From the NCBI GenBank assembly GCA_002946415.1, contig NJPS01000014.1:37205-101204 (forward strand): a stretch of 64,000 nt of DNA. The letters are read 5' to 3'. Origin of the DNA: Rutstroemia sp. NJR-2017a BVV2. Its lineage: Eukaryota > Ascomycota > Leotiomycetes > Helotiales > Rutstroemiaceae. The notes below the pieces were generated by a model. The model was not told the origin of the DNA. It did not search any database and saw nothing but the letters and a program-made list of their open reading frames with translations. Each line of letters opens with the position of its first letter. Position 1 is the first letter of the stretch. Both the position numbers and the translations under genes were made by a program. This document shows, piece by piece, positions 1-64,000 of this stretch.

Positions 1-3000
1 ATTATTATATCTTTATACTATAAACCTACTTTTCTTATATAAGGCTAATATTATTTTATCTTTTATTTTATTAACTAATCTGATATTAAAGATATATCTT
101 TTATATATAGCTAGATTATACTATACTATTTCGAAGATACTATAAATAATTAAGTTATTAATTTCTATTTATTAAGAGAATTCGAAAAGTATTTCTATTA
201 TAGTAATAATATCTTATATATATAGTTACTATACTAGATTATAATTATTTTATTCTTTCTTTATCAAGAATACTTTTATATATCGGAATAGGATAATAAC
301 TTATAAAATTAGTTTCTAGGAAACTACTATATTGTCCTTTTTATAACTATACTAAATAGAAAGAGATTCAATTTCAATTTGGTATTCTGGAAGCTCTTCT
401 AAATAGAAAAGTTTAATAGATATTGTTCTAAAATAGATTGGATCTATTGATATCTATATAATTCTATTTTCTTCTTCTATATTAATAAGTTTGAATAGTT
501 CTATCTATCTATCTTTTTCTTTATAAATATATATATCTAATTAGAAAAAGAAGTTAATTAGATTAAAGATTTATAAATTATTCCTAACTTCTAGTATATT
601 CTTTATCTACTATTAAATATTATATTTCCTGATTTCTATTATTACTTTGTCGATTATATCTATTTGTATATATATAGATAGTAATAAAACTGATTAATAA
701 TTGAACTAAGGATAGATATCGAAGATTAAGAAAATAGATATTAATCTATTCAGATTTATTATATCATTGATTACCTTAATAACTATTTATAATATATTAT
801 CTTAGAAGATCTACTTATCTTATAACTCTTTATTTAAGATTTTGTATATTTGATAAAAAGAGATATAGTAATACTTGATCTTATCTATATTATTATATAT
901 TTCGACTAATATCTCTTTTACCTCAGAGCTTATAATATATATATTTTACCGGAACTTATTAGATATAAAGTTGGTTTCTATATTATATATAATATAATCT
1001 AGTAATCTCTAATATATATTAATCCAGTATATATATATAGTATTCTATATAGTTTTTGCTAAGATATTTTTTAAGAAATATACTATATTAAATACTATTG
1101 TTTTATCTACAAAATAAAATATTAGTATACTTTCTAGATATATAATATTGATAATAATAATATAGTTAAAGTCGATATCGTTCTTGATTATAAATTTAAA
1201 CTTACTTAGTAACTTAGTATATAATTAGTAGTATCTATAGTATTTGATAAGGTATTCAAATATATATATATTAATATCTTCTTACTCTGCTTTCTCTAGT
1301 AGTAGTAATAGTTTATATATAGATAAGTATCCGAAATATCAATATAATTGCTTTAGCTTTTTTTCTATTATATATATTTATATAATTACTTCTTCTTTCT
1401 TTAGAAATATCTAAGGATATTTTTATTTCCGAATAATAGAGATAATATTATCTCCTTATATAAAGATATTATATAAATTATCAAATTATATATTCATTTT
1501 ATCTATATTCTAGATATAGTAGAGAAAGAGAATATTGATTATAATAATATAGAAAGTAATTATATCTACTAGTATACTAATAATAGTAATATTTTTAATA
1601 TTTATTATTCCTTTCCTAAAACAGATTATATAATCTTTATTATCTATTTAAATAAATATAATACTAGAATCTTCTTACTATAATATTTGAAATTAAGATT
1701 CTCTTATTATAGAAATACTAAATACTTCACTATCTAGTATAATCCTCTAGAACTTAGTTATAGAATATTATTCTTTAAAGATAAAGATCTCTTTATACTA
1801 TATTTGAAATAGCTTTATATCCTCTTATATAAATAGATATATAATACTTTGATCGAGAAATATATTTATTATCTACTTATATATAATTCCTTTTTAATCT
1901 TTTAGTATTTCTTCTTTTTATTACTTTTCTTTATATTAGATATATTATTCTATTTCGTTATTATTTAAATCTTTTTCTATTATTAGTTATTCTTTATAGT
2001 TATTAAATACTTTCTTTATTTCTATATTAGGATAATTTATAAATTAATATCCTTTTTTCTTATATATAAGATATTTCTTTCTAAATTATTCTAAATATTT
2101 ACAAAATATTTATATTTTTATAATCTACTTCCTTCGAATAGAGAGTTATTATAGAGTATTATAATTATAACAAATATAAGAATCTTTATATTTTCGGTCA
2201 ATCTAATACTATTTATCTATAATAAGTATAGTAGATTGCTAACGATTATATATAGTAGTGATAATAGAATTATATAGATCTAAATATATTAACTCAAAAA
2301 TATCTAATAGCTTATATAATATAAAGCTATAGTTAGATATATTTTGGTATATATTAAGAACTTGATTCTATAGATTATACTTATTTTGATATTTATATAA
2401 CAAGTTCTTCTATAAAGTATAGACTTTATCAAAAAGTAATTTAAGGTATTATAACTTAATTTTATTAAGATACTACTATTATATATTTTAATATATAATA
2501 GATCTTTATTCAGAAAGATAAATCTATTTTCATTTATCTATTTTAAAATACTTCTAGATTATATCTTATATTATATAAAAAAAGAGATTCCTTTCTAAAA
2601 TCTGATTGAAGAAATAATCTAATATTTGATTTCTTAGAATAGATAAGAATTCGAAGATATATATTTCTAGAGATAAATCTATTTTTATATAATAGTTTTA
2701 GAAAACTCTAAACTTGATATTAATTATTTTATATATCTTATTACTATACTTCTTCTAGTTATTATTTAAGAACTTATATAAGTTGCTAAACTACTTACTA
2801 TATATCGAAGGATTCTATATAATAATAATTATAGAATCTAAAACAGAATATAAAATATTATTAATATAACTAGAAAGATTCCAAATAAAGATAGGATATT
2901 GAATCTAGGTTTTTCTACTAATTTCTAATATATATATCGATTTCTCAGTTTCTTATTATTTTAGTAGATTTCGGTTTATATCTAGAATTATAGAAAAGAT

Positions 3001-3945
3001 CTATAATATTTCTACTATAGATCAAAGAGAATTAGTTTATTTATCTAAAGTTTTTACTTTAGAAGATCTATAATAAATCTCAAGTTATTGGAATTTCTCT
3101 TTTATCTATTTATAGAATTTCTTTTCTCTAAGAAATACTATAAAAATCTTAATATATAATCTACCTCTAATAATATCTTGAACAAATATTCCTTATTTTA
3201 TTATATATATTTATAATTAATAAAGGAATACTATATTAGTTAGAGTAAATAGCTTTTCTATTTATTCTTCGAAATTATTATAATATATAATCTATAGATT
3301 ATAGTTAGTTTCTTTTGTTTATATAATCTATATAATAAATTAAATAATATAGATGATAATAACTATCTTTGTATAAAAGAATTTATCTAAGAAGTTATAA
3401 TCCTTATAGAATAATATAGTATTAATTATATACTAACTCTATCTCTTAGGAATATAATCTTGGGATACTATTATAGATATAGATTATTATATACAAATTA
3501 AGATACTTTACTAGTTTATAGTTAAAAAGAATACTTGGCTAATAATCGAAGTATATAGTAATATCAATAAAATCAATTATTGATTAGTATTGATTAGATT
3601 TTCTAATAAAAGTAATATATTTAAAGAAGAGAAGATCTAATAAAATTATATAAATTTATATTAATATTTATCTAGGATACTAGGCTGAATATATAATAGC
3701 TAGCTTATATTAATAGATAAAATCATCTTATTCTTCTATAACTAACTAGCTATATAATAGCTTATTTATAATATATAATAAGTATATTCCGAAGCTCCTT
3801 TTAATATTCTCCAATATTCCAATTTCAGTATATATAGATATAGAGATATATATATAATAACCAAAAATATATATAACTATTTTGATAAAATATATTTTAT
3901 ATTTGAGATATAATAACCTATATAACTATTATCTAACCGAAATAT
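1..3945 (-). mobile_element. RIP-decayed Copia-type LTR retroelement, partial
   Basis: Reading the minus strand through many TAA/TAG stops gives the order gag, protease, GAG-pre-integrase, integrase, which is the Ty1/Copia order. A decayed gag zinc-knuckle region lies near 2190-2130, a protease/pre-integrase stretch near 1500-1290, and an integrase core near 1200-720 with recognisable WIDTYQGPPD-like and VEAHNS-like blocks, several residues changed by C-to-T or G-to-A. Reverse transcriptase would lie beyond the left edge, so the element is incomplete. Gag and pre-integrase resemble the element at 18884-21770, so both probably belong to one family. The junction at about 3945 is where similarity to the neighbouring Gypsy element stops. 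No LTR was identified. Family call is by motif pattern only. Confidence 0.55.
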
Positions 3946-4416
3946 TAATATTCCGATAATTTCTTTAATTATAGTAAATTATATTTACTCCAAAACTTCT
4001 TTTATTTTTCTTAAACTTATTTCAAATTTATAAGTCTTAATAATATATTTTAAGAATTTGGTTTTAGTAATATAAAATTCGTATTTCGAGAGTTTAAATA
4101 AAATATTTATATCTATCAAAATCTATAATATTTTTTATATAATCTTGATATATTCTTCAAAGGTTTTAGTAAAAATCAAGATATTATTTAGATATATTAT
4201 ATAATAGTTATCAAGGTATTTTCTTAATAAGTTATTAATTAAATATATATATATTACTAATATATTAGTAAACTTAAAGAATATAACTTGGTATTTATAA
4301 TATCTATATTATATATAAAATACTATTTTCTATTTATTTCCTTCTTTAATTCGGATTAAATTGAATTCTATATATTAATCCAATTTAGTAAAATATTTAG
4401 TTTTCTTGATTCGATT

Positions 4417-4671
4417 TTATAACTTATTAATTAATAATAATAGATATCGATTTTTAATAGTAATAATATTAAGTTTATAATAGTTAATAATTAGTTTATC
4501 TTTTTTATTTTCTTTCTTTGATATAAAAAAAATTAGTATTTCTATAAATAAAAAAGATTCCTTAATAAATCCTTTTATTAAATTCTTATTAAGATATTCA
4601 CGAAATAATCCGAATTTCTTTTCTAATAATAATATAATTGGTAAAAATAGTAATTTCTTTTCTTCTTTCAA
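4417..4671 (-). pseudogene. Gypsy reverse transcriptase fragment (84 codons open)
   Basis: An 84-codon open segment on the minus strand. It contains a YLNKNLIKGFI-like and an ITIKNRYLLLLINKL-like stretch, matching the reverse-transcriptase palm approach of Ty3/Gypsy elements (canonical pattern: YxxKNLxKGFIRES, then NxxTIKNRYPLPLI). Proline-to-leucine changes fit C-to-T mutation. It is the only long open part of this element's pol and is not a gene. Confidence 0.75.
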
Positions 4672-7104
4672 TTTTATTTTATAATCCCAAAATTGATATT
4701 TTGATAAAGTATTTTTATAAAACCTTTTTTTAAAGATCTCGATATATTTCTAATACTATATTAGTATATCCTTTAATAAAGGATTCTAAACTAAAATATC
4801 TAATTTCAATAAATATATTATCTTTAGTTTCTAATTAAGTATTAATTTTATAAGATTCTATATAAACTTTGTTTTATATTTATATTTATTATATTATATA
4901 ATCATTATGATCTAGTTAATATATAGATTATAATTTTTTAGTTATAATATTCTCAAAATTAATTGATATCTTTCTAATAAAACCAAATCTATTTTTATCT
5001 ACTTAGAATACTATCTTAGTTATATTTCAAATTCTTATATTTTATATTAAACCAATCTATTTCTTTTAGCTAATTATTTATCGATAAAATAAAGTTTATA
5101 TAAAACTAGTTTCTCGAGAATTTATAATTTCATTAATATTATAGTTTCTAATACTATAAAATTTTCTATTATTTCCAAATCTATTATTACTTAGAACAAG
5201 TACTTATTTATATATATTTCGTAAAGAATCTATTCTAATTTTAGAATAGTTTTCAACTTCTTAATTAGTTTTTTATTTATATCTTTAATAAATTATTTCT
5301 GATTAATTCTTTTCTGATTTTGGTTTATAATCTTAGATTTATTACTTTTTATAAAACTAAAGAATCTTTTCTAAATATCGATTATATTTTTCCAAACTAT
5401 ATTTAGATTTATTCTGGTTTTTATTTTGAGGATTCATTTAATAGAAATATCAATATATTTGGTAAATACTTTATATCTAAAGATTTATAATATTATCTTT
5501 TATAATTAAGTTAATTTCTATAATAATATATTTTGTAAGTCTTTATAATTATATTGATAAATAACTTTCTAAACCTTCTTATTACTTAGTAGATTATATT
5601 ATTAAAATTCTTTGAATCTTTAATAAATTCAAGTTTCTTTTTATATCTTAATAGAACTAATCTCAAATTCTAACTTATAATAGTAATCTATAATTGATTA
5701 ATCTTAGATATTCCGAATATTATTTTAGAATCTATTATTATTTAGTAAATTTATAAATTTCTTTTATCTTAAAAACCTAGTTTTATAATAACTAATTTTT
5801 TTTAAAAACTATATCTTTTTTTATTTTGGAGATTTGTTTTGAATAATAGTTTTCTTATTATTAAGCTTTTTTAGATATTAATTTACTCTTTTTTTATCTA
5901 TTTTATAAATTAGATAATAATCTTTATAATAAATAATTTATATTAGTTATATATAATCTATTTCTTAAATAGTCTAATAACTATTTATTATACTTAATTG
6001 ATATCTAGATATAATCTAGCTATTATTTTGTTTTATTATAGATTTAAGTTATTTCTTTCTTTTCTAGTTAGTTTATTTAAACTTTATCTTTTGAAACTTC
6101 TTTCGATAATTTTTTACTTAATATTTTAGAAATCTATATTCGAAGTAAAGTTTCTGTTTTTATTAGTAATTTTATTTATTTTAAAAAAGATTATTCTTTA
6201 AATTTATTATATTTAGTTATATAAAGTTATTATAAGTTTCTTCCTTAATATATTATTTCTTAGGAAACTTTAGTTTTTTTTGTTTTATCGATATTATTGA
6301 AAATATTAATCTATATTACTAAAATATATTTCTCTTTGAAATTTGTAATTTTTGTTATTGATATAAATAATTTCTTCGATCAAATTATTTATATTATTAA
6401 TCAGATCTCTTTGAAATAGTTTGAATTTGATATTTCTCTTTAGTTCTTTTATATAATAACTAAATAATATTATTATTTTCTAGTTAGTTTGATTTCTATA
6501 TTTTCGAAATTCTATTATATAATTAATTACTAATCTAGTTTATTATAAACTAAAGAGTTATTATTTTATAATTTTTATAATATCGATATCTCTGAATATT
6601 TATTTGATTTCTTTATAAAATCTTTTATAGTTTACGAATATAACTATAATAGTTATTATTATTATAGTTAAATTATAACTATTTTCGAAATAATTAATTA
6701 AAAAAAGTTCGATTTACTTAACTATTTTATCTTTAAGATAAAAGATAATCTAAAGATTTTTAATATTTCAAATATCGAATTTATCAATATTGAATTTGAA
6801 ATATATTCTTAATTATAAAACAAAGATTTCCAATTTCCTTTTATCATTATTATATTTATTTGATAATATAATTTTCAAAGTTTCTTAAAATCTAAATTCT
6901 TTTAGTTTATTATTATTATTATTATTTTCTTTATTATTGATATTATTATAAATTATAACAATATCACTATTATAATTTAGTAGAGATATAGTTATATTTA
7001 TAATAGATAATAAAACTGATAATTAATTTATAAACTTAGTTATTATAATATTATTTGGAACTATATCGATTCGATATATAAAGTAATAAAGATATTCAAA
7101 ATAT

Positions 7105-8654
7105 TATAAATATTTATCTTCTAAATTATATAGAAATAGTTAGAATCTCGAATACTATTAATTATGATAACTGATAGTATTATTATAGAGTTTATTATTA
7201 ATAATTTTATTTTATTTATTTCTAACCTACTAACTAATATATATAGTATTAATTATAAAGAGGCTTAATCTAATTAATTATATTAGTAGAATCTCTCTAG
7301 ATAAAATTATTAATTATACTATTTTATATTTCCTACTTTTATATACTTATTCTACTTTTATCTTTCGTAGTTATACTATTTAGTTATTTCTCAATCTTAC
7401 TACTTATATTATAACTAGTTAGTAAACTTAAAGTATTTGAATTATCTACTTTAGATTAGTTATTTAGTTATCTATTATACTTATTCTGGATTATTAAGTA
7501 GTTTAGTAATAGTTATTCCTTCCTACTATTACCTTCTTACTTACTTGGTATTATAGTATAAAAGGATATATTTAACTATTTCTATACTAGTATAGTAGTA
7601 TATATAGATTAGAGATTTGTAGCTTGATATTTCTTATATATTCAGGAAGTATATATAACTTATTTGCTCTATTTTATTCTAGATAAGTATTATACTCTTT
7701 ACTTTATTAAATCCTTTATATAGTTTAAGTTTATTTTTATCTAATATCGAGCTCTTTGTTACTATACTATATTATTTAGTTATATCTTTAATCTATTATA
7801 TTTTCTATATTTATTTCTTTAGCTTAAATATTCCGGTTTGGTTAGTATATTCGGTTAGGATATCTAGTGATTTTTGTTTTGTTCTTCTATTATCTCTCCT
7901 TTTCTGTATCTATAAATACTATTTTTAGTAGATCTATTAGATAAAGATATCCTTTTAGTACTTGAAGAATTTCCTAAGTTTCTTATTATAATATATACTA
8001 ATTAGAGAGATTGCTATTTCTGTTTCTATCTTATAGATAGATATAACTCGATATACTTTAATAATCTTTTATAAATATATTATTTATATTTGTTCGAGCT
8101 TTTGCTTAATTATACCTCTTTTTCCAGATTTATATTATATTTCTATTTTATAAATTAATATAGTATATATATATACTATATATAAGATTTATATATTATT
8201 AATAATAGTTATATAGAAAATCGATTATTATTTGCAATAATAGATAAATAAGTAATAATTATTATTGAATATAAAGTTCTATATATTAAAGAAAACTATT
8301 TAGTTATATAAATTTTTGTTCTTTATTATCCTATTAATCTTACTAGTTCTAGTAATATTAGGATTACTAGAACTATTAGAATATTAGATAATCTCTATCT
8401 AAGATTCTACTAAAGATACTATTAATTACTCTAATATCTATCTATTTCTAGATATCTTATTTCTATAATATCGTTCTTTATAAAGATATATCGATAATTA
8501 TAAATATCTTTTCTCTATCTCTATACTATAAATATAGATACTTAGACTCTACTTTATTATATAATCTCTATATAATGGTTCGACTTCACTGAATAATAGT
8601 TAACTATCTTCTAAACTTAAAGTCCTTAGATTCCTATTTAAATATATTGTAATA
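7105..8654 (-). repeat. Gypsy LTR interrupted by a LINE insertion
   Basis: Segments 8654-8194 and 7205-7105 together match, in reverse orientation, the roughly 545-bp LTR seen twice in the plus-strand Gypsy element (33700-34243 and 40030-40576). The intervening 988 bp is LINE sequence flanked by a 13-bp duplication. A third partial LTR lies at 43290-43530. Confidence 0.7.
7206..8193 (-). mobile_element. 5'-truncated LINE 3' fragment with 13-bp target duplication
   Basis: The 988-bp segment aligns in reverse complement with the last part (about 26930-27918) of the full-length LINE at 23027-27918, including the end of ORF2 and the A-rich tail (T-rich here, about 7206-7222). It is flanked by identical 13-mers (tattattaataat) at 7193-7205 and 8194-8206, a typical target-primed insertion mark. 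It sits inside the Gypsy LTR, so it is younger than that element; it also carries RIP-type mutations, so it was hit afterwards. Confidence 0.75.
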
Positions 8655-10440
8655 ATAATATTAATATTATTTATAGTATAATATATTATCCCGAATCTTA
8701 GAGATTTATAGAAGTTATTAATAAAATCTTCAAAATATATCTATATATTATTATAGTATATTAAGATTATATTTAAAGTTAAGTATATTTTATCTTTTCT
8801 ATTATTTAGATAATTAATATTATATATCCTAAATCTTTCTTTTCTAGAATTATTTTATATAAAATCTAGTTTGGTTATAAATCCTTTTATATATTTTTTT
8901 AAATACTTTTTTAAATATTTTATCAAATATTTAAAAAAGAGTAATATAACTATAAAGTAGAATAGGAAGTAAATAAAGAGATAAATAAGAAAGTAGATAA
9001 AGAAGAAATAGATAATAAAGTAGAAGAATTTATTTTTAATTAGTAAATAACTATCTATATCAAGAAATCTAATATTAGTATATTTAAGAAAAAGAAAAGC
9101 AAATCGATTTAATATAAATTACAAAAAATTATAATATTTAAAATCTCCTCTAAGCTAATAATTAGATTTAAAATCTATTAGCTACTAATAAGAATCTTTA
9201 AAGTATAAAAGAAAAACTATAAATTAGTTAATTAATATAGTGAATTAATCTATTTCTATAATTTAGAAATATTTAATAAGTTTATCTTTTAAACTATTTA
9301 TTCTAATCTTCTGATAATAGATATATCTAAATCGAATATATAAATTAATTTAAACAAAGCTATATAATTAATAAATAATAGAGAATCAATAAATACTTAT
9401 TAGAAAGCTAGTTGAAGAAAGGAATAAATCAAAAGAAAAAAAGATAATATTAATATAATTTAAATACTAGCAAAAAGAAATAAAGATAATAGTAATAATA
9501 ATAAGATAATTCTAATATTAGCAAAAAATAAAACTTGGAGGAATATATTTATAAATAATAAAGTAATTACTAAAATAAGAAATATAAAGATATAATTAAA
9601 ATCGAATCTTATATTAATATATTTGTATTCAAATAAATCTTATCTCAATCTTATATTTTTATAATCTTTATAATTACTTAATTAGAAAGTTCAAAGTTTA
9701 TATATATTATATATTTTTATAATTATTTAATTAGGAAATTCAAAGTTTATATAAATTATATATTTTAATCTTAATCTCAACTTAGTTTTTAGTTTATTCT
9801 TTATATAAAACTAATCTATTCGAACTTTCAAGAAGATTTAAAAAAACTTTTTATAGAGTTATTAAGTTTTATAGTTTTATAAAAATTTCTTATAAATCTA
9901 TTAGATATCTAAGAAAGTTATTTTCTTATAACTTTATAAAAGCTTCTTATAGATCTATAGGATATCTTTATAAATCTATAGAAGCTTCTTATAAAGTTAT
10001 AGGAAAATAGTTTTCTCGGAGATATTAGATCTACTTTGCTTTATAAAGAAAAACTCTTTATCTTTATATTCTATTAGAACTCTATTTAGAAGATAATCCA
10101 CTCTAATCTAAATCGGATAATCCGCGAATTATCTAGCAGATATCTACTTATATAAAAAATATATAACTTGTATATAAATATATAAATTGTTATATAACTT
10201 TTATAATTAATATAAATGTTAATATAAAACCTTAAATTTGAGGCTAAAAACTTTAAAATTTTGAGGATATACTTTTTTTAGATCTTAAATCTCTACTTAT
10301 TTGAAATAATCTGCCGGATTTATAGATACCCGCCGGATTTCAGGAGCTACTACGGATATCTGCGGATTATCCGCAGTAGTACTACTTAGAAATCGCCAAA
10401 ATCCGCTCCGGTACGGATTAATCCGCGGATCCCCTTGAAC
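8655..10440. other. AT-rich, gene-free stretch with transposon-end-like repeats
   Basis: No supported gene. 9840-10020 holds interleaved direct and inverted copies of a tataaagaagcttctatag-like motif that could fold into long hairpins. 10310-10440 rises in GC and contains several inverted copies of a ggattatccgcgg-like motif, reminiscent of subterminal repeats of a DNA transposon end, possibly hAT. It stops just where the membrane-protein pseudogene begins, so it may have removed that gene's 5' end. No transposase was identified. Confidence 0.4.
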
Positions 10441-11077
10441 CTAAGTGGTAGTACCACGGAGCTCTGTTTGCGCAGCCTAAGCACGACTGGTTGAGTCTGC
10501 TGTTAACCAAGGCTCAATGGGTCCTCCTGGCCATCCTCGCTCCCGAAATTGTGGTATATAGCGCGGCGAGCCAGTTTCTTGAGGCCTTCACGTTCAGGAA
10601 ACGGATTCGAGAGCTCCAGGCACAAAGTGATACGGTTGATAAAGATGTGTGCTACTAGTAGCGGGAATTTGTTGTCGCGGACTTGATGCTAACGCTGCTA
10701 CAGTTCAAATTTATCTTGAAATACGCCTTCTTCGTGGCCATGGGCGGAGTTCACATTGAACAGTCAAGGATTGCCCGGTTTCTGTCATGACCCGACGTCG
10801 ATAAATATTCAGAATGGGGTCAAATGAGTCACACTGACAGAGAAGCGCTGTTATTTGCGCAAGAGTCCAGCATTTCGTTTCCCCTCAAGCCGCAAGGGGT
10901 TCTCGATTTGTGCAAATACGACTGTTGGGTTTATATCCCCAAGACGAAGATAGATGCCAGGAGTAAAGCCGACCAGATCCAAAAAGCTCTAGTGTTGCTC
11001 CAAGTGTCCTGGTTGGTGCTCCAGTGTATCGCCAGATGGGCTTACGGACTTCCACTGACGTTGCTAGAGGTTCATAC

Positions 11078-11387
11078 TCTAATACAGGCACGTACAGAGG
11101 CACAGCGGGTAAATATAGGCTTAAGGGACTGAATAATGAGGTACTGGATGCTTAACTTGATTGAACTGATGGGCTATCTACAGTGGGAAGGACTAGCTAT
11201 ATTTATAGGCCTTTCAGGCCTATTGCCTTAGGCTTCTCAAGCCTATTTGCCACAGGCATCGTAAGCCTGAAGTCATAGGCTTCGTAAGCCTAATCGATCA
11301 CTACGACGTTAAGTTTAAGGTGGTGGGTATAGGCCCACCTACCCCACCACCTACCCCACCACCTACCCCACTACAGCGGTTCCAACA
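11078..11387 (-). repeat. Solo Copia LTR with 5-bp target duplication (catac)
   Basis: A 310-bp LTR in minus orientation starting TGTTGGAACC and flanked by catac at 11073-11077 and 11388-11392. Removing it with one catac copy restores the host frame (EVHT followed by MAHVVC). It matches the 5' LTR of the telomere-proximal Copia element (59831-60125), including the AGGCTT/AAGCCT palindromic repeats and the attgaac/gcttaac region. A solo LTR implies LTR-LTR recombination after insertion. Confidence 0.88.
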
Positions 11388-11836
11388 CATACCATGGCCC
11401 ATGTTGTCTGTGCGGTGATTCTGTATTTCTTCCGGTTCGAGGTATGTATCTGCACGGAAACTTTTACTAGAACGTTGAAACAGCGTAGAAACACATCGTT
11501 CGTTTCCGTTGTTGACATGATGGTCCGTAGAAACCGCTCGACGTCAGCGACTCTGAGATGATCTACAAACCATCCTGGGACAACGCCCTCGCCCTGGTTA
11601 TCCAAAAGACAATATATAACGATGATCTTCGATTGCTCAGAAAATATCATATCCTAGATAATCTGCAAGTGGTCGAACCAACTGAGCACTATGATAGGGT
11701 ACTGGCGATATGCCAACAGCTCAACTGTTCTATTTTATGGGGAGGGGCTTCGGTAGATGATCTAAGATGTACACCTGAGAGATTAGGCCGCTATCGGGCG
11801 CTCAGTGCCCTAATTGACTCTCACTGCGACGATTTG

Positions 11837-12115
11837 TGTTGAGTAAGGTAGCAAAATAGGGTTGGTAAGCCTGTAGCATTGGGCTTATAAAGCCTGTAGG
11901 ATTTCGGCTTTTAGGTGCATATCGGCCTTCGGCGCTAAAGCAGGGCCTGTAGGCGTTAAGAGTTACCCTAAGTTGCCTACCTATATAAAGAGTCCTTCCC
12001 ACTGTAGATAGGCCTGTAGAACAGTTGAATCAAGCACAAGTTACCCTTACTTTTAAATCTATTTGAGAGCCTACAGGCACTACATTATTAGTACCATCTC
12101 GATCAACCTCCAAGA
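11837..12115 (+). repeat. Second solo LTR, related Copia family, 5-bp target duplication (atttg)
   Basis: A 279-bp LTR in plus orientation, starting TGTTGAG and ending CCAAGA, flanked by atttg at 11832-11836 and 12116-12120. It shares the GCCTGTAG-rich organisation and the agtccttcccactgtagata motif with the other LTRs but is diverged, so it is a different subfamily. Excision restores the host reading frame. Confidence 0.83.
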
Positions 12116-12171
12116 ATTTGAATAGCGATGTCGGTAGCGATGGTGACCTATACTCCTGGGTATTCAATATA

Positions 12172-13454
12172 CGGAAGGGGGTTTCCATAATTCGTGCAAC
12201 AGCAGGGGTTTTTCTGCCACTATTACTAATCTATATATAGTAAAAACTACTTACTGTTTTAATATGGAGTTTGAGCTCCTCTTCTTGCCAAAACCTTACA
12301 AATTCTCTCAGGAATAGAATGAATGAATTTGTTGAAATCCTATACTATAATCTCGTTATTCCAGATATCAATCAAAGCTTCCTTTAGTTCCTATAAAGTC
12401 CAGCCACCATATAGGTTCCTGTTCTTTAATCTCTGCTTGAGAATCCTCCAAACATTCTCAATTGGGTTGAGATCTGGCGAATTCCTAGGCCAGTCAAGAA
12501 TAGTATTGATATAGTACTCGATTCTTGTAATATTACAAAGCCCTTTATTCCTTTTAGAGTTCTTCAAACCATAGACTTTACTTCCATCTTCCACATAGAA
12601 GAAGCCTTGCGAATATCGATCTCTAAATATTCCTGCTAATAACCCCTATAAAATCTGCTATTTATACTTCTTTTATATGAATCCCTTCCCTTGCCCTTCG
12701 GTCGAAACAAAGTATAATTCGCTTTTGAAATTGTAGCCAATTGTAGCCCAGTATATTATAGAATCGTAGTCAAAGTTGAAGGTAAATTGTATACAATCTA
12801 GATATCTTCTTTCTCCCTACTTTCTCAAGACTCTAATTCTCTGCCGGAGGTTTGTTCTAGCTACTGTTTCGTCTGTATATATTCCTTTTCGCCAATATCT
12901 AGCTGGCCGATCCTAGTGCTTAACTGCAAAAGTATAGTATACAAGCTTCTAAGCTATAGAGAGAAAAGGCTTCGAATCGAGTAGATGATAATAGTATCCC
13001 CATCGCTATCAGGCTTATAATAATATATGATATATAGCCTTAATACCACAAGCCTCTTATACAATCGTTTCGAGAGATAGGATTCGACGATTATAATAGT
13101 TAGTAATCTATTAAATCATTTGATTAATATACTTATCTGTTACAATATATAGTCGACCTAGCTTCTTTGTAGCAAGGCGTCGTCGAGTTGTATATTCTGG
13201 TTCTGAAGAGCAAAATCGTTTCGTCTATCTCTAAACTATAGTTCTATCGATTCCGAGCTCTTTGGTAGCAGAAAGTACAGTTTGACCATGTTCTAATAGA
13301 TAAAAGAAATATGATTTCTTAGGAGTACGATATTGAGGATATATATATCCTATATTGAGGTATTTATTGTGATAATGATGGAAGATTATAGAATTAAAAC
13401 AGCAGCAAAATCCTTCACCGCCTTTGTTGCACGAATTATGGAAACCCCCTTCCG
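12172..13454 (-). mobile_element. Tc1/mariner transposon with 30-bp terminal inverted repeats
   Basis: The 1283-bp element has perfect 30-bp terminal inverted repeats (12172-12201 and 13425-13454, starting cggaagggggtttcc) and a TA on each side (12170-12171, 13455-13456). The minus strand encodes a degraded transposase: an N-terminal helix-turn-helix region (LLEHGQTVLSATKELGI) near 13320-13230 and the DDE C-terminal block WPRNSPDLNPIENVWRILK near 12490-12430. Multiple stops of CAG-to-TAG type show RIP, so it is dead. It inserted into the membrane-protein pseudogene. Confidence 0.88.
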
Positions 13455-14218
13455 TACCTGCATACAACACACACAAGGTAGAGCGGGGCTTTACTCGAGA
13501 GGTCAAACTTCTCAGCTTTTCATTCTCTATCCTTTCTGTCGATCTCCAGGAGCTATTCCAGGCGACACTTCGTACGCCTCGCCTGGTTTGGTTTGGTCTG
13601 GCGATGTGTGGAAATGTGGATCTGAGGGTATTCCGAAGGAAAGCGATTCCGACGGCTACATGCTGCCGACGGGTGCTCCACCGACGTTTCAGTGACTAAA
13701 AGGCCTATTTTGGATGATTCTTATCTCTCTTTTTGAGGATATAAACCCTGGGATTTCCGCTGTAATTAGTTCTTCAGATAGATCCAAATCAAATAAATGC
13801 ATTTCCAGCTCAGAATCTCACACGATGCCAGTCGTATACGGGGGCATCCACTTGTCTGTGTGGAACTTTGAGTTTCTGACGGCTCTAGAAAAGCTACTTT
13901 GGAAGATTGCTAGCATTGATGTTGCTGCTACTTTGCCAGTTCTGTTCGGTTTGGGGTTGGGCATGAAAATTTTACTAGATATTGGGAAGATGACAGTTGA
14001 AGTTGTCTTTTCTCGAAGGCAATCAAAGAAGCAGTGGATGGATGTGGATGAGAGGATCTACCCTTACATGGGCTACGTTGCAATTATTTTCTATATCCTC
14101 GCCAGAGCGTACATCGTCGTGGAATCATTTGTTAGTCTTCGTCGAGGCCCGATAGGGGTATACTGGACGCTGGCTTCAGATGATACCTCATACTTGAGCT
14201 TAACAGATATTCTTCGTA

Positions 14219-15528
14219 TTAATGCACAAAAGACTTCTTTTCGAGACCCATAGATTGGATCTCCCAAATAGGTGTCGCAAGTTCAGCAAATTCATGACCA
14301 AATTCCGCTAAAATTACCTCGACATCCAAGGTGGTTGATTGAAGAAGATCAGCATACTCTTCATCGGACCCAAATGTCGATATGTACCATTCTCTTTTCC
14401 ATTGTTTGACTAGGCGCAAAGCTTCATCACTTTGGCTCTGAATATCCCTTACGATCATATAGAAAGATGAGCGATGCTGATGTGCGACATGATGCTTGAA
14501 CAAACTGACTTTTGCAAACTTCCAGAAACTATAAAACAAGCTGACACTATTAAAACTTTCGGCATGTTGCATGAGCACAATCATACGGCCATTTACTTTA
14601 ACTCGTTCGAGTGCGAGCGCCAACTGAGCAGTCCTTAGGCGGTGTGCCTCTCGCCGTTCGCGGTATAATGCTCTTTGATGAGTTCGCATTACACCCCCTT
14701 CACACGTTACAAGATCGAAGACCTGTCGTGGACGAATGAGTCGTGGGAGGAATTTGCTGGCATCGGGATGGTCGGCTGGGATATCTGACAGAGAGAACCC
14801 TAAATCTGTGGCCATCATGGTCACATCTGCGAAGTCAAGCTCTAGTCGATGCCGGAGATCACGCCGGATAAGCACATCGATTCCACCATCAGTAGGAGGC
14901 AGGGTGATGCCGCGTACTCGAACGCCTGAATGAACTCCAAGTGCTGTTTCAATCTTCCCCCCAGGAGCAAAGCCCAGGCCTAAGATTGATGGGCGCGTAG
15001 CCTCGAAATTGAAAACGTTTGTGACCTCGTGCATCTTGTGGGCGACATTGCGCATCATGCTCATGAAAACCTTAGTTGTCCTCTCGTCGGCGTTATCTGC
15101 AATATGACGCTGCCTTTTATAATAGTCATCCCCTTCAGAGTTACTCCATCCCTGTACAGATAATAGTCAGTTAAATGAGGCAAGAGATGTGTAATAAGCA
15201 CCCGCAAAAAAGCAACTACGGAAAATACCTTTGATCTGAGTTCCAGTAGTGTCCTGAATTGTGGCACGTTGTCAAGGAGATACTTTTTGATCATAATCTG
15301 TTCTCGAGAGAATATTTCATCGCAGTCGTCGTACCTTCCAGAGCTCCTTAATAACAGGCTGCGATCCGAGCGAGAAAGTTCAATTCCTCCCAAAGACACT
15401 AATTCCTCTTCTTTGTCATCACCATTCTCAATGACTACTTTGTTGCCGCGATCGGTGGTATCTGTGATATTGTCAGGGCAGTCTACATTAGTTCCGTGCC
15501 TTGGATCCATGGATGATTCGTCGGCCAC
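14219..15528 (-). CDS. FtsJ-like SAM-dependent methyltransferase
   Basis: Two exons, 15528-15229 and 15151-14219, with a 77-bp phase-0 intron (gtattt...acag) give 410 aa. The product fits fungal FtsJ/RrmJ-like methyltransferases, which use S-adenosylmethionine, usually on RNA; substrate unknown. An SAM-binding APGG lies at about residues 162-165, motif IV (FDLVTCEGG) at about 246-254, followed by RTHQRALYRERREAHRL and RSSFYMI blocks typical of this fungal group. Motif IV has Glu where I would expect Asp (CDG in relatives), and the acidic residue before the glycine loop reads GLGF, so catalysis may be altered. The acidic N-terminus (about 80 aa) is probably disordered. It is tail-to-tail with the pseudogene, overlapping it by about 35 bp. 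The frame is fully open, in contrast to its neighbours. Confidence 0.87.
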
Positions 15529-17968
15529 ACTGGTAAATATCTCTTGTAGTTCGAGAGCTCCTTTTCTAACAATATTGGTAACTGAAAGATTGTGTCGACT
15601 TGTTTATTCTGGGATTTCGGAAAACTGGCATTCAAGTATATTAGACAACAGTTGGAGAGTTTAACACAATTTATCGACCCCGCAGTACGGACAGCTTAAG
15701 ATAGGATAGTGCAAGAGAGAAGAGCGAATGAAATAAAATTGCTTGGAGAGACTTGGAAACAAATAAACAAGGGCCACCTCCTAGTAACGGTACCAGCAGC
15801 CTTCGATGCTTTTTGAATGTGTACTCTGTTCTGTAGGAATTTTGATTATTGGTATTCGGCTGCAAATGCTCGGAGCAGAGGTTTAGGAGTATAGTAAAAG
15901 ATTTGACTCCGGTCAATTTTTGATTTTTCGAGTATAGGTATATCTAAATGCCATGGGCTTGCCGCTTCTATTGAATTCTCTATTTTAGCTATTATAGAAT
16001 ATATATAATGCTTCTTGTAAATAGAGGTTAGCTGCAAGCTATACTTCTTTGATTGTTTATATATTATAAGAAATTACCTTTCAATAGGCTGCGGAATAGA
16101 TACCCATTTAGGTACCCACGGGTAGTCCGGGTGGGTGGAAGATGGAAGGAACCCACCTATAGATACCAACCACGTTGCCAAGTATCTATTCAGGGTCTTC
16201 ACTATTTTCTTAGAGGTCTGAGCCACTGCTAGTATGGAAGTATAGACTAAGAGAGGAATAGTACACCCTATTTGGATGGATAGATACCTATTTGAGTTTT
16301 GGGTGGGTTTCTAGGTCGTTCAACCCACCAATGGGGTTACTCCCCCAGCGGATATCTACCCACCTGTTGGTTTAGTTTGTAGCCTACCTCCCAACATATA
16401 AGCAAATCAATATCATGATATCCATTTTGCTGCATATACTGTATGTATAGCTGTTGGTTATTATGCGCATCTTCAATATTTTGTGCATAATCAAACTTGA
16501 CGGAATACATTCCTAGTACACCAACAGTCCACCAACGACCAGTTGTCGAAGTCACAAGGACTAAGATTACGTGTCATAGCACAAAGATTGGTACTAGTAC
16601 CAACAGTACCAACAGTACCAACAGTGTGTCTCCAACATATTAACATGTAAAGAATTCCATTGGTGAAGATTACCAAATGTACAGCACGAACAACAAGCCC
16701 CACTGCACAAGACGGGGATATATATGTATATATGTGGAAAGGTTTAAGCCGATCCTAGCTTGCTGGAAGGAATATTTTCAATACAAAGCCTCTGAGCTTC
16801 CTATTTTGTAAGAGGATTGATTGGGAATCATACCCAACATTTTCGAGGTGTTGCGACTTTACCATGTTAGTTTATATGCCGGATAATGATAGGTCGAAGA
16901 AGCAGACACGGGCACTTCTGGTGTGCAAACATGGCGATATCGCAATTAACGATGGGATGGTTCGCCCGTACTGTATAGGATTCACATCCATGGAGCATAC
17001 GTATCTGTACGAATCCTTTGTAGCGCCAGTCAGGGACGTGGGGCGTAAGACAGTTGATTTGAGAGTGTGGGGAACAATGTAGACTCCCCTGATATGTAAG
17101 GTTGCTATTCGAGCACAAAATGTAGTAAGGGAGGTTACCACCTACTTAGATTGAGATCCTGGAGAAGTCTCCGCACAATCCACATACGTACACCCAACTG
17201 CAAAGTTGATAGCTACAGAATCTTAGATAGTCACAGAGTTATTTTACTTGGTGTAGAAAAAGAGATTATTCCTCTAACCACTATATATACGATTTTTGAT
17301 GATCTGTGTATTAAAAGGAATCATGGCGTAGTTGGGATGGACTAGAACACCGCAGCCTAGCAGAAGGAGGTATAAAATAACATACTCAAATTTAATATCT
17401 TTTAATTAATATAGGCATTTTTTCTAAAAAGATAATTAAAAAAAGAAAAGGTATAGGCAACAGTACAGTATTTTGGATGTATGTGTATGTACTAATTCCG
17501 GCCGCTTATTTCTCCTCCGGAGAGCAGGACAAGACTCAAATGCCATTAACCCAAACAGGGAATAACAATTGCGCTTTCTAGTATAATGCCTAGCATAATG
17601 CGGGGAAGGGTGGGATTTGGAGATTACGCAGTACGCAAACATAGAAACTACCTAAGTAGTATGTTACATCGCGGCTTTTGTCAATCACCTAAATAGGCAA
17701 TGTTGATATCTACTTCTAGCACTATGCGAACATCGAAAAGTCAGAATCTCAAGCATGATTGTAAATCATGATAGGTGCCTAGCGTAGAAGACTACAACTT
17801 CGGAGAATATACGTCACTTAGTGTCTAGAGGCTCCTGCTCGAATATAAGTATGGAAAGGCTTCCATATGGCCAAAGAATTCTTTTCCTTTTTCACTACAT
17901 CTGTTCATAACAAAATCTTGCTCCTCCTACCTCCAATAATCTAGACAACTTCCTCTGAACCATCCAAT
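15529..17968. other. Intergenic, no supported gene
   Basis: Only short overlapping open frames on both strands (longest about 89 codons near 16870-17140), none with recognisable motifs. A stretch at 16085-16370 is rich in GGGTGG/CCACCC and GATACC motifs and may be a decayed transposon or MITE. A 9-bp microsatellite (gtaccaaca, three units) lies at 16597-16623. The last about 250 bp is the likely promoter of the GFA gene. Confidence 0.5.
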
Positions 17969-18561
17969 ATGGCTGCCAACATTCCGCTCCCTACAGAAGG
18001 CGTCTCTGGCGGCCGAGACAGCAAAACCGCAACCGCAACCTGCTACTGCGGTACCGTGCAAATCCTCTTCGTAAGTGTCTCTCACCATATCTTCCTCATT
18101 CCAATCCACTTCATACTAACAACTCCTCCTCTCCCCAGCCAACCGAAGGACCCGGTTTCGTCGACTCCTTCGTCTGCAACTGCTCCGACTGCCACAAAAT
18201 CACGGCCTCCATGTTCGCCTCCAACTTCATCGTCAAAGACTCCGAAACCGTACACGTCCGCGGACAAGATAAGCTCTCGAAATTCAAGCAGAGCAAAACC
18301 ATTGCCAGTGGTAATTCCATGGAGAACAACTTCTGCTCGGTATGCGGGACGTTGATGTATAGAGTCTCGTCAGGCTATCCCGGTATGTTGATCACGAGGA
18401 TTGGGACCGTGGATGATTTTGATTTGATGGAGTCGAAGTTGAAGCCGAGGTTGGAACAGTTCACGAAGAGTCGGGTGAGTTGGTTTAAGGGCGCGGAAGG
18501 GGTAGCGCAGTTTGACGATGCGGGCCCGTTGGGTCAACCACTTCCAAAGAATAAAATGTAA
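17969..18561 (+). CDS. GFA-family (glutathione-dependent formaldehyde-activating/CENP-V type) protein
   Basis: Exons 17969-18070 and 18139-18561, with a 68-bp phase-0 intron (gtaagt...ccag), give 174 aa. The zinc-binding cysteines of the GFA/CENP-V fold are all present: CYCG (residues 25-28), CNCSDCHK (47-54) and FCSVCG (99-104). Family members bind zinc and some are linked to S-hydroxymethylglutathione chemistry; many fungal paralogues have no proven substrate. The start is chosen at the first ATG of the exon, in an AATATGGCT context. Length is normal for the family. It stands alone between the methyltransferase and a retroelement; no operon-like relation. Frame and splice sites look intact. 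Confidence 0.85.
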
Positions 18562-18883
18562 CGTTGGGAATGAGATCCACTTTACTACGGAAGAGACTAC
18601 AAGAGTTGTTTAATCGTACGGGATATGGCCGTTGAACCGAAACGAGGCCATTCAGAGATTTAGCTAGCTTAATTGTAGTACGGGAGAGTAGGCCTATATA
18701 GGTCTGCTCTTTACCCATAGTTTAGAAGAATCAGACTTACCTTAACCACGTATAGAATCACCTTATTTGAGTGATTCATTGTGCTACAGTTGAGAAGTCA
18801 ACCCACACTGATCAGTCTGTACACTCAGATCAGAACTTACAGAACGACATTACTTCTTACCTATTTAACCCCTCATCGCAACA
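18562..18883. other. Short intergenic/retroelement 5' region
   Basis: Contains the 3' flank of the GFA gene and the presumed leader of the downstream retroelement gag. No LTR could be defined here and no other gene is seen. Confidence 0.4.
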
Positions 18884-21348
18884 ATGCCTCCTCTAGATGG
18901 GGCACCAGGGCGTGCTCTAGCTCCAGGAGTAGACCCTTCCACTCCACCTACACCGACACCTGCTCAGAGACAAGCGGCCGCTGCCGCCGTTCGGGGACAA
19001 TCAACTACGGCTCCAACTACTGCTTCGACTTCTACTTCAACCAACTATGAACCTACATACGACCGAAATCGATACAGAGTATACGGAACACCTAGTGTCT
19101 ATAAGAGAGGAAAAGATCAAGAACAAGAACTCGAGGAAGAGCATATCATATTAAAAAGATATGAAGATTACATCAACGGTAAAGAGACAAGTACGAAAGG
19201 ATCGGTGTATGCGACCATGATCTCTGGATGTTGTTCCGAGCGGACTTCAAGCATTTCAAAAAGGTCGAATTCGACTTCGACATGGTTGCCGCATTGAAGC
19301 TCAGATCTGTTCTAAGATCCCAAGGAATGTTCGTAGATGCGAGTACGGACTCTGATGAAGACGACGTCGCAGGAGCACTTATGGCAGCAGTAAGAGCGTA
19401 CCGCCCATGGACCGAAGAAGAGGCAAGAACTGCATTTAATGAGAACGGCTTCCACTTCCGATCAAAGAAGGTCATGAGTTTGTTTAGGAAGGACCTCGAC
19501 AAAATCGCCAAAGACTTCAAGGAGAAGGCTGATTTCGACACTTCCTTCATTGAAACTGACTACGATTCTCCCAGCTCTGATACTACTGTGATCAAAAGGA
19601 CTGCACCACGACCACGTCCTCCTATTCCATTTAAACCCACAGGACTGCAGCATAACTCAACGAATGCCGATCAAGATGCGTACTATAGCTCATCTGATGC
19701 CAGATCCGACAACAAAGGGAAGAGCACTATGCAGCAAAGAATCGAAGAAAGCTGGCCTAAAGATCTACGCAAGCAGCACGACGTAACTACACGTACCCGG
19801 ATGCCTCCTAAGCAGCCCGATCTTCCACCTCCGTAACATGATAATCAGGATGCACGACATAATTAGCAAGGAATAGATCGTCAGAATGCATCTATGGACA
19901 GCACAGACAGGCCCACGGGAAAAACGGAACATGCCGACGCCCAGGAACCACTACAAAGTGGGGTTTATTTTTCCCGACAACCTCCAGATTCGCGACAAAA
20001 TGTCCACGAAAACGCCCAAGATCTGCCCCAAAACAAAGCACGATCAAACCCGTTTCGCAGTATCTATCGCGAAAATGACGATAATTATGGATTTAACGGA
20101 TTTCTATCGGGAGGTCAGAAAGCATCAACAGCACCGAATCAAGCGGAGATTGACAAAGCTAGGAACACTATGGCTAGGAACTATGAAACAGATATGAAAT
20201 ATTCTGGGAGAAAGGACTGTTTCGACCAGCGACTTGAGATCTTTCGTGACCAATGCGACTGCGCAGGAGTACCAGTAGAAGGCTACAGAAAAGCATTCAC
20301 GATCATGCTGACTGGGGAAGCTCTGGACTACTACTACAGCAACAGCTTGAGACAAATCACATCCTTTACGGACGTTTGCGCAAAGATCCAGAACAACTTT
20401 GAAGGAGATGAATACAAGAGAGAGATGCTCAACCTATGGAACACAATCTCACTCCAGAGTAGGATCAAAAGCGACCCTTCGAAGACTACAATCGAGCACT
20501 TCGAAGCAATGTACAAACAACTGAGAGATATCCAGATGCGTTTGCCAGAACATATAAAAGGCAAGGACGAAGTGACGAGAGATGCACTACTGCACAACAA
20601 GATTCTCACTGCGAGCAGAGATGTTACGGCATGCAAGTTTGCCTGCTTTAACCCGGCCCCAACTGCTAAAGGACTCGTGAGCAGCTTGCGGAGCTCAATT
20701 TTCATGAACGACGATGAAAGCAGAAGCACTGTTTCTGCGCAGCAGAGCAACCTCGTTGACGACATGCACTTTACGGAACGACGTCTTCACAGCAACCGCA
20801 ACTACACGGGCAATCGTCACCAGAACAGCCCTAAAACTCGGGATAAACGTCGAGATCATTCCAAGATATGCTTCGTCTGCAAGAAGGAAGGATGTTGGTC
20901 AACTAGCCACTCCGATGCAGAGCGCCAAGCTGCAGTGGACGAATATAAGAAGCAGTTTAAGGAGAAATCCAAGAATGATCGCAGGCAATATCGGCAGTAT
21001 ATGACAGAACTCGAAGGAGAAACACCTGATTCTTGTAGCGAAAGTGACAGCAACGACGAGAACGAAGTCTATTTAACTGCAGAAAGGGAAGCAACATCGG
21101 GAGATGACTCAATTGATCAACACTTTTCCGAGATTTTTATAACGAGCCTAGGTGCTATGGACGGAAAAGTGGCTATCGAAGCATTTCTTACACGTTCGCT
21201 TATACATGCAATTACGGGCAAAACATTCGAAAAATGCGACTCCGATGTAATTGAGAATAGCAGAAGTTCCCGGTATGATGACAAAAGGTTTGAAGGTATC
21301 ATAATCGATACAGGAGCCGCGGATAAATCAACTGTTGGGTATGGATAA
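18884..21348 (+). pseudogene. Retroelement gag-protease, nearly open, one frameshift and two stops
   Basis: The frame opens at 18884 (Pro/Thr/Ala-rich N-terminus), loses frame by one base near 19217-19228, continues to a TAA at 19834, meets a TAG at about 19870 and then runs open for 484 codons (19894-21348). Both stops fit CAA/CAG-to-TAA/TAG change, so the original was one long gag. The last part has a capsid-like helical region (FDQRLEIFRDQCDCAGVP onward), a zinc knuckle CFVCKKEGCWSTSH (about 20869-20910) and an aspartic protease motif DTGAADKST. Zinc knuckle and protease residues are intact. It encodes no cellular function. Confidence 0.75.
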
Positions 21349-21770
21349 TGTAAGGTATATATGAGATTGGCTAAAGTCGATATGGATACTTCGACAGCAG
21401 GATAGACCAAGTTTAAATTCGGTATTAGCGTTGTCTTCTCGAAGAGCACAATTGATATTGAGATACTATTCGGTATAGTTATATTCGATATCGTTGATAC
21501 TAATACCCCGTTCTTAATAAATCTTGCCGATATAAACAGAATGAAGATTTATCTCAACAATATTACAAATATACTTATATCAATAACAAAAGTTATATCT
21601 CTGCAGATTGCCCGCAAATATAGATATATATTCTTGGTATAGCAAGTATTTATATAAGTATTTATTGAAAACTCAATCTATATAACGAAATATTATCTAA
21701 TTGATATAAAGTTATAATATCTATATTATTATTTTGGCTATCTTAATTTTATTTTATTGATATATTCCGG
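18884..21770 (+). mobile_element. Copia-type retroelement 5' half (gag, protease, start of integrase region)
   Basis: Gag spans 18884-21300, followed by a protease motif (IIIDTGAADKSTVGYG, 21298-21345) and, after a stop, a decayed continuation with a YFG-type GAG-pre-integrase block near 21680-21760. The element then ends abruptly where the Ginger-like transposon's terminal repeat begins at about 21770. Base composition changes sharply at about 21350: gag and protease are GC-balanced with long open frames, the rest is AT-rich and full of stops. It is probably the same family as the decayed element at 1-3945. No integrase core, reverse transcriptase or LTR is present. Confidence 0.7.
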
Positions 21771-24700
21771 TCTGTATATAAATAAATAAGATTTATAAAT
21801 GAACTATATCTATTAATCAATAGATTAGTCTATTAGTTAATAAACTAAATTTATAATTAGATTAGTCTATTAGCTAATAGATATAGTTGATAAATAAATA
21901 TAAGGCTATTTATAAATAGACTATATCTATATATAAATATTTTTAATTTATATCTCAATCAGTTTATATATTAATACTATTTATTCTATATTTCTTTTAT
22001 AGTATTGGCTTACTATTATTTACTTTTCTTAAACTCTATTATTACTTTACTATTACTATCAATTCTTGATATTAGTATTTTTTTAGTATATAATACTATA
22101 TTAGCTAATTATCTATAATTATAATCTTTATCTATATAATAGTATACTAAGTATTTATAATTATTCTTCTAGTAGTTATATTTCTTAGTAATATATAACT
22201 CTTTATATTTATATAATATTACTACTTTTTCAGATATAAATACTTTCTTTGCTACTATATTTAAAAATATCTCTATCTTAGATTCTTAGATATCTATCTT
22301 ATTAATAACTGAATTAAATAATCTATTCAACTCTTTAATAGAAATCAGATTCTTGATAACTCCGAACTTAGTCTAAATCCGATATTTATAAAGATACTTT
22401 ATAGTTAGTACTTTGATAAAAACCTATTGATTATTAGTATTTATATATATATCTTTAGAGAGATTTAAAGAAATTATATTTCTTATTATAAATTTCTTAA
22501 TCTCTCGCTATTTAGTATATTTAGTTATTATCAAATTCTTGTTTTTAATAATTATCAAATATATATCTTGAAGAACCGAATTAATAATCCTTTTAAGAAG
22601 ATTATTTCTTATTATATATACTACCTTCTTATTCTCAACTTGGATCTAAAGATCTACTTAGTAATCAGTTAGTAATTTAGATAAATCTTGATTAAGATTT
22701 AAAAAAATAATAGTAATTACTTAAAGTATTTAAGATATTTCTTTTAAACCTTATTTAGTTATAATCGATTTATCTTTATATATAACTCTAGAATCAAATT
22801 GATATTTTTTAGTTATTAATTATATAAGTATAATCTTCTTCTGGAATACTACTTATTATAAATAAGTCTTAATAGCTAAGTAATATTACTTATTTATAGA
22901 TATATATATTTCAGATAATATCAGTTTCTAAATAGTATTATTATTATCTACTTTCTATATAATAATCTTTTGTTCTACTATTCTATTAATCTATTCAACC
23001 AATTCTTGAGTTTAAGATATATAAAACAAAATATATATAGTTCAATTCTCGCAATTTCGAAATCGATTGTAAATAGTAATTAATCCCAGTATTAGACTTA
23101 GGAACTTAGCAAGCTTACAAGCTAACAAACTATAACTTGGTACAATACCAGCTATAGAAGTAGTAGCGGTTTCGAGCTCGCTAGTACAAGTAGAGGTACA
23201 CAAACACGAAACTAATATAGGAAAAATATATATAGAAAAGAAAGGGAAAACGGAAATAAAGATTATAAACAAGATCTTTGCGAAGCTCAAACTTATAAAG
23301 GAAGAAAAGAAAATATAGAATATAATCCAAGAGCTAGTAAAAGGATAAAGAAATCAAAATAGAGAGTAAATACTTTATAAATATATAAGAGAGGTATTTA
23401 TAAAGCTTAAGAAAGAAAAGAGAAGTACTTTATATAAGAAGCCAAAAAGGACCTAAGCCGATATAGTTAAGAATAGCCTACTAGTATATAAAGAATACGA
23501 AATACTATTTATAGTAAAAGATAAAACTATACTTGCAAAACCAAGCAAAATCCTAATAAAGAAGATCAACTAGATAGTAAACAAAAAGGTAATATAAGAG
23601 GTCTATATATTTCTAAAGGAAAAAGTAGTATTAATATTTACTACTAAGGAAGCTAAGCAAAGTAATAGAGTAGAGTGGAGCTAAGGAAAGTATTTAGTAA
23701 GGATACCGAAAGTAAGAAGCAGATAGTAGATATAATAGTATTCAGAATACCTAAACAAATAGTTATAAAACTTACAAATAGCTAATTCTTTGAAGAAGTA
23801 GAAAAGCAAAACCCTGGACTATAAGCAAAGTATATAGTAGCTACCGAGATTAATAAGAATAGAGAAAGTATAGTATTGGTACTTAACTTTAGTACTAATA
23901 AGAAGGCAAATAAAGTAATCGATCAAAGAATATTATAGAATAGTATATTCCTACTAACTAAGTAATATATTAAAGAGATATTAACTTTGTGATATTTCAA
24001 GTATCAGAAATATAGCTATAGAGCAAGATAGTATACTGCTACTTAAAAGTACTATATATAGTATATAGATATAGGATATAATATTAAGTTATATCTGATT
24101 ATAGGATCAATAGTAGCTAAGAGCTATATAAATTATAGTATAGTAGAGTATAGCATAATTGATAAAATCTACTTATATAATCAGTAAGATCAATATAGAG
24201 CTATCTAGATATATACGAAAAAAGAGAGAAGATATCTAGTAAGTAAATCTCGATTTCAATTCGGCCTCTAAGTAGGTAGATAGTCTACTCTAAACTCGAG
24301 CAATATAACCAAGCCCGAATTCACAATTATAAGCTATAAGTAGATATACTATAGAAGAAGACTACTAGCAATAAGTATAGTAGATATAATTGGAATAGTC
24401 TTAATTAGTAAGTTCTTTTTAGACCTTAGCTCGAATATCTAGCTAAATATAGTATCGAGCTTACTGAATATTCCTAGATCTGCTCAGAGTACCGAGATAA
24501 ATATAGAAATAACCGACTAATAATAAGTAAACTCTTAATCCTATAATATAATATATATAAAAGCAAAAGAGTAATGGAATTACTATTCTATAAAGAAAAG
24601 GGAGTAACAATAATAGTAATATAAGAGCTTTAGCTGAACTATAGAAACGGTATATATTGCTCGAGCTTAGTAATCTATATTCCGGTATATAAAGGCAAAT

Positions 24701-27700
24701 AGAGAAGCTATTTATTTATAAACAAAGTTATTAAAAGAGAAAGCTAGAAGTATAAGATCTAGAATAAGGATCTATATATAGTAAAGCTTCTATCGAGTCT
24801 AGGAATTATCTAGATTTATAGTATTTATTTATAACCCCTAGACAACTATAGAAATATTAATTATAAGTACCTATTTGATCTACTATAACTTGTATTTAGT
24901 GAAGATAGCAAATATATTATAGTAGGTAATCTCAATCTTTACTACCTACTATAGTCTAAACTATAGTACCTATTATATAACCAAGTCGATAAGCTACTCG
25001 AGATAATATAATAGCTCGATTTGTTTACCCTTTATAAAAGCGAAATCTTCTCTACTATATATAGTAGAACGATAATCGATCTAATATTTTTTACCTTAAA
25101 GCTTATAAACTACTTATTAGAATATACGATTATAACTGATAGGAAATACAGATCCGATTATATAATAGTATACTTAAGGTAGAATATCGAGCTAGTAGCA
25201 GTAGTAGAGTAGAGATACAGAAACTAGAAATTTATAGATACTATATAGACCGAACAAATAGCTTTATACCTACTAAGGTATAATACCGAGTAATATATAA
25301 TAGAGAGTTTGAAAGTATATACTATAAAGCTTACCCTCCGGATCCAGGAGATTATCGATATTACGATTTTATAGAAATAGAGTTTAGAGAAAACCGAATA
25401 TTAGTAGATATCGAAGATTGATATAGTAGTTAGAGTAGTATATACTATATATTGATAGTAGCTTACCAATAGAGAAAATAAGTATCTAAAGCAATATATC
25501 GGACAACTTCAGAAAGAAAAGAAGTATATAATTCACTAAGTAAAGTAGTTGATCTAGAGATAAGTAGTATATAAGTATTATAAGATAGAAGAACTATAGA
25601 AACTAACGAGATAGAGCAGAGAAGTAATAGTAGAACAGAATATAATCTTAATATTTAAGCTTGGAGAAGGCAGAAACATAAGCTTATTTGAAGAAAAGAT
25701 ATATATATTTATCTAGTACTTCTATAGAGATAGATAATATCTTCCTAGTATCTTGTAATAGCTACTAAGCAATCTAGAAGATACCAAGCTAGATAATATT
25801 GATAGCTAGGAATATCTATCGGAATTCGAGATCAGTAAAGAGTTTACTACCAAGGAATTCATTAATCTGCTCTAAAGATACTCTGATTGTTCTATACTAG
25901 AAGAAGACCAAATTCTATACTATTTCTTCAAGAAGTTAAGTTAGCTATTTATAGAAGCGATTGCAAGCTTGGCTCAAACCAGTTGGAAGCTTGGATATAT
26001 ACCAAGAAGCCTGAAAAGTATATTAACAGTAATACTACAGAAACCTGGAAAACCGAGCTACAAATAGATAAAATCCTAGCAGCCAATTATACTACTAAGT
26101 ATATTGGGAAAGCTGATCGAAAAAGCTATAATCTAGAAGATCCGCAATATAGCTAAGTAGTATAATTTGCTACTAGATAAATAGATAGAAGCAAGAATAT
26201 AAAGAAATATAATAATAGTATTAGACTTATTTATCTCGGTAATCAAGTTAGTCTAGACAAGCAAAGGATAAGTAGCAATACTACTTTTACTAGATATAGT
26301 AAAAACATTTGATATAGTTATCTACTTATACTTAGTAATAGTAGTCCAGAAGCTCAGTTTCCTCTAATAGGTTAGTAAGTAGGTAGCAAGCTTCTTAAAT
26401 AATAGAACTATATATTTCTTATTTATCAGCAAAATATCAGAAGAGTTCTCACTATAAATAGGAATATCCTAAAGATTATTACTTTTACCGATACTTTTCC
26501 TACTTTATAATATAGAACTTATTCGGATATATTTACTCCCGAAGCAAGGACTATATATAAGAGGGTTTATCGATAATATATACTTAATTACGATAAGTTC
26601 GAATACAGAGACCAACTGCAATAAGCTTGCAGATATATATCGGAAGATTCTAGGATATATTTAGTACTATAGGATATACTTCATATTGGTAAAGTACAAA
26701 TTTATTCACTTTATAAGAATAGAGAACAAATTTAACCTAGCAGCTATAATCCAGCTCGGATAAGGAATAGAGTATATCCTATCACTAAATATATAAGTAC
26801 TCGGTGTTTAGCTCGATACTAAGCTTAATTGGAAAGTATATATAAAGGTAGTTCGAGAAAAGGGTATTATAATACTAACTGTACTTAGCAGACTTAACCA
26901 GACAACCTAGAGCCCGATACTACACCGAGTATAGATCTTGTATATAGTATATATATATACTATACTAATATATAGAGTAGAAGTATAGTATAAATCTGGA
27001 AAAAGAGATATAATCGAGCGAGAACTCGAGCAAATACAAGTAGTATATCTACAAAAGATCACTAGAGTATACTAAGCTATATCTATCTATAAAGTAGAAA
27101 CAGAAGTAGCGATCCCTCTAATTAGTATATATTATAATAAGAAGCTTAGGAAATTCTTCGAGCACTAGAAGGATACTTCTATCTAGCAGGTCTGCCAAGA
27201 ATAGTACTTATGGATATAGAAAAGGGGAGATAATAGGAAGACAAAATAGAACTTACCAAATATCCCGACCGAATATACTAACTAAGCCGGAATACTCAAG
27301 TCTAAGAAGCAAATATAGGAAGTATAGTAAGCAAAAGATATAGCTAAATAGTATAATATAGTAGTAAAGAGCTCGATACTAGGCAAAGATAGGCTCAAAC
27401 TATATAAGAGACTTAGCAAAATAAAGAGCACAATACTTATCTAGAGCAGAATAGAGCGAATAAGTTATATATACTTCCTGAATATATAGGGAGTATTAGA
27501 CTACAAATCCCTGGTCTATATATACTACTATACTAGTATAGAAATAGTTGAGTATATCTTCCTATACTATAGCATCGAGCGGGCAAGAAGATAGTAGCAA
27601 GAAAGAACAACTATTACTAAGCTATTCGATAGCCCAGAACAAGTATAATAGATAGTTAAATAGCTGATCCAGAGTAGGTAGTTCGAGCATTTCAGATTTG

Positions 27701-28965
27701 CTAACCAGCTGCAATACAAGTAGTAAGACTGAGGAATAACCGAGCAGTATAACTACGAAGGACGAAAATAGAATAAGTATACAAGAGTAGGAAGTATAGA
27801 ACAATATAATCAGTAGTTTTGTCTGGAGAGGTTCTATTGATATAATTAATTAGATTAAGCCCTCTTTATAGCTAGTACTATATATACCAGTTAGCGGGTA
27901 AGAAATAAATAAAAATAAAAGATATATAAAATATATTATTGATAAATTTAATTCTATATTTACAAAGTAGAATCAAAACTACTTCTTTAAACTCTTTATT
28001 ATTATTATATTGAAGAATTTTAGAAAGGTAAAATATTTGAATAAAGAGAACTAAATAATTAGTAATATCTTTTATATATTTACTTTCCAAAATATAAAGC
28101 TAAGTAAATTTATTATAATAATTCTTTATATAATAGATCCAAATATATCTTCTATTAGAAATATATCTTATATTGATAAGATCTATTTATATATATTTCT
28201 ATATCTCAGAAACTTTAATTAGCTATAATAGATATTTATCTTTATTTATATAATTAAATATATAATACCGATAATACTATATTATTTAAATATATTCCTT
28301 CTTCTTAATTCTATAGAATTATTAATATATCTTATAATAAAGTTTATCTTTCTTGATATAATATAATCTAAGATATTTATTTTTAATTACTTCGAATATC
28401 TTATTTGGAGATATAGTATATCGAGATTCAGTATATTTATCTTCGAGTTTATAATAGAGATATCGATTAATTAATATATATCTTTTTTTAATAAAGTACT
28501 TGATATTATAATCTACTTAGATTGATATAAACTAATTAAGATTATTCAATAAAGCTATATCTTAATTTACTTATAAATCGATATTTGTTTTCTATATTTA
28601 TATTTCTTATTTTGGATTATATCTATAAATTTATTTTTAACTTCTCTAGAAAAGTTATCAATAATCTAGAAGAATGATAATAAGGTTATAATAACTATAA
28701 TATTAGTTAAGTAATATAATATAGAAGAAAGAAGAATTATTAACTATTATCAGTTATTAAAAGTATATATTTATATAATAGATACTATTTATTTTAGGAT
28801 ATTAACGAGTGAACTATATCTATTTATAAATAACTTTATATTTACTTATTGATTATATCTATTAGTTAATAAACTAGTCTAGTTATAAATCTAGTTTATT
28901 AACTAATAGATATAGTCTATTTATAAATCAATAAATTTATATATAGACTAGAATATATATATACT
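21771..28965 (-). mobile_element. Ginger-like (integrase-type) DNA transposon, split by a LINE
   Basis: About 160-bp inverted repeats at 21771-21935 and 28800-28965 (rich in tctattagttaataaacta) bracket minus-strand remnants of one DDE integrase. The N-terminal part (about 28800-27932) has a zinc-finger-like YYRYYIFNYINK block, an IDLINIRYI block with the first Asp and a KILQYNNNKEFK block where CDNGKEFK is expected. The C-terminal part (23013 to about 22000) continues with QELVEQINRIVEQKI, which holds the catalytic Glu, and ISINKQYYLAI. This is the pattern of KRBA2/Ginger-type integrases related to Gypsy integrases. A LINE inserted between the two halves. Heavy RIP makes it inactive. No target duplication could be recognised. 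Confidence 0.65.
23027..27918 (+). mobile_element. Full-length LINE (Tad/I-like, two ORFs) with 13-bp target duplication
   Basis: The 4892-bp insertion is flanked by identical 13-mers (aagatatataaaa) at 23014-23026 and 27919-27931 and ends in an A-rich tail (27896-27918). Decayed ORF1 carries a CCHC-type zinc-knuckle remnant near 23990-24035. ORF2 shows an endonuclease (about 24600-25140), a reverse transcriptase (about 26160-26900, with an FIDN form of the YxDD box near 26565-26580) and a C-terminal region to about 27860 with a KWLIQSRQFEHF-like block. All frames contain RIP-type stops. It interrupts the integrase-type transposon and is therefore younger. Confidence 0.82.
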
Positions 28966-29239
28966 AAAATACTATTAACTTTAATAATCAATTAAATTGT
29001 TATTAGAGTTTATAAACTATTATTAACCTTGATGACAAAATAGAATATATTATTAGATTATTGAAACTAGTTTTTCAGTCAAACTCTAATAATATAGAAA
29101 CTTAGCAATATAGTATTATAAAGAATCAAAGTACAAATCCAGTATAAAAATAATAACTTTTACTTGATTAGATAAAGAAATCTATTAACTTAATTAAAGA
29201 GTTATAACTTTACTATATATATATATATAATTTATTAAT
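28966..29239. other. AT-rich, unassigned
   Basis: Short AT-rich spacer between the Ginger-like terminal repeat and the 3' end of the second LINE. No coding or repeat signature recognised. Confidence 0.35.
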
Positions 29240-31190
29240 GCCCAGTAGCTAACCCAATAAAGCAACTATTACTAATATATAAGAATATTTCTTATAGTAA
29301 ATTCTTAACTTCTTGAGTCTTTATATCAGCTATTTCTACTTCTAGTTTCTCTCTTCTGACTTATCTTTATAGATTCTCGTAGGTTACTAATATTAGTAGA
29401 CTAGTTTGAAGGCTATTCTCTAAGTATTCAGTATTCTATCTTTAATAGCTGAAGTAGTATCTTCTCTCTATAGTACGAAGTGGTTAGTGTTAAATTAGAT
29501 AGGTGAAAAGTAGTTAAGTATAATCAGTTTTGTTGGCTGTTTTCTTGCCAAGGATCAATATCAAGCCGGCCTATAGCTATTATAAATCGTATCGTTGCTC
29601 GGATTGCTTTCATATTAGGAGTCCAATTCTTGTTATCCGATAGCGATTTTCCTCCTAAGTAGAATGAAATATTGCTTCTATATATTTCTATATACTGAAT
29701 CATCTCTATTTAGTATATGATTTATCTTTGGTAGCGAAAAAGGAAGTATTCAACTATTTCTCTGGCTTCCCTACAGATATATTGATCTGATAATATAGCT
29801 TTGATGAGGAATAGGTACGAGTTCAACTTCGCTATCCCTGTCCTTAGCTAGGTAAGTATATTCGCTTCTTTCTGGGTTAACTGGTTATACAACTTTCGAG
29901 TATATTTGCCTAGTAATACTATATCCACTTTCTTAGATAATTTTCCAACCTTCTCTAATAAACTTGTAGTAGTACCTTGCTCGGTATATGCTATATTAAG
30001 TATTATAGAATGTATTCTAGAGAGTAGTATCTGTAGTCCTGTACCTTGTCTGGTAGCTTCTTTGGCCTTCTCTTTAGTATATATCCAGAGTTCCTCGTCT
30101 TCGCCCTTTGGTAACCATACTACAGTGATAGTATTGTATTTTCTCTTAAGTTTGTTGATTGATTTGTAAATACTGCAAATCTGTTCCTAGCCAGATTATT
30201 GGTGTGGGTTCCTAAGCGTGAGGACGGCAGCTTTATTTCTCATCTATAGTGTAATATTGTGGTATTTACGTCGCGATAGTCGCTGGAGAGTGTGGGCTAT
30301 TGCTGCTAGTTCTGTAGTATATAGGTTTTGCTTTATTCTTGGGCCTAAAGTGGTGGAGAGGGTTTCGACTATGGGAGCATCTCCAACTTGCTTGCGTATC
30401 TTGATTGCTGTACCTACTCCAACTATGCCATTTCGTACTGAGCTGCTTACGGCAATATATGCTGCTCGGTTCGAGTCCGGTTGCCTCGTCATTTCCTTGT
30501 TGGTGATAGTTTGAACTCTTTTCTCCTATAGCAGCAGTATGAACGGGTGGATAGTTTCCATTTCCTCTATTGTAATATCTTTGAGTTTTTCCGCTACCTG
30601 AAAGAGAGGTGAGCAGTGTTGTTTCCTGAATTTCCGCATCCGGGAAGTGTTCCTGCGGAGTGGATTGGTATCAGGCAGGGCGTGTATATCTATCCATATC
30701 TTGATGACTCTCCTCCATAATCTATCCTCTACTATAGGGATAGTCGCCTCCGCCTCTACTACGCTCGTGGCAACTGTCATGAATGTTCCTACAATCGCTT
30801 GCGCTCCTATCTTCTGGACTCTGTTAATGGGTATGGCCGACTTGTATCTGCACTCATGCCTCTATACATTGGAAGCATAATCCACTACCGGAGTGACTAT
30901 AGCTGTGAAGAGTTGTCGGGCCGTGGCCGGTGACAGCCCTTTGAGCCGTCTAAGCTCTATTACCGCCTCGAGCCCTTTGGAAGCAGCTCTCGCCATATGC
31001 TCTCTATATTTAAGTTTCGCGTCCATGATTACGCCGAGGATTTTAACGCTCTCCTTCGGTCGAACAGCTTGTCCTTTGATAGTGAACGGCTGATCGTCTT
31101 TTACACATACAGTCGCTAATGAAATCGGCTTCGCCTCACACTCACTTTGAAAGTTTCATCTCCGCTTGCTAGACAGGGATACCTATAGGC
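29240..31190 (-). mobile_element. Second LINE fragment (3' half of ORF2), lightly mutated
   Basis: Minus-strand frames read from the end of a reverse transcriptase (KESVKILGVIMDAKLKYREH, about 31060-31000; LTKGLSPATARQLF-like and TPVVDYASNVWRH-like blocks to about 30860), through the linker LPDTNPLRR (about 30690-30660), to an RNase H region (30492-30244, AAYIAVSSSVRNGIVGVGTA and the TTELAAIAHTL block) and a C-terminus ending at a stop near 29524. These are features of fungal Tad-like LINE ORF2. Several frames stay open for 60-84 codons and GC is well above the surroundings, so it has had less RIP than its neighbours, or is a younger or lower-copy insertion. 5' truncated; one or more frameshifts near 30500. 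Confidence 0.75.
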
Positions 31191-33050
31191 GCTTGACCAA
31201 ATAGAACCTAGTCTTTGCATAATGTTAGTGGCACTTCTACAATACCCTTCTCGAGTTACTCTGTACCTTATGCGCTCTCTCACCCTATAGCTCACCTTAC
31301 AGATACTAATAGGGTTTTGCTAAATATCCGCGCCTTTTTGCTATCCATCCGCGGGCCCACATTATATACCGATTTTCGGAGGTTCACTTATTTTCTATGT
31401 AGTTACTATACAATTTATCGTCCAATTGAAAATAAGTACATTATAATTAGTAAACACGAGATAGTAATTGAGGATATACTTTTTTTCACTTCATAATGAA
31501 TGCCCTTGAGATCCGGATTGGCCCAGCTATTCTATACCAGATATTCGATATTCTTGAAGCCCTTGAAGCCTATATCGATCAATATAGCCTTGCCTATAGC
31601 TAGAGCAAGATATATAGAGATTTATATCTACGAACGAAACCTATTAATCATCGCGACTGGATTAAATACTCCTGTAATAAGGCGATAGTATATCATGATC
31701 GGAGAGACCCCGATCTATACAAATCGAAGAGAAGAAAAGGTATAGAAACGAAGAAGACTAACTGCCCTTACCTCCTATATATATACTGTATAATCGAAGA
31801 GCAAGACGAAGAAAAAGAGGATTTCTCGATATCTAAATAGAGCTTAACTGAAGAGATTTCATACTATAACTATAATATATATATATCTCCTCTGGTAGAT
31901 ACTTATATACAGTAGAGGATTATTACTTCTATATAACAAACTCTAATTGAAAGTATATTGCGAAGTGGTATAACGATAAAAGCGATTCTCAATATACTTA
32001 TATATCAATACCCTAATATCTCTCTTATCTCTAAGGATATTTACAATATAGTTATATATCTACAAAAGAAGAAACTAGAAGGTAAAACTCCTATATAATA
32101 ACTTCTAGATCTATTTCAAGAAAGAAACTTCAATCTTCACTTCCAAACAAATCCTTATATAAATCGATTTCGATTACTTCTCTTTTTTTACTTTATCTCT
32201 ATCACTCTATAAAGAGAGAATCTATATATTTTTCTTCTTAATTCGATCTATAAAACAAACCAATATAATATATCTCTCTTCAATATTTATATATTAACTA
32301 GGAACAACTTGGTGATTTAGATAGAATTTGTTTTTATATCAGATAAAAAAAAAGAGGATTATATATAGATAATAGAGTAATTATAAGAAATAATAGCGAA
32401 AGAAGGAATTCTAAAACTAGAAGTTATAATAATAGATCGAAAACTTATTTTAATAACGATAATCGATATTATCTTCTTATTAATATATTATATTCTATAC
32501 TACTAATATATTAATATAAATATAGTTGCGAAGACTAAAAGATTCTTTCTACTATTTATTAGATATAGAATTATTACTATATATTATTTTTTCTTTTAGA
32601 GTTTCTTATATAACTAGAATAAATTCTTATATTCAACAACTAAATAAAAGTATAAAGAAAAGTTAGCTAAATTCAAAACTAATTATCTAGTTCAAGTAGT
32701 TGAATATATTAATAAAATATAGTTATACTAGAAAGAGAAAATCGTTATATTCTGGTTGAATAATATATAATATTTTAGCTATTTTATTATATCTCCTATT
32801 GAAGGCTACTATACTAGACTTAAATAGGTATTATAGAAAAATATACTAAATTTAGATATCTCTTTCGAATATCTCCTTGATTACTAGAAAGTATAATATA
32901 TTAAGATCGAAAATATTATAACTTAATAGTTGAATATATTCTAATATCAATATAATATTACTTTCTTTTAGTTTCTTATATTTTATATTTATATCTATAT
33001 ATTGAAGTATATATATATATAATATTCTATACTATCTATAAATAGACTAC
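31191..33050 (+). pseudogene. Mutator-like (MULE) transposase, RIP-degraded
   Basis: From 31497 the plus strand reads through stops as a MULE transposase. There is an N-terminal FAR1/zinc-type region with KKTNCPY near 31750, then YINRF and a YKTNQYN block (about 32250), VIIIDRKLIL with the conserved Asp (about 32425-32450), a YYILYYWHIN-like block followed by VAKTKRFF (about 32530-32550) and EGCYARLK (about 32800). These match the order TxRxxxLxxAI, WHINKNV and SxVEGxHxxLK of fungal MULEs. 31191-31496 is the presumed 5' region. Terminal repeats were not located. Confidence 0.65.
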
Positions 33051-33699
33051 CGATATCTGTTTGTACTAAGAGATTTTCTTATTTAATAAATCTTCTATAT
33101 TAGTATATAATTTATTATAGAAAGTAAAACTTATAGTTATTAATTCTTTCTAATTTCTATTTACAATAATATATTCAAAAGCTCTTTCTTTTACCAATAT
33201 AATAACTATCTTATCAATACTCTATAATCCTTAAACTAGAGAATATATATATAAGAGAATAGTTTTAAGAAACTTTTAATAAAGCAAAGTAATTATATCT
33301 AATATTAGAAGAAATTTATTTATCTTCGAAAAAATATTTCCTTTAAATATATCTCCGAATCTTGATTAATTTATATCTAAACAAGAATAATAATATCTTT
33401 TCTCGAATATTATAATCTTATTTAGTATTTCGAATCTCTCTATAATAAATCCTCTTCAATAATAGATATTATATATTGAATCAGATCTTTCAATTATATA
33501 ACTAGGTATAGAAAAGATTAGATAATATAGCGATAAATATAAAGTTAATATAAAAAAAGAACGAATATATTTAAAAACTTTTATAGATATAGTAGAAAGT
33601 CCTTAATTAAAAGATAATCTTGAAATATATTTAGATATAGAGATTTCAAAGTTATAAAAGATTAGTATACTTTATAATAAAGATACTATTATTATAGAA
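33051..33699. other. AT-rich, unassigned
   Basis: Between the MULE coding remnant and the Gypsy 5' LTR. Probably MULE 3' sequence; nothing specific recognised. Confidence 0.3.
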
Positions 33700-34243
33700 T
33701 ATTATAATATATTTAGAATAAGAGTTTAAAGATCTTAGATTTAGAAGATAGTTAACTACTATTTGATAAAATCGAATTATTATATAGAGATTATATAATA
33801 AAATAAAATCTAGATATCTATATTTTTGATATAGAGATAGGAAAAAGATATCTATAATTATCGATATACTTTTATAAGAAATAGTATTATAGAAATAAGA
33901 TATTTGAGAATAGATAAATACTAAAGTAATTAATAATACCTTTAGAACTTTAAGCTAGAATTATATAATATCCTAGTAGCTTTTAATAGTCCTAGTAGTA
34001 AGAATTGATAAGATTAATAAGATAGTAGAGAACAAAGATCTATATAACTAGATAGTTTTCTTTAGTATATAAAGTTTTATATTTAACAATAATTACTATT
34101 TATTTATCTACTATTATAATTACAATCAATTCTCTATATAACTATTATCAATAATAAATCTATAGTAGTATTATTAGTTACTATAATCTCTAATACTTAA
34201 GATCCTAATTACTTCTATATAACTTAGAAGATAAATATTTATA
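33700..34243 (+). repeat. Gypsy 5' LTR
   Basis: Matches 40030-40576 in direct orientation over about 545 bp. The presumed terminal TG is TA here. The right edge is estimated from loss of similarity, give or take a few bases. Confidence 0.75.
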
Positions 34244-37200
34244 ATATTTTAAATATCTTTATTACTTTATATACCGAATCGATATAACTCTAAACAATAC
34301 TATAATAGCTAGATTTATAAACTAGTTACTAACTCTATTATCTACTATAAATATAACTATATTTCTACTAGATTATAATAATAATATTACTATAGTTTAT
34401 AGTAATACTAATAACGAAGAAAATAATAGTAATAATAATAAACTAAAAAAGTTTAAATTCTAGAAAATTTTGAAGATTATATTACTAGATAAATATAATA
34501 ATAATAGAAGGAAATTAGAAACCTTTTTTTTATAATTAGGAATATATTTCAAATTCAATATTAATAAGTTCGATACTCGAGATACTAAAAATCTTTAGAT
34601 TATCTTTTATCTAAAAGATAAAATAACTAAATAGATTAAACCTTTCTTAACTAATTACTTCGAGAATAGCTATAATTTAGTTATAATAATAGCAACTACT
34701 ATAATTATATTCGTAAACTATAAAGAATTCTATAAAGAAATCAAGTAAGTATTCAGAGATATTAATATTATAAAAACTATAAAATAATAACTCTTTATTT
34801 TATAATAAACCGGATTTATAATTAACTATATAACAGAATTTCGAAAATATAGAAATCAGACTAATTAGGAAATAATAATACTATTTAGTTATTATATAAA
34901 AGAATTAAAGAGAAATATTAAATTCGAACTATCTCGAAAAGATCTAATCGATAATATAAATAACTTAATTGAGGAAACTATTTATATCGATAATAAGAAT
35001 TATAAATTTCAAAGAGAAATATATTTCAGTAATATAAACTAATACTCTCAATAATATCGATAGAATAAGAAAAAACTAAGATTTTCCAAGAAACAATATA
35101 TTAAAGAAGAAACTTATAATAATTTTATATAACTAGATATAATAAATTTAAAAAATAATCTTTCTTAAAATAAATAAAATTACTAATAAGAATAGAAACT
35201 TTACTTCGAATATAGATTTCCAAGATATTAAATAAAAGATTACCAAAAGAAATCTCAAAAAACGAAGTTTAAATAAACTAATTAGAAAGAAAAAAAATAG
35301 CTCAAATCTATAATAAGATAAGATAATAACCGAACTATATCTAGATACTAATTAAGTATAATAAGTAATTATCAAACTACTTAAGAAATAGATTATATAT
35401 AACTAATATAGATTACTTATTATAAAGATTTTTATCTAATTTATAAAGTAGATAAGAAAAAAGTAGATTAATATTTAAGAAAGTTTAGTAATAAGAGAAC
35501 TACTATTTAAAATAAACCTCTAAAATAAAAAGAGATATAGTTTCTAAAAAGAATTAGTTATTATAGAATTAGATTTTGAAAATAAAAGGAATTTGTAAAT
35601 TTACTAGATAATAATAGATTATAAAACGATATTTGGAATATCCAAAATCAATTAATTATAAGTTATTATTATAAATTGGAATTTGAGATTAGCTTTACTA
35701 AAATATAAAGAGAAACTCGAATCTATTAAAGATTCAAAAAGTTTTAATAATATAATTTACTAAATAATAAGAAGATTTAGAAAGTTATTTATTAATATAG
35801 TTATAAATACTAGCGAAATATATTATTACAAGAATTGATTTAACTATAAAGAGTAGTATTATAGATCTTTAGATACAAAATATCTATCAAATATATTAAT
35901 ATTCTTATTAGATAAATCTTTAGAATAAGAACTAGAATAAATCTAAATATAATCTAGAAAGATATAATCAATATTTAGAAAAGGTTTTTTGATTTTATAA
36001 AAAGTAATAAATCTAAAATTATAGATCGAAACCAGAAAAAAATTAATTAAAAATAATTTATCGAAAATATAAATAGAGAGTTAACTAAGGAGTTTAAGAC
36101 TATTCTAGAATCAAGATAGATCTTTTATAAAATATATATAAATAGATACTTATTCTAAATAATAATAAACTTAGAAGTAATAGAAAATTTTATAATATTA
36201 AAAACTATAGTATTAGCGAAATTATAAACTCTCGAGAAACTAGTTTTATATAAACTCTATTTTATTAATAGATAATTAATTAAAAAGAATAAATTAGTTT
36301 AATACAAAATATAAGAATTTGAGATATAGCTAAGATAGTATTCTGAATAGATAAAAATAGATTTGATCTTATTAGGAAAATACTAACTAATTTTGAGAAT
36401 ATTATAATTAAAGAACTATAATCTATATATCGACTAGATTATAATAACTATATAGTATAATAAATATAAATATAAGATAAAGTTTATATAAAATCTCGCG
36501 AAACTAATATCTAATCAGGAACTGAAAATAATATATTTATCAAGATTAGATATTTTAACTTAAGATTCTCTATTAAAGAATATACTAGTATAATATTAGA
36601 AATATATCGAGATCTTCAAAGAAAAACTTTATAAAGATATTTTATTAAAATATCAACTTTAGGATTATAAAATAAAATTAGAAGAAGAAAAGAAACTACT
36701 ATTTTTATTAATTATATTATTATTAGAAAAGAAACTTAGATTACTTTATAAATATTTTAATAAGAATTTAATAAAAGGATTTATCAAGAAATCCTTTTTA
36801 TTTATAAAAATACTAATCTTTTTTATATTAAAGAAAGGAGATAAAAAAGATAAACTAGTTATTAACTATTATAAATTTAATACTATTACTATCAAGAATC
36901 GATATCTATTACTATTAGTTAATAAACTATAAAATCGAATTAGGAAAACTAAATATTTTATCAAATTAGATCAATATACAAAATTCAATCTAATCCGAAT
37001 TAAGGAAGGAGATAAATAAAAAATAGTATTTTATATATAATATAGATATTACAAATACTAAATTATATCTTTTGGGTTTACCAATATATTAGCAATATAT
37101 ATATATTTAGTTAATAACTTATTAAGAAAATATCTCGATAACTATTATATAATATATCTAAATAATATCTTGATTTTTACTAAGATCTTTGAAGAATATA

Positions 37201-40029
37201 TTAAAATTATATAAAAAATATTATAAATTTTGATAAATATAAATATCTTATTTAAATCTTCAAAATACAAATTCTATATTATTAGAACTGAATTCTTAAA
37301 ATATATTATTAGGATTTATAGATTCGAAATGAATCTAGGAAAAGTAAAAGAAGTTTTAGAATAAATATAGTTTACTATAGTTAAAGAAATATAATTATTT
37401 TTGGGATTTATAAACTTCTATAGATAATTTATTAAGGATTATTCGAAAATCGCAATACTATTTATAGAGTTAACTAAAAAGGATTATAAATATAAATAAA
37501 ATAATATAGTATAAAAGATATTTGATATCTTTAAATAGGTTTTTATATAGATACTAGTTCTTATTATATTTGATCTAGAACTACTAATTATTATTAAGAT
37601 AGATATATCAGATTATATATTAGATATAGTTTTTAGCTAACCGAATAAAGATAAAAAACTATAATCAATAGTATATTACTCGAGAAAGCTATAATTAGCA
37701 AAGCTAAATTATAAGATATATAATAAAGAGTTATTTACTATTATCAATATTTTCAGAGAATAGAGAATTTATCTTGAAAAATCTAAATATATAATCCAGA
37801 TTTATTTAGATTATAAGAACTTAGTATACTTTATAATAATTAAAGTTCTAAATAGATAATAGATATAATAAATAGAAATATTAACTATATACTATTTCAA
37901 GATATTATATATTAAAGAAAACGAAAATATTAGAACTAATATATTTAGTAGAAAACCCGAATATCTAGAAAATAAGATATATAAATTATATATTATATTC
38001 TGATAAGAAGGAGATTTATTAGTATTTAACTTAATCTAACTAACTATAATAATATCATTTTGTAATAATTACTTGGAAAAACAAATATAAAGATATTATA
38101 AAAATAATTTAATTATAAAGTAAATATTAGAAAAGCTAGATAAAGAATTTATAATTCAAGATAAAATTATATATTTCTATAAGAAGATATATATTCCTTC
38201 GATTCTAACTAAGTAATTTATTTAGAAATAATATAAGCTATTAATTTATAGATATCAAAGAATTATAAAAATATTTGTAAAGATAAAAACAAATTATTAT
38301 TTCTTATAAATAAGAAAGATAATTGAAGAAGTTATTGGAAATTATAATATACTTTATATAGTTAACTTAAAAATCTAGATATATCTTCTCAATTATAAAA
38401 ATCTATTATATAAGATTTTATAATTAAACTACTATCCTCAAAAGATCTAATTATAGAAATAGTATATAATTCTATTTTAGTAATTATAGATTAATTAACC
38501 AAGTTTGAATATATAATTCTATATAGAGAAAGTAGTATAATTAAAAACTTAGTTTATATATTCTTATAAATAATAATTAGTATATATAATATACTAAAAG
38601 AAATTATTTCCAATTAAAATAAACTCTTTATATCAAAATTTTGATAGATATTTATAATATTACTAGAAATCAAAAGAAAGTTTTTAATAATATTCTATCT
38701 ATAGATAGATAATTAGATAGAATAATTAAACCAAACTATGAAATAGTATTTATACTATTATATAAATTATCAATAGAATAATTAAATAGAACTACTACTA
38801 TTTATATAATTTGTATATAATATATCTAAAACTATAATAATAAATATATTACTAGTATATACTAATTTTGGGTTCGAGCTAAAAATATATAATACTTAGT
38901 TTCTAGATATAATAAACTTAAATATTAGTATAATAAAAATAGAAAATTTAAAGAATCTATATAAATAACTATTACTTAATATCAAGTTTATTATATAACA
39001 AATAATATAATATTATAACTAGAAATATAATATAAGATCAATATTTAAGAAAGAAGATAAGATTTATTTCTTTAGACGAAATATTAATATAAAAAAATCA
39101 AATAACAAACTAGATTACAAAAAATTAAGATTCTTTAAAATTAATAAAATAGTTGAACTAATTAATTACTATCTAGAATTATTATAAATAATAAATATAT
39201 ATTTAGTATTTTATATTTTACTTTTTGAATTAATACTACTAGAAATACCAAATATACTTTATACCGAAATTGAAAAGATATTAGATTAAAAATATATTAG
39301 AAGAAAACTTTATTATTTAATCAAATAAGAAGGATATCTATATTCGGAAAATATATAAAAACTAATCAAGAATCTGAATTATCTATAAGATTTAGAGAAA
39401 TTCTATTTAAAGAATTTTTAGTTTCCAACTAAATAACTAATTCAGAATTATTTATCGAAGAGAGTTTGAAAATTAAAAAGTTGATTTTGGAAGAACTAGA
39501 TATCTAAAAAGTTTATTTAGTTTATTTAGTTTATTTCTTTTCCAGTTTCTCTTTCTCTTCAAACTCCTTTAGTATATCTATTATATATAGATTATATTAT
39601 AATATTTTTCCAGCTTTCTTTTTTAACTTTTGTTATTATTTTCTTAAATAAAGAATCTTTATTATAATTTCTTTCTTTTTAGTTTCTAAATAAATCTCTT
39701 TATATTATACTACTATCTAGAAAGAAATAGAAATTCCAAAAATATTATAAAAATTATAACTAATACTTTTGATATATTCTCTATAATAATCTATTTTAGA
39801 GAAAATATAATATTCTAGATTCTTTTTAGAATAATGAAAATATTTTATTGATATTATTTTTCCTTTCTTCTTTATTCAAAAATAAATTAAATAACAACTT
39901 CTTAAAGATTTGAATAATTCTTTAGATATAATGAAAAAGAAAAAAACGAAATATTTATTAAAAACTTAAATAAGTATTCTATATTATTATAATAAATATC
40001 AGAACGATATTAGATTAGAAAGAGGATAA

Positions 40030-40576
40030 TATTATAATATACTTAGAATAAAAATTTGAAGATTTTAAATTTAGAAAGTAGTTAATTACTATTTAATAAA
40101 ATCGAACTATTATATAAAGATTATATAATAAAATAGAATCTAAATATTTATATCTCTAATATAGAGATAAGAAAAAAGTATCTATAATTATCGATATACC
40201 TTTATAAGAAATAATATTATAAAAATAAAGTATCTAGAAATAGATAGATACTAAAGTAATCAATAATATCTTTAATAGAATCTTAAACTAGAATTATATA
40301 ATATCTTAGTAGTTCTTAATAATCCTAATAATAAAAATTGATAAAACTAATAAGATAATAAAGAATAAAAATTTATATAACTAGATAGTTTTCTTTAATA
40401 TATAAAACTTTATATTTAATAATAATTACTACTTATTTATCTACTATTATAATTACAATCGATTTTTTATATAACTATTATCAATAATAAATCTATAATA
40501 GTACTATTAATTATTACAACTTTTAATATTTAAGATTCTAATCACTTCTATATAACTTAGAAAACAAATATTTGTA
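40030..40576 (+). repeat. Gypsy 3' LTR
   Basis: Direct repeat of 33700-34243; similarity starts at tattataatat and ends near tttgta. Edges are approximate. Confidence 0.75.
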
Positions 40577-43289
40577 ATATAAAACTAGAAGAGTTTAATA
40601 ATAATATAATAGATATATTAATTAAGAAATAGATATTCGATAATATAAAGATAAATAATTAGGATATTAATAAAGAAATAGAGATATAATAAGAATTTTA
40701 AATTATTTCTTAAGATTTATTATGATTTTTATATTTTACTTCAGAATTATAATTAACTATTTTAATAAAGGTTTTTTTTTTTGGAAAAATTATTATATAT
40801 AATATTATTATATATTAAAATATAAAGATATTATATAGTAAGTTATATATCTCCGATATATAATATCAAAATATAGGTTTATAGATAGATAACAAAAAGA
40901 TATAGATATTTAGCAAAACCTTATTAATATATATTGGTTTTATTTAAATAACTAATAATATAGTAGTATTTACCAAAAATCTATTAACTAATAGAATATA
41001 GAGTTTTATTATATAGCGACGAAAAATATTATTTATAAATCTTTTGCAATATTCTATTTTATTAAATAAGAAATTTAAAAAAGAATCTATTATTAATATT
41101 CTTAATTTCTAATTATTATATTTTCGCTAATACTTTTCTTAGCTATATATTAATATCTAACTAAGTTATATATTACTTAATAATATTTATTTTATCTATA
41201 GAATAAATATAAATCTTATTATTATAAATTAATAATACTAAGTATTTAATATATAATAATCTTCTCTCTTTATTTATCAACTATCTTATATCAACTAATT
41301 ACTATATTTTGTTCTTTCTAATTATATAACTAGATATATTTAGATAGTTTTATTATAATTATATATCTTTTTTAATTCGAAAACTCTAGTAACTTTAGTT
41401 TTATTAAAGATTATACCGAATATATTCTATTATATATAATACTATTTTATATTTAAAGATAGAATATAGAGGAAGTTATTTTTGATAACTTTAAAGTAGG
41501 AATTTATATAGATAAAACTAAATATAAAAAGATTCAATTCTATAATAACCAAGTTATAAAAGATAGATTATAGTATTTTTAGATAAACTTATATTATATT
41601 AATAAATCTAATTATATAAAGTTTTCAGAAACTATTAATTCTATATTTAGCTAATATCGAGATATAGCTAAATATTATATTTATCTCTTCGATATTTCTA
41701 TATAAAATAATATAGAAAAGTCTTTTTCTCGATCTTTATAGAAATTAGCTTTTTAGAATAATTAATAGTTTATTAAAATATAGATATTCTAAGAACTTAT
41801 TATATTATATTTTATTAAATTCTTTTTTTAGAATAACAAAAGATTAGATAATAAAAGATTATTAGAAATATCAATTTATAAGATTATAAATATCTTAGTA
41901 AAAGTATTATAAAATAAATATTTTATCTAACTTTCTATCGAAAAGTAGATATAATAGATAGCGAAATATATTACCAAATATAAAGAAAACAAAATATATT
42001 CTTTATTAAGAATCTTCGGTTTATATATTCTTCTTATTTATAGTAAAGAAGAAGAGAATATATATATTTAGCTTAAAGAGAAGATTAGTAAATATTTGAA
42101 AAATAAGTTTAACTATATCTAGATAAGATCTCGATATAATGAAAACTATAGCTATAGTTAGTTAATATATAAATTTTTATTATAGATACTGATATTTAGA
42201 ATAATATATATTAGATTATATCTTGTTCAATTAATAATCTATTTATTAGATATAGTAAACTTCTATATCGAATATAAAAAACTATATATAGTAATTATAT
42301 TTTCTCTTCTAATATATAAAAGCAATTTGTTATTAGTAGTTTAGATAAACTAAAGAAGAATAAAATTTATTTATAAGTTATAAATCAAATATAGAAAGAT
42401 TATAATATATCTATATCTCTGATATTATTATCTATCTTAATTAATAATCTTAATCAATAATTATAGATTCTGGAGGATCTTCTGAATCGATATTAGCAAA
42501 ATATCTATTATAGAAAACAATTTTATTATTATAATAAAGTTGTTTAGATATTTAGTTAAGAATATATCTAATATTCTTTAGATTCTCGCAAATATTAAAA
42601 AAGTTTAACTTCTTATTCTCGATAATACCGATAATCCGAACTTTGATTATCAGATTTATTTTCTATTTGAAATATATAATATAGTTCTTATAATATCTTA
42701 TATTTCTGAATATTTCTCTATTTTATAATATTTATATAATATCTAAACTCGATAATATATTTTATAATTAATTTTATTTATATTAATTTATAGAATTTCT
42801 CTTTTATAATTCTCTTTTTATTAATAATATTATATATATAATAAATTTCGTATTTTGAATTTTTCGAAAATATTAAAAATAATCTTAATAAATTATATAT
42901 AATTTATTAAATTATATTTATTATTAAAAAGATTTTAAAGATATAATTAAATTTATTTAATTACTTTATTTTTAAAATATAATATAATTTAATTATTTAT
43001 TATAGTTAATTTATTGAATTTATTTTAGTTAAAAATAATATATATTTCGATTTATAATAAAAATATTTCGAGTTCGTATTAATTATCTTTATATTTATCT
43101 AATACAGTTATTTTAAAAGTTTTCAAAATAATAATTTCTTATAATCCATTTATATTTATATTGTTTTTATTATTCTAATTATTATTAAAAATAATAAATA
43201 TCTAAAAAGTAGATTAATTATTAAATATTAATTTAAATATAATGAAAATATCGATTTGATATATAAAATAATAAAGATATTCAAAATAT
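40577..43289. other. AT-rich block with a possible RIP-killed NLR-type ATPase remnant
   Basis: No intact gene. On the plus strand near 42588-42735 a frame reads NIKKV-stop-LLILDNTDNPNFDYQIYF, followed by an IVLIISYISEY-like stretch. This resembles the Walker B region of fungal NB-ARC/NACHT (NLR, STAND) proteins, where LLILDNADDPxxDYxxYFPSG and TSR follow. The Walker A loop was not found and frames upstream (41400-42500) are ambiguous, so the identification rests on one motif. It could also be another repeat. Confidence 0.3.
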
Positions 43290-43530
43290 TATAATAATTT
43301 ATTTTCTAGATTATATAAAAGTAATGAGAATCTCGAGTATTATTAATTATAATAATTAATAATATTATTATAAAATTTATTATTAATAATAATTATATAG
43401 AGAATTGATTGATTGAAGATAATTATAAATATATAAATTATAATTGAAGTTAAATATAAAGCTCTATATATTATAGGAAAACTATTTATTTATATAGATC
43501 TTCGTTCTCGCTTATTTATTACTACTTATC
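43290..43530 (-). repeat. Partial Gypsy LTR, minus orientation
   Basis: Aligns by eye with 7105-7205 plus 8207-8330, that is, the same LTR without the LINE insertion. It ends at the boundary with the GC-rich island. A short piece of internal sequence (about 43230-43289) precedes it. Confidence 0.6.
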
Positions 43531-43773
43531 ACTAAGTAGTATTGATTAGAGTGTTTATCTCTACTTATTACTGATCACTACTAAGTAATCTAAGTTATAT
43601 AATGCCCTACAGGGTTCTCCTGCGATTGGTCGTCCAATCTCTAAGTCTAAGGTCCCCGTAGTCATATATCTTGAGTATGTCGTAACACCGCGCTAGCAGC
43701 CGTAGTGGGCAAAGAAGAACGAGTTTGCAAGAGCCTAGTAACGAGCTCTTCCTCCTCCTCCTCTACCTCGCCC

Positions 43774-44180
43774 TCACCCTCGTTGGGTTGGAGGGGGCGG
43801 TGCGGAAGCACCAGGGAGGCCAAGGTCCCAGGAGCTGCCTCGACGAGCAGGTCTCCGACCACGTGATGCCTCCGCAGAGGGCTTTTTGGCACGCGCACCC
43901 TGCGTTACTATAAGCTAGAGCAGCACAAGAGGGGTGCGAACAACTTACTGGCTCGGTGGTGGCGGCGGGGGGCGGGGGGGCGGCGACGGGAGCGATGGCC
44001 TTGCTCTTATCCTATATATGCTGTCAGCATGCTCGTGTGTGCTATGGGAGTAAGGGAAGGAGATTTGCGTGATGTAAACAAAGCAGAGCGCAGGGGGTTA
44101 TATACCTTCTTCTTGCCGCGCGCAGCGCGAGCGGCGGCAGCATTTGCTGCGCGAGCAGCGAAGGTCTTGGTACGAGCCAT
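43774..44180 (-). CDS. Possible small basic Ala/Pro/Arg-rich protein with histone H3-like start
   Basis: Candidate three-exon gene: 44180-44106, 44011-43949 and 43899-43774, with introns 44105-44012 (gtatat...tag) and 43948-43900 (gtaagt...gcag), both phase 0, giving 87 aa. It begins MARTKTFAARAANAAAARAA, has GKKK at residues 22-25, an Ala/Pro-rich middle (PVAAPPPPAATTEP) and a basic ASRGRRPARRG segment near the end. The first residues equal the histone H3 tail (ARTK) and the basic segment is AT-hook-like but not canonical. I do not recognise a family. GC is very high and it is surrounded by RIP-mutated DNA. Alternative splicing into an acidic frame (EVEEEEEEL) is possible. Consistent phases argue for a real gene, but this is uncertain. 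Confidence 0.4.
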
Positions 44181-44329
44181 TGTAGATAATGAATGTTTTT
44201 GATGAAGAGTATAGAAGTTGTTGTTACTATTAATAAAAGAGCAGCTATCGATAGTTTATATACACGGAAAAAGTATTGTTAAGCGAGAGGTATAACACAA
44301 AGCCTTTTTTAGGCTAGCGCGCCGCTTTT

Positions 44330-44940
44330 ATAATACGATTAAGTATTTATATTTACTATATATTCAATATACAAAAGTATTTAAATACTACTCTCTAATA
44401 TATATAATATTTTTCTAAAAGATATATTATAGAAAATAAAATAGTATAAACTGAAAATAATTTTTAATATAATTTAATATTATAAAATAATTTATTTGAA
44501 CTTTTTCTTTTTTTTAAATAATTTAATTAAAATAATTCAACTTTATAATTTAAAGAATTTTTTATTTTATATTTTATCGAATTTAACTTTATAGTTTTTT
44601 AATAAATTAATTAATTTAATTCTTTTTTATAATTTTATTATATATCTTTTTAATAAAAGATTTAATTATTAAACTTATTAATAATATTCTTTAATTAAGA
44701 AACTTATTAATAATATTCTTTAATTAAGAAACTTATTAATTATTTTAATTAGAATCTATTTTTATATATTAGTAAAATATTAAAGATAAAAAGAAATTAT
44801 TTCTTTTCTCGATTTAAAAAATCTTTATACTCTCTTTAATATTATAATTTTATTAATATTATATTTAATTATATAAATTACGAAGTTAGTAAACTCTTCT
44901 ATTTAAATAGCTTTAACTACTTAAGTAATCGCTACTGATT
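44330..44940. other. AT-rich spacer with 29-bp tandem repeat
   Basis: No gene. A 29-bp unit (aaacttattaataatattc...) is repeated at 44671-44699 and 44700-44728, with a partial third copy. Composition is like the RIP blocks. Confidence 0.6.
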
Positions 44941-45914
44941 TATTACCTCGAGTTATAATTATAAAGTCGATTTAATAAAGAGGGTAAGTTCGAAAAGTTA
45001 GTGAAAATCCACTTTTTGAGGTAGGATTTGCATAGGGGTGGGATTGAGCACGGGATATCGGTTACCCTAGATAGTTTCTCTACACAGGGTTCTAGCTCTT
45101 TAGATATATACAATATAAAGATGCCATGCCTTGATCTCTCTTGAATCATCGCGAGGTCTCTTGTATCGTCATAAGCAGAGCAAGTGAAACAGATTGAAGC
45201 GGCGATTGAGAACTACTGACGCGTTTCAACATCGCGGCGGTAACCTTTCGTTCTTCTTTTTCAGCCTTGAAGTCGTCACGAAGAAGAGAAGATATTGGAA
45301 GGTGAGATCCGTTTTAAAGGCGGGATTTGAAGCTGACGCCGCGTATCACCCTCAGCTTATGTCCTGCAATTATTGATCATTTTTTGTATGTGGCGCACTT
45401 GCGGTTGCTCCAAAGGCAAAGAAAACCAAAATTCAACAGAAAAACATTGCCTCTAGAAGAGGACTGCACATTGAATTGCAAACATCGTCTCGCAATGGGA
45501 GCCTCTATACAAGATGGCAGCTACGACTGAGCTGCTTATTAACAGACAAATGGCATTGGAGTTCGATGCATGCTGTAGCAGTTACTCTATCAGCCATATA
45601 TCTGAGTAGAAAAGGCATTGTCAGCCTTGGAAGTTTTCCTCGAAGTCATGCGTCACGTGCCATAGCGCCCAGACGGCATTTCGGCTTCACGACAGTAGGT
45701 GCTCTACGAGTCCCTTCTTCATAGTCTTATGCCATTGCAACAGAGGGGGAATATCAATTCTGTATCAAGCAATACTAGATACAGTATGCCTTGGCAGCAG
45801 AATCCTGCCAGTTACGTTGTCACTAATCCGGCCACAACAAGCAGCCCAAGCACCAGCTCCTCGGTCCAACTTGAGCAAGGACAGCTCCGACTCGAGATTA
45901 CCTATGCACAGCTT
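44941..45914. other. No supported gene; possible coding relic
   Basis: Several overlapping open frames on the plus strand (for example 45476-45724 and 45699-46133), including a Ser/Thr/Pro-rich stretch (NPATTSSPSTSSSVQLEQGQ). No zinc-cluster Cys pattern was found, so I do not call a transcription factor. The second frame runs antisense into the AsaB-like gene and is not convincing. Confidence 0.3.
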
Positions 45915-46964
45915 CTAAGCTTGATCGAAGAACACCCAAGACCGAACTTCAATGGAGCGTCTGGTTGGCGCGTCCGACGCACTGCTCATATCCCAGAATG
46001 CCCCGTGCGGAGTTACTTTGGTCACATCGGAGTCGAACGACGAGAAAACGAGCGCCTCATCAACATCGAGGTTGCTTGCATAATGATATGTATACCTACG
46101 ATGACTCGAATTAGATCACTGCTTCTTCAATAGGAAAATACTCTGGTGTTGGATCCGCACAAGAACCTTACCTGGGATCGTGCTTCAGTACACTGTCATA
46201 GCCCTTTCGACCTCGAATAGCTGCCCTCGGATCATTTTTCGAGAATATTCGCGCCAGATGTGTGTCGTAATTCCAATCTGGCACAGAGCTGTGGTTCACA
46301 AAACACAAAGGCCACTTATGCACCATTTCCCCGACAGGACGCCATACATTGATCTGGGCCCAGCGCGGATACCTAGCCAGCAGATTATCGGCTTCCTTAC
46401 CAAGAGTGTCCCTCAGTGGACCTGTAGCTGTCTCGAAATCTCGATCGATGTGCAGAATTGGCACCGCGGCGTGTGATATATCAGTGGTGGCAGAATCATC
46501 GAGGCCTTTGCTCTGTTCTCGCACACGAAATGTGTAGGGATGGACCTCCTGGCAACCCGTCATTTCCTTTATCAAGTCGGCTACTTCGCTGAAGTAAGCA
46601 TTTTCTATGAATGCCTTGCCTTGACGCCAGTACACTCGTTAGATATGCTTGTTGTGTACATATGGGCTATGGCTGAGCCGAAAAGACAAATGCACTCACC
46701 TTCTGGGGAAGTGCCAGCGAGAAATTGCTCCGCTGTCAACGATGTTTTGCATTTGACAAGTTCGTGTCCATTTTTATCTAAGCACGGTTGGAGCTGTTGG
46801 TCCCGGATGTCAAAAATCTCGACTCGGAATTTTTTAGCATCTTCACAGTTCGTCGACCCATTTGAGTAGTCAATAAAACCATCTACCTTTCCATCTTTAG
46901 TCCCGTTCCACATACCAACAATTCCAATCGTCGATGGTGAATCCTTGCCGAGATTCATTTTCAA
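45915..46964 (-). CDS. AsaB/CmcJ/NvfI-family oxygenase or desaturase
   Basis: Exons 46964-46700, 46634-46172 and 46095-45915, with introns of 65 bp (gtgagt...gag) and 76 bp (gtaagg...tag), give 302 aa, the usual size for the family. The central HAAVPILHIDRD, ARYPRWAQINVWRPV and WPLCFVN blocks and the C-terminal PHGAFWD...RRSIEVRSWVFFD are typical of the fungal family named after CmcJ, AsaB and NvfI, non-haem iron/2-oxoglutarate type or methyltransferase-annotated enzymes found in secondary-metabolite clusters. His in HIDRD is a likely metal ligand. Substrate unknown. It lies 1.05 kb downstream of the P450 on the same strand and presumably acts with it. First AG acceptor (aacgag) is slightly unusual. 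Start is the first ATG of the exon; an alternative is two codons inside. Confidence 0.82.
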
Positions 46965-48017
46965 AAAAGCTGGCGAAGAGAAATTTGGGTTTCAAAGGTT
47001 GATATGCCAAAGAGAATCTGGGTTGTCTTGTCACTCAATTCTCTGGGTGTAAACGCTGAGTAGCTGAAAGGGCATCCGCCTTGCAGCGTATTACCGAGGC
47101 AACGAAGGATGACTTCTTCCTCGGATAGTCTGAATTTTCGTGCATGACATTTTGAAGATAGCCAAAGGCCCCTGGAAAGTAGAGCTTCTTGCGTCGAAAT
47201 GCAAGTTGTCGCGCAAGGCGGGTCAGATTGGAAGCTGCAGGCGACCAGAGGCTGTTTAGTTCATCCATGCACCAAATTGTGGAGACAACAGGGTGATAGA
47301 TGCCTGAAGTTCGCCATTCACGGTTTATTCTGCAGCCTCCGGTCCTTCGGCTTAATTTTTGCTCAAAAATGTCTTTTTGATTTCTCCGGTGCGGAGCATG
47401 ATACTGCAGGCCTCTTGACCTTGCATATCGCTAGTGCTTCATGCAGTCGCCTTCACTGCGGCAAGGCATTATACTTGGTCTCAAGGATAAATAATTGTAG
47501 TCCCTGTTCTAGTACCTTTTATTTGACAGCCAATAATTTGGCAGATAGTATATCTTTTGTGCTATTTGATTGAGTAAAACTTACGATATGCAGCGACAGG
47601 GACTACAAGTATTTATCCTTGGGACCAAGTAGTAGCTCTAGAAGGATCATACATGAAGTGGTGGAGCTTGGGTTGCCCCCTGAAATATATGAATTTCTTG
47701 GTGCTATCACCTGCCGGATTGGGCCCAAAGTCAAGGTTCTCGGGCTGTTAATCCGAGTTAGAACACGACATACATTTCCTGAACAGATATTGGTTTCGTA
47801 GCTTCAATCCTAGAGGGAAGTGTTTTAATGGAGAACGAGAGTGCTTGCATGAAGAGAAGTGGCTTCTCTATACTGAAGTCTCAATTTTTGCTGCGCTATA
47901 ATTGCTGGGAACAAAACACGCGAAAAAAATACGCCAATGGCCAACACAGGCTACAATTGTTCACTTCTACCACCGTCGAATCTTTAGATACAATGAAGAA
48001 GCTTGGAATAGCCTCGG
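46965..48017. other. Intergenic with MITE and one unassigned 77-codon frame
   Basis: A minus-strand frame 47268-47035 (starting MDELNSLWSPAAS) has no recognised family and no clear splice partner; it could be a relic. A 156-bp MITE lies at 47474-47629. 47630-48017 is the 3' flank of the P450. Confidence 0.4.
47474..47629 (-). repeat. 156-bp MITE, copy 1
   Basis: Ends are inverted repeats (cttggtctcaaggataaata and its complement), about 34 bp each, flanked by TA at 47472-47473 and 47630-47631, as for Tc1/mariner-type elements. Two further copies of exactly 156 bp in opposite orientation lie at 53575-53730 and 53857-54012. Confidence 0.85.
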
Positions 48018-50057
48018 CTACCACCCTTCCAAACGTGTCAGCTTGGCCATGACTCCATCTTTCGGCGACGCAGAGATGGCTGTCACCACCTCAACCCTTT
48101 TCGTTGGATCTTGGAGCTCAATCTTAAATCGACCTGCTATGACAGCTATCATGCAAGCAAATTCGGATTTGGCAAAAGTTTGTCCAATACAGCCCCTTGG
48201 ACCATACAGGAATGTCAGATTCGCGTAGTTACCATTAGCGCCCCCGTTGCTAGCTTGGCCTTCTCTCATCCAACGCTCAGGGTTGAAAACTTCAGCGTCT
48301 GGGCCCCAGAAGTCTGGATTTAAGTTGGTTGCGCCAGGTACGATCAAAAGCTGCGTACCCTTGGGAACGGGCACGCCACCAAGCGAGGTATCTTTGGTTG
48401 CAACTCTGACTGTGGAACGTACTGGTGGAGAAAAGCGCAAAACCTCATTGCAGAAAGCGTTGAGATACGGCAGCGAATCGATTTGTGCTGATGAGGGTGG
48501 CTGTGGGTCTAAGCTCTCCTCCGATGGAATAGTAGCAGGAAGATGAGCTATCACTGATGTTACTCTCCGAGTATGGGGTGACACTTGGCCAAGTTGCTTA
48601 CCTCGAATCTCTCCCCGCAGTCGGGATTGGATCTCTGGGTACTTGCAGAGTGCGAGGACTGCCCATTGCACTGATGCTGCAACAGTTTCGTGTCCCGCTA
48701 CAAGCATAGTAATCATCTGATCCACCAAGTTCTCGTCAGTGAACAGTCCACTGGTAAGTGCAACAGATGCAACATCTTTTTCCGTCAGTTCACCGAGTCG
48801 CTGTTTTTCCTTCTTATGTTGAACCATTTGCTTCGCAACTTCCCGGACATAATCTGCGGCCTCTTGGGATTTCTTGTTTGCCTTGATAGGAAGTTTGAAG
48901 ATCGCCTCTTTCCCGCCGAGGATTACCATGCTAAGCAGAATTACCCATTTTGTAAATGTCGTCTGCTTGAATCTCAATTTGTCCAGCTCCTGACTGAAAG
49001 TGTTATTGGGATTTGTAATTGCCCCAAAGTCGTGTCCCATACCTGCCGCCCCAATAACGTCCACTGCATCAAAGTCAATTTTTTTCATCTTTTACTTAAA
49101 GACATGAACAATATCTGCAGTTTGCTGGTTGTTCATATGATTGCGAGGCAATAAGTTGACAAGGTACTTACATGTAGATCTGTGAGACCAGTCTCTTATC
49201 TGTATTCCATGCTTTTTAGCAGAAGGTGATTGAAGCTGTCTCTCCATGCCATCTGCCATCTCCACCGATTTCGTCCAGAAAATCGGATATAGAAGTTTGA
49301 TATGGCGAAATTGAAAGCTAGGCATGAGTCCTTTCCGTTGCATCTATGCTAATGTTAACTTCTATCGATGGTTAAGTTGAGGATTGCTCGTACCTTGTGT
49401 TCCTGCTGTTCGGCAACGATTATCCCATTTCCTAATAGACGTACAAGCTTAACTTTTAACGATGCTGGCTTCTCAAAGTCATACGCTTTGGACACCAGAA
49501 TTTCGCTGAGCGCCTCTCGCCCAACAACCAAAACTCTTTCGAAATCCCCGAGCATATAGCACCGGATTAGACCATTGTTTGGAACTGCTCTTGTCCATCT
49601 TCGGACACGTTCGATTGGAACGCTCAAGAAGATACTAGTATTGTTTCCAGTCAACCAGCGTCGGCCCTGATCAAACAATAAGCAGCTGGATTCTTCATAG
49701 CCTTCAAGGACGAATCAAGCTTCGAAACAGCTGAAGTCTGCACAATCTGTGGCTTACCTTTGGTGTTGGAATATGTTTTATGGGCGAGAGAAGTTCCGGA
49801 TATAGAAAGATGCCGTAAAGCAACTGTGCGCAGACCGCAACAAACAGGAAACTAGAACATGTCCAGAAGTATGATCCCTTCACAGAGTACTGAGGAGAAT
49901 ATCTGAGAACGAGTAATGCAGCACCCAGGGCAAACACACTCCATAACCGAGCCATCTTCACGATGAATGAGAATAAGTCGCTTGCAAACTGATACAATAA
50001 GTCAAAAAAATCCGGTTCTGACGCAGGAAGTTTGAATGTTACTCGTTTCTTGCTCAT
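48018..50057 (-). CDS. Cytochrome P450 monooxygenase
   Basis: Five exons: 50057-49758, 49666-49394, 49343-49172, 49063-48602 and 48547-48018, with introns of 91, 50, 108 and 54 bp. All phases agree and give 578 aa. Haem-binding FLYGPRGCIG with the Cys ligand at about residue 522, an I-helix AGHET, ExxR in NEVLR and the PERW block after the meander are all present. The N-terminus has two hydrophobic stretches (about residues 40-90), so it should sit in the ER membrane. Slightly longer than most P450s because of that extension. Likely hydroxylates a pathway intermediate; substrate unknown. Transcribed divergently from the citrate synthase across 1.2 kb. The 108-bp intron is the least certain join; it restores a STLDVIGAAGMG block expected in fungal P450s. 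Confidence 0.9.
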
Positions 50058-51256
50058 GGCTTATGTGCCGTGCCAGACTCAATTTCGGTGGTCCTCGAGA
50101 TCGCACGCAGAGGTCGGCTTCCAGCGCCGCTTTTGATCTCATCACAGATACTGGATACGGTAGTTTTGTCATCCACCTATCTCAGCTTCTCACTTAAGTT
50201 AGGATCAAAAAAAACCGTGCGTCCATACAGCAAGATAGGCTAGGGTCCCCGTTCAATGCGGCTTACTCTGCCACCATCTAAGCTAGGAACAGGCCACACC
50301 ACGTAACCGCTGCCCAGAAGCTTACGAATCTCATGCCCGTTGCGAAAAGCTTTGATACGCCTGTGCCGCTGGCCCGCTGCACCGTAGATCATCTCGTAAG
50401 ACGGCATGACCGCCGAGGCCTTCGGCTATATACCCTGCTGACAACTCTGAGACCTCATGAAAAGCTTATTATGCAGTGAGCCTCCATTTCGTGTGGATTG
50501 TCTTAAACAAATTGTGGATCTTATCTTATCTTGGTCATCTCTCCGGGAGTCTGACAAGCCCTCTGGTTTTCAACCACCGCCCCTGGTCCAAGTGGTGACC
50601 CTGCTGCTTGCTAGGACTGCTTGCAGCAAGCTATAGCTGCGGAAAAATACTCGAGAAGTTCATGTCTTCACTAGTCACCGACCCATGTCTGGTTATGCCT
50701 CAGGGTCATTAAGTGGGTACAGTACCGTGCCAAAAGTATTTGGACATGGTCTATGCACACAGCCCACAACAACACGAAAATAGCATGCTGCTTTAATATA
50801 TTGTATACTACCCTTCTGCATCAATAACTACTTTTACTACGTTGATAACATATAATGAATATAAATCCTCAAAACGATAATATTATTAAAGGAGAGAAAA
50901 AATTAAAGCAGCATGTTATTTTCGTGTTGTTGTGGGCTGCGTGTATAGACCATGTCCAAATACTTTTGGCACGGTACTGTAGGAAGGTGCCAATAGGTAT
51001 ATATTCAGATGGTGCATAATCAGTACGATTTATTCTCGTCTATTGGCGAGAGCGTATAGGCGACAGTTTGGAGTGTGAACAGTTCCTTAAATTCGAGCTA
51101 GGTATCGGTGAGCCCTGAACCCTTGCTCCTTCAGTTGTGCTTGATTTGGACTCACACAATAACAGCATAGCTAGAACTCCCCTCAAGTGCGAAGGCCAGA
51201 CACGAGCATTCTTTACTCCTTCTCCAACAGGTCATCCTTTTGCTGTTGTGTACATC
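50058..51256. promoter_or_regulatory. Divergent promoter region between P450 and citrate synthase
   Basis: 1.2 kb separates the two start codons, so both promoters must lie here. A 260-bp MITE occupies 50720-50979. I saw no clear zinc-cluster palindrome. Co-regulation of the pair is inference from the divergent layout. Confidence 0.45.
50720..50979. repeat. 260-bp mariner-type MITE with about 75-bp inverted repeats
   Basis: Begins cagtaccgtgccaaaagtat and ends with its complement, flanked by TA (50718-50719, 50980-50981). The arms match over about 75 bp with few mismatches; the centre is AT-rich with no coding capacity. The cagta...aaaagtatttggaca type end is characteristic of Tc1/mariner elements. 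Confidence 0.85.
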
Positions 51257-52885
51257 ATGGCAGTGTCACTCTACCAGCGATGGTTGACAACTCTGTATCT
51301 CTTCTATCACCGTTCATTGGGGCATACAACTATCGGACCATCCGACGGCACTCTATCCATTACGGACGATCGTACTGGCCGTAGGTATCGACTTCAAATC
51401 AAGAATAATGCTGTCAAGGCGCTCGACTTCATGCAGATCACTTCTGCTGGAGAGGGAGCAGACTTCGTTGATCACTTTGACAATGGTATCAAAATCCTTG
51501 ACCCTGGATTCTGGAATACAGCATGCGTTGAAACACCAATCACGCTTATGTGAGTCAAATCCCAATATCTGGCTCGAAAGGGCTTTGTACTGACAGAAAT
51601 TTGAAACAGTGATGGCAAGCGTGGTTACATCCAATTCCGTCAATATTCGATCGAGTACTTGTTCAAGAACCAGGATTATGAGAGTGTGATTTTTCTTCTG
51701 ATATGGGGTAATCTCCCAACAGCAGAAGAGAAGAAGACTTTCCGCCAGAAGATAGCAAAAGAGATGGTGCCTCCTCAGTGTGCAATTGATGTGATCAAGT
51801 CTTTTCCGTAAGTCAATGTCAATCCACAAGTGCTTTCCTTACCTTTTGGCTTCTGTGCTCTTCATGAGTTGATCAAAGACGAATAACAGACGAGATTCCT
51901 TAACATTTCCGATGCTCCTGGCCGGTATAGCTGCATTCACTTCCTGTGATGAAGGCACTCGAGGACTCCATGGCTCCGGAAAAGCATATTACCTCGGCAA
52001 TGCAGAGAAAACAGATGCTGCGCTTTTCCGAACGATTGCTGCCCTTGCTACTGTCACGGCATTGGTGTACTGCCACAAGAGAGGACGGGAATTTACACCC
52101 GCAAATCCTGATGAGTCCTACATTGGCAATATCCTTCTCATGATGGGCGTTGCGAATAAACAGAAAATTGAGCGCTGCTTTGAGCGCCTCTGGATCTTGA
52201 ACGCGGATCATGGCATGACCAACTCTACAGCTGCCTTCTTGAATGCTGCTTCTACTCTTACTGATCCTTTATCTGCCTCCATATCTGCCCTCGCATCGGC
52301 GTATGGACCTCTCCACGGCGCGGCTGTTGAGATAGCTTACAGGGATTTCGAAGCCGTCGGGACAGTCGAGAATGTGCCCAAGCTAATCGCCGATGTGAAA
52401 GCCAAGAAGTTCCGTCTTTTCGGTTATGGCCATCGTATCTACAAAGTTGTCGACCCTCGTGGTAAGCTCGTCCGAACGCTCATCGAGGAGTACAAAGAGG
52501 ATATTGAGAGCAATCCGTTCTTGAAAGTTGCCATGGAGATTGATCGTGTAGCTGGGTCAGATGAGTATTTTACCTCGCGTAATCTACATGCAAATGCCGA
52601 TCTGTACGGCTGCTTCTTGTACACGGCACTGTGAGCAGTAATCAAAGTGGTGTAAAGGCTTTTTACTGATCATTGGCAGTGGATTTGAAACCGACACTAT
52701 TCTCGCACTATCATGTCTCTCGAGATCTCCTGGTGTCCTTGCACATTGGAGACAGTCAATGAGTAAGTCATCTCCCTGGCATCTTTATCGCTTGCTGATT
52801 GTTGACTTCAGTGTCTCCCACACCTATGTTGTGGCGGCCTCAGCATATTTTTACTGGGGAGGTTGCCAAGTCAGACAAGCAATGA
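51257..52885 (+). CDS. Citrate synthase (citrate/alkylcitrate synthase family)
   Basis: Exons 51257-51549, 51610-51807, 51890-52630, 52680-52762 and 52812-52885, with introns of 60, 82, 49 and 49 bp, give 462 aa. The enzyme condenses oxaloacetate with acetyl-CoA or a longer acyl-CoA. The catalytic triad is visible: His in YGPLHG (about 306), His in GYGHRIYK (about 345) and Asp in NADLYG (about 401), plus the conserved NADHG (about 271). The C-terminus ends MLWRPQHIFTGEVAKSDKQ, so there is no SKL peroxisomal signal. The first 29 residues carry Arg and no acidic residue, which could be a mitochondrial presequence; the start at 51257 is the first ATG in frame but not certain. The context (P450, AsaB-like, acyl-CoA oxidase, exporter) suggests a pathway copy rather than the Krebs-cycle enzyme. 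Confidence 0.9.
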
Positions 52886-53574
52886 ATGCGGAAGTATTAT
52901 GTGTACCTCTTCAGATTTTGATTTCCTCTCTCGAACGGGTATCAAACATGTATCTATGTTTGGCTACATTAGAATAGATTTAGACATAGAAATCTCAAAA
53001 GACCGGCGACAAAGCACTCTGACATTTGCTTGTTGACTTTTACCTTAACAAACGTTTGAATTGGAAATCATAATCTACAATGCAGTGTGACCCAACACGT
53101 CAACGGTGTACTGAATGGTACTACATCATGCGAGCTAGCGATTGACAATTTCTTCGCATGTCTTTTCATCTCGAAAGCCCGGAATGCCTTTCATTCGTAT
53201 CCTCCGAGAGCCCCACCTACAACAGACAACCGCCCCAGTGACTGCAGGAATAGCTAGGGCAGTAGTGGTATCAGCAGGGGGTCTTTTCAATAAGGGCCCA
53301 GTGGGGGGAGGTTGACGTTTCATTTAGCCTCAACAGTGGAGGTCAACGTACCTGCATACAGCATACCAGCAACGCACCGGAAAAATTATCAAGCTTTACT
53401 TCATCAAAATTTTCTCCCATAGCGGAATCCACTAAGGCAAGTCTGACGTGAGTGAAAATCTAGTAACGTCGTACAAGTGGGGTATTGACAGACTATGCTT
53501 TCATGCAGCTTATCAAGCTCCGCCGGATTGATGCAACCGGATGTTCGACGGTGCAGCAACTAGCTCTGCTCGTA

Positions 53575-53730
53575 CTTGGTCCCAAGGATAAATACTTGTA
53601 GTCCCTGTTGCTGTATATCGTAAGTTTTACCCAATCAAATAGTATAAAAGATATACTATCTGCCAAATTATTGGCTATCAAATAAAAGGTACTAGAACAG
53701 GGACTATAATTATTTATCCTTGAGACCAAG
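53575..53730 (+). repeat. 156-bp MITE, copy 2
   Basis: Same length and ends as copy 1 but in opposite orientation; TA on both sides (53573-53574, 53731-53732). Confidence 0.85.
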
Positions 53731-53856
53731 TAAATGCTACCGCGATAAGCCTGTATTATCAGATCTAGCTTCGGAAACGATAGAGGGTATTGTATCAAGC
53801 TCCACCAGATTGATACAATTGGATGTTCGATAGTGCAGCAATTAGCTTTGCTTGTA

Positions 53857-54012
53857 CTTGGTCCCAAGGATAAATACTTGTAGTCCCTGTTGCTGTATAT
53901 CGTAAGTTTTACCCAATCAAATAGTATAAAAGATATACTATCTGCCAAATTATTGGCTGTCAAATAAAAGGTACTAGAACAGGGACTATAATTATTTATC
54001 CTTGAGACCAAG
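53857..54012 (+). repeat. 156-bp MITE, copy 3
   Basis: Second MITE of the tandem duplication; TA at 53855-53856 and 54013-54014. Almost identical to copy 2, so it was copied by duplication rather than transposition. Confidence 0.85.
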
Positions 54013-54349
54013 TAAGTGCCACCGCGATAAGCCCGCATTATCAGATCTAGCTTCGGAAACGACAGAGGGTATTGCATCAAGCTCCAATATTCGATAGTTC
54101 CTGATACAAGCAAGCGAGATACTTGTAAACTTCAATCGTACGTAAACTATCGTATAGGGAAAGTGGACGTGGTGAAAGGACTTGTGGGTCAGATTAAAAC
54201 GTGAGCATGCCGTCCCTTGTAAGAGCAATATACGTAGAGATGCCCTGCCGATGAGAGCAGAAAATGGTTCAACGGATCAGACCTCTCCACTTGACTTCAA
54301 GTGCATTCTTCTTGGAGTGATACTTTCAAGTCTGAAGGCAGCATCGAAA

Positions 54350-56482
54350 ATGGGCTCAATTGAAGCACTTCAGGTCTTTGAGACTCAATCATTGTTACCA
54401 AGCGCCGAAAGAGCATCCGTCGAAGTGGCTGAGGTTTTCGAAACTCCGCCCGTGTTGGAAAGTACCGCGTACTTGACCAAAACCCCTCTCTTTGAGCCAA
54501 GACACGCAACTACACGTCATGAAGCTTTCAGACTTTCATATGAAAGAGCCAAAGTGATCAATAAACACTGGAGTCTGTTTAATTCCTCCTCTTGCACTTA
54601 AAGTACGCTGACTTTCTTGCAGGTTTCACTATAGATGATACTCTTTCCCTCACCCCCAAGTTCTGGGCCATGCATAGAGATGGCATCATCCTTAATGACT
54701 TGGGAGCGCATGCCATGCTTTCTATTCAACATAACTTGGTTGCTGGAACACTTGCTCGATATGCTACGGGCAATGCGGCACTTGAAAAGATCTTACAAGA
54801 TGTAGTGGATTTCAAGGTTTCGTAAGTGCTACCTCAAAGCTCTTAGTCATAAGTCTTGCAAAAGGAACTGATTTTATACAGAGCTGGCTTTATGCTTACT
54901 GAATTGGGCCATGGCTTGGATGCTAAGAATTTGGAAACGACGGTGAGACGACTGTCTGATGGTAGTTTCGTTCTCAATACGCCTTCACTGGCTGCGACAA
55001 AGTAAGACCACCCGTCTCCATTTACCAGGTGGAAAAATACTGATATTGCAGATTCGTTCCTCCTTCTATGCCAGTTGCTGGTCTTCCTCGCATTGCAATT
55101 GTTATTGCTAAGCTCTTAGTTGGGGATGAAGACCGTGGTATCCGTCCTGTTTTGGTGGCTCTCGGAAATGGTATGGAAATGTGCAGTGGGGTGAAGTCTG
55201 TGTAAGTGCAAAAGTTATTGCCTTGATGCAAAAGTCGCTCGTGAAACCAAACAGATGCACCAAGAGATGGGACCAACTTGCTGACGGAACATCTTCAGCC
55301 TCCTTCCTGAATTGAGCGGAATTCAAAGCCCTTATGCCATGACATCGTTTGACCATGTCCACCTACCTGCCACTGCAGTCCTTGGAAGTCTCGAAATGCC
55401 TAAAGACAAACGCATCCACTTCTTCGATGTTATCGAACGGATCACTACCGGAACCCTCGCCCTAAGCATGATCATGATCCCGGCTCTCAAGCTCGTTACA
55501 CATATCACTGGCAAGTATAGTTTACGTCGACAAGTTGGAACCCCCGGCAAGACCCAAATACCCATCATCAAGTTCCGCACTCAGCAAGCACCAATTTGTC
55601 ACGCACTTGCTCGTCTCGCTTGCATGGAGCCTTTTGCGGATGAGATGATCAAGCAGTACAAGGACACATCACTGAAGCCTGAGGTTCGAGGAGGCTTCAC
55701 TGTCATTCTCAAGGCTGTGTTTTTACACTATGCCCAGCATAGCATGCCTCAGCTTGTTGAGAGATGTGGTGCTCAGGCACTGTTCAAGCATAATCAGATT
55801 TGCGATGCAGACGTGAGTTGGCATACCAAAAGCTGCTTCGGTTGCCAGAGAATCAGAGCTAACTTCGATACAGAATCTCGTCCGCGCAGCCGCCATTTCG
55901 GAAGGAGATGCCTTAGTCTTGTGTATTCGTCTCGCAGTTGAAATTTGCCTAGGCAAATATGCCATGCCCGAAGCAACAAACCCAGATTGCCTCCTAGGTC
56001 AATACGAAGCCGGCCTAGCTGAGGAAGCTCTGACCACTATCGAGAGCATTCCTGAAGGTCACCGAAGTGACGAGTTTAACAGACAGCTCATCCCCCGCTG
56101 CAGACCCATTGTCGAAGCCATCGGACATCGCATGGTATATGAAGCAGCAGTCGCAGCCGGTGTTGATGCCGACCTGGTCTCCCTGTTTGAGATTGGCTGT
56201 ATAAAGGAGAATCTCAGTTGGTATATTGAGAATGGTCGGCTTGATAGAGCGAAGGTACGCGACATTGAGAATGCGGCACTAGACTCCATCGATCCCCAGA
56301 TCGACAGCCTTTTAGATAAATTGGAATTTGCCCCTTATGTCACGGCACCGATCATTTCTGATGAATTGTGGGAGAAGTTCGCCCCGGAGCTGGAAACATA
56401 CAAAGGAAATGCCGAGTATGACCTCTTTGGAACGAATACGAGTTCTACGTATGGAGAACAGGATATTGTGGGGCGTTGTTGA
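54350..56482 (+). CDS. Acyl-CoA oxidase/dehydrogenase-like flavoenzyme
   Basis: Exons 54350-54572, 54623-54821, 54882-55001, 55052-55201, 55299-55812 and 55874-56482 give 604 aa with consistent phases. The product fits the FAD-dependent acyl-CoA oxidase/dehydrogenase superfamily: an N-terminal helical domain, the TELGHGLDAKNLETT block (about residues 147-161, compare TELGHGSN in acyl-CoA oxidases), a beta domain, TSFDHVHLP (about 246-254) and a long C-terminal helical domain. It would desaturate or oxidise an acyl-CoA thioester. No SKL terminus (ends VGRC), so peroxisomal targeting is not evident. The first donor (gtctgt) is weak and the 97-bp fourth intron could have an alternative acceptor. 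It follows the citrate synthase on the same strand, which suggests linked CoA chemistry. Confidence 0.83.
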
Positions 56483-57476
56483 GGAGAGCTACAGTTAGAT
56501 AGAGCAACATAATTGTGCTACCAGTAGACACAGAAACAAATTGTGGTATTTGCGCCCCATGACAAATTCCATGAATTTGTGAAGCACCATACGTGACCGC
56601 AGAACGAAATTGACGCCCACTTGGTCGGCACCGTGTGGCCGACTCATGTCTGGGCAAAGTGGCTTGGCGTGCCCAGCCGGGGCGGGCCGTGGTTTGTCGA
56701 AGCATGCGTGCGGCACAGCACAGGCGGGGCGGCGGGGCTGCGGGCGCCCGAAAGAATCGCCGTCTCTTCGGCCATTTCGTTTCGCAAAATGGTTTGCAAG
56801 CAGCTCCACTGGCCCTGCAAGCCATTAGGGCCTATTGTTCTCGTCAACATCTCGGTGTTTCATTTTACCGGACATAAGTGAGCAGGGGCATAAAATATTA
56901 AGAGTCCTGAGCGAGATAAGCAAGGGTTCATGCGGGAGTCTGGAATGCTTGTCTGCGGGATTATTACTATCCCCTAATAAAAGTGTAGCGTGGCCGGGGT
57001 CCTGTCAGGGTATGGTATACGTGAGTACGTGAGAACGGTCGTACCAGCCCAGCCACGCTACATTTTAAACAGGGGCGGATAGTATGTTGTGTGTTCCGGA
57101 CCGTCATCTAATCTGATAGATCCTTTGCAGACGGGGCCGTCTACTGTACCCTTGCTACTGATAAGATCCTCGTCTACTGTACCCTTGCTACTGATTAGAT
57201 CCTTGCAGAATGAGGCCTGCTCCGGCTGTCTGAGCCGGTTAGACAGATGTTGGTTTTTGTAAACGCCCAATGTCGTAAGTTGCACCCAGGTTAAATGCTG
57301 CCTTAAGACTAAGGCCTTTCAGTTAACGGTTACTCCGGAAATTACGGAATAAGAAGCACAGTCACCGTAAAATTCCTCTCCTTCTTTCTTTAGAATTGAC
57401 TGCAGTTGCCTATCTTGCCCTCAACCCGTGACACCCAACAGTAATTTTATGATCTTTTCTGTGTTCGACTTCGAGC
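56483..57476. other. Intergenic, GC-rich patch and small repeats
   Basis: 56600-56830 is unusually GC-rich with frames open in several phases by composition; no motif supports a gene. An 11-bp inverted repeat (tgtagcgtggc at 56984-56994, complement at 57052-57062) forms a hairpin or small MITE of about 79 bp. A 33-bp direct repeat (tctactgtacccttgctact...) occurs twice at about 57139-57203. The last part is the promoter of the transporter gene. Confidence 0.5.
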
Positions 57477-59260
57477 ATGGCCGACTCGTCCAAGAACAAC
57501 CTGACCATGGATTCTGTCCTAGAAATGGAAACTAACAAAGAGGAAATCGCGACTCATCCTGAACCAGAACTCCCAACGCATACGTCGTCCGTCGCGCTCA
57601 AAAATGAATCGATTGATCTAGATACAGAAACAGATCCAGACACGAATGAAGCAGCCGCCGCAACCACCCCAGATCCTTCGCAATGGTCGATATGGAGCAA
57701 CAAGGAAAAGAAAATTATCATCTTCGCCGCTTCGTTTGGATCATTGTTTTCTTCGCTGTCGGGGCAGATATACTTCCCGGCTTTGAACACTATAGCGAAA
57801 GATCTTAATGTTTCGAATAATTTGGTTACTTTGTCTATTACAACTTACTTGGTCAGTGCGATTTTTCATCTTGTTGGAATCTAGTTTCTACATACAGGAA
57901 AGGGAGCATTCTCGACGGGTTTGAAATAAGTCACTGTACAATCTAATTGTGTTTACCCAAGAAGTAGATATTCCAAGGAATCGCCCCTACCTTCACAGCC
58001 CAGCTGTCCGATACTGCTGGAAGACGACCGTCATATATGATATGTTTCGTCCTTTACATAGCCGCCAACGTCGGACTTGCCCTCCAAAACAACTACGCAG
58101 CCCTCCTAATCCTCCGCTGCCTGCAAAGCGCCGGCAGTAGCGGTACAGTAGCACTAGCCAGTGCCGTTGCCGCCGACATCGTGACCACCGCTGAACTCGG
58201 CAGCTACATTTCTTTCGCAGCCGCAGTACCTATGCTCGCACCATCTATCGGCCCTATCATCGGAGGAGTAATAGCCACCTTCGCTGGATGGCATTGGATT
58301 TTCTGGTTCCTCTTGATACTGTCTCTCCTTGTAGCCATTCCCTTTGCCATATTCTTCCCAGAAACCTGCCGCAAGATAGTAGCCGATGGCTCAATCCCAC
58401 CCCCAGCATGGAACAAATGCTACCTCAACATTCGCGAAGAACGAAAAGCTCTCCTTAAAGGCACACCCATCAAGTACGCCGAGCGCGACGAATTGGCCCA
58501 AACGAGGCACATCCGCTTCCCCAACCCCTTCACGACCATCCTCCTCCTGCTGCAAAAGGAGTGCGGCTTCGCCCTCCTCTACAGCGCCTTCCTCTCCTGC
58601 ACCTACTACGCAACCATGTCCCTCATTCCCTCTCAATTCGGGAGTATATACAAATTCAACGATCTTCAGGTATCCCTCTGCTATATTCCCTTTGGCATAG
58701 GCAGCATGACCGCAGCATTTAACCGCGGTCGCATGATCGACACTAATTTCCGTCGACACTGCCAACGCCTTGGGATCACGTACGATCGCAAGTACCAGGC
58801 CGATCTGGCTGATTTTCCCATCGAGCGCGCGAGGTTGGAAGTTGCAATCCCGACTGTGTTCTTGGGCAGCGCGTTCGTGATTGGTCTGGGATGGATGCTG
58901 CAAGCTCACGTCAATCTTGCAGGACCGTTGATTTTCATTTTCGGGATCGGGTTTTGCTTGAGTGCGAGTATCAATACCGTGCAGGTGTTGATGATTGATC
59001 TATATCCTGGCAAGACGGCAACAGTTACGGCAAGTAATAATTTGGTCAGGTGTTTGTTAGGAGCCGGGGCGACGGCGTCGGTGGTCCCTATCATTGATGG
59101 GATTGGGATTGGATGGTGTTTGACGTTGTTTGGATTGGTGAACTTGGTTACGACGCCGTTGTTGTGGTATATCATGAAGGAGGGACCGGGGTGGAGGGCT
59201 GAGAGGAGGAAAAAGGTTAGTGAGGGTGCGCTACCGACAGCGAGAGATGTAACGAAATAG
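57477..59260 (+). CDS. MFS exporter, DHA1 family (Qdr/CexA-like)
   Basis: Exons 57477-57851 and 57968-59260, with a 116-bp phase-0 intron (gtcagt...gtag), give 555 aa. An acidic cytosolic N-terminus of about 75 residues precedes about 12 membrane spans. MFS motif A is present as LSDTAGRRP (about 138-146), and the PSIGPIIGG motif C, which marks antiporters, follows. ETCRKIVADGSIPPP after the sixth span is typical of DHA1 proton antiporters of the Qdr/Dtr1 type, a group that includes the fungal citrate exporter CexA. Probably exports the cluster product, or citrate-like acids, across the plasma membrane; the substrate is inferred from the neighbouring citrate synthase. Last gene of the cluster, about 4.6 kb from the telomere array. 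Confidence 0.88.
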
Positions 59261-59377
59261 GATGCTCAAGGAACCTAATATGAAGAGCCTGCAAAGAGGA
59301 TACATTAGAGAATATATTAGGATTTACGCAACATGTATTGAAAGAACTGTGAAATCTTCCAATTCTGAATATATACC

Positions 59378-59700
59378 CTATCCGTAATCATGCTCTATTC
59401 CAGGCCTCTCAGCATCTTCGTACATATCTGGGTCGTGGTTGCCGCAGTCTGGATCGTCGCCATTTGCTTTCGAGTGGGACCGGTATATTTCCAGCTGAGT
59501 GGACAAATATACTTCGAGAGACTGGAGAACTTCAGTTCTGTACCTGCAAGTAATTGAATACTAACTCGGTATTCGTCAAGGTGAGCCTGAAATGCATCGC
59601 TCGTCAGAGAGAAAGCAGAGCAGATACGTTGTAGCGGCATATTAATCAATATGCTGAAGGCAATTGATCTCGCTCGGAAACGAGAAAGCGAGAAGTAGAG
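59378..59700 (-). CDS. Possible C-terminal fragment of an unknown protein
   Basis: On the minus strand a frame ending at 59378 reads SLEVYLSTQLEIYRSHSKA, then an acidic tail (GDDPDCGNHDPDMYEDAERP). Upstream, MPLQRICSAFSLTSDAFQAH (from about 59640) could be joined through a small intron with acceptor ttgcag near 59546. No family recognised; convergent with the MFS gene, about 120 bp away. May be a relic or not coding at all. Confidence 0.25.
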
Positions 59701-59830
59701 TCCTCTAGTTAATCCGATCTTCAAATCAGCAGTCCAGCTAATCAACACTTGTTAAAATCCATAAAGACAATGAGCCGAAGATACCCTAGGTAGCAAATGG
59801 AGCAGGATTTGAAATTATTTAAATGCTTCG

Positions 59831-60125
59831 TGTTGGAACCACTTTAGTGGGGCAGGTGGGGCAGCTTTCGAAGCCTGTAGAAACAGGCTTTCGAAGCCTG
59901 TAGAAGCCTGTAGAAACAGGCTCAAGAAGCCTGTAGAAGATTGTGGAATAGGCTTACAGGCCTGTAAAGCCTAAGGCAAGAGGCCTGAAGATGCCTATAA
60001 ATATAGCTAGTCCTTCCCACTGTAGATAGCCTATAAGTTCAATCAAGTTAAGCATCCAGCACTTTCAATTCGACGTCCTTAAGCCTATATTTACCTGCTG
60101 TGCCTCTGTACATGCCTGTACAAGA
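59831..60125 (+). repeat. Copia 5' LTR
   Basis: Starts TGTTGGAACC, ends CAAGA, 295 bp. Same family as the solo LTR at 11078-11387, and related to that at 11837-12115. Contains a run of AAGCCTGT/ACAGGCTT palindromic units at 59870-59990. Confidence 0.85.
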
Positions 60126-60144
60126 GGTTATGAGCCCGGAAGCG
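60126..60144 (+). promoter_or_regulatory. Putative primer-binding site (half tRNA-iMet type)
   Basis: Directly after the LTR, ggttatgagccc is complementary to the anticodon arm (GGGCUCAUAACC) of initiator methionine tRNA rather than to its 3' end, the internal-priming arrangement known for Drosophila copia and yeast Ty5. Confidence 0.6.
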
Positions 60145-60224
60145 TACTAAGCTTAGGGACCTTAGTTATTTATTCGACTACTAAACCAGCCTATTTATAG
60201 GCCAATTCGATCATAAACTCAGCT

Positions 60225-62354
60225 ATGGAGTTCGACGGAGATAAGCTTAGAATTATTAAGCTTACAGGTACCAACTATAGGGCCTGGAGCATATAGGTGC
60301 AGCTGTACCTTGACGGCTAGGATCTATAGGAGGTAGTCGAACAGGGCTTTGATGGTGCTAAGGGAGCATCTGGGAAGCCTAAGGGAGAAGGGAAGGAGCC
60401 TGTAGAGGCCCCTAAGGATCGAGAGTGGAAGAAGAAGGACTTAAGGGCTAGTATTATAATTCTAGGTCTATGCAGAAAAGAGGCCTTGAATTATATGCTA
60501 TCGAAGGAGACTGCTGGGTTAAGGTAGAAGGCTCTAGAAAGGCTCTATATACCTAGGGGAATCCAACAATTGAGCTCAAAAATCGAAGCCTTTTCTAGCT
60601 ACTCAGTATCTAAAGGAAGTACTAAAAGGGTAGCTGAAATCTCAACCGACCTTAGTACCCTTCAGGAGGATATAGGGCTTATAGACTCTGAAGAGATGCC
60701 CTCGGAAAAACAGAAGATAGGGGTTCTTTATAGGGTTATTCGTATCTATGATCCTAGGTTTGATAGCCTAATCAACTAGCTCAAGCTTAGAGAGAAGCCT
60801 CTAGATTATATTAGTATAGTGGAATTCTTGGCTGAGTACGAACGAGAAATAGGCTCTAAAGAGGATGCTAAGGAAGGAGCTCTTAGTACTTAAATATAGA
60901 GCAATCAGAAGGGCAACTTAGAGAAGAATAAATAGAAGGCTAAAGGGAAGTACTTCAATTATAGCCAGAAGGGCTATTTCAAGGCTAACTGCTCTGGCTT
61001 AAAGAGGAATAAGGGAGCTAGTATAGGGCCCCTAAGTATCCCTAGTAGTAGGAGAGGTCTATCTTCTAGACTGTAGATAGCTAAATCCGTAGAGATTAGC
61101 TAGATATCTCTGGAAGGAAGCCTAAGGTATAGTAATCAAGAGCCTATATAGATTATTGATTCGGGGTATTCTAGATATATAACCTATACTAGGTAGCAGT
61201 TCGATAACTATACCGAACTAGCCAGGTTTATAGAAGTGACTATAGTATCGGGGATAGTAATAAAAGGTATCGGCTAGGATACTATTAGACTACAAGTACT
61301 AGTCTAGGAGCAGATTAGATTGATAAAACTAGTGGATATACTATATATTCCAGAACTAGCTAGATCCTTTATATCAGTACTACAACTCTAGAATAAGGGA
61401 TTAACTATTCGCACTACTATAGGACCTAAAAGGGAGCTTCTAATATAGCTCCAGAGGGCTATAGTGGGTATAGCTAGGTAGATAGACTAGATATATATAT
61501 TCTAGAGTCCAAGGTTAGGTTAGGAAAATACTTATTTAGCTACTTAGAGAGCAAAAGACTTTTAGAAAGTACTAATATAGTATCGAAGATTAGGCTATTT
61601 GAGTACTAGTATTCTGAAAAGGCTAAAAGAAGTGATTACAGAGCTCGATAAACCTATTAAAGAGCTAAAAGAGCTCTATAATACCTGTTTAACCTTTAAA
61701 TCAATAAGGGTAATTAATAGGAAGATATCTAAGCATTATATAAAGCTTCTAGAGCAAATATATAGTGACTTTTGGGGTCCTTATAATATATCTAGTTTGA
61801 ATAGAGAAACCTATATATTTATCTTTACTAATAATTATAGCCGGAAATTATAGGTTTATTTTAGCAAGGAGTATAAAAAGCTTAGAGAGTTTTTTCAGGT
61901 ATTTAGAACTAGAGTTGAGGTTGAATTAGGTCTAAAATTAAAAGTGATTAGATATAATAATGCCCAAGAATATAAGGTATTGGAAAGAGCTCTAGTTACT
62001 ATAAAGGTATAATTCGAGTTTATTATATTTTATATATCTAAGCAAAATAGAGTTGCTAAGTACCTAAATAGAAACCTAATAGATATAACTAGAACTATAC
62101 TATAGGATTTAGGTCTATCTAGCAAATTCTAGATAGAAGTTACTAATACAATTTATTACTTGAGGAATAGGATCTCTGTAAGATCTAATAGACTTATCTC
62201 CGAAAAGATATATAATGGGAAATATCCTTATATTGGGTATCTAAGAGTATTTGGATATACTATCTATACTTATATTACTAAGGAAAGGAGGTTCAAACTT
62301 GAGCCAAATACTAGAAAAATAGTATTTATAGACTATATATCTATAGCTAGATAA
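60225..62354 (+). pseudogene. Copia gag-protease-integrase, many stops
   Basis: Single frame family with TAG stops from CAG, first at about 60294. The open segment 61599-61853 carries the pre-integrase end and the integrase start; 62160-62354 carries the integrase C-terminal region (NRISVRSNRLISEKIYNGK). In the gag knuckle a Cys and the His are changed to Tyr. Non-functional. Confidence 0.78.
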
Positions 62355-63802
62355 TACAGATTATATAACCCTGAATCGAATAAAGTAGTACTAGCTATAA
62401 TATCTAGATTTATCGAGAATCAGCTATTTAAGCTAGAGATCTTTGAAATCCAACTAATAAGTAATCTTGAAGAAACCGAATTATCTGAAAAAGATATTAT
62501 TATAATAGATATAAGTTATCTAAAGAGTCTAGAAATAACTGGCTTAGAAGATTTAGAGAGCTCTAAGTTATCTAAATCAGATAAGCCAGAAAGGTTAAAT
62601 AAGCTAAGTAAACTTAAGAGACTTAAGGATCTCGAACTAGGGAGGAATAATATCCTAGAAGATACTAAAACTCAAGATTACTAGAAACCTTTTTAGATTC
62701 AAAAACCTCTTTAGACTCAAGAAACTTTCTAAGGAAAGATATTATAGACTAGGAAGTCTAGGAATTATATTTTGCTAATACCCGAAAAAGTTAATATATC
62801 CTAGAGCTATTCCGAAACAATAAATAACTTTATATAGAGAACTTACTAAAAGGAGGTAATTAAGGATAAACTAGTGAAATTATAGATTCTAGATATCTAA
62901 GAATATATTATACTTCCAAAAAGAAAGAAGTTTATAGATACTAAATAAATATTCATAATTAAGTATACTTCTATAGGTCTAATCGATTGTTTTAAGATCA
63001 GGCTAGTTATATAAAACTTTAGCTAAGTACTTGGAGATAACTTTTTAGAAACCTTTAATTCTATAATCAGATAAGAAAACTTAAGAGTTCTATTAGTTGT
63101 AGAGATATATAAGGACTTAGAAATCAAATAAGTAGATATAGTTAGTACTTACTCTAGAGCTAAATTATATACTATTATATATACTAAGGTACCTCTAGAT
63201 CTAGAAGGATATCTAGAAAGGAAGGTACTATAGTTAAAAATACCTTTATATAGACTTAAGTAGTTAGATAAAGAATAGTATATCGAAGCTTATAGTAGAT
63301 TCAAAAAACTAAGTTTCCAGTTTTTATATAGCGATCCGAGTATATTCAAGAACCCTGAAACGGAAGTGCTAATAGGCCTATATATTGATAATATATTTAT
63401 ATTAAGTTCTGTATTATAGAAGATATAAGAAGTAATCAAGGGTATTTCAAGTCTATAGCAAATAAAAGATCTAGGAGATATAGAGATGATTTTGGGTTTA
63501 TAAGTAACTCGAGATAGAGAGATAAGAACTTTAAAACTAGTTTAGGAAATCTATATTAAAGATCTAATTACTAGATTTAAGCTTAAAGAGACTAAACCTA
63601 TAAACCTCTTTATAGTAGATCGGGATACCCTAATTAAAAAGGTTGAGAATAAGTTTCTAGCTAATTAAGCTCTATATCAGAGTACTATAGAGAGCCTCTT
63701 ATAGTATACTAAAGGTACTAAACCCGATATTGCTTATATAGTAGGATAGCTAAGCTAGTACTATAATATACTAGTAATTAGGTATTGGAATACTATCTTA
63801 TA

Positions 63803-63872
63803 GATACTAAAGTACCTAATTAGTATCTAGAGATACTAAAGTATCTAATTAGTATCTAGAGATACTATCTAG
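63803..63872. repeat. 29-bp tandem repeat next to the telomere
   Basis: Unit gatactaaagtayctaatta plus gtatctaga occurs at 63803-63831 and 63832-63860, then a partial copy. It lies at the broken end of the Copia element, about 12 bp before the telomere array. Confidence 0.75.
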
Positions 63873-63884
63873 AATATAGCAAAA

Positions 63885-64000
63885 TAGGGTTAGGGTTAGG
63901 GTTAGGGTTAGGGTTAGGGTTAGGGTTAGGGTTAGGGTTAGGGTTAGGGTTAGGGTTAGGGTTAGGGTTAGGGTTAGGGTTAGGGTTAGGGTTAGGGTTA
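63885..64000 (+). repeat. Telomere (TTAGGG)n, chromosome right end
   Basis: About 19 perfect TTAGGG units run to the end of the window, G-rich strand 5' to 3' outward, the correct orientation for a right chromosome end. The number of repeats in vivo cannot be judged from the assembly. Confidence 0.97.

Follow-up and report, generated by a model that had tools for sequence, protein, structure and literature searches.

How might a fungus make an alkyl citrate from a gene cluster that encodes no enzyme to build the alkyl chain? Among the alkyl citrates are compounds that inhibit squalene synthase and phospholipase A2 (PMC13178491), and the question is raised by five genes near one end of contig C6 (101,204 bases). 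They lie in the window, by which we mean the whole 64,000-nt stretch that was analyzed and that runs to the final base of C6. A preliminary description had read them as a subtelomeric cluster that makes a citrate- or alkylcitrate-derived acid from an acyl-CoA of primary metabolism and then desaturates, hydroxylates, and exports it. An alkyl-citrate pathway fed in this way, in which the acyl-CoA would be desaturated, condensed with oxaloacetate, hydroxylated, and exported, is the best reading, with a probability of about 0.6; we infer each reaction and its place in the sequence, as well as substrate and product.

A five-gene island in subtelomeric DNA

Table 1. Features of the locus (window positions; exons in order of transcription)
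Feature	Position	Strand	Exons	Remarks
CmcJ/NvfI-family Fe(II)/2-oxoglutarate dioxygenase of CtrR1/MfR1 type (OXY; predicted)	45915..46958	-	46958-46700, 46619-46172, 46095-45915	3 exons, 295 aa
Cytochrome P450	48020..50057	-	50057-49758, 49666-49394, 49343-49172, 49063-48602, 48547-48020	5 exons, 578 aa; PF00067, 223 bits
Alkyl-citrate-synthase-like enzyme (CS)	51257..52885	+	51257-51549, 51610-51807, 51890-52630, 52680-52762, 52812-52885	5 exons, 462 aa; PF00285, 302 bits
Acyl-CoA-oxidase-like flavoenzyme (ACOX)	54350..56482	+	54350-54572, 54623-54821, 54882-55001, 55052-55201, 55299-55812, 55874-56482	6 exons, 604 aa
MFS transporter, DHA1-like	57477..59260	+	57477-57851, 57968-59260	2 exons, 555 aa; MFS_1, 159 bits
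Left wall	32001..43000			AT-rich RIP-mutated DNA; GC 0.16, composite RIP index +0.66
Right wall	61001..63880			RIP-mutated DNA; GC 0.29, composite RIP index +1.10; copia-like element as read by eye
Telomere repeat (TTAGGG)n	63890..63997	+		pattern match at the end of C6

The five genes between 45915 and 59260 were modeled intact, with GT-AG introns throughout and no broken frames, the intron positions of these predicted models having been set by eye according to reading frame, GT/AG borders, and resemblance to family members (Table 1). The composite RIP index of the island (45001-59300) was -0.59, indicating no RIP, versus clearly positive values in both walls, from which it is separated by mixed stretches (43001-45000, +0.36; 59301-61000, +0.14). 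With the telomere array at the contig end, these data bear out the description of five intact, intron-containing genes in a subtelomeric island walled by RIP-mutated DNA. MITE-like inserts were found between the cluster genes.

The remainder of the contig (C6:1-37204) has normal GC in its first 10 kb and is otherwise RIP-mutated. None of its open reading frames of at least 150 aa, read by eye, was judged to be related to the cluster; one dehydrogenase-like and one glycosyltransferase-like frame are among them. Pfam searches with 7 of the 15 listed open reading frames of at least 120 aa in 9000-32500 and with one from 60528-60779 returned FtsJ and GFA matches only.

The citrate synthase is separate from the housekeeping enzymes

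Elsewhere the genome encodes a mitochondrial-type citrate synthase (contig C78, read by eye) and a 2-methylcitrate synthase (C64; 2.7e-199 to 5uqu), to which the window CS is 24% and 26% identical, respectively. Because these enzymes are encoded elsewhere, a housekeeping role for the window CS was ruled out. The tree likewise agrees with the proposal of a dedicated enzyme: rather than being a sole copy that groups with the mitochondrial enzyme, the window CS was one of 61 rows from which the C78 and C64 enzymes split off (63 rows in all). The tree took in 60 of the 120 listed matches (the best 120 of 747, each a cluster at 90% identity, so that one species may hide under another's name), and its bootstrap was not fully settled. 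In it, the window CS fell in a 9-row clade (100/99) nested in a 14-row clade (98/95).

The window CS keeps His271, His345, and the Asp of NADLYG (motif alignment of 13 rows), putative residues of the catalytic or oxaloacetate-binding type by analogy with pig citrate synthase. The putative catalytic His271 sits in LNADHGMTNS. The pattern could be compared in 112 of the 120 matches listed (the best 120 of 747); of these 112, 13 share LNA[DE]HGMTNS with the window CS, and 95 have Glu as the residue after the His. The window CS thus appears to belong to the alkyl-citrate-synthase (ACS) radiation, where its clade is supported and is marked by a predicted active-site signature, LNA[DE]HG.

The retention of putative catalytic and oxaloacetate-binding type motifs and the presence of a DHA1-like transporter would also fit organic-acid export, in which the CS works outside the mitochondrion on acetyl-CoA or propionyl-CoA and citrate, or a simple hydroxylated form of it, leaves the cell through the transporter. 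We consider this very unlikely, given that the enzyme stands apart from both the citrate synthase and the 2-methylcitrate synthase in the tree, that its clade has an altered residue next to the catalytic-type His, and that ACOX, P450, and CtrR1-type dioxygenase partners suit a long chain. The placement of the transporter in the group that includes CexA, given in the preliminary description, stays tentative; the Bcr/CflA model matched the transporter below its cut-off (129 versus 200.9 bits).

A putative acyl-CoA oxidase and a CtrR1/MfR1-type dioxygenase

The window ACOX matched Pfam ACOX_C_alpha1 at 31.7 bits (cut-off, 27), its profile matched acyl-CoA oxidases (best, 4.4e-29), and its top Foldseek match was 5y9d (5.4e-21), which has the ACOX fold. 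It is distant from solved acyl-CoA oxidases (16 to 19% identity). Glu412, invariant in all 21 rows, aligns with the EGD/EGE-motif Glu of the solved enzymes, presumably their catalytic residue. The protein thus appears to have an ACOX fold with a predicted catalytic Glu, and FAD-dependent acyl-CoA oxidation is its putative activity.

OXY matched the NCBIfam CmcJ/NvfI model NF041278 at 146 bits (cut-off, 80), in agreement with its first assignment as an AsaB/CmcJ-type oxygenase; a Pfam search gave no match at E <= 0.001. The iron triad H143xD145...H266 and R281, the putative 2-oxoglutarate Arg, are invariant in all 13 aligned rows, and an AlphaFold2 model (mean pLDDT 89) resembles the NvfI and CTB9 folds. 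In a tree of 41 of its 87 matches, the position of OXY inside the family was not strongly supported. It is 56 to 57% identical to relatives in Hypoxylon, Annulohypoxylon, and Daldinia. Because all 47 Hypoxylaceae are said to have the ctr cluster (PMC13178491), we read the Hypoxylaceae OXY and ACS relatives as CtrR1 and CtrACS; the two were matched by equal longest contig in Hypoxylon sp. NC1633. CtrR1 and MfR1 are described as hydroxylating C-4 and C-2 of CJ-13,982 (PMC13178491). On the basis of these likenesses, we assign the window OXY to the CtrR1/MfR1 family, the citrate-head hydroxylases of cinatrin and squalestatin biosynthesis.

Chain supply

Searches of the genome recovered a single gene each for FAS alpha and FAS beta, adjacent and ∼5 kb apart on contig C2. 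This pair is presumably housekeeping, and a second, dedicated FAS was not found elsewhere in the genome with the profiles PF18325 and PF08354, for which the best candidates only were scored. None of the 52 exon-level ketosynthase matches or the 35 condensation-domain matches in the genome lies on C6. The cluster is therefore without PKS, NRPS, or FAS, as had been described, and since a single FAS pair was found and C6 carries no PKS or NRPS domain, the acyl-CoA would be drawn from primary metabolism, as had also been suggested.

Alternatively, the chain could come from a PKS or other builder encoded elsewhere, with the ACOX merely trimming or desaturating it. Many ketosynthase-bearing genes do lie on other contigs (the 52 exon-level matches), and split alkyl-citrate pathways are known: the A. 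niger akc cluster works with the unlinked partner gene hadA (PMC7338620). We regard this explanation as unlikely. No ketosynthase matched on C6, the genome search found no second FAS, and CS and ACOX are paired in distantly related fungi as well, in keeping with a pair that suffices by itself.

Pairs of cluster genes recur in other fungi

Co-occurrence of the genes in other species had been predicted. Linkage was scored by equal size of the longest contig between match lists, not by gene coordinates, for CS (best 120 of 747), ACOX (best 120 of 178), and OXY (all 87 matches), each match standing for a cluster at 90% identity in which a further species may be hidden. The prediction held for pairs but not for the whole set. 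CS and ACOX were paired in five species among the 120 x 120 listed matches, namely, F. subglutinans (20,994 bases), A. pullulans (52,609), Xylariaceae sp. FL0804, A. sclerotioniger, and A. sclerotiicarbonarius, and three of these five contigs exceed 1 Mb and constitute weak linkage. All five ACOX-linked CSs fall in the 14-row CS clade. In the ACOX tree, which took in 33 of the 120 listed matches, the window ACOX shares a 9-row clade (100/100) with three CS-linked ACOXs; the other two, both from Aspergillus, lie in another clade.

Nine named species occur in both lists (best 120 each), and in four of them, A. indologenus, A. coremiiformis, Pleurostoma richardsiae, and Nemania sp. NC0429, CS and ACOX are on separate contigs among the matches listed. 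The 14-row CS clade contains 13 rows besides the window CS; for seven of these, the 120 listed ACOX matches include no counterpart, and for A. indologenus, the ACOX is on another contig. Conversely, Trichoderma and Agyrium have an ACOX and no CS among the 120 listed.

OXY relatives shared an equal longest contig with a CS-family match in seven fungi (7 of the 87 OXY matches, compared with the 120 listed CSs). In Anthostomella pinea, the OXY and ACS gene numbers are consecutive (125900 and 125910). These contigs are mostly long, from 111 kb to 10 Mb, and in A. japonicus and Xylariaceae sp. FL0255 the two genes are on separate contigs. These OXY-linked ACSs are placed on other branches of the CS tree than the window CS. 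Among the matches listed, no second species was found with CS, ACOX, and OXY together or, with these three compared, with the full five-gene set. A single ACOX/OXY pair of equal size (P0182 and P0316, on metagenome contigs of 3,456 bases) was taken as chance.

Subtelomeres collect unrelated genes, the P450 and the transporter belong to large families, and the linkage comparison covered CS, ACOX, and OXY. Even so, it is extremely improbable that the five genes are chance neighbors with no shared pathway: CS and ACOX share, by equal longest contig, 21 kb in F. subglutinans and 53 kb in Aureobasidium, and in seven species an OXY relative was matched to the contig of an ACS.

Relationship to known alkyl-citrate pathways

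Among the closest counterparts is the Hypoxylaceae ctr cluster (CJ-13,982, cinatrins C1 and C3), which comprises FAS alpha/beta, an ACS, a dioxygenase, a FAD-dependent monooxygenase, a transporter, and a transcription factor, with no dehydratase listed (PMC13178491). It shares with the window an ACS, a CtrR1-type 2-oxoglutarate dioxygenase, and a transporter. The FAS pair was not found at the window, nor were a FAD-dependent monooxygenase (CtrL2 type) or a transcription factor among the five gene models and in the intergenic gaps, which were read by eye; an acyl-CoA oxidase and a P450 are present instead. The Hypoxylaceae ACSs in the tree, taken as CtrACS from species and linkage, are 47 to 48% identical to the window CS and lie in a different clade.

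These comparisons changed two points of the preliminary description. The missing dehydratase does not set the cluster apart, as ctr lists none (PMC13178491) and the window OXY is of the CtrR1 family; it is expected here, because CtrR1/MfR1-type pathways keep the tertiary alcohol. PF03972 dehydratase loci were found on C2, C47, and C64 and not on C6. Nor is the cluster an undescribed system. Since ctr combines an ACS and a CtrR1-type dioxygenase with no dehydratase listed, and the window OXY is of the same family, it is instead a variation on known alkyl-citrate pathways. What is unusual is the chain supply: an acyl-CoA oxidase stands in the place that a cluster's own FAS or polyketide synthase takes in relatives.

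The locus could also be what remains of a larger cluster, similar to ctr or squalestatin, whose FAS or PKS was lost close to the telomere, leaving a dead or low-yield pathway. The subtelomeric site, the RIP-mutated flanks, and the MITE-like inserts are consistent with such decay, and Hypoxylaceae ctr clusters are described as retaining their FAS genes (PMC13178491). With all five genes open and properly spliced in the models, the island free of RIP (-0.59), and CS-ACOX linkage present in other genera, we think this distinctly unlikely.

Other pathways resemble the alkyl-citrate cluster proposed here in part. Squalestatin/zaragozic acid biosynthesis (ACS, MfR1, MfR2) shares, by description, a citrate synthase with oxaloacetate condensation and CtrR1-homologous dioxygenases (PMC13178491, PMC8851701), but its chain is a polyketide, and no ketosynthase matched on C6. 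A dedicated ACS is common to the akc, oryzine, sporothriolide, and piliformic acid clusters. Of these, A. niger akc is described with a FAS pair of its own as well as a 2-methylcitrate dehydratase (PMC7338620), and the sporothriolide cluster, with a homologous cluster in X. hypoxylon, with encoded FAS components (PMC8403587), whereas C6 has no FAS or PF03972 match. Maleidride clusters (byssochlamic acid, phomoidride, rubratoxin) also have an ACS, which takes CoA esters including 2-enoyl-CoA (PMC8851701, PMC9890510), and some have AsaB-like dioxygenases comparable to the window OXY. They differ in their hrPKS and PF03972 alkylcitrate dehydratase, neither of which had a ketosynthase or PF03972 counterpart on C6, and in hydrolase, dimerizing cyclase, and PEBP genes, which are not among the five gene models. 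A search of the open-license literature found no published cluster of a CS with an acyl-CoA oxidase and none for viridiofungin/citrafungin biosynthesis; a link to these compounds, prompted by the Trichoderma ACOX relatives, is a guess.

Proposed pathway

The ACOX-like enzyme would convert a fatty acyl-CoA of primary metabolism to the 2-enoyl-CoA or fix its chain length. The dedicated CS would then join the acyl-CoA with oxaloacetate to give an alkyl citrate; were the enoyl form the substrate, a double bond would lie beside the citrate head. ACSs are described as accepting enoyl-CoA: TstI acts with 2-decenoyl-CoA, and BfL2 takes saturated and unsaturated CoA esters (PMC9890510). The CtrR1/MfR1-type dioxygenase may hydroxylate the citrate head and the P450 oxidize the chain, and the MFS protein would export the triacid. 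No dehydratase would be needed because the tertiary alcohol is kept. The product is probably an oxidized fatty-acid-plus-citrate compound related to the cinatrins and squalestatin.

If the chain is borrowed in this way, a costly backbone synthase is dispensable in the alkyl-citrate class, which would explain how genome surveys that start at backbone genes overlook such pathways. More tentatively, and at somewhat less than even odds, the locus may represent a class of fungal secondary-metabolite clusters without any chain-building synthase, in which a dedicated ACOX and a reshaped ACS (LNA[DE]HG) are the core and together make beta,gamma-unsaturated alkyl citrates from ordinary fatty acyl-CoA. 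Such clusters, in Eurotiomycetes, Dothideomycetes, and Sordariomycetes, would be easily missed by searches based on PKS, NRPS, terpene, or FAS genes. The residue change next to the catalytic-type His, specific to this clade, offers a handle on how long chains become acceptable to citrate synthases.

An intact subtelomeric gene island

The five-gene island is probably an intact alkyl-citrate cluster, of the cinatrin/squalestatin type judging by its dioxygenase, with alkyl citrates as the predicted product class. This kind of cluster is already known; what seems to differ is that the chain builder is replaced by an acyl-CoA oxidase. Sequence-based modelling gave clean models for all five genes, with introns set by frame and consensus. 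The window corresponds to C6:37205-101204 and reaches the end of contig C6 (101,204 bases) in a 43.4-Mb genome with fungal-type introns, TTAGGG telomeres, and RIP. A pattern search located a TTAGGG array closing C6, and the island is therefore subtelomeric. According to the composite RIP index, mixed stretches separate it from RIP-mutated neighbors on the left and right. Models, RIP indices, and array bear out the preliminary description of five intact, intron-bearing genes between RIP-mutated blocks in a subtelomeric position.

Coordinates of the features discussed (window positions unless a contig is named)
Feature	Position	Strand	GC	Composite RIP index
Second normal-GC island	13696-18561
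Left neighbor	32001-43000		0.16	+0.66
Five-gene island	45001-59300		0.47	-0.59
OXY, CmcJ/NvfI-family dioxygenase	45915-46958	-
MITE-like element, three copies	47472-47636, 53568-53732, 53850-54014
P450	48020-50057	-
Inverted-arm element	50718-50981
CS, alkyl-citrate-synthase-like enzyme	51257-52885	+
ACOX, acyl-CoA-oxidase-like enzyme	54350-56482	+
MFS transporter	57477-59260	+
Copia-like remains	60200-63880
Right neighbor	61001-63880		0.29	+1.10
TTAGGG array	63890-63997
FAS alpha	C2:1008323-1008876
FAS beta	C2:1013795-1014844
PF03972 gene on C47	G000:C47:1137640-1138410

Several other elements were observed. The MITE-like element (∼160 bases, inverted ends) is present in copies 94 to 96% alike; elsewhere in the genome it has matches on many contigs, of which the longer ones reach 80% at most. 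Between P450 and CS, in the upstream region they share, lies an element of 264 bases whose inverted arms, each 92 bases long, are 91% complementary. Copia-like retrotransposon remains, read by eye, lie where the RIP index rises towards the telomere. One ORF in the second normal-GC island is FtsJ-like (methyltransferase), and another is of the GFA (formaldehyde-activating) type.

CS is distinct from the housekeeping enzymes

PF00285 matches occur at four places in the genome: the window and contigs C78, C64, and C58. The C78 protein was read by eye as the mitochondrial citrate synthase, that on C64 is a 2-methylcitrate synthase (2.7e-199 to 5uqu), and that on C58 we take to be probably an ATP-citrate lyase. 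CS is 24% identical to the C78 enzyme and 26% identical to the C64 enzyme. It is neither a housekeeping enzyme nor the sole copy, as the preliminary description required; by its sequence it is a dedicated citrate synthase, distinct from both. Its closest relative among the matches listed (the best 120 of 747) comes from Rasamsonia emersonii (74%). In a 63-row tree of 60 of these 120 matches, CS, and the C78 and C64 enzymes, the 9-row clade that holds CS (100/99) also contains Rasamsonia, Aureobasidium, Xylariaceae sp. FL0804, Dactylonectria, and four Fusarium. It is nested in a 14-row clade (98/95), whose further members are four Aspergillus and Penicillium herquei.

All rows of the 9-row clade, CS included, carry LNA[DE]HGMTNS around the catalytic-type His, which we take to correspond to catalytic His274 of pig citrate synthase. 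The motif pattern was readable in 112 of the 120 listed matches, where the next residue is Glu in 95 and Gly in 17; 13 of the 17 also carry the Asn of LNA. The eight matches missed comprise P0048 (Glu), P0101 (Gly), and six with no readable motif. The genome's own citrate synthase and 2-methylcitrate synthase have Glu, and the remaining catalytic-type motifs are conserved in CS by motif alignment. Replacement of Glu by Gly beside the His may make the acyl site roomier or re-polarize it.

An acyl-CoA oxidase as the proposed replacement for a chain builder

A 21-row ACOX profile matches solved acyl-CoA oxidases (best, 4.4e-29), as does the AlphaFold2 model (mean pLDDT, 83.5) over ∼600 to 660 columns (best, 5y9d, 5.4e-21) at 16 to 19% identity. 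Glu412, invariant in 21/21 rows, lines up with the Glu of the EGD/EGE motif in the solved structures, presumably the catalytic base.

The absence of PKS, NRPS, and FAS genes from the cluster, noted earlier, was upheld. A single locus each was found for FAS alpha and FAS beta, divergent neighbors on C2, as in a housekeeping pair, which they presumably are, and in genome searches none of 52 ketosynthase and none of 35 condensation-domain matches lay on C6. With a single FAS pair and no ketosynthase on C6, a dedicated FAS and a clustered PKS are therefore excluded within these searches. The ketosynthase matches all lie on other contigs, and an unlinked PKS there could build the chain. In the acyl-CoA oxidase route, ACOX would convert an ordinary fatty acyl-CoA to 2-enoyl-CoA, the usual product of such oxidases. 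Known alkyl-citrate synthases take both saturated and 2-enoyl CoA esters (PMC9890510). Because these synthases accept what acyl-CoA oxidases make, CS and ACOX together could make, from ordinary fatty acyl-CoA, alkyl citrates whose double bond adjoins the head; this pair is the putative pathway core. Our search of open-licence papers found no description of an alkyl-citrate cluster combining a citrate synthase with an acyl-CoA oxidase.

CS-ACOX linkage was assessed as agreement, to the base, in the length of the longest contig of each match, between 120 listed CS and 120 listed ACOX rows (best 120 of 178). Five pairs agree, each within a single species: F. subglutinans (20,994), Aureobasidium pullulans (52,609), Xylariaceae sp. 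FL0804 (5,554,875), A. sclerotioniger (1,518,761), and A. sclerotiicarbonarius (1,007,916). The evidence for linkage is strong in the first two, whereas contigs above 1 Mb by themselves say little. All five linked CSs belong to the 14-row clade. The window ACOX shares a 9-row ACOX clade (100/100) with its counterparts from F. subglutinans, Aureobasidium, and FL0804, and those of A. sclerotioniger and A. sclerotiicarbonarius fall in a different one. Nine named species are common to the listed CS and ACOX matches, and the contigs differ in four (A. indologenus, A. coremiiformis, Pleurostoma richardsiae, and Nemania sp. NC0429), of which A. indologenus alone carries a 14-row-clade CS. Among the remaining 13 rows of this clade, ACOX is contig-matched in 5, on another contig in 1, and absent from the matches listed in 7. 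Close ACOX relatives also occur in Trichoderma (P0122 and P0127) and Agyrium (P0126), with no CS, of the window clade or otherwise, among the 120 best matches listed. Viridiofungins, made by Trichoderma, are alkyl citrates in which a double bond adjoins the head.

The dioxygenase and unlinked genes

OXY matches CmcJ/NvfI (146 bits), keeps the iron triad in 13/13 aligned rows, and resembles NvfI and CTB9 in its structural model. Its close named matches we take to be mostly from Xylariales and Sordariales; one match, P0287, bears the name Oxidoreductase R1. Seven of all 87 OXY matches agree in longest contig (111 kb to 10 Mb) with an alkyl-citrate synthase among the 120 listed CS matches. The two are numbered consecutively in Anthostomella pinea and lie on separate contigs in A. 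japonicus and Xylariaceae sp. FL0255; two strains of Stachybotrys chartarum are among the OXY/synthase matches. The expected co-occurrence of the genes elsewhere thus held in part, for CS with ACOX in five species and OXY relatives with a synthase in seven; among the matches listed, with linkage compared for CS, ACOX, and OXY, the full set was found only in the Rutstroemia island.

By sequence comparison, OXY ties the island to the cinatrin and squalestatin pathways. The cinatrin (ctr) cluster, found in 47 Hypoxylaceae, encodes FAS alpha and beta, an alkyl-citrate synthase, the dioxygenase CtrR1, an FMO, a transporter, and a transcription factor (PMC13178491). FAS and synthase produce CJ-13,982, which CtrR1 hydroxylates at C-4 and then C-2 to a cinatrin precursor; squalestatin MfR1 acts on CJ-13,982 with identical products (PMC13178491). 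The missing dehydratase, previously regarded as a peculiarity of the island, is not one: ctr, with its CtrR1-type dioxygenase, lists none either (PMC13178491), so this absence is expected in a pathway of the ctr type.

Three PF03972 loci were found, on C2, C47, and C64, and nothing ties them to the island. The unlinked C47 gene matches IRG1 and cis-aconitate decarboxylase structures. PF03972 proteins could act on the cluster product by analogy with the unlinked hadA, which acts with the A. niger alkyl-citrate cluster (PMC7338620). Matches at equal or nearly equal coordinates were seen on both members of the contig pairs C25/C74 and C2/C71, which seem to be duplicated contigs in the assembly or true duplications.
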